This document shows, piece after piece, positions 1 to 64,000 of a stretch of 64,000 nt of DNA. Position 1 is the first letter of the stretch; each line of letters opens with the position of its first letter. The notes under the pieces are model-generated. The model was not told where the DNA came from. It was given only the letters and a program-made list of their open reading frames with translations, and searched no databases. The stretch is from Branchiostoma floridae (lineage: Eukaryota; Chordata; Leptocardii; Amphioxiformes; Branchiostomatidae): positions 14,484,666 to 14,548,665 of the forward strand of contig NC_049997.1 in NCBI RefSeq assembly GCF_000003815.2, in the 5' to 3' direction. The position numbers and the translations under genes are program-made.

Positions 1-345
1 CATTTTTGCCAAAAAAATGACATTTTTGGCTCCTATACCCCCACTTTGCAACCAAATGACCTGAAATTTGGTATAGGAGTGCAATCTACATATGCGCACA
101 TGGATTCAATAACATTTTTGGCAAACAGTACAACTAAATGCTTCATTGTGGATTTTTTGGGCCATTGTTTGACCAAAAAACGTACGCTTTTGGCTCCTGT
201 TCCCTGGTCTTATAACCAAATGACCTACATTTTGGTAAATAGGTACACTAGATATTCATTCAAATGACCCATGTATAATTTCTGGCATAAACCACTTCAT
301 AATGATATATTTGGGGACTTTTTTGGTAATTTTCCACTCGCCAGA
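1..345. repeat. Interspersed repeat, copy 1 (partner at 45450-45940)
   Basis: This AT-rich sequence repeats phrases such as 'atgacctgaaatttgg' and 'acgtacgcttttggctcctg'. A clearly related copy lies at 45450-45940, sharing the same order of phrases ('aaatgac..catgtataattt', then 'tttggggacttttttg'). There is no convincing reading frame. It is a repeat family or an old shared upstream segment; which of the two cannot be told from sequence alone. Confidence 0.6.
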
Positions 346-489
346 GTCGTTGACCTCTCCCACCTGAAGACAGCATGTACACATGTCTATGTATACTAGT
401 AACTTGATCAAAGAGGCAACCAATCACGTAGCCTGAGTCAACATCCCGAATTCGAAGGGGATTGGCAGCCAATCGTGAGCCTGGTGTTA

Positions 490-1240
490 TCTGCATGAGT
501 CCATTCTGGCACGGAGGGGGTACATTTTTTCTAATTCATCTTTGGACTGTTGATTATATAATGTCTCTCAGTGGGAGTATTTTTGAACTGGACTATTTTG
601 CAATTTTACATGGGTTGTACTGGAAGAGTCCATTCTTGCATGGAGGGGGGCATTTTTTTTTAAATTCGTTTATGGACTTTGGTGATTTGATATGTCAAAG
701 TGTTTCAGTGTGGTTATTTTTTGACTGGTCTACTTTGCAATTTTACATAGGTTGTGCTGGACGAGTCCATCCTTACATGGGGGGATTTTTAAAATCCATT
801 TTTGGGACTTTGGTGATTACGTCCAAGTCCAATTTTAGCGGATCTATTTTTGGACTGCACCACATTACATAGGGGCATCGCAAGAAGAGTCCATTCTTCA
901 CGGAGGGGGATGTTTTCAAATTTAGTTTTAGACAGGTGATGATTCAATATTCCATTTTTAGCGGAAGTGTTTTTGGACTGGTCTATTTTACCTTTTCATG
1001 CCTTTTTTGCTTAGTTCAACTTTGGTCTGGGTTGCTTAAAAAGCCATGTTTTCAGTGGGAGTATTTCTGGACTGGTCTATTGTGCAAATTCACATGGGGT
1101 GCACTGGAAGAGTCCATTCTTGCACTGAGAATTTTGTAAGATTCATTTCTGGGCTAAAGTGTCATTAGTAGAAGTGACTTTTAAACAAAAGTGTTCCATT
1201 TTTGCACATGTGTGATTTTGGAATAGTCTATTGTTGCATG
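490..1240. repeat. Degenerate tandem repeat, ~130 bp unit
   Basis: The phrase 'gagtccattctt' followed by a G-run ('catggaggggg') recurs near 499, 628, 764, 887 and 1109, so the spacing is about 125-135 bp with one longer interval. Between occurrences the phrase 'agtgggagtatttttg' followed by 'actggtctatttt' also recurs. The open frames across it are by-products of the repeat and resemble no protein family. Confidence 0.65.
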
Positions 1241-1384
1241 GGGAGAGAGATGGCTGAAATATGCTGTATTTGCTCTCAAGCAAATGTCGGCCTTTCTAGT
1301 TATAATGGTGTGCGTCTCTGGTATCCATTGTGAAGCTGTGTGGCTGTTTCCATTTGGTACGATTGAGACGTTGATTTTTCTGTT

Positions 1385-1905
1385 GATGTGTACAGGGCTG
1401 TATTTTAAATTTGGAAGTGATAGGTATGTTAGCTTTTATTAAGGTTTTGGTATACGTCGATGTGCTACGGTGTTCTGTATGCGATATGAACACCGAGTGA
1501 TACACCACAGAAAACATCAAAATCAACATAAACCAATTACTAGTAGGTCAACATGTTGTAGAACTAGCTCGGTGGAATTATTCACGCGTTGTAACCCAAC
1601 GCTCCGGGATCAACTCCGTCCGTGGACGAAAATTTCTTGCGATTTTTGCTTTCTTTTCCCTTCGCCCACATCCTGCATTTTTCCAAAAATGTTGCCTTTC
1701 TAGTTTTCATTTGGTGTCCTGATTTCGCTATTAATGCGTACAGGACTGTGTTTTAAATTTGGCAGTGATAGGTATGTTAGCTTTTAAGTAAGTTTTTGGT
1801 ATAAGCTGATGTGATGTGTTCTGTATGCGATATAAACACCGAGTCATACACCACAGAAACCATCACTACCGACATAAACCATAATTAGGTCACAGGGTAT
1901 GTTAC
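1385..1905. repeat. Two-copy direct repeat, ~346 bp period
   Basis: The block 'gtgataggtatgttagcttt', followed by 'gttctgtatgcgatat' and 'accgagt..tacaccacaga', appears at about 1385-1560 and again at 1731-1905. The copies are diverged. No gene is seen. Confidence 0.6.
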
Positions 1906-1925
1906 CTACGGTCACTTTTTTTTTT

Positions 1926-1954
1926 GCATTTTGCGACTTGCAGTCGCAAAATGC
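1926..1954. other. Perfect 13-bp inverted repeat (hairpin)
   Basis: The arms GCATTTTGCGACT and AGTCGCAAAATGC flank a 3-base loop. It lies just after a T-run in intergenic DNA. No function is evident. Confidence 0.6.
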
Positions 1955-2072
1955 CTTCTATCCATAGTAGTCGCCGTTGTGATGGGGTGATGGAGTGATG
2001 TTGAGATGAACGGACCTGTTCAATCCATGCCAAACATTTCTATACCTGTTAAAACAGGCATTTCTTCAACAT

Positions 2073-2160
2073 GTTCGCACTGGCGCAGTGGTTAAAGTTC
2101 ACGCATTCTAAACCAATGCACCCGGTTCGAATCCGGGGAGATAGATTTTTTTTTCTTTTT
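2073..2160 (+). repeat. tRNA-derived Pol III unit (SINE-like or tRNA pseudogene)
   Basis: An A-box-like TGGCGCAGTGG and a B-box GGTTCGAATCC are correctly spaced. The T-arm CCCGG/CCGGG and a five-pair anticodon stem GCATT/AATGC with loop CTAAACC both fold. The bases before the A box do not pair with those after the T-arm, so there is no acceptor stem, and a long T-run follows at once. That suits a tRNA-derived SINE head or a tRNA pseudogene better than a working tRNA. From 2161 to about 3160 no gene is seen. Confidence 0.55.
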
Positions 2161-3164
2161 TACATGCATTAAAATACTAATTTTGACATCCATTTGGCCA
2201 CACCAATTTATTTCTTTGGTAACGGATTCGCCGCTTTGTTTTTTTGCCGAATAGAAATAAAAATTTAAAAAAAAAAATTAAAAATGCCCCGCAACAGAGC
2301 TCACTCAAAAACAGGCAGTGTAGTGAAATTTGCTGCAGTTCACGCAAATTTTAACAGGTGGCGTCTAGATCTAGATTCAGGCACATATGTGAATCTCTCC
2401 ATGCGCCAATATCAGGTTTAGTTACTCTGTTCTATTTATGTGACATTCTAATAACTAGAAAAAAACGTTCACACACGCAAACATTGGCAAAATGCCAGCT
2501 TTTTTAAAAGCACTTGTTTACTCAATGGTCACCACGTAACAAGGCCTGAATGCCACTCAAGGTTACGGGTTACATGATTGGAACTGTAACAGCAACTCTT
2601 CGCCCTAGGTCAGAAACATCATGATTGAAACCAGCCCACTCACAATGAGTGAGGACTAACTGACCCAATAGGCGAAGCAGGGGTTACGAGGGCTGCTCGG
2701 GAGATTCCCTACCCCTATTTTGGCCGGAATGGTTTGATCCGCTCGGGTGGATGTTCGCACATGTGGCGGGTTCTTTAACGTGCATAGGGTATTGCTCTCC
2801 CCACACACGGGACCTCCATTTCACGTCCTATCCGAGGGACGACTCATTTTTCACTTGAGTACTGTACATCCGAGGAATAGGCAGGGATTTGAACACCAAA
2901 CCGCCCAATTCAGGATTGCCAAAAGATTAGACCAATGGTTAAATCATTCCCTCACCTGAGATTAAAGTTCACAGATGTGACTACCTGCCACAGGTAAATG
3001 TAAGGGTGGAGTCAGTATAAACATAATATCTATGTATGTATCAGTATAAACATAATATCTATTAATGTATTTCAAAATTCTGGTTATACTCTGTAACATC
3101 TCTACAGGACATCAAAATCATCTTTATGATAGATCCTATAGAAAGTTTGAAATGTAATATTCAT

Positions 3165-4112
3165 GGTCCTGTGAACAGTGCCAGTTATTCCACCGTTGAC
3201 AGGACAAACTCCTGTCAACAGTGCCGATTTTTCTACTGTTGGCAGGATCGTCTTGTCAACAGTGCCGATTTTTCTACTGTTGACAGGATCGTCCCGTCAA
3301 CAGTGCAATGTTATCCTGTCAATAACCACAACCCTTAGGACTACGCTACTGAAATATCGTAAGTTGGGCGAACTGTCGTGATACTGCCACTACGCTACCG
3401 AAATATCGTAACTAGGGCGATCTGTCGTGATGCAGACAAGAAACACGCTAACTAAATATCGTAATTAGGAATAACTGTCGCGATATTGCCGCTAAATCGC
3501 CTAAATAGCCCTTTTGCATTTTAGACTTATCCCTTTAGAGTATTCGCTTTCTATAGCTGCTTGCCATTGTCGAGTTTTGTCACCACCAAGAATTTGTGAT
3601 AAATTAAACTATATAAACTTTAAACTGGACCTAACCGACAAGAAACAAATACATTAATGATTTCATTACCGAAATCAGCGCATATATACGATATTTTGTT
3701 AGCGTGTTTCTTTGCAGCATCACGACAGTTCGCCTAGTTTACGATATTTCGGTAGCGTAGTGGCAGTATCACGTCAGTTCGCCAAACTTACGATATTTCA
3801 GTAGCGTATACCTAAGCAGAATCACGACAGTTTGCCCGACTTACGATATTTCTGTAGAGTACAGTATACGTAGCAGCATCACGACAGTTTGTCCAGTTTT
3901 CGATACTTCAATAGCATGATCTTTGTAGCCATTCTTGGGGGGAGGGGGGGTGTATATTATAGGCAGGATCGTCTTGTCAATCCTGTCAACCCAAGTAGCA
4001 AACTTTGCACTGTTGGCAGGATTACCTTGTCTACTGTAGCAAACTTTGCACTGTTGACAGGACGATCCTGTCAACAGTTTGATTCTTTCCACTGTTGACA
4101 GGACGATCCTGC
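3165..4112. mobile_element. Foldback (MITE-like) element with complex inverted arms
   Basis: Both ends are built of repeats around the palindrome 'ttgacaggacgatcctgtcaa' variants (3190-3330 and 3960-4112). Inside these, 'ctaccgaaatatcgta' with 'ctgtcgtgat' in the left arm (3330-3490) returns inverted as 'cacgacagttcgcc' and 'tacgatatttcggtagcg' in the right arm (3690-3910). The whole block can fold back over most of its length. No transposase is encoded, so it is non-autonomous. Confidence 0.7.
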
Positions 4113-4137
4113 GAGGTCGCACAACGGTAGCCAAACC

Positions 4138-5432
4138 CTTTAAAACAAGTCACGTGCTTTGCTTCACACTTGACGAGAAAACACGGATCTGTTAAAACAC
4201 GTCACGTACGTTCTACAAAGAGATTGATCACGTCCTACTAATTAATAATTCGTTAACTAGGTTATTGATAAGAAGACGTCACGTATGCTGCACGCATGTG
4301 TGACGTTTCTGTAATACGTTGGACGTCACGTATTTTACGTCCCATGTAATGTGAATTTAGATAAAACGTCACGTATATAGCAATATATTTGTTTCAAAAA
4401 TATGGGAGCTATATATTACGTGACTTTGAACTAAACTCACGTCACATGGACCATAAAATACGTGACGTCCGACTATTACGAACACATCACAATTAAGGCT
4501 CGTTCTCATTTAAATGTCGAAAACGTGTAGCCTGACTTTACGACTTGATATTGAGCAAATTATGGACAGCATGACTGGTCCCTTTGTTTTTCCACAACTC
4601 TTGTAATGTTTTACAAAAGATGCACCACAACATTCATATTGGTTCATGGCTTTGAAGGTTATTATAGCCTCGGGTGGGATTTAAACCCCTAAAAATGGCT
4701 GTCGCCTGAGAAGATGTGAAGAATTCAAATAATAGCCAAAAATGGAACAATGGAACGGTTATATTATCCACGTACAAGACTAGAAATTGCCGTTTTTGTG
4801 ACGCTTTACAGTTTTTCTGGATTTCTAAAGAAACAAAAAAGGACAATTGATTGCCATTTGTATCCCACCCTGCTTACAAAATGTTGTACAGAAATGACTG
4901 TAACAAACGTTACCATTGTTTCATGGCTTCTAAGCATTCTGTCTGACCCGGTGCAAAAATGCTGCCCACTTTTTTAATGTCCCTAGGGACGTCAACTTAT
5001 GCCTAAATGATGTAGCCAATTATGCTAATACTTTGGAAGATAAAGGGTTAAGTTTACTGTTGTAACAAACGTTACCGGTAACGTTTGTTACCTGCCCTGT
5101 AATGCATTACCAATGGGACCGAAAATAATAAGTTGCCATTTTTTGGCTATGGTTAAAAGAGGAATTTTCCTAAACAACCAGGTAGTTTTCACTGAAGATA
5201 AAGCCGATTTATTTTTCGACCAAAAAAATGCCATTTTCGACATTTCAATGAGAACGAGTGTTAAGTGCGGCATATGTGGCGTCCTTCTATCAGTAACTTA
5301 GTTAACGATTGAGTAGGACGTGACGAGTCCACGTCCCACTCTGTACAAAGTACGTATACGTGACATCTTTAAACAGATCCGTGTATAATTCACGTCAGAT
5401 GTGACACAAAGTACGTGGCATCTTTTACAGAT
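4138..5432. mobile_element. Foldback element rich in ACGTCACGT motifs, with a nested inverted repeat
   Basis: The left arm (about 4138-4290; 'acggatctgttaaa', 'aggttattgataagaagacg') is the inverted counterpart of the right arm (about 5283-5432; 'atcagtaacttagttaacga', 'tttaaacagatccgtg'). A second inverted pair lies inside: 'ctcgttctcatttaaatgtc' near 4500 and its inverse near 5245. TACGTGACGT/ACGTCACGT words are dense in the outer arms. The short open frames in it match no family. From 5433 to 6015 nothing gene-like is seen. Confidence 0.65.
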
Positions 5433-6015
5433 TCATATTCCTGATAGATTTAGACATACCTTTGATTGTAAAACATATCTGTTCCCAAATTTTCGGTATC
5501 AAAAAGGAGAGGGAAGACGTCGCATTCACTTAGTGGTATATTATTCTTGTGTTGGTTGACTGAATGATTGTTGGTTGACATATTATTTATCTGTCAAATA
5601 TTCTTTGTTGCGACCGGTACTTACTCTAGTGGGTATATATGTACAATAAAGGTCTTTACTCATTAAAACATTTGAAAAAAGGTAATATACACTTTGAAAA
5701 TAATTGACCGTGAAAGTTGAACAATATTCACAATTTATATCGATAGATATCGAAGATAGTATGAGAGAAGACATGTGGACACATAATTATAATGCGAACA
5801 TGTTGTATCTATTAGAAATTATGGGAATAGTATGGCATATAGGTATAATCACGCCTTATTGCTATTCAAATGTGTTTGGCAAACGTGGAGATAATTAACA
5901 TCTTTCGGAGGCAAGTTCATCTGTGTTAGTGAAAGTCTAAGGAGGATTACATTTGTATATCTGAAAAGTGATACGGTCGAATAACCTTACTTTATTTCTG
6001 ATTATCTACATTAAG

Positions 6016-6159
6016 ACAGGGACGAATGTCAGCTGGTGGATCCCTACGCGCGGCGGGACTGCGGTTGGCCGGGCATTACTCAAGCTGAGTGTCAGGAGCG
6101 AGGATGCTGCTTTGTTCCCAGTTCAATACCAGGGGTAAACTGGTGCTTTTACCGCACAG
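6016..6159 (+). CDS. Gene A exon: trefoil (P-type) domain
   Basis: One 144-nt phase 1-1 exon, between acceptor TTAAG and donor GTGGGA, encodes a complete trefoil module. It reads [20 protein letters not shown], then [11 protein letters not shown], and ends V-N-W-C-F. The C-x8-10-R-x-D-C-G-x-P-G-I-T core, the GCC and the final W-C-F/Y are the family signature. Trefoil domains are secreted or extracellular modules that bind mucin glycans or associate with the cell surface. An alternative acceptor at CAG (6019) would break the phase pattern, so the 6016 start was chosen. The nearest downstream exon is the lectin domain at 7344, whose first codon joins in frame. Confidence 0.88.
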
Positions 6160-9100
6160 GTGGGACATTTAAGTAGTTCTAATGTAACAGTAGATGTCTG
6201 TCTAATTATATTCATATTTTCGAAGCTTCCCTGTAAACTATATTTCAGATCTGGCTATTTTTAGAGTCATCATAATCATCACTATATATATATTGCGTAC
6301 TTTGTTTCACATGTGGCGTAATCTAAAAGTGGGACGTTGACAAGTCACGTCCTCCTCAATTTTTAGTAATTGATTGTTATCTACGTTATTAATAGAAGGA
6401 CGTCACATATACCGCATATGGCAATATATCTGTTTCAAAAATACGGGAGCTATATACGTGACGTTTTACCTAAATTCACGTCACATGGGACTCAAAATAC
6501 GTGACTTCCGAACTGTTACAAACACGTCACAGGCTACGTGCAAGATACTTGACGTCTCTTTATCAATAACTTAGTTAATGATCTAGTGACTGTTGACTGG
6601 TGTCTTTGTAGAACGTACGTGACGTCTTTTAACAGATCTTGTTAATTCACGTCACGTGTTAAACAAAGTACGTGTATGGCATCATTTCCGTGTCAAAATT
6701 TCGTATTGAAAAAGGTTCCTTAAAGAAGCGAAAATAGACGTAAGTACGTCTACGCTGCTTTGAACAAAACGTCGCTTTGGTAGGCCTGAATGGGCCTTTT
6801 GAGCGATGCCCATACGTCCCCTTTACACAGATTTACAATTTCCGTGTCAAAATAACGTTTTGGAAATGGGTGCCTTAAACAAGCAAAAATACGTGTACGA
6901 TGTTGCAACAGGGTCGTCGATAGCGTGTTACGATTTCCTGCAAAATCGCATATCATATGCATAACAACATTGAACCAAATTTGTGTGTGCTGTAACGTTA
7001 CACGCTGTGTGTTTTACGGTACGTACACCCTTTCGAATGAGTCATCTATTTGTGGGTACACATTCATTAAATCTAGTTAATTCATTAATTCTGTCTGGAG
7101 TTGGTGATTCGCTACAAATCACCCGGACGGAGGCCTGGCGAACCTTCGTGTCGTATCAGCCATACGGTGATTTACATCATTCACCATACCCCGGAGAGGA
7201 GATAGGCGCCGCCAGGGGACTTAAAGCCTGTTGAGTCAGCATAACATGTTGTGCTGCCCCTACGGCTGATTAATCAGCCGTAGGCTGATTAAAAGGCTAT
7301 GGGACGAACGAACGAACGATTCATTAAATCTATTTTTCAACAGGTTGTCCAATATCAGACTACGTTCCTTTTAACGGAGTTTGCTACAAGAGCTTTGTGG
7401 AAGTGAAAACGCATGACGAGGCTAAATTGACGTGTGCGTTAGATGGGGGGATGTTAGCCATGCCGAAGGACAGTGCCACCAATACTTTTCTCGCTAATCT
7501 AGCAGAAGTAGTATGGGGTCGCTGGTTAGGGCTGGCTGACACAAACGGCGGTGGACAGTGGGCATTTGAGGACGGCCAACCCCTGACGTCATCTGACTTC
7601 TCCAACTGGCTCCCCGGTGAACCGACACCAGATAACGGTCAGGGCGGCTGCGTCGGATTTTGGGAGGATGGATCCTCATGGGATGAGAAAGACTGCAGCA
7701 AGCTCAGGGGATTCATTTGTCAGATAAATGAAAATATGTGTCTAGACAATTCTTTCTAAGATCCTTACTGATGATCTACGATATACGTATTTCCGGTTAA
7801 AACGATATCGTATTACGTATACGATATCGCAATTCAGATGATGAATTTTCATACGGTATCGTTCTGGCATGTACATTATATTCTTTTTCTTTTGTATATT
7901 TTATCACGAAACGAGGGTAATGACGTCTGCATGTACATGCCAGAACGATACCGTATAAAATCGTCATTATTTCCATATCGTATACCTACATGTAATTATG
8001 ATAATTTCAGGTACGTCTTCACGGGCACTTTAAGGCCTGTGACAATTTTGGTCGAACATGAAATTTGAACCACTGCGTGACCTCAGGTAACCCCGCCGGG
8101 CCGGAGCGTTTTTAGAACGGTCCAATGTCAGTACCTAATGTTACATTGCGAAAACAGGAACTTACGATGCACGGGCCACACTGAATACTTTTCTTGAGAC
8201 TTATTAATGTTGAATGTTAAAGATATTGATCTAGTATTTATCAAATATCGGCATAACTAGAAGCGGTTAACAAAAGGGCACCCCCTCGAGATCTGCAAGT
8301 GGTACAGTCCGAACATGTGTTCCGACCTCCCGGGGTGTGGAGTGGCGGGAAAACAGCGAGGCGCTCATACTTCAAGGAAACAGCAAAATAATGCTATAAA
8401 TCGGTATTTCTAGCCCAAAATGATTGTATGGCAGTTGACTGATGTCTTATAAGGCTAACTGCTTGCGAAATTTCGCATTGATACAACAGCAATTTAACAG
8501 ATACAGACATAAAACATTCATATTTTACCATCGGTTAATGTTACGTACAGTCAAACATGTCTTACTTGGGCGCAGTTCATGTATGGTAAGTAGTGTTTCG
8601 TCGGCCCCTGCCCACATCAGGGCACCAGTTTTATTACGAGTTTTGTGCAGATTTAGGTTCATTAAGCCTTAGACCTTCAGAAATCAAGCGGGCCTTCTTG
8701 CAATATCTTTGATTTCCGTGGCTGTATTGATATTTGTACGAAAAATACCAAAAAATTGTCAAAAAATTCTGTTTTTGCCCCAAAACGGAGCCTTACCGAT
8801 GTAAAGCGGCAAGATCCCCAGGCATATTAGATATCACAGAGATATAATCTATTACTCCAGAAAATATGACTCAGTTAGACAATCATTTCATAGTGGGCAC
8901 AGACCCATTTTAATAGCATCCCTATTTTTTACCAAAAAATGGTTTTTTAACCCCAAAATATTGAGGATCCACAATTTTCTTGTCATCATATTTTGAATAT
9001 GGGTGAATTACGTTAACTGGCCAAAAATTGTTGAAAACAGATGGTTACATCAAAAGTTATGGCCATATAACTGCTCGACTGAGAATCTACAGGTGTCACA

Positions 9101-12100
9101 GGCCTTAAACTGCCTGTGTTATAACAATATCTTAGCAAAGTGAATTTGCTGCGTACAATGGAGTATAGCGAGACGATGTCGTATACGTACAGCGATATCG
9201 TTTTAAGCGGAAAAGACGTACATCGTAGACCTATTTTCGCTATTTTAAGGTACGTTTTTAGATACGATATTTTGACACGGAAATGATGCCATAGTACGTG
9301 ACGACTTTTACAGATGTCACACGACATACCAAAAGACGTCGCATGCTCCTCAACGTGTGACATAAGGTACGTGACGTCATTTACAGATGTCACACGTCAC
9401 ACGGTCCTGTGTTTAATTCAAAGATACGTGACGTCTGTTACGTGCAACCTTAAACATGTCACACGTCTAGTCGGCACACATCAATGTATGTCTATGGCAT
9501 CATTTTCGCGTCAAAATGTCATATCTAAAAACGTACCCTAGAATATTCAAATACGTCTACGATGTACGCAATTTTCGTTTAAAACGATATTGTTTTATGT
9601 AAACATGAATTTACATGAATTTGAGTCCTATAATGGTAAACACTATAAATATAGGTGTTCCTCATTATGTACAAATCAAGTCCATATTTGCATCGATTGT
9701 ACTTCATTATGTTCATATCTGCAGGGTAGATATCATGGAAATCTATCGTCCCTATGTCCCGTTATGTTCCTTGGAAGATTTCGACCAAATTGCCCTTGCA
9801 GTTTCAGAGAAAGCTGCTAGGGGACCCAAACATTACTTTTTCCTAACATCACAAGCTATCTGTCACCAATAAAATCAAGACCATAGCATGTCCAGGTCAA
9901 AAGATACCAAAAAAAAATTCAAAATTCTGCTGCAGTACAAAGCTCACACACCAGGGGCCCCAAATAGACCCTGACCTTGGTGGTAAGTGGTGGTAAGTGT
10001 AACTATTAGAATTTATCATATTGGGACAGAAACGGTATATTGAAATATATATCTTGCTGCGCTTTAGGCAACGTCTGTAGTTTGGCGGACTGCTACATCG
10101 TGCATGTATTTGTCGTAACATACTGTGAATCTATATTGTACTCGGTTGCATGACTCTTTGAGGGAAGTTGATGTTACCTTGACTCGTATAGAGATTGCTC
10201 TAATTTTTATTTGCATGTAGTTGGACAATGCCCCGTACTGTCAGCCCCTACAAACGGTGCCGTGAGCGGTTCCAACTCCTACGGAGACGTGGTTACCTTC
10301 ACCTGCAACACAGGATACAACCTGGTCGGTTCCTCTACACTTACCTGCCTGTCGAGCCTGGCCTGGAGTGGAAGTCCACCAACATGTGCAAGTACGATGT
10401 TCAGAAACAAAACAAAAAAGATTACAAAATATACATTTAGGCATCCATGAGACATCTACAGATGAACATAAAATATTCTATAGATATGATAAGTGGGTGG
10501 GTGTGTATGTGGGTGGGTGTGACGTTGAACCGAAATGACAGTTCTAGATACGTGTTTCCAAAATCATATCCAGTTGCTTGTCAATGAGTAATTGTTATTT
10601 AGCGTATGTTATAACCTGTAAAAACGTTCGAAGGCTGTTAGACCAAGCGTTGCCTGAGCGCCATCTTTTACAATTGTATAGTACGCTTTATAGTGTTTTG
10701 TTGGAAGAACGGGTTTTATATGCTGTATAAACAGCATAGAGATTGTGCTACTTTCATTTGCATGTAGTTGGACAATGCCCCGTACTGACAGCCCCTACAA
10801 ACGGTGCCGTGATCGGTTCCAACTCCTACGGAGACGTGGTTACCTTCACCTGCAACACAGGATACAACCTGGTCGGTTCTTCTACACTTACCTGCCTGTC
10901 GAGCCTGGCCTGGAGTGGAAATCCACCAACATGTGCAAGTACGATGTTCAGAAACGAAAAAAAAAAGATTACTACTACTACTACTACTACTACAATAGAG
11001 ATTGCTCTAATTTTTATTTGCATGTAGTTGGACAATGCCCCGTACTGTCAGCCCCTACAAACGGTGCCGTGAGCGGTTCCAACTCCTACGGAGACGTGGT
11101 TACCTTCACCTGCAACACAGGATACAACCTGGTCGGTTCCTCTACACTTACCTGCCTGTCGAGCCTGGCCTGGAGTGGAAGTCCACCAACATGTGCAAGT
11201 ACGATGTTCAGAAACAAAACAAAAAAGATTACAAAATATACATTTAGGCATCCATGAGACATCTACAGATGAACATAAAATATTCTATAGATATGATAAG
11301 AGAACATGTGTGTGTGTGTGTGGGGGGGCTATATGTTCTGTNNNNNNNNNNNNNNNNNNNNNNNNNNNNNNNNNNNNNNNNNNNNNNNNNNNNNNNNNNN
11401 NNNNNNNNNNNNNNNNNNNNNNNNNNNNNNNNNNNNNNNNNNNNNNNNNNNNNNNNNNNNNNNNNNNNNNNNNNNNNNNNNNNNNNNNNNNNNNNNNNNN
11501 NNNNNNNNNNNNNNNNNNNNNNNNNNNNNNNNNNNNNNNNNNNNNNNNNNNNNNNNNNNNNNNNNNNNNNNNNNNNNNNNNNNNNNNNNNNNNNNNNNNN
11601 NNNNNNNNNNNNNNNNNNNNNNNNNNNNNNNNNNNNNNNNNNNNNNNNNNNNNNNNNNNNNNNNNNNNNNNNNNNNNNNNNNNNNNNNNNNNNNNNNNNN
11701 NNNNNNNNNNNNNNNNNNNNNNNNNNNNNNNNNNNNNNNNNNNNNNNNNNNNNNNNNNNNNNNNNNNNNNNNNNNNNNNNNNNNNNNNNNNNNNNNNNNN
11801 NNNNNNNNNNNNNNNNNNNNNNNNNNNNNNNNNNNNNNNNNNNNNNNNNNNNNNNNNNNNNNNNNNNNNNNNNNNNNNNNNNNNNNNNNNNNNNTCAAAC
11901 AAAAAATGCCATAACCGTAACTTATCGTGCTTTAATGATGGTATTTCCCTCTTTATTTCCCTCCCTCATTTCGGCCCCATGTTCAATATATGACTTTGAA
12001 CATGGGGCCGAAATGACATTTCTAAACATGCAATTACTATTTGTACTAGTTGTACAGTGCTCACTGCTGACAGCCCCTGACAACGGTGGAATGAATGGGG

Positions 12101-14642
12101 GCAATAACTACCAAGACGTAGTAACGTTCACCTGCAATCTTGGATATGACCTCGTGGGAAGTTCAAGTGTGACCTGCCAAGCTGACACTACATGGAGTGA
12201 TAACGTCCCAACCTGCACACGTATGCGAGAAAGTTTCTGTCTACTAAAACAGAACTTTCAATCGCCAAGGATGATTATTAGCTACATATTCGGCACGCAG
12301 ATGGCATTAACGATAAAAGAAATGCCAGTTAATCAGAAAAGCTGTAATTCCGAAAGGAATTATCTGCACTGTATCACACAGAATTGAGCTGCTATCTGTA
12401 ATGACAGACCTGCATGTTTGTGAGAATAATCTAGATATCACAATTGAATGATATTTTATTAGTTCAACTTAATTCTTATTGTACCAGGCGTGCAGTGCCC
12501 AGCGTTGCAGTCCCCTACAAATGGTGGGTCGAGTGGCAGCAACTACTACCAGGACGTGATGAGCTTCACCTGTGACTCGGGTTACGAACTTGATGGCTCG
12601 GCAACCATAACGTGCCAGGCAGACCGCACGTGGACCGACAGCGCTCCGAGTTGTCCGCGTAAGAATCGGTTTTATTTCAAGTCTCGTTCATAATCCATGT
12701 AGTTAAAATGTTTTTTCTTTTTGAATTGATGCTACCTGTTTATGTATCATCCCATCATGTTGGTAAATTACTAAATGTCGTGGTTCTTTGTAATCCCTAT
12801 TTTATCTTCCATGAGGGAGGTACATGCATGTTTAGTTAGGACCACTTCCTTAACATTGTTGCGTCATCTTCCATTGAGACATAGAATCTTCGTTGTGTCC
12901 TAAGAACCACAATGTTTTGTTTCACATCCAGCGATGCACTTTCAAACATATCGTACTTCAATTTTTAGGAGTACAGTGTCCACTGCTAGCAGCTCCTGAC
13001 AATGGTGGACAGTCTGGCGAGAATTACTATCAGGACGTGATGACGTTCTGGTGCGATCCTGGATACCAGCTGGTTGGACCTTCCAGCATGACCTGCCAAG
13101 CTGACAGAACATGGAGTGATATCGTCCCAACCTGCACACGTATGACAGAAAGTTTATGTCAACTGAAACAGATGGATCTTGTGGCTAAGTAATCTAATTA
13201 TCACTATAGACGACTATTTCATTAGTTCATATCTATTTGATTTCCGGCACCAGGTGTTCAGTGCCCAGCGTTGCAGTCTCCTACAAATGGTGGCTCGAGT
13301 GGCAGCAACTACTACCAGGACGTGATGAGCTTCACCTGTGACTCGGGTTACGAACTTGATGGTTCGGCAACCATAACGTGCCAGGCAGACCGCACGTGGA
13401 CTGACAGCGCTCCGACTTGTCCGCGTAAGAATCAATTTTATTTCAAGTCTCGTTGAAACTTGTGAAAAGATTTTTTTTAATTCATGCTATCTATTTATGT
13501 ATCTTTATCAAGTTGGTAAATTACTAGATGTCGTGTTTTTGTAGACAAGCAGCATTAATTGCCAGCCAACTTTTCCGTAGTCCCTCTTTTATCTTCTATG
13601 AGGGAGATACATGCATGTTTGAGACTTTGTTATCACCGTAACGTCTTCTTGAGACACAGAATCTTCCTTGTGTCCAAATGACCACAATGTTTTGTTTTAA
13701 ATCCAGCGATTCACTTTCAAACATATCGTACTTTATCTTTCAGCCGTACAGTGCCCACTGCTAGCAGCTCCTGACAATGTTGAACAGTCTGGCGAGAATT
13801 ACTACCAGGACGTGTTGACGTTCTGGTGTGATCCTGGATACGAACTTGTTGGACCTCCCAGCTTGACCTGCCAAGCTGACAGAACATGGACTGGGAACGT
13901 CCCAACATGCACACGTAAGACAGAAGTGTTCTGTCTAAAATAATCCGATACAGATAACTAGATAGTTACGCCAATGATGACAATATTTTCATGTCGAATT
14001 AATTTTCCCCTGAGAAAGTCGGTACTGTTTATCAGGTACACATGTTGTAAATATAACCATGTTAAATGTGGTGCAATAGAACTCTTGACTGTATGAGAGT
14101 CTCTTAAAAGGCATATAATGTAAGGGAAATGTAGATAACAGCAATGGAAAAAGTATTTCGGTATATGTGTATAGTCTGATTACAACCTCTTTCCAAGATA
14201 CTGTTTTGTCACGTCTAAAGCTTTTGATGATATGTATCCCAGGTGTGCAGTGCCCAGTGCTGTCGTCTCCTGTAAATGGCATTTCCAGTGGCTTCAACTT
14301 CTACCAGGACGTGGTGACGTCTACATGTGACCTAGGTTATGATCTGGTTGGAGATTCCAGTTCTACTTGTCAGGCAGACCGAACATGGAGCAGTAACGCC
14401 CCATCATGTAACGGTAGGATACAATAAATATAGAAAAATCCAGTTTTACAAATTTAACGTTAGTTTAGTTGATAAGATGACTCCAGAAGGATTTCTGTTA
14501 GAATGGTTGTAATTCAACACTTCTGATTGTTATTTTTTATCCCTTTGTGTGAAACATGCAATCAGTCTGAAATTTCTTATGGGAATCTGATGTTCTTGTT
14601 TTTCACAGCTATTCTTTCTATCTCTCTCTCTGTCTCTCTCTG

Positions 14643-14692
<50 letters not shown>

Positions 14693-17600
14693 TTTACACA
14701 CACACAGCTCTCACACACACAGCTCTCTTACATACACTAGCATACTGGGATGAAATCTATATCCTACTTCTACTGGATTTGAGCATCCGATTTTCATTGA
14801 AAAAACAATACTTCATATAGAACGTTGAGCACCTCCTAAAATAACACTGTACATCTATGCTTGAAGCTTATCTCCACAGTCCGGTCTCCAGACAAAATTG
14901 TCTGGAAATGGTCGCATCTTCTTTTCTAGGTTTCTTTGTAAGTGTCTTTATATTAAGCTTCATTGGACAATTGTCTGAAAATCCTGTCAATTGTTCTTAT
15001 TAGTAATGTATCAACTTCATTAAATATACTTGCCGTAACGTGAATGTCCTGTTCCCTGTGGCCTGTATGCAGACATTGATGAATGTTCAGCTGCAAATGG
15101 TGGCTGTGACCATGTATGTACCAACGCAATGGGCAGCTTCCAGTGTTCCTGTGTGGATGGCTTCAACTTGAACGTAGATAGCCACACATGTGATGGTAAG
15201 AAAGCAAAGCATATCTTACATACGGCAAGACTGTTAGTTTGGACACATGCATATATCAATTATCATGTAGNNNNNNNNNNNNNNNNNNNNNNNNNNNNNN
15301 NNNNNNNNNNNNNNNNNNNNNNNNNNNNNNNNNNNNNNNNNNNNNNNNNNNNNNNNNNNNNNNNNNNNNNNNNNNNNNNNNNNNNNNNNNNNNNNNNNNN
15401 NNNNNNNNNNNNNGCATAACATTTTATGTGTTGTCCGTTTACATTTTACAGACGTCGATGAATGCAACGTTGGAAATGACGGCTGTCAGCAGAACTGCAA
15501 CAACATCATCGGAAGCTACTGGTGCTCTTGTGGAACTGGTTACAGGTTAAATAGCGACAGTCGCACTTGTGCTGGTGAGACACGGCATTGAATATTACAA
15601 AGGATTTAGTATTTCATAGATACGTATACAATTCATGCCCATTTGCCTGCAACTAAGAAGGCTATTTGCCATGTTATAAGCCGGACAAACGACTGGGCAC
15701 CCGTCAAAGGTCTTGCTACTGAAGCATATAACGTGTCACTAGGTAAAAAAAGAAACAAGAGAACAACACACCTTCTCAGCAACATTTTAAATGCAAGCAC
15801 GATAATATTTCAGTATGTTTGTCATCTTTTTTTAAATACAGATGTGGACGAATGTTCGGGTGCCAATGGTGGCTGTGCACAGACCTGTACCAACACCATA
15901 AGCATCTTCTATTGTTCCTGTGGAAATGGCTATAATTTGAATGCCAACGGATTTGTTTGTGACGGTGGGTAAATTTCATACCATGCACGAAATAGTTCTG
16001 TGCTGCAAGAGGGCCAAAACGTCTGTCACTTCGTTCCTGACACAAAAGCTATGTATGCACCATCCCAAAATCACGACTATAGGCCAACACGTATAACTAC
16101 CAACAAAATATCATCGAAAACCTACAATGTACGCCGTTTAGACGTCAGACAGTCACACGTACTCGAAAATATAGCCCTCTTATCAAATGTAATACAACGT
16201 GTTTTAAAAAACCAGGTTGCATCATAATAAAATCACCCAGTAAACGAAGCTCGCGCCACACTCACTTGTCTGTTCTGGCAGCTGGTCTGCACACATGAGG
16301 TCTAAATATGGCTTAGAAAATAAACCAAATAGCCACTCTTCAAGAAATTCTACTAACATAGACATAGCAGATAAGACATGAGAGTTTGACTGCACATAAA
16401 AAGTAAATGATATATTCAATTAAACTCATGTTTGTTGATTCACATATTTTACCTCACAATCTTTTTTCTGCCTGTTGAATAAAAGTACGTTGGGTGAAAA
16501 ATGTTTTCGTTTGATTTTGTACTTTTTGTCAATAGAAAAAAAGTACAGTTCTCAGTACTTAATCAAAGAAAATTAAAACATATTTATGATTTAATACAGA
16601 CATCGACGAATGCTCCATTGGAAATGGTGGTTGCGGGCAAACCTGCACCAATCTTATCGGGAGTTTCCAGTGCTCATGTCAGAATGGGTACAGTCTGAAT
16701 AGTAACGGATTTACTTGTGACGGTATGTGTCTTTGGTATTCCTTTTTTTTGTTGATTACAATAAAATAGTACAGCAATTTATATTCATAGGCATTTCATA
16801 CATGAAGCAATGTTTCGACAAGGAAAATACATTTACGAAAGTAAAATACATTTACGAACGTGTCAGCTATCTTACTACAGCATTTCTCAGGATAGATGTA
16901 CACAAGATTAGTTCAAAATATCGGAAGACAAATTTTCGTTTGCTCCATGAAAAATGTCAATCAACGTCTTAAACCAAAAGCCAATGACAGAGCAGCGTGT
17001 GCAATTTTATGAAGGCAAGAGTCGCCATAATTAGAAATGTAGTCTATCCATATTCTGAATACAACTTTAGACACTGCTTTTTTAGTCTTTAACCCTGCGA
17101 GACAAGTATGCATTTGGTTTTATTTATCTATCAATACAGACGTGGATGAATGCACCTCTACCAACGGTGGCTGTGAGCAAACTTGTACGAACAGCATCGG
17201 GAGTTTTCAATGTTCCTGTGGGGCTGGCTACAGCATAAACAGTAATGGTTTTACTTGTGACGGTAGGTATTTCTGTTTTGGTATATTACGTTCTGTTTCG
17301 CAAATTTTACATGTTATGCTATGTTATATTATTTAGCTTTTCACTAATTGCGGAGTCTACCCAAAGGAAATCTCCTCACAGTCATCACCGTCTTAAAATC
17401 CGTTGTCTTCGTCATTATCATAGCCATCATCACTATTATATTACCGTTGCCATTATCATGGTGCTTGTACTATGATTTATTAGTCTCCACGTCTAGACGT
17501 AGAAAAAAACTACAATGACGATATGTATGTAGCAATTTATAGTCTGGCATTTCCCGCTACTAACGCCTTGTACATTCCCCATATTTTTTCACCACAGATG

Positions 17601-20600
17601 TAGATGAATGTGCCTCTGGTAATGGTGGCTGTGAGCAGCATTGCACGAACAATATCGGGAGTTTTGATTGTTCCTGCTCTACCGGGTACAGATTGAATAG
17701 CGATGCATTGGCTTGTGATGGTAAGTTATGTCCGTCATTACGATAAAAATATTTTCTAGACTAACAAGTCACAAGTGCTGAATAAATTCGACATATGTCT
17801 CTTACATGTCTTTTGTACATGGATTGATATGAATCATTCGGGCTCTTATTAACCCTAGCATCTGTTGATGCATGTTTTACTCACAATAAATGCATATTGT
17901 TAACATACAGACGTGAATGAGTGCGACACTGCAAACGGTGGCTGTGACCAGACTTGTACTAACTCCATTGGAAGTTTCCAGTGTTCATGTGGAATTGACT
18001 ACACCTTAAACGGCGCTGGGTTTTCCTGTGATGGTGAGGAATATCTTTCTGTATTTTTCTGTCTTTTTGTTTCTTATTTACTTAAATCAGCAAATCATTT
18101 TTTCATTAGTATTGCTGTTTTGCTTACTGTTAATGTTTCTTTTTTCTTTAGATGTCGACGAATGCCACACAGCAAATGGCGGATGCGAGCAGATGTGTAG
18201 CAACACCATTGGAAGTTTTCAGTGTGTCTGTGACAATGGTTATGTATTGCATGAAGACGGTTTCGCGTGTAATGGTACGTGACGTTGGGCTTCAACGTTT
18301 ACATTTTTTTTTCGTTACAGCTTCTTTTCTTTCCTCTCAGACAAACCGTCAGTGATTTGTGGTATTTAGGGTCCCGTTTGGCCTAATGAATATCAGCTTA
18401 TTACAAAGTAAAGAAAACAATATGTAGGTACGAAAAACGGGAAAAGTCGGATCCACAGAAAAGAGCATGATTTACATTGCACAAAATAGGCTTTATGGTT
18501 GAAATGGTTAAACGTATGTCACATTTTTTTTGCATACACGTGACACCATTCAGAATATTTTTTAAAAATGTGTTATTTTCTTTTTATTCAAAGATATCGA
18601 TGAATGTGATACTGCGAATGGCGGCTGCGGGCAGATTTGCAACAACACCATCGGTAGTTTTGAGTGCCTCTGTCATCCTGGCTACATCCTGAATATCGAC
18701 GGATTTGCCTGTGATGGTTTGTATGATTTTGTAATATATACATAATGTAATATCTTGACTTGTTGCTCTATACCACATCATCCGAGGTTATATAATCGAT
18801 TAAGTCGTTGCATTTTTTTGCTATTAGATATTGATGAATGTGAGACAGCAAACGGAGGCTGTGGGCAGTTCTGTACCAACACCATTGGTAGCTTCAACTG
18901 CTCCTGTGCGACTGGGTATAACATAAGTACGGACCAGTTTGCTTGTAACGGTAAGGGCTTTAAATGTTTTTCAATCATAGCTCGCTTCTTGCATCTTTTC
19001 AGGGATAACATTTCTTTTTCTAACATAATAGTATGTATTTTTGGTCATCAGACTGACATACATTGCCATTAGAATAGCCTTCAATAGACTTAACCCTATC
19101 CAGACCGGGCTTTTTTGGGATACCTGGGACCGGGGGGGTCCGTAATTTCAAAACGGCTTAAGTTACGATCACCAAATTTGGAGGGGATGATGTACTAGTA
19201 AATTTTTATATATTCTGTAAGTTTGGTATCATAATGACGTTATATGACGTAATTATGACGTCATAATGCCATATTTTAGGCTAAAATCGTCTACATATGA
19301 AATTTCCGCTATACTTAAAGGTATTTAAGAAAAAGATGACTATAAAGGTTATCGTTTTGGTGTCTAAGTCTGCCAAAACTTTTGTTGTCAATGACGACCA
19401 CACGTCATTTGTCCGCCATCTTGGATCGACAAGCTTGAATTTTCTAAAATACGATTTTTTCCACATATAACCCCAAAACCCAATGGAAGTGGACTAAAAA
19501 GGTTCAAATGATTGTGTTTTGTAAGAAAATAAAAGATTTTGACGGAATCTGAGTAAAAATAACATGTATTTATCGTTAAAAATGGCATTGTCCGCCATCT
19601 TGGATTTTGACCCATGACGTCATCAAATTAGCATAAATTATGAATAATTAATTAGAAATGTAACTTAAAATTACACAGGATCTTAATGATATAGATAAAC
19701 AAGTTTGGTTTAGCAATAAAACTATGAAATCCCATAATTCAAACTGAAATTAGTAAATTTTGTAAAATATGCCTGTCAGAAATCCGTTGCCATGGCAACA
19801 CGAAAAATCACAAACTTTTTTTTTCGTAGAATTGTTGCTAACAATATTTTAGGAAAAGTCACCAAGTTTCGTAGTCCTAGCACACGTCATTCGGCAGTTA
19901 TCAGACGTCAAAGTTGGCGCGGGCACTTTTAGCCCCCCCCCCCCCCTGGTCTGGATAGGGTTAAGAGACAATAAATGTAAGAGACATGCACACATCACAT
20001 GATATGCTTGGGGACTAGAGAGATGATACCAAAGCGATTTGCTGTTTCTGTGCATATCTTATCCTACAGGATTTGACCCCATGTCACGTCTGACTTGCTT
20101 GTCCACAACAACAACCTCCATCTCTGTCAGCTGGAAGAAGCCAGTTGCTCACATTATGGGTTACAGTGTTATGTATATCCCAGCATCCGGTAAGTTTTTT
20201 TCTGTTTCCCTCATTTTGCAGTTCTCTTCTCCGTTATTAACTTTGCGTTTAGAAATTATGACAAAGGTTTGATTCTATAGTTGTGCATAATACCTAAGGA
20301 TTTTTTTCTGAACATTATAGAATTATGATATTCGTATAAACACTCTTTAACTCAATGTATTGATTTCACTAAAATGTACACTAATGTACACTACAAGTAT
20401 CTTCAACATTTGTTGTGCAATAAAGTTATGATATTCTTCTTTTGGCCACTGATTGCTAAAGTTAGTCATTTTATTACATTTTTCCAGCTCAGGATTCTCT
20501 CAGTCTTCAGTGATGACAACGTTCCTGAGTCGTAATGACACCAATGCTACAATATCCGGCCTGTTCAGCGGAGTGCAGTACTCCCTCACGGTTCTTAGCT

Positions 20601-23600
20601 TTGGACTGTGGAATGACAGCGCTAACGCTGATGTAGAGTGCACTACTGGTGATTATGCTATTATATTATGTAGAGAAACATTAGATCAACAGTTAGGAAT
20701 GTTTCACTAATTATCTAACTGGATGCTTAAATGAATTATAATTGAAAGAAACGTATAAACCCTTGGAAAGCACTACCAAAAAGTATATTAGATTAAAACA
20801 TTAATTGCTAAACATTGATGTTGTTTCTCTCAAGAATTGTATTTCGAAGATCGTCTTGATTTTTACAAAGGCCGGTAATCAGTGACTATTTTTGTCTCAA
20901 CGTTTGAACTAACCACCTATTTCAAATACAGACCTGCCACCTCCCATGAACTTCACCTTCAGCCACGTCACCGAAAATTCAGCCAATTTCCATTGGCAAA
21001 AGCCGGTTAGTGCCCTAGTGGTTGCCTACAGGGTGTGGCTGATAGACAAGGAAACAACACTCACAATTTCCACAGAGTATCTGCTTGACTCGTCGACTTC
21101 GGCCGCTTTCACGTCTCTAACTCCGGCTACAGAGTACGTGGTGGCAATAACGTGCATCAGCCCCTCCGTCGAGGGACCTCAAGCTAGCATAACCATCATA
21201 ACAGGTAAAAAATATCGCATACGTCGATGTAGGTTAGACATCCAGGTGATACGATGCGCCAAACAATAGTTACTCAAGCAACTGGATGGCCGTTTCCAAA
21301 ACCATATCCAGTTGCTTGAGTAACTATTGTTTGGCCTGTCAATATCTTATATTAATGAGACTGAATATATATGCAGCGTGTAAGATTGCTGGTCCTTTTC
21401 ATCAACGTTTTCTTTGATACAAACATTAGTACAAAAACATAAACTTAATTTTTTTTACAAAGGTCGGTAATCAGCAACTATTTTTGTCTCAACGTTTGAA
21501 CTAAGCACATATTTAACATGCAGACCTGCAACAGTGTACTGCATTAAACACATTTCCATCGTTTATGAAGTTCTGTTCCAATTAAATTGGTAGCCTCTAC
21601 ATTTCTAGACGAGTTGTTATCAGAGCCACAGTGAAGCTGTATTGCACAGCTAATAGCTACTTGAAAAAACATATTATGCTTTACCCCATTGAGGATGACT
21701 GCCTTACTTTTATATCTTGATACAAGTATGACGCCATATTTTACATGTAAACGGCAGATACGGATCCTCCACGGCAGCTGTTAGTGGACGACATTGGGTA
21801 CAGCAGCCTGGCTCTGTCCTGGATCCCACCAGTGGCTAAGCTGTCGCAATACCAATTGACGTACAGCAGCGCAGAGCAACGTAGGGAACGAAGATCACTC
21901 AGTTCTGTCACCCTTCCTGGAGACATCAGTAACTATTGGCTACATGGACTTGTCCCTGCAACTCAATACACAATCAGATTGACGGCGGTCAGCCGGTTTG
22001 GAAGGAGTGGGATAATCGATCTAACGGCTACCACAGGTACGTTTATGTGTTTAAGCCTGAAGACATTACAAACTTTTCTTTGCCTTTGTCACGTGTATAA
22101 AGTTTTTATGTCGAGGAAAGAGAAACTACGATCACCTACAAGCGAGATTAATAATTGTTTTAATGACATGCAGTATGTTCACTTATTCAGTGTAGCAAAG
22201 AAAAATCTTTAACTTTACGACTCTAGAAATTTCTCACATCATCCTTAGACGTCAACATTTTCCAACTGTTATTAGGCATTTAAGAAGATCCATGTTCAAC
22301 ATGCACTATTTTTGGTTATTAAGGTTCTTTGTACACTACCGATAACAATTAACTAATGACGTTTTGATAGATCTTCTCCTACTTTCCCAAGAACAATACT
22401 GACTGTGGTTCTACTTCCCACTACTAATTGTAGAAGTGGAACTGTTCCGTTACTGAGGAAGGTAACATTAGGACTACCGACATGTTAACAGATATAAGCT
22501 TAATACCAAGTGTACTTTGGTGAACGTATTCACGGATTCATTACATTGTAATGTAAAGGTACCGACCCACCGAATGAGTTGAAAGTGGACACCGTTTCCT
22601 CCAACTGGATGTCTGTGGTATGGACGCCACCTGTCGCAGCTGTGATATCCTATGATCTCACGGTAACTGACGCTACAAGTCAGGAAAAGATTCATTTTAG
22701 GTGAGCTTTCTACAATTATACAAGATTATATAACCTATGCTATGGTTCTTATACCAAGATCTGTATCTGCATAACCGCCCTTCTACTTAAAGAGTATTAT
22801 TTCTGTATGTAGTTAATCAGTTAACGTTTCTTTGTCCAAAATCACATAGCATTATTTACAACCAACAGATTGTGCCACTGTACTTGCTTTCCATCCGTTT
22901 TTTTTCTACCAAGGGCACACTCTTATCATAGATGGGACAACAATAGTCGTTATCAAGTCATTAACAGTTCGCTAATGAAAGACAGTAGGTGCTGCCTGAA
23001 ACTCCCCAACTCTATCATAGACCTTATCCAGTTGGTTTATGCAATGTATCGCGTACCTGGATGTCTAAACTTCATCGACATACATTCCTCTTGAAGTAGT
23101 TTAACTGTAATATTCAACACAAAAATTGAAAAATGCACTGCTGCCGTCACGTCACATTATGCAGATAGAACACGTGACTCGGTGAGTAGTGGATCATACG
23201 TTGCAGGAAGTCTATTTCGCCCACCGCCTCTGTTCAGGGATGGTTGTTCATTCCTTAACAAAGACTTGTGCTGTTCAGTCGAAAATTTGGATGAGTCCAA
23301 TTTTCGTGTTGAATATTACAGTTAAACTAGTTCAAGAATGACTTCTACCAACACGGATAAACTTTCAAGTTAACATACATTACTAGTGTTGTAGAAGTAT
23401 CTAAGCCTTGTGTTTCGTTACAGCATTTCCCCTGCCGAAATGGAGCTCAACATAACGGAACTCTTCCCAACGACGAAGTACATTATCCGAATTGAAGCCG
23501 TCAGCATGTACGGACGTAGTGCTGAAGTTATGTGCTTTGGTAACACCGGTATGTTAACAATTCATTTTATACATTTTATGTATTGCATTTCTCATAGAAT

Positions 23601-26600
23601 TGTTCATGTTCAACGGGGATCCTATATTTCTTTCAAGGCAAAATGTATATCAATTATTATCTCAATGGATACTCTGTTACCAGGTGTATGTACCGACATT
23701 ATTCATGAAACTCTATCATAGACTTCGTTTGATGTTTCATTTTGTTTTCAGCTGACAACATTGACGTGGTAAAAGACACAACGACGTCTTTGCCTGCCTC
23801 AACAAAGTTGCTGAGTACAACTCCGGAATTAAAGATCAGTACCAACACGTTTTGGCTTGATGAAGACTTCACCACTCCGCCTAAGAGAAAAGGTGACGAC
23901 AACTTGAACTGACGTTCTATGAAATATGTTTTCCTCGAGTCATTAGGCGGTTTCACAAGGGAGTCAAAGTTATATATAATGTTTCGGTGTGACAGGTCGT
24001 TTCAATGGTTGTGATTTAGCCAGCCGCTAAATCGAAGCTTGGGTGTTTGGCCGAATGACGCATATTGCAGCTGACCACGCCAGGTTCACACAAGTCTATT
24101 GTCCACTGTAGAGCATAGATTTTCAGATTGATATCCTTATTTACATCTAACTGTATGTAGTGTACTCAGTGTATCCCTCCACAACAATATGCTCTTCCTC
24201 AATCTCCTTGTTTGACCAACCATTATTGCAGTCTTTCCACTGACGGTGTAGTTTAAACATTTGTATGCCTAGACATTTTGTCTCAATTATATTGACATTT
24301 TAGTTGATGATGCCAAAAGCCAAGACATTTCCAGCCAAATTGTCTACCACTCCATTGTAAATGATGCCAACATATCCAAGGATATAGATGATGTTACTAG
24401 TAGTAAAGGCCTTTGTATCACAAAAGGCGAAGACACTATGGAGTTTTCACAAAGCTGTGTGAGTCTGTTAAAATGGTGGCAAAGTCACCCTCGTCTGAGT
24501 TTCCAATGAGCCTGACTAAGGCGTACATTAGGAGCAGCTCGATCCTCCATTTCTCCCATTAGACCATACGCATGCTCCCGTTATAGTAGCTTGTTGAGAA
24601 CGTCTAGTTTGCTCAGAGGATGTCAATCATAGTTGTCTTGAAAAAAAAAACAATTACGTTTTTGTTACAGATACCACAGCGAAACCAAGAACATTTGTGA
24701 TGGATCAGTTTGAGATAACTTCGACGGCTGCTACGACAGGTCAGGCTAATGAACACACTTCTACCACATAGATTTCTCCCACTTATTTGTATTTTTGTGT
24801 CAATGTATGACAAATTCCCAGCGTTTGTTTCAGGCAAACCTACAACAATTGGCTCGTTTCTAAACATACACGTCTGAATCACTAAATAAAACAACCTTCT
24901 GTGTTGCCAATACTGTAACTTGTTTTGCAGATCCTGAACCGTTGTCACTGACAACTGACGCACCAAAGGCACCAACAACATCAAACGGTATGCATAAAGT
25001 AAAATGCACCGGTATCGCAATACTGTGTTATATAGGAGAAATATTGATATTAAGTTTACCTGACTTTTCTGTATGTCGATAAGTTGTTTTTTAGAGCTTT
25101 TTGCGTTGCACGTTGGTAGGTTAATAATGCTACACGTTATATGTTATCGTTTTTATCCTTTTCCTAGAAGGCAATGGCGAAGTGGATTTGTCCACACCTT
25201 ACAGGGCGCTTAGTCCTCTTGAAGCGGTAATTAGCTTATATTTGTCTGTGGTTTTGTTATTTTAGATGTGGAAAGAACACCAAACATAGATAACAATGAC
25301 TTTATTGACAAATAATTGCTGAAGATCAATTGCATGGTAATTCCTGTTACTTAACATTTAGATGATGGGATGACACTTATACATTTTTGGACAGCCTTTG
25401 ATGGGTATCATATTTTCTTCCTTTGAGGTTCCTTTAAGAGTCGAACTGATCCAGAAAAGAATCCAAACATCAATATAAACATATTTCTATTTTTCTTTGT
25501 TTTGTCTAGCTACAACGTCTTAAGAGTCAAATGGACCAATCCAACGGCGAAGCAGCTTCCCTGGAAAACGTGATTGGAATTGTTACAGGGATTAACAACT
25601 TACTCCGGGTCAACACGTCACAGTCATCCTTGGCCGGATTCACTCCGGAACTGGTACGATAATGTTACGAAAAATTTCAACACGCTCGCCATAAAGGTTA
25701 TTGTTTCTAGTTTGCATGTTTCGGGTATGAATAGCATAACCACTAAAAGGGTAGAAATGGATCCTGATGACATTTCGTATGTGAGTGGGATTGAGTCACC
25801 AACGCAAAAGACACTACTACTGTCAATGAAATTCATCACCATTACCCTAAACTCATTGTCATTGGTATCGCAGCGGAACTTTCGTTTTATTTTATGTTCA
25901 TACAGGTAGACACTCTTTCGAACAACGCTATGTTATACGTATAATATAGACACGTATTCACATGAACCATATTGGACTAAAGTGAATACTTTTTTCCCTA
26001 AATTTTTAACAGGAGACAGGTATAGATCTGCTGCGGAAGTCTTCAGAACTCATCAGAGCCACTGAAGGTTCCACTATACCAATGATAGAGACGCTGCTTA
26101 ACGGTATGCACGACATATCATACATAGAAGATATACGACTTTGATATGCTTGATTTCAGTTACGGCGGCCCTTTTGGATTTTCCGGGTCATCCGGGGTCA
26201 TTGCACCACAATAAGGCTAGCCCGACACCATTATATTATATTATAGTATAGATAGGCCACCTTCAGTGGTAGTTTTGCCCCTCTAACTTGAAATTCTTGT
26301 GAGCTTCCTGTGATATAAATCCCAATATACATAGAACATAATATTTGTGAACTATTATCATATAGACAAGTGACGTCAAGCAATCAGAATACCCAATTGT
26401 ATATTGGATATGACGCCGTAACACATAAAATTTAATCAAACACCGGTGTTTAATTAATTTTTATGTGTCTAATAGGAATGGTAAAAATAGTAACCATAAT
26501 CCTTAAATGTTTCAGTCACGGTAGAGACCGTGCCCAATCTCGTTCAAATGCTGCCTGCAGACAAGTCGATCATACTTAATACCACAACGCCTCTATTTAG

Positions 26601-29600
26601 AATGGATGTCATAGATGTCAACTCAGTCAATATATCTCCTAAACAACAGCTGAAGAATACGAAAGACAAGCAATGGAAATACGATCAACAGGTATTCGAT
26701 TCTAGTAGGCTAAAAAGATTGCATGATTAAGAGGCACGTAGTCATTTAGTATTGGCATGAGAGATTATCACAGAAGGGGTTCCTGTACTTGTCTGGGAAC
26801 AGTGCATGAAACTCTTGCATAATTTCCACTGTTTTATCTTAGAATTCTTTAATCTAAGACAATATAGGTTGTGTTTCGTTGGACTTTGCATAAACTGAGT
26901 TTGTATCCCTCAATATGGCCTAAATGTGTAAATAGGAGCATGCGTCCACTCGTACATTTCAATTTTGTAGACAATGGATAAACGCAATTAATTCCAGCAC
27001 TGGAAGTTTAGTTTTATTTGTCTTATCATTTACTAGATTTAGTCGTAATACTGTGAACTATTTCATACAGCTTCGTAACGCAGGACTGTCTTTGGGACAA
27101 ACTATGGAACGAACAGCCAATAGTCTTCTGGACATCTTGCCAGACACCAAAGACTACATGAAGGCATTTGAAAAAGATGACGTCACTGTTGCGGTTGCAA
27201 GGTCCACTAGGAAAGATATAATACTTCAGAGTCGTCAAGTTAACGTGTCAGCATTTCCCACACACTGTAATATAGAAGGGGGTACAGATGCCAAGGTTAG
27301 TGGTCATGCTATTCTCTTCGTTTGCATTCCATGCAACTACGTTTCATTCAGTTCCAATATAACGTTATTGATAATTCTAGAAATAAGAACAATGGTTAAT
27401 GGTACCGGTAGAATAACGATAAGATATGCAGGCAAACGATAAAAAAACATTGTCTATTATCGTGAGTACTTGAAATACCAATTAAATATCAGCTTAGGTA
27501 CTATCTTAACCCTATTCAGACCGGGGGGGGGGGCTTTTGAGGCCTGCGCCAACTTCGATGTTCTATAACGCCAGAACGCCTTACGCTAAAGCCACCAAAT
27601 TTGGCGAGTTTTCCTAAAATATTGTTGGCAACAATTTTACGAAGTTTGACAAATTTTCCATTTTTTCGTGTTGCCATGGCAACCGTTTGCTGACAGGCAA
27701 TTTTGCCAAAAATCACTATTTTTGGTTCTAACAATGTATTTTTCACATCTATTTGCTATATTACTGCTATTTTGTTACATAAATAAAATCTTATATTATT
27801 TAGCATATCTTTCATAATTATATATGCATAAATTATGCTAATTTGATGACGTCATCAGCCCAAAATCCAAGATGGCGGACCGTATGGCCACATCAAGAAT
27901 ATCAAGCTAATTATCCCTTAAAATTTGTAACTACCTGGTATTTTTTCATCATAAACCATCTAAATGAATTAATTTAGTCTATTTCCATTGCCCTTTGTGA
28001 TTATTTGTTGCAAAAAAGGGAGTTTGAAAAATTCAAGGTAGTGGATATAATATAGCGGAGCCTAACTCGTATCTTAGGTGTGCATGACGTCATTTTATGA
28101 CGTCATTATGACGTCATCGATGTTGCTATTGGCAATACCAGTCGTAATACAAATTTTTATTCTGTTATCTGCACTTGTTGTTACATTTTTGTAGTATAAC
28201 TTGAAGTTGTCTGAGAATACCCTTTTTTCATGGGTCCGGCCAATATGATCAAATTGATGACGTCATAATTACGTCATCTTACGTCAACGTAACATCAAAC
28301 GTCAAATACTCGTCAGATATTATGTCGATATCATGTCCTGAACATTTGGTGGCCCTATGGCACGTCGTTCAAGAGTTAGAGGACTTCAAAGTGGAGGGCC
28401 TCAAAAGCCCCCCCCCCCCCGGTCCAGGGATGACCAAAAAAGCCCGGTCTGAATAGGGTTAAGATAACGCCATTCATCATTTAGTGAATGGAAAAATTAG
28501 GACTTTCATATTGACTATACAGTTGGTAATGTAATGTGTTTAAGAAATATTTTTGGTCATTTTACCGCAAGACTGTTAAAATAATCATGCCGTTGTCTGT
28601 TATAGATGATTGTGATGAAGAAAAACTTGTTTTCATGGAATGCCTCTACGTTTGGGGAAAACGTCACCACGCCCGTGACTATGTTTTCGTGGGGATCCCA
28701 GCGCTTTGACCACAACTGCTCTGTGCAGCTGAACCTCTCCCATCCTATAGCAATCGAAAATATAGAAGACCCAAGACGTCAAAAACGTGACCTTCAGGAG
28801 CGTGGTCTTGTTGGTGCACAGTTTGCTCTGGGCGGCATTGTCGTTGGACAAAACAGCAACGAGACGATGGTTTTATATGCATTTGATGTACCAGCCGTTA
28901 CTGCTGTTGTTGTGATGCAGTTATCGTGGTGGGATCACGCCGCTGCCTTCCGTGTCTTCTTCCGTTACGACACGCCACCAACAGAGCAGCTTTATGACGA
29001 CAGGATGGTAGTTGAGGAGGAAGATGCTGTTCTGGCTTGGCGTCGAGGCACAAACAGCGTGCGAAAATTTGTCCCAAATATCACGAAACGACGGGGGAGA
29101 CTTTATGTTGGGGTACAAAAAGCAGGTAACTTATCAAACATTTCGATGTAATTTTTATTTTTAATGTCGAAGCAAGAATGTATACAACTTTTACAAGGCA
29201 AATCCAACACTTCACTGTAATGATAAAAATTGACCATTGTGACAAAAACTATACAGTTTCATCATTTTAACCTTTTCTGAGTTGACTGTCAGTTTGCTTT
29301 TAAAAATTTCGTATGTGGAAGATTAAATGCGATTATGAAAAATGTCAACGTCTCTCTTTAGAATCTGACAGCCTTTTGCAAACGGCACTTTCGCCCAAAG
29401 ACTTCGTACTTCAGGCATCAGCAGTTAGCTGTCTTAACTGGGATCATACATTCGAGAAGTGGCAAGACGTAGGCTGTGGGGTAAGGTTCAAGGATTTGAT
29501 CCTGACCCATGTGTGAAAAATATGTGTACTGCTGTCTTGAACAGTGACAGTAATTGCAGTTGTCTTGGTTATATCTTTATTGGAGAGTATGGCGGTCCAA

Positions 29601-32600
29601 CGTAGAGAAGTAAGCACTTGCAGTTCTTAGTCTGTAGTACGTTTTCTGTTCAAAATTATAACGTCCGTCTACAGCTATCACTTCATCCTTTTTATTTAAA
29701 CTTTAAGATATGCTTTCATCTATATCAGGTTGGCGTGGATCCATTTGATAGTACCTTCAGATGTAACTGCGACGTTCCCAAGCCGAAGGCTGTCATTGGC
29801 GGCTCCTTGCACGCCCTTCCAAATACTATCGAATTGGACGACATCTTCAAAGATCCCAGCATCCTTAATGACAACAACCTCGTTTACTACACGGTTATTT
29901 GCGAGTGGGCTCTCTACTTGGTGTTAATGATTATACTCAACGTAGACTTTCAGCGTTTTCGAGTAAGTACATCTTCTTCGTACCATGCCCCTTAATTGGC
30001 ACATTATCATTTCTGCAGCTGAATAAAGTTTGTCTAGTTGGTGTGTATAGTTCTACATTCTCATTATTCCTCTCTTTTGTACCAGGAGAAAACGACTGAC
30101 AAATCATCAACTAACGGAAGTAAGAAGCAGTTACCACAGCTGTCCGTCCTCCCCTCGGACAGGATGCCAGCCCCACATCTCTACCAGATCACCGTCACCA
30201 CCGGATCCATGCTTGGTGCCGGTACCTCGGCACGGATCGGGTTACAGGTATTCGGATCAAAGAGTAAAACCGCAATCAAGATGATCAATCCGGACGGAGA
30301 AGTAAGTATGATCCACTTTCGTTTGATGTACAATTCCAACTCTAGCATTCGTTTTGCACTTACCTTATTGGCTTGTGTGTGTGTTATTTTCTCAAACTCT
30401 TTCACTAAACTTCCACTTCTTGTTCTGTTAAAGGCAAAGGGTACAGATGATCAAACATAAGTTATTTATAGAATTAGCGCCTTGAAAACGTTTCAAACAC
30501 CGCTGCCATGTGTTGTACAGTCTTTGTCCCGAGGTGGTACTCATGACGTCATCATGCCCCTGAAGACGTCACTAGGACATCTGGAACTGCTGCATATCTG
30601 GCACGACAACACCGGTGTTGACGAAACTTCGTGGTTTCTGAGGGATATCATTGTCAAGGACCTACAGACGAAGGAAGTGTAAGATTCAAACAATGACCAC
30701 CTTATTTTCGTGATGGGGCCTAAGGGTGTATCAATTTAAGCCTATGTCTACAGAATACATGGATTTTTATGTTTTCATTCAAATGGCTGAAATCAGACAA
30801 ATCGTGGTTGTACAGACTAGTCAATTGTTTTGGTCCAAACTGTCTTATAATTTAAGTTAAAAGTCATCCCCAAACCACACAGTGTATGGAGGTATATAAT
30901 TCACATAGTGTGGTTTATAGAAGGATGTCACTGTATAATACACATCAATAAATCTCACTTTTAAATTCATCAACGTTTGACTATACCAATCGTTCTTGTT
31001 GACAAATGATGTGATAATCAAATGATGAAAGACTTCACATCCGATTGATTGATTTATCTTACACAGTTATCAGTTTATTTGCTACGACTGGTTGTCTGAA
31101 GACCGAGGCGACTTCCAGATTCAGAAAGTTCTGCATGTGGCGACCCGGGAACAATTGGGATGCTTCAGTAGCCAGTTCCGAGAGAACGCGGACGCAATGT
31201 TCTACGATCAGCACTTGTGGACATCTCCTTTCGTGTCACCTGAAGGTATTTTTTACGTTGGTGGTTAAGTATGTTTTACTTTGTCTTTCTTCATCTGATA
31301 TACTGCAACATTTTCAGAACAATCGCTTCAAACCGTAATGTAGGTCAAGCTGTTGAAATTGACCATACCTGGCAGTAAACTATTTGCACTGAAGGCAATG
31401 GAATATTTACTAAAAGGTATATGTTGCATTAAACTCGTTTCAAATCAATTTTAGGATCCAGTTTCACCAAGTCAGAACGTCTATCTTGCTGCTGTGCTGT
31501 TTTCAACAGCATCATGTTGTCCAACGCCATGTGGTACAAGAGTGACGAGGGCTTTGTGACCAAGAACACCGTGTTTGACCTTGGATTTGTACAGATCACC
31601 TTACAAGTAAGGGAACCGTCTAGTTCTAAACCTCCTACCTCAATCCCGACAACATATGCTGACGCAAATAAACATTCCATTATGAATTCACACTTTTGCT
31701 TTATGTATTTTTGTAACCAAGGAGCTGTACGTGAGTCTCATGACAGTTGTCATGGTGCTACCTGTTGTCCTGGTACCGGCTAGACTGTTCCGGGTGGAGG
31801 TACCAACTTCAATAACAGCTCCGGGAATACGTCGTACTTCCAAATATGGTATACATGTATATAGTTCTTCAACGTATTGTCTAAGTTTTGATATTCCTTT
31901 ACAATATCCAATGTATGGAAGGTGTCTCATCCAGAAAATAATCTTACCGTTTTCAAATAATTGTTTCTCTCTTTTAAGAACGATAAGTATTTTTATTTAT
32001 CCCCTTAGGGTTATTAAAAGGTGTACTGTCCCGATGGTCGAAGTACGTGGCGTGGTTTCTCGTGGTGATGGTTTCCATCCTCTCGTCCTTCTTTGTGATC
32101 CTGTACAGTCTAGAATGGGGTAGAGAGAAGAGCGAGGCTTGGCTAAAGGCCTTCTTCTTTTCTTTCGGTTTGTCAAGCATCATCGCCGAAACTGCCGAGG
32201 TAAATTGTTTGTTTCTGTTTCCTTCTGTTAACCAATTTCTGTCGCTCCGCTGCATCCTAGTATCTTAAATTCTTGCATCGTACAGCTAATGACTAACTTA
32301 TTGACGATACGTGTATACCAACAGATATTGTTCCTGGCGACTCTTTTTGCCTTGATTTGTAACCAGAGGTCTTCCAACAAGCAGAAGACATACAATATCA
32401 AGGAAAAAGACCTCCATCTTCACCTTTATGATCACAAAGGTAAACCACGACACTTTCACAGCACATTGACGGTTCTTTGTTTCAAAAAACAACAGCGGTT
32501 AATCAGTAAGAATCTTTTTGCCTGGAAATATTAAAGAAATACAGTAGCTTGTGTTCTAATCAAAGTCCTATTTACGACGTTGACCCTTTCAGCTCCCGTA

Positions 32601-35600
32601 AAAGTGTATCCACCTGGTGCTGCATCTACAGAAAGGATGAAAGTCAAAAATCAACAACGACGAAAGTTTTTCTTCGTCATGAAGGAGTACGTTCTCCTGT
32701 TCCTGTTTGTTGTGGTTCTGTTCTTCATCAGCCATCACGACAAAGACCCGTTTGCTTTCAACGCATCGCAGACGTTGCACGACACTGTTCTAGAAGATCA
32801 CGATTCGGTAGGTCATTTTCAATTCACCATGTTCAATCAAGAGCACTGCTAGATCTAAGGACAAATGTCACTGATCTTCATAATGGAACCATAATTTATG
32901 AATGAATGATTTCTTGGCATCTTTTGAGAACGTGTTCTTATTCGTAGTCAGTCACCTTCTCCCCAAAGCTTCTGTGAACCCATTGGAATCATGATGCATG
33001 ATGAACTTTGAAAAGAAATTGTTATCTGTTAACATCTTTAAACATGCTTCATTGAATGTATTTACTCTGCGTCTTGCAACTTTACAGATCACCACTGCTG
33101 ACGAGTTCTGGACATGGACTGAGGAGATCCTCCTGCCTGTTTTGTACCCGTCGTTCTGGTACAATGGGTGGAAGATGAAGTATCTGGACCGACAGTTTCC
33201 TCTTTATACTGAAGCATTTAGAATTGGCCCACCGCGACTTACTCAGTTTAGGAAGGCACCAGGTAAGAATCATGACCTCTTCTCTATTATCGTACATAAT
33301 TACTTTCATTTCGATGAACTCCTTTCTTTTTACTCTTTCAAGCCCTTTTTTTATAAACTGTTTAAATGTAATTGTCTTAGATATCGTCTCTACTTTTGAA
33401 TCAAGTGTAACAATGTCACAACTAAACCGACCAACCAAACCTTTGTTGTCACAGTAGAAAGTACACGAGCTTTTAAGCAGTAGGATAATTCTGTGCAGGT
33501 TCATTTTCAGTTCTATAAATTGCATAAGCTTCCTATAGATGCATTTGTCTTTTAAGAAAGAATTTCCTGTTGCATAATTTAAAGTTTTGGTACTCCATTC
33601 AGATGACATGGCAACAGACCTCCCTGAAAATGGATGGATGGTTGAAACTGGAGACGGTAAATCCGCATGTTGGAAGTTCAATGTCACCGGCGTGATGTCA
33701 AACAACTCAGGCTGTTCCGCAGAACACTCCATGGAACTCCCAACTCTCCTGGGTTTGGCGACAGCAATATTCTCCGACCTTCGGGATAACAAGTGGATCG
33801 ACAAATACACAGATTACCTGGTTCTGGATCTGTCGCTATACTACCCAGCACAAAAACTGTTCAGTAGTCTGAGACTGACCGTAAAGCAGGAAGATGTGGG
33901 ACATCTTTCAACATCAGCATCTTTTGCAACACACAGGCTTTTCCAGTACGAAAATGACTCTGATATGGTCGCTTTGTTTTCCTATATCCTCTTTATGTTG
34001 TTATTCTTGGTTAATATCATCAAAGAAGCGACCACAATGAAGAAGGAGGGAAGGAAGTTCTTCAGTTCTATGTGGAACATCTTTGCTTTTGCGAGCATAA
34101 TTGGATCTGCAGCTGTCATCGGTATCTTTGGAATAAGGTACCACTCTGCATCTGCAGCACTGGCAAAGTTGGTCGAGGCAACAGGTACATTGTTGCAGAT
34201 TGTCGCATTATACATATTCAGAGATTGTAGCTTATGAATTTGAATATGAATTCTTTCTTGATTACAATGAAACATGCCATAATTGGGGAAAATGCTTCTT
34301 GAAGTGCATGTTGTCGGCTTCTATCGTAATCTGGGCGTTAGATGAATTACCTCCGGTTGATCGTATGTCAACTATGAATTTTACAGCAACAAAGAAACAA
34401 ACCAATTACCATCTCTCATATTTGCATCTCTTCTTTTGTAGGCGAACTTGGAATAGATCGTTTTGTCGACTTGAGCTCACCCTTCTGGTGGGATGAAGTT
34501 TTCAAGACCGTGCTTGCCATTGTACTGTTCATCACTACACTGACGTTACTGCGAGTTTTCCGCTTCAGCAAGACCATCGCCAGTTTCATCGCCCTGCCAG
34601 GCGCCATGAAGAACGACTTGGTCGGCTTCTCAATCATAACGGCCATAGCCTTCATGGCTTTCAGCTGCTCAGGTAAGAGGTGCTTCCCCTCATTTTAATG
34701 ACTGTGACAGGGTTATAACGTTACTGTATATTCCTTGCCTAAATGGACTGGACCTTCTTGGTCCTTAGAGAAGGTAGAATGACGTAGGTCAATGGTACTT
34801 TTCAACATAGATTAAAACACCGACGTCGTATTTTACTTAGAACTTTGTAATTGATGACGTAAGACATTTCCTATATTTATTACAGGGATGCTGGTGTTTG
34901 GGACTCATATGAAGGCATACACCAATGTGTTGCACACCAACTTTGCCTTATTTGAGATGTTATTGGGAAGGTATGTATTGTCGTCATTGCCTCATTTTAA
35001 CATGTTTTTTTGTGTTTACATTGCACATAAAGCTATTACGAAGTGAAGATAAATGGCAGGGGAAGGGTACTCCTTAATAAATTTTCCTATAAGCAACTTT
35101 TTAAAAAATCAGCAACATGTTTTATATCACACATAAAGCTATTGTATGTGAAAATAGATTCCGTGGGAGGGGGGTAGATAAATTTTCCTAGCTTCTATGA
35201 GCAACCTTTTGACTTGAGGGTCATGTTCTACAGGTTCTTTGCCGAGGAAATCTTAGAATCGAACCGATATATCGGCCCGATCTTCTTCACTTTCTTCATG
35301 ATACTCATCTTCATACTACTCGTCAACTTCCTGGTGACCATCATCTGTGATGCCATTGCTACTGGTGTCTACGCTGCGGATGAACATGACCAAGAACTGG
35401 CTGACTACATCTGGAGAAGTTTCCAGAGAGTCTTTGGGATTCATGTCCCTCCACCGAAGGATGTAATATCAGGTAACTAATCTCTACAGGACAGTTTATC
35501 TGTGTTGGTAGAAGTGAATGTGAAGCACATTCGAAATCTTGAATCTAATCACGACGACAATGGCACATGCTCAAAATTTCAACTGTGAAACTCTAGTCTT

Positions 35601-36995
35601 TTACCAAGGAACGAGTGACTCAATTGCGGTCTCTTTTGATGTCGCTTTTGACAGTTAGACACCAAATAATCAAATATTTAATCGTGTAAGCCACTGTACA
35701 AAGGGAGTACAAGCTTATTTGGAATTTAAAAGAGGATATAAAAAGATTGATTGTTGACTGAAAATAGTAACCTTGAGCAAATAACCTTTTAGTAAAGATT
35801 ATATTCATTTATTTATTGTAACTTCGACTCGACTTATTATTTTTTTTATTCAAACATTTAAACAGAAGTACAGAGTGACAAAAGGGGGCGCACTCAAGTG
35901 CAAGACTTATTTTGACGCTACCCCTTACATAAAAGAAGCATACATATTTTACAGAGAGAAATCAAGAACAAATGAAAAGCAAAGGAAAATCACATCAGAC
36001 AGAAAATAATACATTGTACTTAGTATAACAAGAAAGGATAAGCGCAAGTCCAGTTTCCCACCCACTGATGAAATAATTGGACACATTACAAAAAATGCCA
36101 GGACAACTGTGTTTTAAAAACGCTTAGTTGTAGTGATGAAGTTTTGGGTTGTTAATAGAATATTGGAGTTGACAACAGATGAATGTAAAGGACTACCACG
36201 GAGTAAAAGGGAAACTCTAGCGTTGTCCGATAGTGATGAGAGGTTAAGGGTGTGTCCTAAGAGCCTGGAGAGTTTGCCGAGGAGGGTTGAGCGTTGGGCA
36301 TTGTACACAGGGCAGTGGAGTAAATAATGTAGTACTGTTTCGCGTTGGCACCCGCAGTTACATGCTGGGCTATTGAGCAATCCTCGAGTAAAGAGACTGT
36401 GGTTTAAACTACAGGTGCCAATACGAAGGCGTAATATTCGTAAGACTCCACTTATTGTATTTTCTATTCATCATTTACAGATGAAATGAAAGAAACAGAG
36501 CTCAATACAACATTCGAAATTATTGCAGAATCCTTGAATGAAACCCTGGATGTTACAAGCAGCCTTTTGGAACACAACAGAATCGACGAGCCTTCTTTGA
36601 CCATACACGATAATGCTATTGTCCAACGTCAGATCACGAAGCAGTCACACGAAGTAAAATGCGAGGTCGACGCTATGCTGCCGTCAACTTCGTCTGCTAT
36701 CGGACAGCAGGTAGAAGATCTCCTGAAAGCTCATGAAGAAGACACGGCGAGATATGAGGAAGTGCAGAACAAGAGCAGACGACGTGCTGAAGCCATGCTG
36801 AAGAGGAAACTGGCTGAGAAAAGGGAGAAAACACAGACCATGGTACATCACGCGCAAGAGATGATGGAACAACATGCTGCCTACGAGGAACGGCTGGTTC
36901 AGCAACAAAGGATGAACAGACGCCTGTTCCAGAGCAAACTTCGTCAGAAGATGGCGCTTCGTGGTTTGCAAAAAAGAGATGATCAAAAGCAGTAA
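6016..36995 (+). CDS. Gene A: polycystin-1-like giant receptor/channel with trefoil, lectin, sushi, EGF and FN3 ectodomain (5' end not seen)
   Basis: This is the whole-gene span; the exons are described separately. About 52 exons read in one frame across consistent GT-AG borders, giving about 3,170 codons to a TAA at 36993-36995. Domain order is trefoil, C-type lectin, 9 sushi, 10 EGF, 4 FN3, Ser/Thr-rich linker, GAIN with GPS, TM1, PLAT, membrane helices, TOP domain, channel module and coiled coil. PLAT, GAIN/GPS and the channel module place it in the polycystin-1/PKD1-like family. Vertebrate PKD1 instead carries LRR, WSC, PKD and REJ modules, so the ectodomain here is unusual. No signal-peptide exon was found before the trefoil exon; it may lie beyond the left edge. 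The product should be an 11-helix plasma-membrane or ciliary protein with a very long extracellular stalk. Confidence 0.88.
6298..6674. mobile_element. Short foldback element in the trefoil-lectin intron
   Basis: The left arm ('actttgtttcacatg', 'gttattaatagaaggacgtc') is the inverse of the right arm ('gacgtctctttatcaataac', 'gttaaacaaagtacgtg'). Word content and order match the arms of the 4138-5432 element, so this is a shorter member of the same family without the nested insert. From 6675 to 7343 there is a related AT-rich partial copy ('ggcatcatttccgtgtc') but no exon. Confidence 0.65.
7344..7739 (+). CDS. Gene A exon: C-type lectin-like domain
   Basis: A single exon encodes a whole long-form C-type lectin domain. 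It opens [14 protein letters not shown] and continues through the conserved helix-1 alanine/leucine region, W-L-G-L, and the core W-x-P-G-E-P. It then has D-N-x(4)-C, S-W-D-E-K-D-C and closes F-I-C-Q. Calcium site 2 looks partly kept: E-P-T-P-D-N stands where EPN/QPD is expected and W-D-E-K-D replaces WND. Binding of a sugar is therefore plausible but not certain. The acceptor is TTTTCAACAG. The donor is less sure: GTGTCT after 7739 keeps phase 1 and precedes the in-frame TAA at 7757. The trefoil exon joins to give G-C-P. C-type lectins also occur in vertebrate PKD1 and PKD1L2/3. Confidence 0.88.
7851..7956. repeat. Perfect 26-bp inverted repeat with 54-bp spacer
   Basis: The left arm 7851-7876 (beginning atacggtatcgttctggc) is exactly the reverse complement of 7931-7956. 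The surroundings contain further short cgatatcg and acgatatcgtat palindromes. It is likely the remains of a small foldback element in the lectin-sushi intron. The stretch 7957-9180 holds AT-rich intron DNA, including a 15-bp inverted pair (gtcacaggccttaaa near 9095 and its inverse near 8030) that may bound another element. Confidence 0.6.
9186..9600. mobile_element. MITE-like element with ~100-bp terminal inverted repeats
   Basis: The left arm (about 9195-9297: cgatatcgttttaa, gacgtacatcgtaga, gtacgtttttagata, gatgccata) is mirrored by the right arm (about 9488-9592: tatggcatcattttcg, tatctaaaaacgtac, tctacgatgtacgc, ttaaaacgatat). The centre carries tandem acgtgacgtc and acagatgtcacacg words like those of the 4138 and 6298 elements. 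It contains no coding sequence. Confidence 0.65.
9845..9970 (+). repeat. Interspersed repeat fragment shared with 38470-38770
   Basis: The phrases 'tcacaagctatctg', 'aaatcaagaccatagca' and 'caggggcccc' occur here and at 38483-38600 in the same order and orientation. It looks like the 3' end of a dispersed element. No coding potential is seen. Confidence 0.5.
10221..11198 (+). CDS. Gene A exons: sushi (CCP) domains 1-3
   Basis: Three phase 1-1 exons of exactly 171 nt lie at 10221-10391, 10768-10938 and 11028-11198. Each encodes one full sushi domain with the four cysteines and the invariant tryptophan: G-Q-C-P-V-L, then [25 protein letters not shown] and P-P-T-C. Exons 1 and 3 look identical at base level, and so does flanking intron sequence on both sides. 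Exon 2 differs at only a few positions. Sushi domains are extracellular beta modules used for protein-protein contacts, as in complement regulators. The gene B counterpart is the single exon 53323-53493, so this unit was triplicated in gene A. Confidence 0.9.
10969..10993. repeat. (TAC)n microsatellite
   Basis: Eight tandem TAC units stand directly at the left edge of the duplicated segment that carries sushi exon 3, and could mark the duplication breakpoint. Confidence 0.8.
11342..11894. other. Assembly gap (553 N)
   Basis: This is a run of N between sushi exons 3 and 4. The same place in gene B (about 53565-53640) is only a short stretch of intron, so the gap may hide another copy of the sushi 1-3 unit or a collapsed repeat. 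Confidence 0.95.
11966..12016. other. Perfect 21-bp hairpin just upstream of a splice acceptor
   Basis: The arm 11966-11986 (tcatttcggccccatgttca plus a) is the exact reverse complement of 11996-12016, with a 9-base loop. It ends 33 bases before the sushi-4 exon. Gene B keeps only a diverged right-arm sequence at this place. Confidence 0.75.
12050..14413 (+). CDS. Gene A exons: sushi (CCP) domains 4-9
   Basis: Six exons, each 171 nt and phase 1-1, lie at 12050-12220, 12488-12658, 12969-13139, 13254-13424, 13744-13914 and 14243-14413. All show the sushi pattern Q-C-x-x-L-x-x-P-x-N-G, then Y-x-D-V, C-x-x-G-Y, T-C-Q-A-D, T-W and P-x-C. Domains 5 and 7 are nearly identical ([13 protein letters not shown]). 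Domains 6 and 8 form a second type (S-G-E-N-Y-Y-Q-D-V, with F-W-C-D). The alternating 5-6-7-8 order suggests that a two-exon cassette was duplicated. Each exon has a direct counterpart in gene B (53765 to 56199). Confidence 0.9.
14618..14730. repeat. (TC)n and (CA)n microsatellites
   Basis: TC-rich runs followed by CACACA runs and interrupted 'cacacagctct' units lie in the intron between the sushi and EGF arrays. Gene B has a longer CA run at the same place (56340-56422). The remaining intron to 15072 holds no exon. Confidence 0.85.
15073..18950 (+). CDS. Gene A exons: ten calcium-binding-type EGF domains
   Basis: Ten exons, every one 123 nt and phase 1-1, lie at 15073-15195, 15452-15574, 15842-15964, 16600-16722, 17140-17262, 17598-17720, 17911-18033, 18152-18274, 18594-18716 and 18828-18950. 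Each encodes one EGF repeat beginning D-[IV]-[DN]-E-C, then N-G-G-C, a C-x-N-x(4)-F/Y-x-C-x-C segment, G-Y and a final C. The opening acidic residues and the C-x-N-x(4)-[FY] pattern are the calcium-binding and Asp/Asn-hydroxylation signatures of cbEGF. Chains of such repeats form stiff rods when loaded with calcium. Repeat 2 has D-G-C instead of G-G-C. The exons are flanked by the sushi array and the FN3 array and match gene B one for one. Confidence 0.92.
15271..15413. other. Assembly gap (143 N)
   Basis: This is a run of N in the intron between EGF 1 and EGF 2. The corresponding gene B intron (57247-57498) is complete and contains no exon, so no coding sequence is expected to be missing here. 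Confidence 0.95.
19090..19964 (+). mobile_element. piggyBac-type non-autonomous element, copy 1 (TTAA target duplication)
   Basis: The 875-bp element is bounded on both sides by TTAA and has inverted ends CCCTATCCAGACCGGG and its inverse (..TGGTCTGGATAGGG). The gene B intron has the uninterrupted target 'atagacTTAAgagaca' at 61186-61189, a clean empty site. TTAA duplication plus CCC-starting inverted ends is the hallmark of piggyBac transposition. The interior is non-coding and includes 'ccgccatcttgga' and 'gttgccatggcaac' phrases shared with copy 2 at 27506. It was inserted between the last EGF and first FN3 exons after the locus duplicated. Confidence 0.85.
20070..20648 (+). CDS. Gene A exons: fibronectin type III domain 1 (two exons)
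   Basis: The exons 20070-20189 (120 nt) and 20493-20648 (156 nt), both phase 1-1, together form one FN3 fold. The first holds S-I-S-V-S-W-K-K-P with the B-strand tryptophan and G-Y-S-V-M-Y. The second holds [17 protein letters not shown], the E/F-strand G-L-x-P/S-x-x-x-Y motif. The donors are GTAAGT and GTGATT. The gene B copies are at 61295 and 61718 with the same lengths. Confidence 0.85.
20932..21204 (+). CDS. Gene A exon: fibronectin type III domain 2
   Basis: One 273-nt phase 1-1 exon encodes a whole FN3 domain. It opens L-P-P-P-M-N-F-T-F, continues S-A-N-F-H-W-Q-K-P (B strand), V-A-Y-R-V-W-L (C strand) and [11 protein letters not shown] (F strand), and ends I-T-G. FN3 modules are spacer or adhesion domains. 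The gene B copy is 62158-62430. Part of the acceptor region of this exon was also copied into the next intron (see 21460). Confidence 0.87.
21259..21334. mobile_element. Perfect 29-bp hairpin insertion
   Basis: The arms 21259-21287 and 21306-21334 are exact reverse complements (ccaaacaatagttactcaag.. / ..cttgagtaactattgtttgg) with an 18-base loop. The gene B intron reads straight through, so about 100 bp including this hairpin are specific to gene A. A partial relative of one arm ('atccagttgcttg') is near 10567. It is probably a tiny foldback element. Confidence 0.65.
21460..21560 (+). pseudogene. Relict FN3 exon start inside an intron
   Basis: The intron-exon border of FN3 domain 2 ('aaaggccggtaatcag', 'gtctcaacgtttgaactaa', then acceptor CAGACCTGCCAC at about 20870-20943) recurs here as 'aaaggtcggtaatcag', 'gtctcaacgtttgaactaa' and GCAGACCTGCAACAG, after which the FN3 coding sequence is gone. 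It looks like the remains of a duplicated FN3 exon. Gene B carries the same relict at about 62657-62755, so it predates the gene duplication. Confidence 0.65.
21758..22036 (+). CDS. Gene A exon: fibronectin type III domain 3 with a dibasic cleavage-like site
   Basis: One 279-nt phase 1-1 exon has the FN3 pattern [24 protein letters not shown]. The C-to-C' region contains R-R-E-R-R-S (coding bases 21880-21894), a match to the furin pattern R-x-[KR]-R. Gene B keeps R-R-E-R-R-A at 63089-63103. The acceptor is CGGCAG and the donor GTACGT. The frame joins the neighbouring exons without adjustment. Confidence 0.87.
22559..23548 (+). CDS. Gene A exons: fibronectin type III domain 4 (two exons)
   Basis: Exon 22559-22700 (phase 1 to 2) holds D-P-P-N-E-L-K-V and S-V-V-W-T-P-P, then I-S-Y-D-L-T-V. 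Exon 23424-23548 (phase 2 to 1) holds [22 protein letters not shown], the FN3 F/G strands. The intron phase inside this domain (2) breaks the uniform 1-1 pattern of the array. Gene B shows the first half at 63721-63862; the second half lies past the window. The intron 22701-23423 contains no further exon. Confidence 0.83.
23752..25226 (+). CDS. Gene A exons: Ser/Thr-rich linker
   Basis: Five short exons lie at 23752-23892, 24304-24402, 24671-24739, 24931-24987 and 25168-25226. They keep frame (phase 1 until the last, which ends phase 0) and encode a low-complexity segment rich in T, S, P and D, such as [11 protein letters not shown] and A-P-K-A-P-T-T-S-N. It resembles no domain and is best read as an O-glycosylated spacer between the FN3 array and the GAIN domain. 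The 24304-24402 exon is the least certain, because its donor GTAAAG is weak. Confidence 0.65.
25510..27295 (+). CDS. Gene A exons: alpha-helical part of the GAIN domain
   Basis: Four exons lie at 25510-25653, 26013-26103, 26516-26691 and 27071-27295. They encode amphipathic, helix-like sequence such as [29 protein letters not shown] and [16 protein letters not shown]. This is the position and pattern expected for subdomain A of a GAIN domain in polycystin-1-like and adhesion-GPCR proteins. Frames are continuous (phase 0, 0, 1, 0, 0). The identity is inferred mainly from the downstream GPS and PLAT. No REJ or PKD repeat was recognised. Confidence 0.75.
27506..28462 (-). mobile_element. piggyBac-type non-autonomous element, copy 2
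   Basis: The 957-bp block is bounded by TTAA at 27506-27509 and 28459-28462, with ends CCCTATTCAGACCGGGG and its inverse. The internal phrases 'gttgccatggcaac', 'aaatccaagatggcgga' and repeated 'gacgtcat' are shared with copy 1 at 19090, but in the opposite orientation. It lies in the intron between the last helical GAIN exon and the next GAIN exon. It encodes no transposase. Confidence 0.82.
28606..29480 (+). CDS. Gene A exons: GAIN beta part and first half of the GPS motif
   Basis: Exon 28606-29125 (520 nt) encodes [17 protein letters not shown] and ends L-Y-V-G-V-Q-K-A, the beta-rich stretch of GAIN. Exon 29362-29480 ends with [16 protein letters not shown], the first part of a GPS motif (C-x-x-W, W, G-C). 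A furin-like site R-R-Q-K-R lies at 28774-28788. Several N-x-S/T sites are present, as expected for an extracellular part. In adhesion receptors and PKD1 this domain self-cleaves at the GPS. Confidence 0.87.
29729..29962 (+). CDS. Gene A exon: end of GPS and first transmembrane helix
   Basis: The 234-nt exon (phase 0-0) begins [14 protein letters not shown], the second cysteine pair of the GPS, followed by D-V-P-K-P-K. It ends with a hydrophobic helix, [19 protein letters not shown]. Between the C-x-C and the helix the usual H-L-[ST] cleavage tripeptide is missing, so autoproteolysis is doubtful. The helix corresponds to TM1 of polycystin-1-like proteins, after which the chain enters the cytoplasm and PLAT begins. 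Confidence 0.86.
30086..31245 (+). CDS. Gene A exons: PLAT/LH2 domain
   Basis: Three exons lie at 30086-30301, 30521-30678 and 31067-31245. They encode [20 protein letters not shown], then [26 protein letters not shown], and [13 protein letters not shown]. These are the textbook PLAT blocks of polycystin-1-like proteins. PLAT sits in the first cytoplasmic loop and binds acidic lipids or protein partners. A basic, Lys-rich stretch joins it to TM1. The order TM1-PLAT-TM2 is diagnostic for the PKD1 family. Confidence 0.93.
31455..32807 (+). CDS. Gene A exons: polycystin-1-like transmembrane helices 2-6
   Basis: Five exons lie at 31455-31606, 31722-31848, 32009-32199, 32325-32439 and 32593-32807. 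The first begins [12 protein letters not shown], the conserved start of TM2, and includes N-A-M-W-Y. The next gives [20 protein letters not shown]. Exon 3 has [18 protein letters not shown] and [13 protein letters not shown]. Exon 5 has [16 protein letters not shown], leading out to the extracellular TOP domain. Helix count and spacing fit the 11-TM topology. All frames join cleanly. Confidence 0.88.
33088..34184 (+). CDS. Gene A exons: polycystin TOP (extracellular) domain and channel helices S2-S3
   Basis: Exon 33088-33262 has [14 protein letters not shown] and W-Y-N-G, then Y-L-D-R and [10 protein letters not shown], the family signature of the TOP/polycystin domain. Exon 33603-34184 (582 nt, the largest coding exon) finishes the TOP domain ([18 protein letters not shown]). 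It continues into two helices, [18 protein letters not shown] and [18 protein letters not shown]. In polycystin-2 the TOP domain drives tetramer assembly. The long reading frame on the opposite strand here is a by-product. Confidence 0.9.
34442..35472 (+). CDS. Gene A exons: channel helices S4-S6 with pore region
   Basis: Three exons lie at 34442-34672, 34886-34970 and 35234-35472. The first holds the S4-like [12 protein letters not shown] and S5. The second holds G-M-L-V-F-G-T-H and the pore helix [10 protein letters not shown]. The third holds [26 protein letters not shown], which is S6. Where polycystin-2 has L-G-D in its filter, this gene has L-G-R, with the Arg codon split by an intron. 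That suggests a regulatory or non-conducting subunit, or altered selectivity. Confidence 0.9.
35860..36455 (-). mobile_element. 5'-truncated non-LTR retrotransposon (LINE) fragment, 3' end
   Basis: Read on the minus strand, about 36455-36114 encodes L-R-I-G-T-C-S-L-N, then [23 protein letters not shown]. This is the cysteine/histidine motif found C-terminal to reverse transcriptase in LINEs, and the frame ends with a stop near 36114. The region down to about 35860 would be its 3' UTR, ending near an A/T-rich tail. It lies in the last intron of gene A and only the C-terminal piece of the ORF remains. The intron part 35473-35860 holds nothing else recognisable. Confidence 0.75.
36481..36995 (+). 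CDS. Gene A last exon: cytoplasmic tail with coiled coil and stop
   Basis: The 515-nt exon starts in phase 1 (D-E-M-K-E-T-E) and ends with TAA at 36993-36995. After an acidic, Ser/Thr-rich start, residues from about 36710 on are charged and helical: [17 protein letters not shown], then [14 protein letters not shown]. This is a strong coiled-coil pattern. Polycystin-1 binds polycystin-2 through C-terminal coiled coils, so this tail could serve a similar partner; that is inference. Frame and stop are seen directly. Confidence 0.9.
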
Positions 36996-37175
36996 GCTTT
37001 CTTGTAATTTTCGTTATATTTTGCCCTCCTCGGCCACATTATACGTGATAAGAATAATGTAATTTTCTTTCCATGTACATTGCTGTAAACTATTATGTTA
37101 ATTTATTTAACCACCTACCCGTTTACACTGGACCTCTTGGAAGAGCGACTGAGGCCGACAGGGCCATATAGTTAA

Positions 37176-37181
37176 AATAAA
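37176..37181 (+). terminator. Possible poly(A) signal of gene A (proximal)
   Basis: This is the first AATAAA after the stop codon, about 180 bases downstream. The next clear AATAAA is at 38193-38198. Either could define the transcript end. The DNA from 37200 to 38460 is AT-rich without gene signals. Confidence 0.45.
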
Positions 37182-38192
37182 TGTCACAGTGATGTAAGTA
37201 AGTATGTATGTATGACTATAGTATCACTTAGGCTAAGGTCCTAATCGAAAAAGAAGCCCTGCCGGGGTAGTTCACAGGCTGTATTTTTTTTGCGTGGGAC
37301 ACTTTGTGGCTTTGAGGGTATTTTTGGGCCTGGCAGTACCCCGGGTTGAATTTAAGTCGGACTTAGAATTAACCGGGACGCGTTAACAAATAGATACCGT
37401 GACCTTCCCGTGTACTTTGTACACGGAGAGGTATCTCCCGGTATCCAGCTGTCTATTGGGGCAAAAATGTGTTTCTTCGGAACCCGGCCGGGGCTGCATC
37501 AAGACAGCAGTTTTACTTCGCCTGCTTTGCAATTTAAAATATGGATACTACTAGAGTTCTTTAAAAACAACATGTAACTCTTTTTTTGCCATAAAACCTA
37601 TCATAGAATATATGTACAGCAGAACACATGTCTAACAAGTCGTCTCTTTTTTGCTTGTCCTGTCATAGAATTGAAGTACCAAACAAACGTACTAAATGTT
37701 ATTTTGCAAAAGCACTGAGACCTATCCACATATTCTTTCATTTGTCTGTTGGTTATGTTTCTCTTTGGACACACTGCATTTACTACTTATTTATGTTCGC
37801 ATTATGATCTTTATTGGGGTGAATAATTGTAAATAACCTTTGATAGCAAATTATACGTATTTGCAATGATATATAACTTTATACAACCTATACTAATTTA
37901 TTGATTGAAAAGGTCATGATTTATTGTTATTTGCATGTCGTGGTAGTTTGATCAAACTGTTCCATGTTATACTGTAATTTATTACATAATTATCTATTCT
38001 CGATTTGTCTGTCGAAAAATTGTAAAACATAGTGAATAATGTGTAAATAGTCTTATGTAACCGTTATCTTTAACTTCTTGATTAGGAAAATAGCGGTAGA
38101 ATTATCCAGCTAACTTTTTGCATTATAGTTATGTAATTAATTACGCGAATCACTGTTTAATTCTGTTGCTATTGTTACTTGAAACATATAGA

Positions 38193-38198
38193 AATAAA
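38193..38198 (+). terminator. Possible poly(A) signal of gene A (distal)
   Basis: AATAAA in AT-rich 3' flanking DNA about 1.2 kb past the stop. It is an alternative to the proximal signal. Confidence 0.35.
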
Positions 38199-38469
38199 TC
38201 TTTAAGAAAAATGACTAATGGAACTTTGGAACTTTATTCCTTTGCTTTCAGACAGAATATGTCCATAGCAACGTAACCAACATAAAATATAACGACCACA
38301 ATGATAAAAGAAACAATATGAAAACAATAATAAAAGTACTACAATGACAGACGGAAACATTATGAGAAACAATAGTAAAAACAATAAGATACAATGACGA
38401 CCTACATAAAGTTAAACATTTACGGGGCCTTCATCAGTTTCTTTTCTCTCATAACGATTGCTAACTGAA

Positions 38470-38770
38470 ACATATTCCTCACGTCACAAGCTATCTGCCA
38501 CCAAAAAATCAAGACCATAGCACATCCAGATCAAAAGATACAAAAAGGGCATGTCTGCTGCAGTACCAAGGTCACATACCAGGGGGCCCAAAATTTACCT
38601 TAACCTTCGTCTTCCCAACATCTACCCACATACCGAATATCATGGCAACCCGTCCAGAGGTTCTTGAGTTTTGCTGACCACAAATATCCGGAAACACAAA
38701 CACACACACGTACAGACACACAGACACACAGACAGACACACACACACAATTATATCTCCATTTTTCATGG
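38470..38770 (+). repeat. Dispersed repeat ending in a (CA)n tract
   Basis: It shares its first part with 9845-9970. It then runs through 'atggcaacccgtccagaggt' and ends in mixed CACA/CAGA repeats (about 38696-38750) and 'ttttcatggagataata'. This is probably the 3' end of a retroelement. Confidence 0.5.
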
Positions 38771-38939
38771 AGATAATAAATTTTGCTAAATGTCTAGTGA
38801 CGGGTATTGTAGGGCAATTCATGTGAACTTATGCGGGTTTGGGTGCTTAGAATAATATGGCGCGATGTATTTTTTCCCAGTGAATTTGAAAAGGGACATT
38901 TTAAGACCTTTGGTTCAGAAATATTGTCCACATTGTTTT

Positions 38940-39505
38940 GTGTTTTTGTCCATCGACATAAGTTGTTATTGTTACCACAAGACAAATAGCTTGTGACTAA
39001 TAAGCAGAGAGTGCTTTCAAAATAGGTTTGCCATGAATAATTTAGTGCCTAACCGCAACATCGTTATAATGGCAAGGTCGTCTTGCCTCCATAGCACGAT
39101 AGACTCCGATGCTGGTATTTTTCGCTTATCACGTGATGGTTTCTGGCGTTTCCCCCACCCACTGCCACTTCCTTATTGGTTATGCAAAATTTGTTTTATT
39201 TTAATTTTTTTCAAGTTATGTTACTTAAAAGGAAACAGACAGAAAGACAGTTACATGCAGCACAAAGAGAGAAGGGACCAGGTTTTGTGTGTATGTCCTT
39301 CGACATTGGTTGTTAATTGTTACCATAAGCTTGTGACACATAAGCACAACACGACGGCCCGAAGAAAGTGATTCCAAAATAACTTGTCCGTGAGTAACTT
39401 AGTGGCTAATCGCAACATCATTGGCAAGGTCGTCTTGCCTCCATAGTACGATAGGCTCCGATGCTGGAGTTTTTAGCTGATCATGTGGTGTTTTCTAATA
39501 GTACA
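38940..39505. repeat. Two-copy direct repeat, ~350 bp period
   Basis: 'ggcaaggtcgtcttgcctcc' followed by 'atag.acgatag.ctccgatg' occurs near 39072 and again near 39422. The preceding 'gttattgttacca' with 'gcttgtgac' is also duplicated. The phrase 'ggcaaggtcgtcttgcc' is itself a near-palindrome. No gene is seen. Confidence 0.65.
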
Positions 39506-39766
39506 ACGGCTATTAGTACAACGGCTATAGATTGATACTGAGTCCTCGTGGTTTTTGTCCTACTTTTGGTATCAATCAGAAAACAGCCCATAGCATGCCA
39601 AACAAGAAAGCTTCTGAAAAAAGCTGGTGCGTATTTTGGAAAAAGCCTGGATGTTAAACAAAATCACACGAAAAAAAAAGAGTTTTTAAACATCGAATTA
39701 CTGAATTGGTCTTTCTTCTATAAAAAAAACACTACATGAGATTTGTCTAACAAAGAAAAAAAAATA

Positions 39767-39838
39767 GCAAGTGGGGTTCGAACCTCCGATCTACGGAAGG
39801 TAGGTACCGTGCTATAGACCGCTCGGCCACGCTGGCTC
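39767..39838 (-). repeat. tRNA-like Pol III unit on the minus strand (probably pseudogene or SINE head)
   Basis: On the minus strand, an A-box TGGCCGAGCGG and a B-box GGTTCGAACCC are correctly spaced and are followed at once by a long T-run. The acceptor sequences do not pair and the T-stem is weak. It therefore looks like a decayed tRNA or a tRNA-derived SINE head. The + strand shows an ATCC microsatellite beyond it at about 39886-39910. From 39910 to 40630 no gene is seen. Confidence 0.5.
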
Positions 39839-40629
39839 GATTACGCAATATCACGTATAGAAGGGCTATTTGGTTAAAGTGACCGATCCATCCATCCATC
39901 CATGCATCCAGGCAACCGCTTCGCACCGGCAAAAATGAAATCTCACGCAACAAAAAGGACAGTGTGGGTATATCCTCTTACTAAATAAAAGAAGTCCTCT
40001 TTTGAGTGTTTCTGAAATGAACTAACACTCAGGACTGAATGTTTGAGAAAAAGGTTTATTTTCTGACCAGAGATGTCCAATACTATATCCATCAATTGTA
40101 ACATCTGGAACATTTTTTTTTCAAATTGTTAATGATAATGATATCTCGATGCAATCAGACGCAAAGCTGGAGAAAATAGGTACATGTGGCACATGACATA
40201 CTTCATAAACATTTGCTATTTTGAAATGAAGTAGGCGTATAATTTGGGTACCTACTGGCGGTCAAAATACACCTAGTTATTATTATTAATATAAACTGTC
40301 CTCATTGTTTATGCAAATTAGCCCCTGATTTGCATGATAAAAATTGATTATGTAAGGCATCTCCAAAGCTATCTCACTCGCTCGCTCACGGCCCATGACA
40401 AAAGCTATCTGCATTCCAAATATTATGACAATCTGTCAACGCAAACTATTCCACTTCAAAGGGTGATACAGCTACATAGGCGCGAAAAAAGTTGTAGAAT
40501 TCCGAAAATTTTTGCCAATCGAACGTATCATTTTCTGGTAGGCTAGCCCCTGAGATGTCTATAAAAAACACCCTCCAACCACCACACCCTAGCCCATTTC
40601 ACGAAGGTTGAGTTCTACGAACGCATGTT

Positions 40630-42800
40630 TTAAAATGTTGTCAATTCTTTGTAATTATATGACCAAAACATTTGGTACTTAATATATATTGAACGTTATT
40701 TCAACTATCTACAAACTTTTGAAAATATTGATGATGCGGAATAGTTTCTTGATTAATAATGGTAACGACATTCTACCATTATTTACCATTTTCTACAATT
40801 TCAATGACATTTTCCAAGTGGATCATGCGGATGGGAGCAAAGCTATTCGCACATCCTGCAAAGTATGGTTGGGTATCATGCATCAATGGCTCACTACAAA
40901 GGACCCACCAGTGTCCTTCAGTGAAATTTGAAAATATACATAAGTTTCTATGGGGCAATGACCGACAATAGGAAAATGTTACAAATATTTGTAAATATTT
41001 CTAATGTTAAAAGTGAAAGAACCTTATAAATGTTGGAAAATCATTTAAGATATTAAGATTTAGTCCATCTCAAGCCACCGAGGAGGGTTGTCATTATCAT
41101 TATTTGTTTTTAAAATGTTTTCATTTATTTGTAATTATATGACCAAAACATTTGAACGTTATTTCAACTATCTTAAGACTCTAAAAATATTCATGATGAT
41201 GAAGAGAATTTTCTAATAGTTTCTTAATGATGGTAATGGTATTCTACCATTATTTACCATTTTCATAACATTTTCTAAATGGATCATTGGGCTGGTAAGA
41301 AAGCTATTCACACATTCTGCAAAGTATGATTGGGCGTTATGCCTCGATGGCTCACCACAAAGGGGCCTCTAGTATCCTTCAGTGAAATCTAAAAATATAC
41401 AAAAGCTTTTATAGGGCAATGACCGACATGTATCATTTGGAAAATGTTACAATTTTTAATAAATATTTCTAATGTTAAAAGTGAAAAAAATCTTAGAGTC
41501 TAAAAGATGCTTGAAAATTATTTAAGACAAAGATCAAGTCCATCCTAAGTCACCGAGGTCGGTTGGCATTATAAAAATTTAGAAATATTTTCAATTTTTT
41601 ATTGTATGATCTAGACATTTGGTACCTATACGTTGAACGTTATTTCATCTAGCTAAAAACTTAAAGACCTCTCTATGATCTAAATATTGATGATGCGGAA
41701 TGACCAAAACATTTGAACGTTATATCAACTATCTTAAGACTCTAAAAATATTCATGATGATGAAGAGAATTTTCTAATAGTTTCTTAATGATGGTAATGG
41801 TATTCTACCATTATTTACCATTTTCTACATTTTCATAACATTTTCTAAAATGGATCATTGGGCTGGTAAGAAAGCTATTCACACATTCTGCAAAATATGG
41901 TTGGGCGTTATGCCTCGATGGCTCACCACAAAGGGGCCTCTAGTGTCCTTCAGTGAAATCTAAAAATATACAAAAGCTTTTATAGGGCAATGACCGACAT
42001 GTATCAATGGAAAATGTTACAATTTTTAATAAATATTTCTAAATGTAAAAGTGAAAAAAATCTTAAAAGATGCTTGAAAATTATTTAAGACAAAGATCAA
42101 GTCCATCCTAAGTCACCGAGGTCGGTTGGCATTATAAAAATTTAGAAATATTTTCAATTTTTTATTGTATGATCTAGACATTTGGTACCTATACGTTGAA
42201 CGTTATTTCATCTAGCTAAAAACTTAAAGACCTCTCTATGATCTAAATATTGATGATGCGGAATGACCAAAACATTTGAACGTTATATCAACTATCTTAA
42301 GACTCTAAAAATATTCATGATGATGAAGAGAATTTTCTAATAGTTTCTTAATGATGGTAATGGTATTCTACCATTATTTACCATTTTCTACATTTTCATA
42401 ACATTTTCTAAAATGGATCATTGGGCTGGTAAGAAAGCTATTCACACATTCTGCAAAGTATGGTTGGGCGTTATGCCTCGATGGCTCACCACAAAGGGGC
42501 CTCTAGTGTCCTTCAGTGAAATCTAAAAATATACAAAAGCTTTTATAGGGCAATGACCGACATGTATCAATTGGAAAATGTTACAATTTTTAATAAATAT
42601 TTCTAATGTTAAAAGTGAAAAAAATCTTAAAAGATGCTTGAAAATTATTTAAGACAAAGATCAAGTCCATCCTAAGTCACCGAGGTCGGTTGGCATTATA
42701 AAAATTTAGAAATATTTTCAATTTTTTATTGTATGATCTAGACATTTGGTACCTATACGTTGAACGTTATTTCATCTAGCTAAAAACTTAAAGACCTCTC
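40630..42800. repeat. Four-copy long tandem repeat (~480-563 bp units)
   Basis: The phrase 'tgaccaaaacatttg' recurs at 40660, 41140, 41701 and 42264, giving periods of about 480, 561 and 563. Each unit goes on through 'ttctaccattatttaccatt', 'aagaaagctattcacaca' and 'tatagggcaatgaccgacat'. The last two units are almost identical, the first is the most diverged. No unit has a usable reading frame. A partial inverted copy lies at 43085-43165. Confidence 0.85.
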
Positions 42801-43084
42801 TATGGGTATAAGTGTAAGAGGGGGGTGGGTTCAAACGGAAGGTTCTAATGCCAGAAAAGGAATATGTGCCGGGAAGCTTGTAGCTTTCCCACAGCATCTG
42901 TATAGAAATGTAATTAAAAGGACGGAGTGAGAGACAGCAGAAAATTCATAAAGAGCAAGCCGCTCCACGTCATATATTCCTTTCTCCGTATGTACTTATA
43001 TTCCTTTCCTCGCATCAGAACCTTCCCGGTTGAAAAACGCGAAGATTGAAAATGAACACAAAGAGGCCGGTGAAGGAGGCTAGG

Positions 43085-43165
43085 TCATTGCCCTCATAAA
43101 AGCTGTTATCTGCCTCTGTAAACTCAAATTTCACTGAAGGAGACTGGTGACACTTTGTATACAAA
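43085..43165. repeat. Inverted partial copy of the tandem unit
   Basis: 'ggtcattgccctcataaaag' followed by 'aaatttcactgaaggag' is the reverse complement of the unit's 'tccttcagtgaaat' ... 'ttttatagggcaatgacc'. It may be the other end of one large element whose interior was amplified. Confidence 0.6.
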
Positions 43166-43216
43166 AGTTCAATCCATTAAAGAATACAATGCGGTTTGAC
43201 ATCGAGTGCCAGCCAA

Positions 43217-44624
43217 TCATAGTTTTACACAGTACATTAAACCATGGTGCATCTATATGTTCTATTGTATTCCTCTAATTCACCATGAAAGGAAGGGTGT
43301 TTGTTTGTGCATGTTGTGGGAGCATCTGTTGCAACGATTACAGTTAAGGAGGGTCAGCCTCTTCGAACTGGTCGAGGATTTTGTTTGGGATGTCCTAAAA
43401 CGTAATTACGTCGCTAAAATGAGAAAAACAGCGAAAATAACTTGTAGCTGGGTCGACCGAGTCTTTTTCATATGGGCTTTGCTTCAGCTAGTGACCCAAG
43501 CGGCAGGTAAGGTTGATTTTAGTCTTTTTTTACTACAGGAAATTCTTCTCCTTTTTTTTACCTCACCTCCATTAAGCCGACTTGACAATTCGTGCGAACG
43601 CCGGCCGAATTTGTAGATCGGTCAGCGCTCGCCGAATTTCAGCGTCGACCGAGCATCGGCAATATTTTTCGCTGAAAATCTGTCCCATTATAAATTGTAC
43701 GGAACTCATCTGACGTCCGTCCAACACCACTGATTATAATGGTACTATGTCTTGAACATGGACGAAGTCAGAACTGACTAACCCGGCAATAAGCCAATAT
43801 CTGTATTAACTTTCAGTGAGTTGCGAGAAATATGTAGGGCAAGAGTGGACGGTCACACTGAAAACAATAGTATCAATGGAATGTTGTGATACACCAATCC
43901 AAAAGCTACCACATGAGCCACAAAGTGAACAGACTAGTCGGATTCACCGCAATACAATAATTCTGACCAAGCGGCAATCGGGCGAATCTCGGGCAAACCT
44001 CGGATGGAGGCCAGCAAAGACCGTCCGCGTCTAAACCAATAGCAAAAAATAAATAGAATGAACTATCTCTGTATCCGATTGCCTTTCTTTATAAACCCTC
44101 GATAAAATGCACGCAGCATTCTTAGAGACGTTCATACAGTACTTGAAAGTCAAAAACAAAGGCATGTATTCAGCACAGGTGTCAAATTGAGGTGTTAAAA
44201 TTCTGTCGAGACCCTTCCAGCACGACACTCGCCCGAAGCAGGCCCAACTTGTCAAAAGTCGGACGGAATACTGTTCGAATATTGTAGGAAGCTCGAAAGA
44301 GTCTCAACCAGTCGCTAGGCCGAAGAACACCGACCTGAAAAAAAAGAGGCAACCCATTGACGAACTCTCCGAGCGCAACGCTCGCCGCCAAGGCCTCGCT
44401 GAAATAAAGCGCAGCTGCAAGTGCCCTGCAAACGCCGGCCGAGCTGCTAAAAATCGCTCGAGGCCAATGAGGCTTGACGCACCGGGCCAGACCCGACAAT
44501 TATAGTTTTATACAGTCCATAAAACCTGAAGATACTATGATGCATCTACGTACATATTTATTGTATTCCTCTTATTCACCATAACAGGACGGGTGTTTGT
44601 TTATACATGTTGTGGAGCACATGT
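43217..44624. repeat. Direct repeats flanking the first exon of gene B (43217-43326 and 44497-44624)
   Basis: 'tattgtattcctct.attcaccat' and 'gggtgtttgttt' followed by 'acatgttgtgg.gca' occur in the same order at both places, separated by about 1.28 kb. The signal-peptide exon 43419-43506 lies between them. The enclosed DNA is more GC-rich ('acgccggccga' at about 43600 and 44430) than its surroundings. The remainder to 44850 shows nothing else. Confidence 0.6.
43419..43506 (+). CDS. Gene B exon 1: start codon and signal peptide
   Basis: ATG at 43419 (A at -3) opens an 88-nt coding part ending GCA-G before GTAAGG, so phase 1, as the next exon at 46891 requires. The peptide has a basic start (M-R-K-T-A-K), a hydrophobic core VFFIWALLQLV, and T-Q-A-A-G as a cleavage region: a standard signal peptide. 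The same reading frame continues upstream in what is probably 5' UTR. No similar exon was found ahead of gene A. The connection over a 3.4-kb intron is inferred from phase and function. Confidence 0.7.
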
Positions 44625-47600
44625 GACAACCGAGTGTAATAAAACTGATGTGCCATCAGAAAAAACAGGCTCGTCAATTCGACTATTAAACATTATGATA
44701 TACAAAGTATAAACAGTATTACACTACATGGATACCAACGCATACGGTATATATACTAAAACATTACGACTTTATTTCAAATTCCTAATGTAAAATTCTA
44801 TGTTTATTGCCACATGGGACTTAATGATACCCTGACGTTTGTCTTCCAAGACGTTGGTGGACGGAATTATGAATATGCATATTAGGGCGGCTTCGATAAA
44901 GCATGTTTGGCATAATGATACAGAGGGAGATGATCGTTATAAAGATTAGAGACAATGATAAGACAGTAAATAAAGTCATTTTTGGGATAAACTCCTGTTT
45001 TAGCTAGACGGTAGTAAAATGAGGTATTCTAAGATAACGTTTGACGCCATCGTTTCCAACGTTACACCAAGGACGTTATATATACATATAGCTCTTTATA
45101 TATATACAGTCCTTGGCTACACCCCATAAAATCATAACAAAGGAGCACAAAATGCCTGTCTTATGAATAATCTAGAGTGCTAAGGACACGTTGGTGGACG
45201 GGATTAATATCATGAATATGCAAGTGTGGCATAATGATACAGATGGATTTGATCGTTATAAAGATAAGAAAGATAAAATTGTAACAGTAAATAAAGCCAG
45301 CTTTTGCGATATACTCCCTACTCTAGTTTTAGGCTTTTAGCAGTCTTACATTTCCTACCTGGTCAATACACTAAGCATAACGTATCATAGCAACATTGCA
45401 TAAACATAATACGTAATTATATTTCAGCCATACCATAGGTATGGTGAAATATATTGTATTCGTAATGTTTCTTCTTCTTTCTCCTGTCACCGAATGACTT
45501 GAAATTTGGCACAAGGGTAGATTGGGTCAATACCCCCGACTTTTTTTTCATTTTTTTCATAACTGCCTTTAAAATGATTTTGTTAAGGTTCTTTGGTCAT
45601 CTTAAGACCAAAACTGTATATTTTGGCCCCCTGTACCCTGGTATTATAACCGAATGAGCTGAAATTTGGCACAGATATGCCTTAATAATTCCTCCATATA
45701 AATTCAATATCACTTTTGGTGTACATTATAACGAAATGCTTAATTTTGCGATTATTTGGCCATTTTATGACCAAAAACGTACACTTTTGGCTCTGGTGCT
45801 CTGGTTTTAAAACCAAAATGACCTAAATTTTGATAAAAGGGTGCACTAGATATTTATTCAAATGACACATGTATAATTTTTGTCATAAACTACTTCAAAA
45901 TGATATGTTTGGGGATTTTTTGTCATTTTCCAATATCCAGAGGGGTCAATTTTTAGTACCATGCTGTAGATGCATTTAAGTTCGCGTGGATTTAATTTCG
46001 CGGGAGCGGGAAAAAGGACTATTCGCGGTGGTTTTAACTTCGCGATAACAACATGCATAAAAGCTCTGTATTTTAAGATTATTAAAAGCCAACAACTCTT
46101 ACCCGTAAAACAGGCTCCAAAATGCCAGCATATCCAAAGAAAATGACGTATTACTTTGTGTTAAAAAAGACAACAATGCATTTTCGCGGTGTTTTAACGT
46201 TATACTCGCGGTTGTCGCGTTGCCAATTCACCGCGAACTTAAAACCACCGCGAACATTTTTCCATGGCAGTAAGAGGCTAGAGTGCATGGTGCTACCGCG
46301 AACTTAAACCCACCGCGAAAAGTCATTTTTCCCCGCTTCCGCGAAATTAAATTCCCACGAACTTAAATGCATTTACAGTACTGTATTACAAATTGACATT
46401 CTGCGTCTGTGCTGAATTAGTGATCTTTGCCCTTCAGCTCGAGTGCCACATATTCTTTCATCCAATTCAAAATTGCTATGTCCCACTTGAAATCAAAGCA
46501 TCCTTACCCTTTTGAGACCCTTCCGTCCACTAGTTCATATTGGGCAAGACCCACTTGCATGGGGATGATTGATGCCATGCCACTTGAAAGAATAATCATC
46601 GTAACCATAAGCGAGGTCGGACGTCCGGTATTCAAACTAGTGTCAAATGCAGGTTAGACGAAAGTGACCACTACAAGATACATCATGTAAATTTGAAGTT
46701 ATGCTAACAAAACTTTATGATGAGCAAAGGCTGCACATTGTCATTTTTAAATGATGAAATTGCATATTTTGACGTATGCATATTATGGGACGAATAGGGC
46801 TGTCAAATGCATTAAACTATTAAATTCTGACAGCTTGTTGTGGATTATCTGGTTGTGCCTGTCATTATATCCCACATTCGTATGTTTCAGCTGGAGGGAC
46901 ATGTGGACTATCAACGTTTACCCACGTTCCCCAGAGTGACTGTGGTGATGTGGACATATCTGGTCACGGCAGCGTTACTCTCCAGTTCTGTGTAGACGCT
47001 TGCTGTGCAGAACCGACATGCGTGTCGTTCCAGTACAACACCCAGTCAACTTGCTATTTGAAACACACCATCTGCACAGCGGGGGAGAAAGTGTTCTCGT
47101 CAGGTGGCAACATGTACGATCGGCAAGTGTCAGGTAAGTGCATTGCTACCACAAACTGCATGTTGAAACCGGAAGACATCGACCCCTCTGGAACAAAAAC
47201 CATGCAAATATTGTGATTAGAATAGTTCTTTTATCTCCACTATAACAGAAAAGCTAGGAGAAGTTGAATTTATGCAACGATAGTTTCATTTTGTATCTGT
47301 TAACTGTATCTTTTCAACACGTCTTGTTGTAATCAATCAATCAATCAATCAATCATTATCTCCTGGGCAACCGTGAATAGCTAGTATCGCTGTACACAGC
47401 CTTACTTTACGCATAGTACGTACGTCACATACAGAACGAGTGATGCAAGGGACGGACAGGTCTGCGGTGTATGTACTTGACATCAAGTCAATATCAAATG
47501 CAGAGAAACGAGACAGTATCCACACTTTGAGTACGCACTTACACAAAGCATAGTCACTAGTGAAACACCAAAGGCAGGCGTGTTTGTAGAAGGTCGGACG

Positions 47601-50600
47601 TCATCCATCTAATGCCTTAATTTTTTTAACGGGAACAAGGTCAATAGACCACTTCAAGGCAATGAATAAGAAGTTGGAAACAATTATACTCGGAGATAGC
47701 GGTGGACATTTGTTGGAGATAGCGGTGGACATTTGTTTCGAAGGCTGATAAGAAGTTATAGATAGGAGGGAAACAGTTGCCGTCAAAAGATTTCCATAAT
47801 TTTGCTGTCCGGGGAAAAACGTTTGCTGTAGAAGGACTTGGAAACTGGCAATTGAACAGTATAGCGATGTGAGTTTGAAGAGATCCTAGTGTTGCGCTGT
47901 AAGGCTCTCAGTGGCGGGACAAGTAGTATGATGTCGTTGGAGCAATAGCCATGGATGTACCGGCAGAAGAGAGACTGGGATGCAACGTTTCGTCTGTGTA
48001 ATATTTGTATTTTCAAGGAGGCTTATTCTAACAACCATGTTATACGTTAGTAGCCTGGATATCCCCAAGGCCGATGGATGTTTAACGTTCGCAACTGTTT
48101 TCTCAAAATTATCAGAGTCAATTATCGGGGTGTGTTGCTGGCTAAATTGTCGAAGGTCCTCGAAAAAATAGTATACAAACATCTTAATAACCATCCTACT
48201 TATCCTCTCCAGTTTGAGTTTATACAATGACTCACTCAATGACCGTAAGTCATTTCATGGCCCTCCTGCCTAATTAACTGACCCACCAACTTTGATGTGC
48301 CATATATTGTTCTTGGCTTGCTATATTCCAGAATTTTCAACAGGAAGTGGAGCACAATACCCATAAGTTGGTGTCAGACCATATAGATATCACCTAAAGC
48401 TCATTGATATTGAAATATGAATATGATAAGCACAGCTATATTTTATCACTTTTAGGCTCCAAGCGCTAGCCCCAGGAACATATTTGTGACACAAATATGG
48501 TATCTATGTATTCAGGAATGAGTATTCTACAATATTCAGCCTGTCCCACACGTACTAGTGTGATTTCAACAGAGATATGTTTTAATATGTTCAAAATATT
48601 ATGAAAAATGGCATATTTGCAATATTCATGCAAGCCTGACAGGTAACTGGAAAAGGGAACAACCATGGGCCAGGTTGAACATTGAAGTGCAACATGTGTA
48701 CTTTCCATACATGTCTTTTGTGACAAATGAAAATATTGCATAAGCTAGCGCTTTTACGAAAGAAAAAAGATGACAAAATTTCAAGTTTGGGCTACTCTAA
48801 GGATGAAATGTGACACGTTTGTTTTGATAAAGGAACAATATGGCCAATCAATTTGTTTACACAACCCCCTGACAGTAGGACACCGGGCTCTCATAGGCGA
48901 ACAATGGGAATTGTTCACACCTTTACCTGTCAAGGTATATGTGCCAGACACAGCTTGGCTTGGCTTGGTTTGGTTTGACAAACAACAAACAAACAGCATT
49001 CGAGTATCTGAAATTACTTTTAAACAAATGCTGGGTTTCTAAATACAACATAGTATACACAATTATTGCAAATACATGGTTATGGCCTATCATGTTATAC
49101 CATTATCAAATGGTGTGATATGTTCACAGCAAAGTGCATGATATCAAGGTTCTATTTTGAACATCCTTGATAATATTTTGTGTATCCACAATTCTACCAA
49201 ACCAGACATAACCAGAAAGTTGTCATCATGACTGTCTGTCATGATTCAGTAATACTGGAGACTGAATAGTAGCTACTAGCAATAGGTGTATTGACAAAAC
49301 TAAAAAAAGGAGACTTTTACATGTGGCTGTATGTTCAAATTTGAGGGTTTAAGTGTGAAACTCGGTGCCATACTGGCAAGCTGACTATGGTACATGTTAC
49401 ATGATGGGTAAGTAGCCACGATGGTAAAATGCAAAATGCAAAGAACATACTTTCGGTAGTTTAGTCTGAGTTTTACACTGACGCAATCAAGGACGTTATA
49501 TTGAATTATAAAACATATAACTTCCTTGCTGCTTAGTATGAATCTAAATTGCAAAACTGGTTTGGTTCTATTTCTAGTGTTGCTTCATGTGAGTAGAATT
49601 TACTATAATTAATATAAAGCTGCTTTGGCAAATTGATCAAGACAAAAAGAACTGCAAATCTAACAAGACACATTTAGGATACTGTTAATAAAGTACCAGC
49701 TCAGTAACTTGCAAACAAGAAAATATCCGACGTCTTTGTTTGGGGAAACATCATGGCTACATTCTTGCATGTATTTTGGTGTCTAACATTAGTTACAGAA
49801 GTTCCAAAGCTAAACAAATCAAGTGCAAGTGGATGCTTTCTCTAGAGAGCTGTAACTTACATGTTCTAAGACATTTGCAGATAGTCAAAGTAAAAATCTA
49901 GCAGTGACTATCTACTACGTATGAAACAGTTAATGCTCAATACACATCATGTTGTCATTCCCAGACAGTACTGTCTGAAACAACCCTCCACACCCCCGGG
50001 GTTCCAGGTAACACTTTACCTGGCTTGGTGGAACCCCTCTTGGGATGTTTTCACACTGGGCGGAGAGGGGGCAATTAGTCAACAATGGGGTAACTTGGGG
50101 TCAAAGTTCGTTGCTATGTGTTGCTAGGGGAGCCGACACCCACTTCGCTGGGGGTCTCAAGAAATGACTTACGGTCATTGAGCAATTGTCTTTCAACGAG
50201 TTTACATCAATAGCCAAATACAAATCAGAATTGATGATATCAAAGGGGTGTATGGAAAGGTGTAAAAACGACGAGTGCACATACATGTATGTCCCAATCC
50301 ATCCCATGTACATGTCAAGTTTCAGGTCAGGTGGGTTTTACATGTTGTTTCATATATTGTACGAGTTACTGTGTGTATATTAAGCTAACACTAAAATAAC
50401 ACAAGATTGTATTTCTTGCACTCTGTTCTTAAGCCACGCAGTGCCCGACACTCTCCAACCCTACAAACGGTGCTGTGAGCTACAGCTCCAGGAACTCCGG
50501 AGATGTGGCCTCCTACTCGTGTAACACAGGATACAACCTGAATGGCTACTCTACACGGACGTGTCAGTCTTCAGGCTCATGGAGTCAAACTGCACCAACT

Positions 50601-53600
50601 TGTGCAGGTATTCAGAGTGGGATGTGGAATATGAAACACGTTGAATAGCTATGTAAAAAAAGTAGCTGCTGCAGTTATACTTAATGTTTCCATGTGGTAA
50701 GGTAAACCATACAGTGGAGACAGAAAAATGAGTTTAAAATGTGTTTAATGGTCAATATAGGTATCCAAGCCACTCAAAATACGTTAAAGCTTTCTTGGGG
50801 GGTTGCCATCATCTTTATTGACACGGAAACGCAACACATTTAAAATCAACATACAAGTTGAGTTTAAAAGACGAAGAAGCTAGGCCGACCCCTAAATCAG
50901 AATAGTAAAAAATTCTGGAGGGCACAAGGTTTTTATTAGAATTATTAAATACATTCTACTCTACAGTCGTGCAGTGCCCGACACTATCCAATCCTACAAA
51001 TGGCGCTGTGAGCTACAGCTCCGGGAACTACGGAGATGTGGCCTCCTACTCGTGTAACACAGGATACGACCTGAATGGCTACTCTACACGGACGTGTCAG
51101 TCTTCAGGCTCATGGAGTAACAGTGCACCAACTTGTGGAGGTATTCAGAATGAGTTGTGGAATATGTCTACGTCGAATAGCAATGTGAATAAATAGCTGT
51201 TAGATTTTATGTTTCCATATCGTAATGTAATCCGTAAAGTGATGACAAAAAGCTGAGTTTAAGAATTTGTTTTAATCGTTAATACAGTATAGGGATTTAT
51301 GCCACTCAAAATACGCCACAGATTTCTGTCTTTAATTAGATTTAATTTAGAATAATCAAATACATCCTATTCTACAGTCGTGCAGTGCCCGACACTATCC
51401 AACCCTACAAACGGTGCTGTGAGCTGCAGCTCCAGGAACTACGGAGATGTGGCCTCCTACTCGTGTAACACAGGATACGACCTGAATGGCTACTCTACAC
51501 GGACGTGTCAGTCTTCAGGGTCATGGAGTTATAGCGCACCAACTTGTGGAGGTATTCAGAATGAGATGTGGAATATGTCTACGTTGAATAGCAATGTGAA
51601 TAAATAGCTGTCAATTTAATGTTTCCATGTCGTAAGGTAATCCGCACAACCAGGGAGTACTCAATTTCAATGTTTCGGTGTCTGTCATCAGAACAGAGAC
51701 GAGGGGGATACAAATTGAGCCACGATTGGGACGGCATTCTCGCTGCTATAGTGCCACCTTCATCGGCCATAAGTAGCAGCGAGAATCGTATCCAGCCATT
51801 CTAACCCTGATAATGGTGTCTGACAAACACCGAAACGTTGGAAGTTACTCACTGGTGTGCTTAAAGACCCTATATGTAGATGTACAGTTAAATTATGTTT
51901 CCACGTGGTAAGGTATCCATATAAAGTGGAGACAGAAAATGAGTTTTAAAATGTGTTTCAATCGTTAATATAGAGATTGATACATACATACATACATAAT
52001 ATAGTGATTAATACCATTCAAAATACGTTACAGCTTTCTTTCTTTCATTCGAATGATTAAATACATTCTACTCAACAGCCGTGCAGTGCCCGACACTATC
52101 CAACCCTACAAACGGCGCTGTGAGCTACAGCTCCAGGAACTTCGGAGATGTGGCCTCCTACTCGTGCAACACAGGATACAACCTGAATGGCTACTCTACA
52201 CGGACTTGTCAGTCTTCAGGCTCATGGAGTAACAGTGCACCAACTTGTGGAGGTATTCAGAATGAGATGTGGAATATGTCTACGTCGAATAGCACTGTGA
52301 ATAAATAGCTGTTAGATTTTATGTTTCCATGTCGTAATGTAATCCGTAAAGTGATGACAAAAAGCTGAGTTTAAGAATTTGTTTTAATCGTTAATACAGT
52401 ATAGGGATTTATGCCACTCAAAACACGCCAAAGATTTTTGTCTTTAATTAGATTTAATTTAGAATAACCAAATATATTCTATTCTACAGTCGTGCAGTGC
52501 CCGACACTATCCAATCCTACAAACGGCGCTGTGAGCTACAGCTCCAGGAACTACGGAGATGTGGCCTCCTACTCGTGTAACACAGGATACAACCTGAATG
52601 GCTACTCTACACGGACGTGTCAGTCTTCAGGCTCATGGAGTCAAACTGCACCAACTTGTGCAGGTATTCAGAGTGGGATGTGGAATATGAAACACGTTGA
52701 ATGGCTATATAAAACATTTTAGCTGCTGCAGTTAGACTTTATGTTTCCATGTTATAAGGTAATCCATAAATTGGAGACAGAAAATGAGTCCAAAAATTTG
52801 TTTTAATCGTTAATATAATGATTCATGTATTTCAAAATACGTTATAGATTTCTGTCTTTCTTTAGAATGATTAAACACATTCTTCTCTACTCTACAGTCG
52901 TGCAGTGCCCCACACTATCCAACCCTACAAACGGCGCTGTAAGCTACAGCTCCAGGAACTACGGAGATGTGGCCTCCTACTCGTGTAGCGCAGGATACAA
53001 CCTGAATGGCTACTCTGCACAAACGTGTCAGTCTTCAGGATCATGGAGTCCAAGTGCTCCAACTTGTGATCGTAAGTGAAACGTTGGAACATGAAACAGT
53101 TTCAATGTCAGTGTACGGCTTTTGTTTTTATGCAGTATCTTTATGATGATATTCGTCATTCTACATTCTTAGCAGATGGTAATGAACAAAGTAAATAAAG
53201 ATAGGAAAGTTTTGAAACAGTTTTGTCTTTTTATGTTTTCTTTCGTTGTATTTCTTTTCTTAATTAATATTTCTTTATGTATAAACAGCATAGTGACTGT
53301 GTCACGTTTAATCTGCCTACAGTTGGACAGTGTCCCATACTGACAGCCCCTACAAATGGTGCCGTGAGCGGTTCCAACTTCTACGGGGGCATGCTCACAT
53401 TCACCTGCAATGTAGGATACAACCTGGTCGGTTCCTCTACACTTTCCTGCCTGTCGAGCCTAACCTGGAGTGGAAGTCCACCAACATGTGCAAGTACGAT
53501 GTTCAGAAACAAAATGAATAAGATACGTTTAGGCATCTAGATGAACATAGAATATTCTATAGATAAAGGAAGGCTTGTGCTTAGCTATGAATTTCGGCAG

Positions 53601-56348
53601 TGATATGAAATTTATGATTTTTTTGCTGATTCTAACAAAAAATGCCATAACCGTAACATATCGAACTTTAACTTTAATGAAGGTCTTTCTTTCTCTCTTT
53701 ATATATGACTTTGAACATTGGACCGAAATGACTTTTCTAAACACGTAATTACTCTTTGTACTAGTTGTACAGTGCTCACTGCTGACAGCCCCTAACAACG
53801 GTGGAATGAATGGCGGCAATAACTACCAAGACGTAGTGACGTTCAGCTGCAATCTTGGATATGAGATCGTGGGAAGTTCAAGTGTAACCTGCCAAGCTGA
53901 CGCTACATGGAGTAATAATGTCCCAACCTGCACACGTATGAGAGAAAGTTTCTGTCTACTAAAATAGAAGAACTCTCAATGGCCAAGGATAATAATTAGT
54001 CACATATTTGGAACGCAGACGGCAATACCAATAAAAGAAATGGCAATTTAAAAAAATCTGTCATTCCAAAAGGAGTCCCTAGCTGCACTGTATGACACAG
54101 GATAGAGCTGTTATCTGTAATGACAGACCTGCATGTTTGTGAGAATAATCTAGATACACAATAGAATGATATTTTATTAGTTCCACTTAATCTTTATTAT
54201 TGTACCAGGCGTGCAGTGCCCGGCGTTGCAGTCCCCTACAAATGGTGGCTCGAGTGGCAGCAACTACTACCAGGACGTGATGAGCTTCACCTGTGACTCG
54301 GGTTACGAACTTGATGGCTCGGCAACCATAACGTGCCAGGCAGACCGCACGTGGACTGACAGCGCTCCAAGTTGTCCGCGTAAGAATCAATTTCATCTCC
54401 AGCTAGCCTTGTTGAAAATATTAAAAAGTCTTTCCTTTGTTCGAATTGATCTACTTAGCTATTAATGAATCGTTCCATCAGGTTGGTATTTTACAAGATG
54501 TCGTGGTTCGTTTATAGACAGGCAATACCAATCACCAGCCAACGTTTCTATGGCTCCTCAGAGTTATCTTCTATGAGGGTGTATATTCTTTGTATGAGGG
54601 TGATACAAGCTTAGCCATGTTTGGTACCACATTCTTGCGAATGCAATGTTATCTAGCAGTGAAAGATAAGTCAGTATAGCCACGAGGAAGATACCAAAGT
54701 GATTATAGAAAGGATTTGGTAGACAACAATACTTGTTGTATTGAAAGAACCATACTGTGAAGTTATCCGCCCAGCACTGCACTTTCAAGCATGTCGTACT
54801 TCAATTTTTAGGCGTACAGTGTCCACTACTAGCAGCTCCTGACAACGGTCAAAAGTCTGGCGAGAATTACTACCAAGACGTATTGACGTTCTGGTGTGAT
54901 CTTGGATACGAGCTGGTTGGACCTCCCAGCATGACCTGCCAAGCTGACAGAACATGGAGTGATATCGTCCCAACCTGCGCACGTATGGAACTTTAATTGT
55001 GTCTATTGAAACAGATGGACTTTCATTGACTAAGGATGATCATTACCTACATATTTAGAAAGAAGACAGCGATTCTATTAACAGAGACCACAGCTCATTG
55101 AAAATTGATTAAGGAATGACAGCTACCCTTATCTCCGAATTTTCAATTTTGTTTCGTTCTATTTGGCACAAGTAATTTATTTATAATCATCTATAATTTG
55201 ATTTCTGGTACCAGGCGTGCAGTGCCCAGCGTTGCAGTCTCCTACAAATGGTGGCTCGAGTGGCAGCAACTACTACCAGGACGTGATGAGCTTCACCTGT
55301 GACTCGGGTTACGAACTTGATGGCTCGGCAACCATAACGTGCCAGGCAGATCGCACGTGGACTGACAGCGCTCCCCGTTGTCCACGTAAGAATCGATTTT
55401 ATACTTATATTTAGGTATCAGAAGGACCATAAAAGGACTCCATTTGGTATCAGACATGTTCAAAGAACAATAGCGTTTAGTTGTCTATCCAACGATGGAC
55501 TTTAAAACATGTCGTACTTCATGTTTCAGCCGTACAGTGCCCACTGCTAGCAGCTCCTGACAATGGTCAAAAGTCTGGCGAGAATTACTACCAGGACGTG
55601 TTGACGTTCTGGTGTGATCCTGGATACGAGCTTGTTGGACTTCCCAGCTTGACTTGCCAAGCTGACAGAACATGGACTGGGAACGTCCCAACATGCACAC
55701 GTAAGACAGAAGTGTTCTGTCTAAAATGATCCGATACAGATAACTAGATAGTTGCGCCAATGATGACGATATTTTCATGTCGAATTAATTTTCCCCTGTG
55801 AAAGTCGGTACTGTTTATCAGGTACACATGTTGTAAATATAACCATGTTAAATGTGGTGCAATAGAACTCTTGACTGTATGAGAGTCTCTTTAAAGGCAT
55901 ATAATGCAAGGGAAATGTAGATAACAGCAATGGAAAAAGTATTTCGGTATATTTGTATAGTCTGATTACAACCTCTTTCCAAGATACTGTTTCGTCACGT
56001 CTAAAGCTTTTAATGATATGTATCCCAGGTGTGCAGTGCCCAGTGCTGTCGTCTCCTGTAAATGGCATTTCCAGTGGCTCCAACTTCTACCAGGACGTGG
56101 TGACGTCTACATGTGACCTAGGTTATGATCTGGTTGGAGATTCTAGTTCTACGTGTCAGGCAGACCGAACATGGAGCAGTAACACGCCATCATGTAACGG
56201 TAGGATACAATAGACATAGAGAAATCCAGTTTTACAAAATATTTTAGTCGATAAGATGACTCTAGAAGGATTTTTGTCAGAATGGTTGTAATTCACCACA
56301 AAATAACTTGTTATGAGATGTTCTTGTTTATCACACCTACTCACACAT

Positions 56349-56425
<77 letters not shown>

Positions 56426-59400
56426 CAAAATGATTTTTGCTTGTTTTGCTTAACCCATGGGCAATTATTATATGAAGAAAATATTCTTGCAGGAAGAAAA
56501 TGTAAAATAAAATTCAAGCAAAACGAGAAACTACAAAAAAAATTTCTAGGGATTCAATCATTAATTTTCATATTTTTTTCTTATAATGCAAGAAAAAAAT
56601 CTAGAAATTTCTATTTTTTTTTTAAAACCAGATTCAACTCTTAAGAAATACAAGAATTTTTGTCTTCCCTTTCTCCAAATATGACAGGACTTTCTTCCCA
56701 GAAGATAAATTTTCTGTGACTCACAAACACACACACAAATCTCTTACGCACACAGGGATGAAATATCTATGCTATTTCTATCGGTTTTGAGCATCCGATT
56801 TTTATTGTAAAAAACGATGCTTCATATAGAACGTTGACAATTCCTAAAACATCGCTGTACCTATACATGCTGGAAGCTAGCAAATTGTAAATTAACGATA
56901 TTATATGGCTGCGTAAGGAATTTACAAACTTTTCGCCAGAGTCCGGTCTCCAGACAAAACTATCTGGAAAAGGTCGCGTATTCTTTTTTAGGTTCCTATG
57001 TAAGTGCATTGATATTTAGCATTATTGGTCAATTGTCTGAAAATCCTGTCTATTGTTGTATTCTAAATGTATCAATGTACTTGCTGTATTGTGAACGTCC
57101 TTTTCCTTGTTGCCTGTATGCAGACATTGATGAATGTTCAGCCGCAAATGGAGGCTGTGACCATGTATGCAGCAACACAATGGGCAGTTTCCAGTGTTCC
57201 TGTGTGACCGGTTTCAACCTGAACGTAGATAGCTCCACATGTGATGGTAAGAAGCAAAGCATTATCTTACATACGGCAAGACTGTAAGTTTGGACACATG
57301 CATATATCAATTATCATGTAGTGCCATGTACTTGTAAGTCTCAAATCAGTGTTGAGGATTATGGCTTTAGCTGTGCTATCTTACAGCTATTTTATTTTCA
57401 GTCTTTTTAAGATCATTTAAGGGAATTTTCAGGTGGGAAAATACTTGTCTTGTAGGCAATGCATAACATTTTATGTGTTGTCCGTTTACATTTTACAGAC
57501 GTCGATGAATGCAACGTTGGAAATGACGTCTGTCAGCAGAACTGCAACAACATCATCGGAAGCTACTGGTGCTCTTGTGGAACTGGTTACAGGTTAAATA
57601 GCGACAGTCGCACTTGTGCTGGTGAGACACGGCATTGAATATTACAAAGGATTTAGTATTTCATAGATACGTATACAATTCATGCCCATTTGCCTGCAAC
57701 TAAGAGGGCTATTTGCCATGTTATAAGCCGGACAAACGGCTGGGAACCCGTCAAAGGTCTTGCTACTGAACCATATAACGTGTCACTAGGTAAAAGAAGA
57801 AACAAGAGAACAACACACCTTCTCAGCAACATTTTAAATGCAAGCACGATAATATTTCAGTATGTTTGTCATCTTTTTTTAAATACAGATGTGGACGAAT
57901 GTTCGGGTGCCAATGGTGGCTGTGCCCAGGCCTGTGCCAACACCATAAGCAGTTTTTATTGTTCCTGTGGAAATGGCTATAATTTGAATGCCAACGGATT
58001 TTTTTGTGACGGTGAGTAAATTTCATATCATGCAAGAAATAGTTCTGTGCTGCAAGAGGGCCAAAACGTCTGTCACTTCGTTCCTGACACAAAAGCTATT
58101 TATGCACCATCCCAAAATCACGACTATAGGCCAACACGTATAACTACCAACAAAATATCATCGAAAACCTACAAGGTACGCCGTTTAGACGTCAGACAGA
58201 CAGTCACACGTACTCAAAAATATAGCCCTCTTATCAAATGTAATACAACGTGTTTTAAAAGACCAGGTTGCATCATAATAAAATCACCCAGTAAACGAAG
58301 CTCGCGCAACACTCACTTGTCGGTTCTGGCAGCTGTTCTGCACACATGAGGTCTAAATATGGCTTAGAAAATAAACCAAATAGCCACTCTTCAAGAAATT
58401 CTACTAACATAGACATAGCAGATAAGACATGAGAGTTTGACTGCACATAAAAAGTAAATGATATATTCAATTAAACTCATGTTTGTTGATTCACATATTT
58501 TACTTCACAATCTTTTTTCTGCCTGTTGAATAAAAGTACGTTGGGTGAAAAATGTTTTCGTTTGATTTTGTACTTTTTGTCAATAGAAAAAAAGTACAGT
58601 TCTCAGTACTTAATCAAAGAAAATTAAAACATATTTATGATTTAATACAGACATCGACGAATGCTCCATTGGAAATGGTGGTTGCGGGCAAACCTGCACC
58701 AATCTTATCGGGAGTTTCCAGTGCTCATGTCAGAATGGGTACAGTCTGAATAGTAACGGATTTACTTGTGACGGTATGTGTCTTTGTTATTCCTTTTTAT
58801 TTGTTGATGACAATAAAATAGTACAGCAATCCATATTCATAGGCATTTCATACATGAAGCAATGTTTCGACAAGAAAAATACATTTACGAAAGTAAAATA
58901 CATTTACGAACGTGTCAGCTATCTTACTACAGCATTTCTCAGGATAGATGTACACAAGATTAGTTCAAAATATCGGAAGACAAATTTTCGTTTGCTCCAT
59001 GAAAAATGTCAATCAACGTCTTAAAACCAAAAGCCAATGACAGAGCAGCGTGTGCAATTTTATGAAGGCAAGAGTCGTCATAATTAGAAATATAGTCTAT
59101 CCATATTCTGAATACAACTTTAGACACTGCTTTTTTAGTCTTTAACCCTGCGAGACAAGTATGCATTTGGTTTTATTTATCTATCAATACAGACGTGGAT
59201 GAATGCACCTCTACCAACGGTGGCTGTGAGCAGACTTGTACGAACAGCATCGGGAGTTTTCAATGTTCCTGTGGGGCTGGCTACAGCATAAACAGTAATG
59301 GTTTTACTTGTGACGGTAGGTATTTCTGTTTTGGTATATTACGTTCTGTTTCGCAAATTTTACATGTTATGCTATGTTATATTATGACTTTAGTTAAAAA

Positions 59401-62400
59401 GGTAAATTATGAGTGTGCCTTTAGCTTTTCACTAATTGCGGAGTCTACCCAAAGGAAATCTCCTCACAGTCATCACCGTCTTAAAATCCGTTGTCTTCGT
59501 CATTATCATAGCCATCATTACTATTATATTACCGTTGTCATTATCATGGTGCTTCTACTATGATTTATTAGTCTCCACGTCTAGACGTAGAAAAAAACTA
59601 CAATGACGATATGTATGTAGCAATTTATAGTCTGGCATTTCCCGCTACTAACGCCTTGTACATTCCCCATATTTTTTCACCACAGATGTAGATGAATGTG
59701 CCTCTGGTAATGGTGGCTGTGAGCAGCATTGCACGAACAACATCGGCAGTTTTGATTGTTCCTGCTCTACCGGGTACAGATTGAATAGCGATGCATTGGC
59801 TTGTGATGGTAAGTTATGTCCGTCATTACGATAAAAATATTTTCTAGACTAACAAGTCACAAGTGCTGAATAAATTCGACATATGTCTCTTACAAGTCTT
59901 TAGTACATGGATTGATATGAAACATTCGGGCTCTTATTAACCCTAGCATCTGTTGATGCATGTTTTACTCACAATAAATACATATTGTTAACATACAGAC
60001 GTGAATGAGTGCGACACTGCAAACGGTGGCTGTGACCAGACTTGTACCAACTCCATTGGAAGTTTCCAGTGTTCATGTGGAATTGGCTACACCTTAAATG
60101 GCGATGGGTTTTCCTGTGATGGTGAGGAATATCTTTCTGTATTTTTCTGTCTTTTTGTTTCTTATTTTCTTAAATCAGCAAATCATTTTTTATTAGTATT
60201 GCTGTTTTACTTACTGTTAATGTTTCTTTTCTCTTTAGATGTCGACGAATGCCACACAGCAAATGGCGGATGCGAGCAGATGTGTAGCAACACCATTGGA
60301 AGTTTTCAGTGTGTCTGTGACAATGGTTATGTATTGAATGGAGACGGTTTCGCGTGTAATGGTAGGTAATGTGACGTTGGGTTTTAACGTTTACAATTTT
60401 TTTTTCGTTACAGCTTCTTTTCTTTCCTCTCGGACAAACCGTCAGTGATTTGTGGTATTTAGGGTCCCGTTTGGCCTAATGAATATCACCTTAAATATTA
60501 CAAAGTAAAGAAAACAATATGTAGGTATGAAAAACGGGAAAAGTCGGATCCACGGAAAAGAGCATGATTTACATTGCACAAAATAGGTTTTATGGTTGAA
60601 ATGGTTAAACGTATGTCACATTTATTTTGCATACACGTGACACCATTCAGAATATTTTTTTTAAATGTGTTATTTTCTTTTTATTCAAAGATATCGATGA
60701 ATGTGATACTGCGAATGGCGGCTGCGGGCAGATTTGCAACAACACCATCGGTAGTTTTGAGTGCCTCTGTCATCCTGGCTACATCCTGAATATCGACGGA
60801 TTTGCCTGTGATGGTTTGTATGATTTTGTAATATATACATAATGTAATATCTTTACTTGTTCCTCTATACCACATCATCCGAGGTTATATAATCGATTAA
60901 GTCGTTGCATTTTTTTGCTATTAGATATTGATGAATGTGAGACAGCAAACGGAGGCTGTGGGCAGTTCTGTACCAACACCATTGGTGGCTTCAACTGCTC
61001 ATGTGCGACCGGGTATAACATAAGTACGGACCAGTTTGCTTGTAACGGTAAGGGCTTTAAATGTTTTTCAATCATAGCTCGCTTCTTGCATGTTTTCAGG
61101 GATAACATTTTTTTTCTAACATAATAGTATGTATTGTTGGTCATCAAACAGACATACTTTGCCAGTAGAATAGCCTTCAATAGACTTAAGAGACAATAAA
61201 TGTAAGAGACATGCACACATCACATGATATGCTTGGGGACTAGAGAGATGATACCAAAGCGATTTGCTGTTTCTGTGCATATCTTATCCTACAGGATTTG
61301 ACCCCATGTCACGTCTGACTTGCTTGTCCACAACAACAACCTCCATCTCTGTTAGCTGGAAGAAGCCAGTTGCTCACATTATGGGTTACAGTGTTATGTA
61401 TATCCCAGTATCCGGTAAGTTTTTTTCTGTTTCCCTCCTTTTGCAGTTCTCTTCTCCTTTATTAACTTTGCGTTTAGAAATTATGACAAAGGTTTGATTC
61501 TATAGTTGTGCATAATACATAATGATTTTTTTCTGAACATCATAGAATTATGATATTCGTATAAACACTCTTTAACTCAATGTATTGATTTCACTAAAAT
61601 GTACACTAATGAACACTACAAGTATCTTCAACATTTGTTGTGCAATAAAGTTATGATATTCTTCTTTTGGCCACTGATTGGTAAAGTTAGTCATTTTATT
61701 ACATTCTTCCTGCTCAGGATTCTCCCAGTCTTCAGTGATGACAACGTTCCTGAGTCGTAATGACACCAATGCTACAATATCCGGCTTGTTCAGCGGGGTG
61801 CAGTATTCCCTCACGGTTCTTAGCTTTGGACTGTGGAATGATAGCGCTAACGCCGATGTAGAGTGCACTACTGGTAATTATGCTATTATATTATGTAGAG
61901 AAACATTAGATCAACAGTTAGGAATGTTTCACTAATTATCTAACTGGATGCTTAAATGAATTATAATTGAAAGAAACATATAAACCCTTGGAATGCACTA
62001 CCATTAAGTTATATTCGATAAAAACATTAATTGCCAAACATTGATGTTGTTTATCTCAAGAATTGTATTTCAAAAATCATCTTGATTTTTACAAAGGTCG
62101 GTAATCAGTGACTATTTTTGTCAGAACGTATGAACTAACCACCTATTTCAAATACAGACATGCCGCCTCCCATGAACTTCACCTTCAGCCACGTCACCGA
62201 GAATTCAGCCAATTTCCATTGGCAAAAGCCTGTCAGGGCTCAAGTGGTTGCGTACAGGGTGTGGCTGATAGACAAGGAAACAGCACTCACAGTTTCCACA
62301 CAGTATCTGCTTGACTCAGCGACTTCGACCGCTTTCACGTATCTAACTCCGGCTGCAGAGTACGTGGTGGCAATAACGTGCATCAGTCTCTCCGTCGAGG

Positions 62401-63862
62401 GACCGCAAGCAAGCGTAGCCATCATAACAGGTAAAAACTCAATATCTTATATTAATGAGACTGAATGAATATTCTGTGTGTGCGATTGCTACTTCTTTCC
62501 ATCGCACACATTTCCATATCGCTTATGAAATTCTGTTCCAATTGGTAACATCTATACGTCTACCTTACTAGGATTGCTGCCTTAACGTTTTCTTTAATAC
62601 AAACATTAATGTTGCTTATCTCAAGAGTTGTATATCGAAAGTCATCTTAATTTTTTCAAAGGTCGGTAATCAGCAACATTTTTTGTCTTGTACTTAACTT
62701 TTGAACTGACCACATATTTTAAATGCAGACCTGCCACAGTGTATTACATTAAACACATTCCATCTCTCATGACATTTTACTCAAATTGGTAACTTCTGAC
62801 ATTACACGTCTACTTTTCTAGACGAGTTGTAATCAGAGCCGCATTGAATCTGTATTGCACTGCTAATAGCTACTTGAAAGTACATGCTTTTCCTCAGTTG
62901 AGGATGAATGCGATACCTTTATATCTTGATACAAGTATGACGCCATTTTTTACATGTAAACGGCAGATACGGATCCTCCAAGGCAGCTGTTAGTGGACGA
63001 CATTAGGTACAGCAACCTGGCTCTGTCCTGGATCCCACCAGTGGCTAAGCTGTCGGAATACCAATTGACCTACAGCAGCGCAGAGCAACGTAGGGAACGA
63101 AGAGCACTCAGCTCTTTCACCCTTCCAGGAGACATCAGTAACTACTGGCTATATGGACTTGTTCCTGCAACTCAGTACACCATCAGCTTAACAGCGGTCA
63201 GCAGGTTTGGGAATAGTGGGACAATTGATCTAATGGCTACCACAGGTACGTTTAAGACTGAAGACATGCAAAACTTTCTTTACTTTTGCAACATCTATAA
63301 AGCTTTCATGTCAAGTAAAGAGAAACGACGATCACCTACTATCGAGATTGATGATTGTTTTAATGTCATACAGTATGTTTATTTATTTAATGTAGCAAAA
63401 ATATTAAAAGAAACTCTAGAAACTTCTCACATCATCATTAAACGACGAAGACGTCAACATTTTTGTTGTTAAACGTTATTCTACGCCACTACACGAATTA
63501 ACTGCCGACGTTTTAATAAATCTTCCACTTGACTTTTCTGAGGACAATACTGACTGTGGTTCTACTTCCCACTACTAATTGCAGAAGTGGAACTGGTCAG
63601 TATTGCCCCGAGGAAGGTAACATGAGGACTACCGCAATGTTAGCAGGTACAACGTTAATACCAAGTGTATTATATACTTCGATGAAACTATTCACGGATT
63701 CATTACTTTGTAATGTAAAGGTACGGACCCACCGACTGAGTTGAAAGTTGAGACCGTCTCCTCCAGCTGGCTGCACGTGGTATGGACTCCACCTGTTGCA
63801 GCTGTGATATCTTATGATCTCACGGTAACCGATGCTACAAGTCAGGAAAAGATACATATTAG
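43419..63862 (+). CDS. Gene B: paralog of gene A with PAN/apple head; 3' part beyond the window
   Basis: This is the whole-gene span within the window. Visible exons: signal peptide, PAN/apple-like, 13 sushi, 10 EGF, FN3 domains 1-3 and the first half of FN3 4. All joins are phase 1 until the last (phase 2), so a single frame runs through. From 53323 onward the exons equal those of gene A in length and order, and introns are also nearly identical (for example the 328-nt intron before the last sushi). The head is unrelated to that of gene A: no trefoil or lectin is seen and six 174-nt sushi exons are added. By homology the gene should continue into GAIN, PLAT and channel exons to the right of the window. 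Confidence 0.85.
44850..45330. repeat. Two-copy direct repeat, ~335 bp period, intron 1 of gene B
   Basis: 'gttggtggacgg.att' then 'ggcataatgatacaga.gga' and 'acagtaaataaag' occur at about 44850-44985 and 45187-45300. Between them lies a near-palindromic 'aaggacgttatatatacata' ... 'tatacagtccttgg'. There is no coding sequence. Confidence 0.6.
45450..45940. repeat. Interspersed repeat, copy 2 (partner at 1-345)
   Basis: It shares with the start of the window the ordered phrases 'tgaaatttggcac', 'tggccattttatgaccaaaa', 'acgtacacttttggctc' and 'catgtataatttttgtc'. Here it precedes the PAN/apple exon by about 1 kb; at 1-345 it lies about 5.7 kb before the trefoil exon. Confidence 0.6.
45957..46385. 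mobile_element. MITE-like element with ~90-bp terminal inverted repeats
   Basis: The left arm ('ctgtagatgcatttaagttc', then 'ggatttaatttcgcgggagc' and 'ttcgcggtggttttaa') is mirrored at the right end ('ttaaacccaccgcgaa', 'cgcgaaattaaattcccacg', 'aacttaaatgcatttacag'). The element is about 430 bp and non-coding. It is followed by ordinary intron DNA up to 46890. Confidence 0.75.
46891..47133 (+). CDS. Gene B exon 2: PAN/apple-like domain
   Basis: The 243-nt phase 1-1 exon encodes about 80 residues rich in cysteine: T-C-G-L-S-T-F, S-D-C-G-D-V, F-C-V-D-A-C-C-A-E-P-T-C-V-S-F-Q-Y-N and T-C-Y-L-K. The C-x(2-3)-C-C-A-x-x-P-x-C-x-x-F-x-Y-N...C-x-L-K pattern is that of PAN/apple modules, which bind proteins or sugars. 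A WSC-like fold is less likely. It is preceded by a clear TTTCAG and followed by GTAAGT. It takes the place held by trefoil plus lectin in gene A. Confidence 0.75.
47331..47356. repeat. (AATC)n microsatellite
   Basis: Six or more tandem AATC units in the intron after the PAN/apple exon. Confidence 0.85.
48232..50190. mobile_element. Possible ~1.95-kb transposon with short inverted ends, in a gene B intron
   Basis: 'ctcaatgaccgtaagtcatt' near 48236 is the exact inverse of 'aatgacttacggtcattgag' near 50161-50181. An inner palindrome 'ggggttccaggtaa' ... 'ggaacccc' lies at 49998-50037, and 'ttcacacctttacctgtcaa' at about 48914 is loosely related to it. No transposase frame of useful length is visible, so this would be a non-autonomous copy. 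The whole intron 47134-50433 holds no recognisable exon. Confidence 0.5.
50434..53071 (+). CDS. Gene B exons: sushi (CCP) domains 1-6, gene-B-specific 174-nt type
   Basis: Six phase 1-1 exons of exactly 174 nt lie at 50434-50607, 50967-51140, 51378-51551, 52079-52252, 52490-52663 and 52898-53071. They encode nearly identical sushi domains: Q-C-P-T-L-S-N-P-T-N-G-A-V-S, then Y-G-D-V-A-S-Y-S-C, G-Y-x-L-N-G-Y-S, T-C-Q-S-S-G-S-W-S and A-P-T-C. They are one codon longer than all other sushi exons in the window and have no counterpart in gene A. Exons 1 and 5 share the ending S-Q-T-A-P-T-C-A. The introns after exons 2 and 4 are almost identical. The array therefore grew by recent duplications of one or more exons at a time. 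Confidence 0.9.
51655..51880. mobile_element. Retroelement-like insert between sushi exons 3 and 4
   Basis: The ends are inverted relatives: 'tttcggtgtctgtcatcag' near 51674 and 'ctgataatggtgtctgac' with 'caccgaaacgttgg' near 51808-51840. The 'caccgaaacgtt' end resembles the 3' ends of Penelope-like or similar retroelements. The sister introns lack it. A longer-than-average frame (51619-51804) has no recognisable domain. Confidence 0.45.
53323..56199 (+). CDS. Gene B exons: sushi (CCP) domains 7-13
   Basis: Seven 171-nt phase 1-1 exons lie at 53323-53493, 53765-53935, 54209-54379, 54812-54982, 55215-55385, 55530-55700 and 56029-56199. They correspond in order to gene A sushi 1-3 (single copy here), 4, 5, 6, 7, 8 and 9. 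The four cysteines and tryptophan are intact in all. Differences from gene A are scattered substitutions, such as F-Y-G-G-M-L for S-Y-G-D-V-V in domain 7. The last two exons and their introns are nearly the same as in gene A. Confidence 0.9.
56340..56422. repeat. (CA)n microsatellite
   Basis: A long CACACA run with a few interruptions, in the intron between the sushi and EGF arrays. The rest of that intron (56423-57123) is AT-rich without exon signals. Confidence 0.9.
57124..61047 (+). CDS. Gene B exons: ten calcium-binding-type EGF domains
   Basis: Ten 123-nt phase 1-1 exons lie at 57124-57246, 57499-57621, 57889-58011, 58651-58773, 59193-59315, 59686-59808, 59999-60121, 60239-60361, 60691-60813 and 60925-61047. 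Each has D-[IV]-[DN]-E-C, six cysteines and the C-x-N-x(4)-[FY]-x-C-x-C hydroxylation pattern. Sequence is almost the same as in gene A. In EGF 2 the residue before the second cysteine is V (D-V-C) where gene A has G. In EGF 3 gene B has A-N-T-I-S-S-F-Y where gene A has T-N-T-I-S-I-F-Y. Gene B lacks the piggyBac-type insert after EGF 10. Confidence 0.92.
61295..63862 (+). CDS. Gene B exons: FN3 domains 1-3 and first half of FN3 4
   Basis: The exons are 61295-61414, 61718-61873 (FN3 1), 62158-62430 (FN3 2), 62967-63245 (FN3 3) and 63721-63862 (first half of FN3 4, ending in phase 2 at GTAAGC). Lengths equal those of gene A (120, 156, 273, 279, 142). FN3 motifs are V-S-W-K-K-P, F-H-W-Q-K-P, L-S-W-I-P-P and V-V-W-T-P-P. 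FN3 3 keeps the R-R-E-R-R motif (63089-63103). The second half of FN3 4 is expected just right of the window. Confidence 0.88.
62657..62755 (+). pseudogene. Relict FN3 exon start in gene B (same as 21460 in gene A)
   Basis: 'aaaggtcggtaatcagcaac' and the acceptor-like 'aaatgcagacctgccac' repeat the border of FN3 exon 2 (62095-62170), but no FN3 coding sequence follows ('agtgtattacattaaacac'). Confidence 0.6.
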
Positions 63863-64000
63863 GTAAGCTTTCTGCCTTTATGCAAGATGATATAACCTAT
63901 GCCATGATTCTTATACAAAGATCTGTATCTGCACACACACCCTTCGAAGTAACACACCAGCTTAATGGACTTCTACGTAACTAGTGTTACTTCTGTCTGT

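Follow-up and report, generated by a model that had tools for sequence, protein, structure and literature searches.

By comparing two neighbouring genes in a 64-kb stretch of animal-type DNA (GC 39%; this whole stretch is hereafter called the window), we found that a block of about 5 kb coding for part of their stalk is much more alike between them, introns included, than most of the sequence that flanks it. The two genes, A and B, lie head-to-tail on the plus strand and their ectodomain exons, coding for sushi, ten calcium-binding EGF and fibronectin type III (FN3) modules, match each other in the same collinear order. The best account of the locus, and a likely one, is a pair of tandem polycystin-1 paralogs, born from a fairly old duplication and later subjected to conversion of this stalk block. 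According to this model, A and B would be head-to-tail paralogs that most likely both belong to the polycystin-1 (PKD1/REJ) family, each with a long extracellular stalk built from sushi, calcium-binding EGF and FN3 modules and, beneath it, a PLAT domain and a channel of the polycystin type. At a later time, the part of the stalk from EGF 2 to the first FN3 would have been copied from one gene to the other by ectopic recombination, most probably in one or several non-crossover gene conversions. By analogy, the outer modules would bind ligand, and the tail, probably together with polycystin-2 as its partner, would form or gate a cation channel.

To delimit the features listed in Table 1, exon chains were built with a simple model of splice sites and codons that had been seeded on the window's own exons. 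This model shows edge effects at the first exon of A and the last exons of B, puts the start of B (43472) within the signal-peptide exon, and begins the FN3 exon at 22640 too late. Pfam supported Lectin_C, PAN_1, Sushi, EGF_CA, fn3, Trefoil, PLAT, Polycystin_dom and PKD_channel; the scan took one sushi and one EGF exon (EGF_CA E=5.1e-10 for the B counterpart of EGF 2), and the remaining ones were assigned by likeness. A motif scan of the window found no sushi or EGF exon beyond those modelled, and no Rfam family matched in the window, which contains two runs of N (11342-11894 and 15271-15413).

Table 1. Coordinates of the features in the window
Feature	Position	Strand	Basis and remarks
Trefoil exon	6017..6159	+	Pfam Trefoil E=1.7e-17; probable start, from an acceptor of phase 1
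C-type lectin exon	7344..7759	+	Lectin_C E=8.3e-17; in-frame TAA 7757-7759
Gene A sushi 7, three near-identical copies	10221-10391, 10768-10938, 11028-11198	+	Alignment
Gene A sushi 8-13	12050..14413	+	Exon model, sushi tree
Gene A ten EGF exons	15073..18950	+	Each of 123 bases with phase-1 entry
Low-divergence island, gene A side	15214..21210	+	Two-state model; includes the insertion as well as N gap 15271-15413
Mobile-element insertion in gene A	19094..19960	+	Inverted CCCTATCCAGACC ends, TTAA target duplication
Gene A FN3 exons	20070..23548	+	Some ends approximate
Gene A GPS-like Cys/Trp motif, then hydrophobic stretch	29362..29962	+	Read from exon model
Gene A PLAT/LH2	30086..30678, continuing in exon 31067-31245	+	Pfam PLAT E=5.6e-20, spliced model
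Gene A polycystin domain and cation channel	33088..35472	+	PKD_channel E=5.4e-34, Polycystin_dom E=4.2e-13
Gene A final coding exon with stop and coiled-coil-like tail	36481..36995	+	AATAAA at 37176
Gene B start codon and signal-peptide exon	43419..43506	+	Donor score 5.5
Gene B PAN/apple exon	46891..47133	+	PAN_1 E=9.5e-5, 22.6 bits vs cut-off 21.4
Gene B six private sushi exons	50434..53071	+	Exon model; one clade, support 100/99
Gene B sushi 7-13	53323..56199	+	Exon model, sushi tree
Gene B ten EGF exons	57124..61047	+	Exon model, Pfam
Low-divergence island, gene B side	57265..62436	+	Two-state model
Gene B FN3 exons	61295..63861	+	To near window edge

The global alignment of A and B comprises 9578 columns with 90.3% identity, spread very unevenly along the genes. 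A two-state model was preferred over a uniform rate (2dLL=817 on the 6429 columns outside the exon list), and none of 2000 column permutations reached the variance observed between 300-column windows of non-exon columns. A uniform divergence of the two genes, the outcome that the sequence-only reading had named as speaking against it, is thus rejected by both approaches. The longest low state, which we call the island, shows 2.3% differences over 3325 non-exon columns. The eight other low runs are short, the largest covering 428 columns at 4.2% (A 13738-14514), and the high-state runs of more than 100 columns reach 18-47%, a figure that includes poorly aligned stretches. By using gapped local alignment, a more cautious measure than the two-state model, we obtained substitution levels of 2.0% (A 15414-19093) and 4.6% (A 19955-21211) in the island, matching B 57461-62437 overall. 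The flanks gave 10.4% (A 11895-12789), 14.5% (12877-13176), 5.3% (13235-13441, 207 bases around one exon), 5.7% (13671-14520), 12.5% (14712-15270) and 13.8% (21444-22783), so that four of the six flank alignments fall at 10-15% and two short ones at 5-6%, with unalignable intron stretches between them. The earlier description of B as repeating A nearly base for base, introns included, therefore holds only for the island (A 15414-21211, B 57461-62437).

Synonymous divergence follows the same pattern, with a dS of 0.064 in the 11 island exons (EGF 2 to FN3 1b) against 0.185 in seven exons outside (sushi 7-11, EGF 1 and FN3 3; Fisher p=1e-4). This 3-fold contrast is milder than that of the introns, and dS in the island exceeds the intron divergence there (0.023). 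Sushi 12-13 have a dS of 0.066, and FN3 2, inside the modelled island, has 0.168. Since FN3 2 lies ahead of the modelled right border, this border is blurred and best put between ~20740 and 21211; the tight part of the island ends near 20740, with A windows 20738-21137 at 92% identity. In each of the 21 A/B exon pairs that we compared, both members have the same number of codons and neither contains a stop. Selection on exons alone was rejected as the cause of the island, because the introns within it are as alike as the exons. An island that includes introns is the pattern that ectopic gene conversion leaves, and the suggestion of a possibly gene-converted body is well supported in the form of a mosaic of low and high divergence.

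We weighed two other origins for this mosaic. First, the left border of the island coincides on the A side with the N gap 15271-15413, so misassembly at this end is possible. If haplotypes or copies had been misjoined at gaps, part of the low-divergence block would be an assembly artefact; the N gaps 11342-11894 and 15271-15413 are indeed neighbours of near-identical repeats and of the left border, and the three sushi 7 copies of A stop just ahead of a gap. However, no gap occurs at the right border in either copy, the two differ by 2-5% plus a clean insertion in A, and a second lower-divergence patch (5.7%, A 13671-14520) is distant from the gaps. The gap-free right border, together with the A insertion and its clean, intact empty site in B, favours real copies, and we consider even a partial artefact unlikely. 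Second, the same mosaic is predicted if A and B were a recent whole-gene duplicate (~2% divergence) with flanks replaced by recombination with diverged family members, a scheme in which the head of B could come from a third gene, in keeping with the deep branch of its private sushis described below. Yet at least two replacements from unseen donors would be required, and sushi 8-13 and FN3 3 stay collinear between A and B on either side of the island, which makes this second scheme quite improbable.

The family to which the preferred reading, an old duplication followed by conversion, assigns the genes is read from the tail of gene A. Because it reaches a PLAT and a polycystin channel domain, gene A is by its predicted domains a polycystin-1 (PKD1/REJ) type receptor-channel. 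Compared with the PDB, its tail matches chains of PKD2L1, polycystin-2 and polycystin-1 (best of each E 1.6e-34 to 2.5e-32), and in the exon model the PLAT domain sits after a hydrophobic stretch, in keeping with its place after the first membrane helix in this family. At least for A, what had been described as a shared stalk is hence the ectodomain of a receptor-channel of polycystin-1 type. No Pfam GPS match was found in gene A; a Cys/Trp pattern visible at 29362-29800 is GPS-like in its motif spacing. The usual GPS cleavage residues are H-L-T, and the GPS-like cysteines at 29729-29800 stand without them, so the product may escape cleavage at this point. A 611-residue hand-joined model of 22640-29962, crude in this part, gave no Pfam match to the REJ domain. 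For the tested parts of the gene A tail, no second copy was found elsewhere in the window. Between the last two modelled exons of gene A, a reverse-transcriptase-related zinc-binding remnant lies on the minus strand (36117-36467; zf-RVT E=0.0026, under its cut-off).

Gene B leaves the window within its FN3 exons. Its last visible exon ends near 63860, in agreement with the reported extent of the repeat to 63862, and judging from its likeness to A, gene B is most likely also a polycystin-1 family member with the same tail past the window edge. The homology with A was correctly placed from sushi 7 onwards, as BLASTN matches begin at A 10205 / B 53307 (82%) and, for the second sushi 7 copy of A, at A 10724 / B 53278 (86%). 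Ahead of this point we found all exons of the head proposed for B, namely the signal peptide, the PAN/apple exon (donor 6.1) and the six private sushis. By tblastn the PAN exon has no counterpart elsewhere in the window (best other match E=0.29). Neither an apple exon nor a B-like signal peptide was found near A in the window, nor a lectin or trefoil near B. The outer end of B, PAN plus the six-copy sushi array, thus has no counterpart found near A in the window. In the exon model, phase-1 introns precede the sushi and EGF exons as well as the first FN3 exons, so that exchange at these introns, like gain or loss of outer modules, would keep the reading frame. Three further candidate exons of B (46438-46652, 47832-47868 and 49965-50089, the last without Pfam match) were not counted.

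In a tree of 22 sushi exons, the private sushis of B form the single clade given in Table 1, and the sushi 7 exons of the two genes cluster with each other (93/88, slightly below the star threshold of the tool). The idea that the private sushis are recent copies of B sushi 7 was therefore rejected, as they have their own clade while sushi 7 pairs A with B. Provided that the tree is rooted among the other types of sushi, the founder of the private sushis is apparently older than the A/B split, which implies either that A lost it or that B acquired it from elsewhere. Sushi 8 (95/95), 12 (94/96) and 13 (99/97) pair A with B by position and sushi 10 is left without resolution by the tree. Sushi 9 and 11 are mixed between positions; their four exons (12488-12658, 13254-13424, 54209-54379, 55215-55385) encode nearly identical proteins, as if they had been homogenised with one another. 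The sushi 7 triplication of A extends over 10188-11328 with 95-97% identity, copies 1 and 3 having identical exons, and adjoins the N gap 11342-11894; it is either real or an assembly duplicate.

Gene A had been given a head made of a trefoil and a lectin, and both domains are indeed present. However, the open frame of the lectin exon ends in a stop codon 12 codons past the last cysteine of the domain, and the late GT sites of this exon have donor scores of -2.75 and -6.95. Among 42 sushi and EGF reference exons, with ends fixed by domain and length and with A and B exons that are not independent of each other, the minimum donor score is -0.47; none is at or below -1.0 and 0 of 42 is as weak as those of the lectin exon. 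Between 7760 and 10200, no candidate for a linking exon passed the thresholds (acceptor and donor > -0.5, 60-400 bases, coding score > 3). Likewise, no convincing signal-peptide exon was seen in 1-11300, where the candidates are poor and the best-looking one (1284-1356) has a donor of 0.5. An exon that ends in an in-frame stop without usable donor may belong to a separate small gene, and by its sequence features the trefoil and lectin pair is probably such a gene, with the lectin exon as its terminal exon. In the simplest reading, gene A then has first exons of its own that are hidden or have been lost, or that lie in a gap or to the left of the window.

The opposite possibility, that the trefoil and lectin are the true outer end of A, joined to it by an unusual splice site or an unrecognised exon, is less probable, though a serious contender. 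These exons lie upstream of the A sushis on the same strand, the lectin acceptor is good, and so is the trefoil donor towards the lectin exon (3.63, at least as high as 44 of 58 hand-picked donors, a partly circular comparison given that most of the 58 come from the model, which refuses donors below -1.0). Moreover, the excerpted text of PMC1934368 reports C-type lectin domains for members of the polycystin-1 family, and no AATAAA or ATTAAA that could serve a separate gene occurs between the lectin stop and 9867, the first AATAAA being at 9868. Against this possibility stand the in-frame stop and the lack of both a usable donor and a linking exon above thresholds. Of the exchanged heads once proposed for the two genes, that of B is thus real, whereas that of A is not supported, since the lectin exon looks terminal.

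Relatives of gene A are known in gamete recognition. According to the excerpted text of PMC1934368, sea-urchin REJ proteins 1-4 are sperm plasma membrane proteins, and REJ1 is a receptor for egg jelly. This multi-gene polycystin-1 family (SpREJ/suREJ) resembles the locus studied here in having PLAT and channel domains in several members, and a coiled coil or C-type lectin domains in some. It differs in that we observed sushi arrays, ten EGF and FN3 modules here, and found no REJ domain with our crude model. In Ciona, the s-Themis proteins are polycystin-1-like sperm receptors with a hypervariable region, and their egg-coat partners are encoded on the opposite strand in the s-Themis first introns (PMC7018956, PMC9265791, as excerpted). 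Similarities to s-Themis-A/B/B2 include the polycystin-1-like type, PLAT/LH2 and, for the B types, a PKD channel (excerpt of PMC7018956). In contrast, no v-Themis-like gene was seen on the opposite strand of B introns 1-2, nor a REJ domain in our model. Three simple FReD patterns gave no fibrinogen-like signature in six frames, and none of the 11 minus-strand ORFs listed in B introns 1-2 (at least 90 residues, or at least 60 with four cysteines) had a fibrinogen-like Pfam match, a search that short exons could escape.

Since gamete receptors such as suREJ and s-Themis belong to the same family, a recognition role for A and B is possible, and by analogy it stays plausible by family only. The sequence-only reading went further and saw in A and B a diversifying recognition family (gamete, allorecognition or immune) with heads exchanged on a homogenised body. 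We judge this improbable, even though sea-urchin egg-jelly receptors and Ciona s-Themis are of this gene family (in the cited excerpts), the outer modules of B are without counterpart found near A, the stalk is apparently converted and the clade of private sushis seems to predate the split of A and B. Indeed, the head of A is not established given a lectin exon that looks terminal, two copies and no more are seen, and the fibrinogen-like partner signature is lacking both in the six-frame search and among the 11 minus-strand ORFs of B introns 1-2. In addition, the diversification that was proposed is not supported by the private sushis, where dN/dS is <1 in 14 of 15 pairs and the single value >1 rests on one synonymous change, in a comparison of repeats within one gene rather than of individuals that is a weak test of diversifying selection. 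Under the same restriction, the sushi 7 copies of A gave a dN/dS of 1.10 in two of three pairs, with one synonymous change each, the third pair being identical. A still bolder scenario, in which a gamete or self/non-self recognition cluster of polycystin-1-type receptor-channels would swap outer ligand-binding modules at introns of phase 1 and would keep its stalks alike by conversion, in parallel to s-Themis yet devoid of a linked fibrinogen-like partner, appears very unlikely.

Human PKD1 offers a parallel to the preferred reading of old tandem paralogs with a converted stalk, as it has six nearby partial duplicates and reported gene conversion (PMC11696556, citing Watnick 1998, as excerpted). 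Nearby copies with conversion are thus already known for the polycystin-1 family, at least from this excerpt. The human copies are pseudogenes, whereas the B exons compared with A carry no stop. Among the titles and abstract starts listed by searches of an open-access library, we did not recognise a sushi-EGF-FN3 polycystin tandem pair. In kind, the locus is an ordinary one, probably with tandem polycystin-1-type genes and conversion. Tandem genes that share a converted stalk but differ in their outer ends would nevertheless be a natural place to seek variation in recognition in another animal. Should the lectin exon belong to a gene of its own, however, little more would be left than ordinary tandem paralogs that have undergone gene conversion.

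Finally, repeats were observed in and between the genes. Part of the insertion in gene A, which we presume to be piggyBac-like, matches a second copy on the other strand at 27504-28059 (69%), and the intergenic region between A and B holds an array of ~560-base direct repeats that are up to 97% alike (40628-42804).
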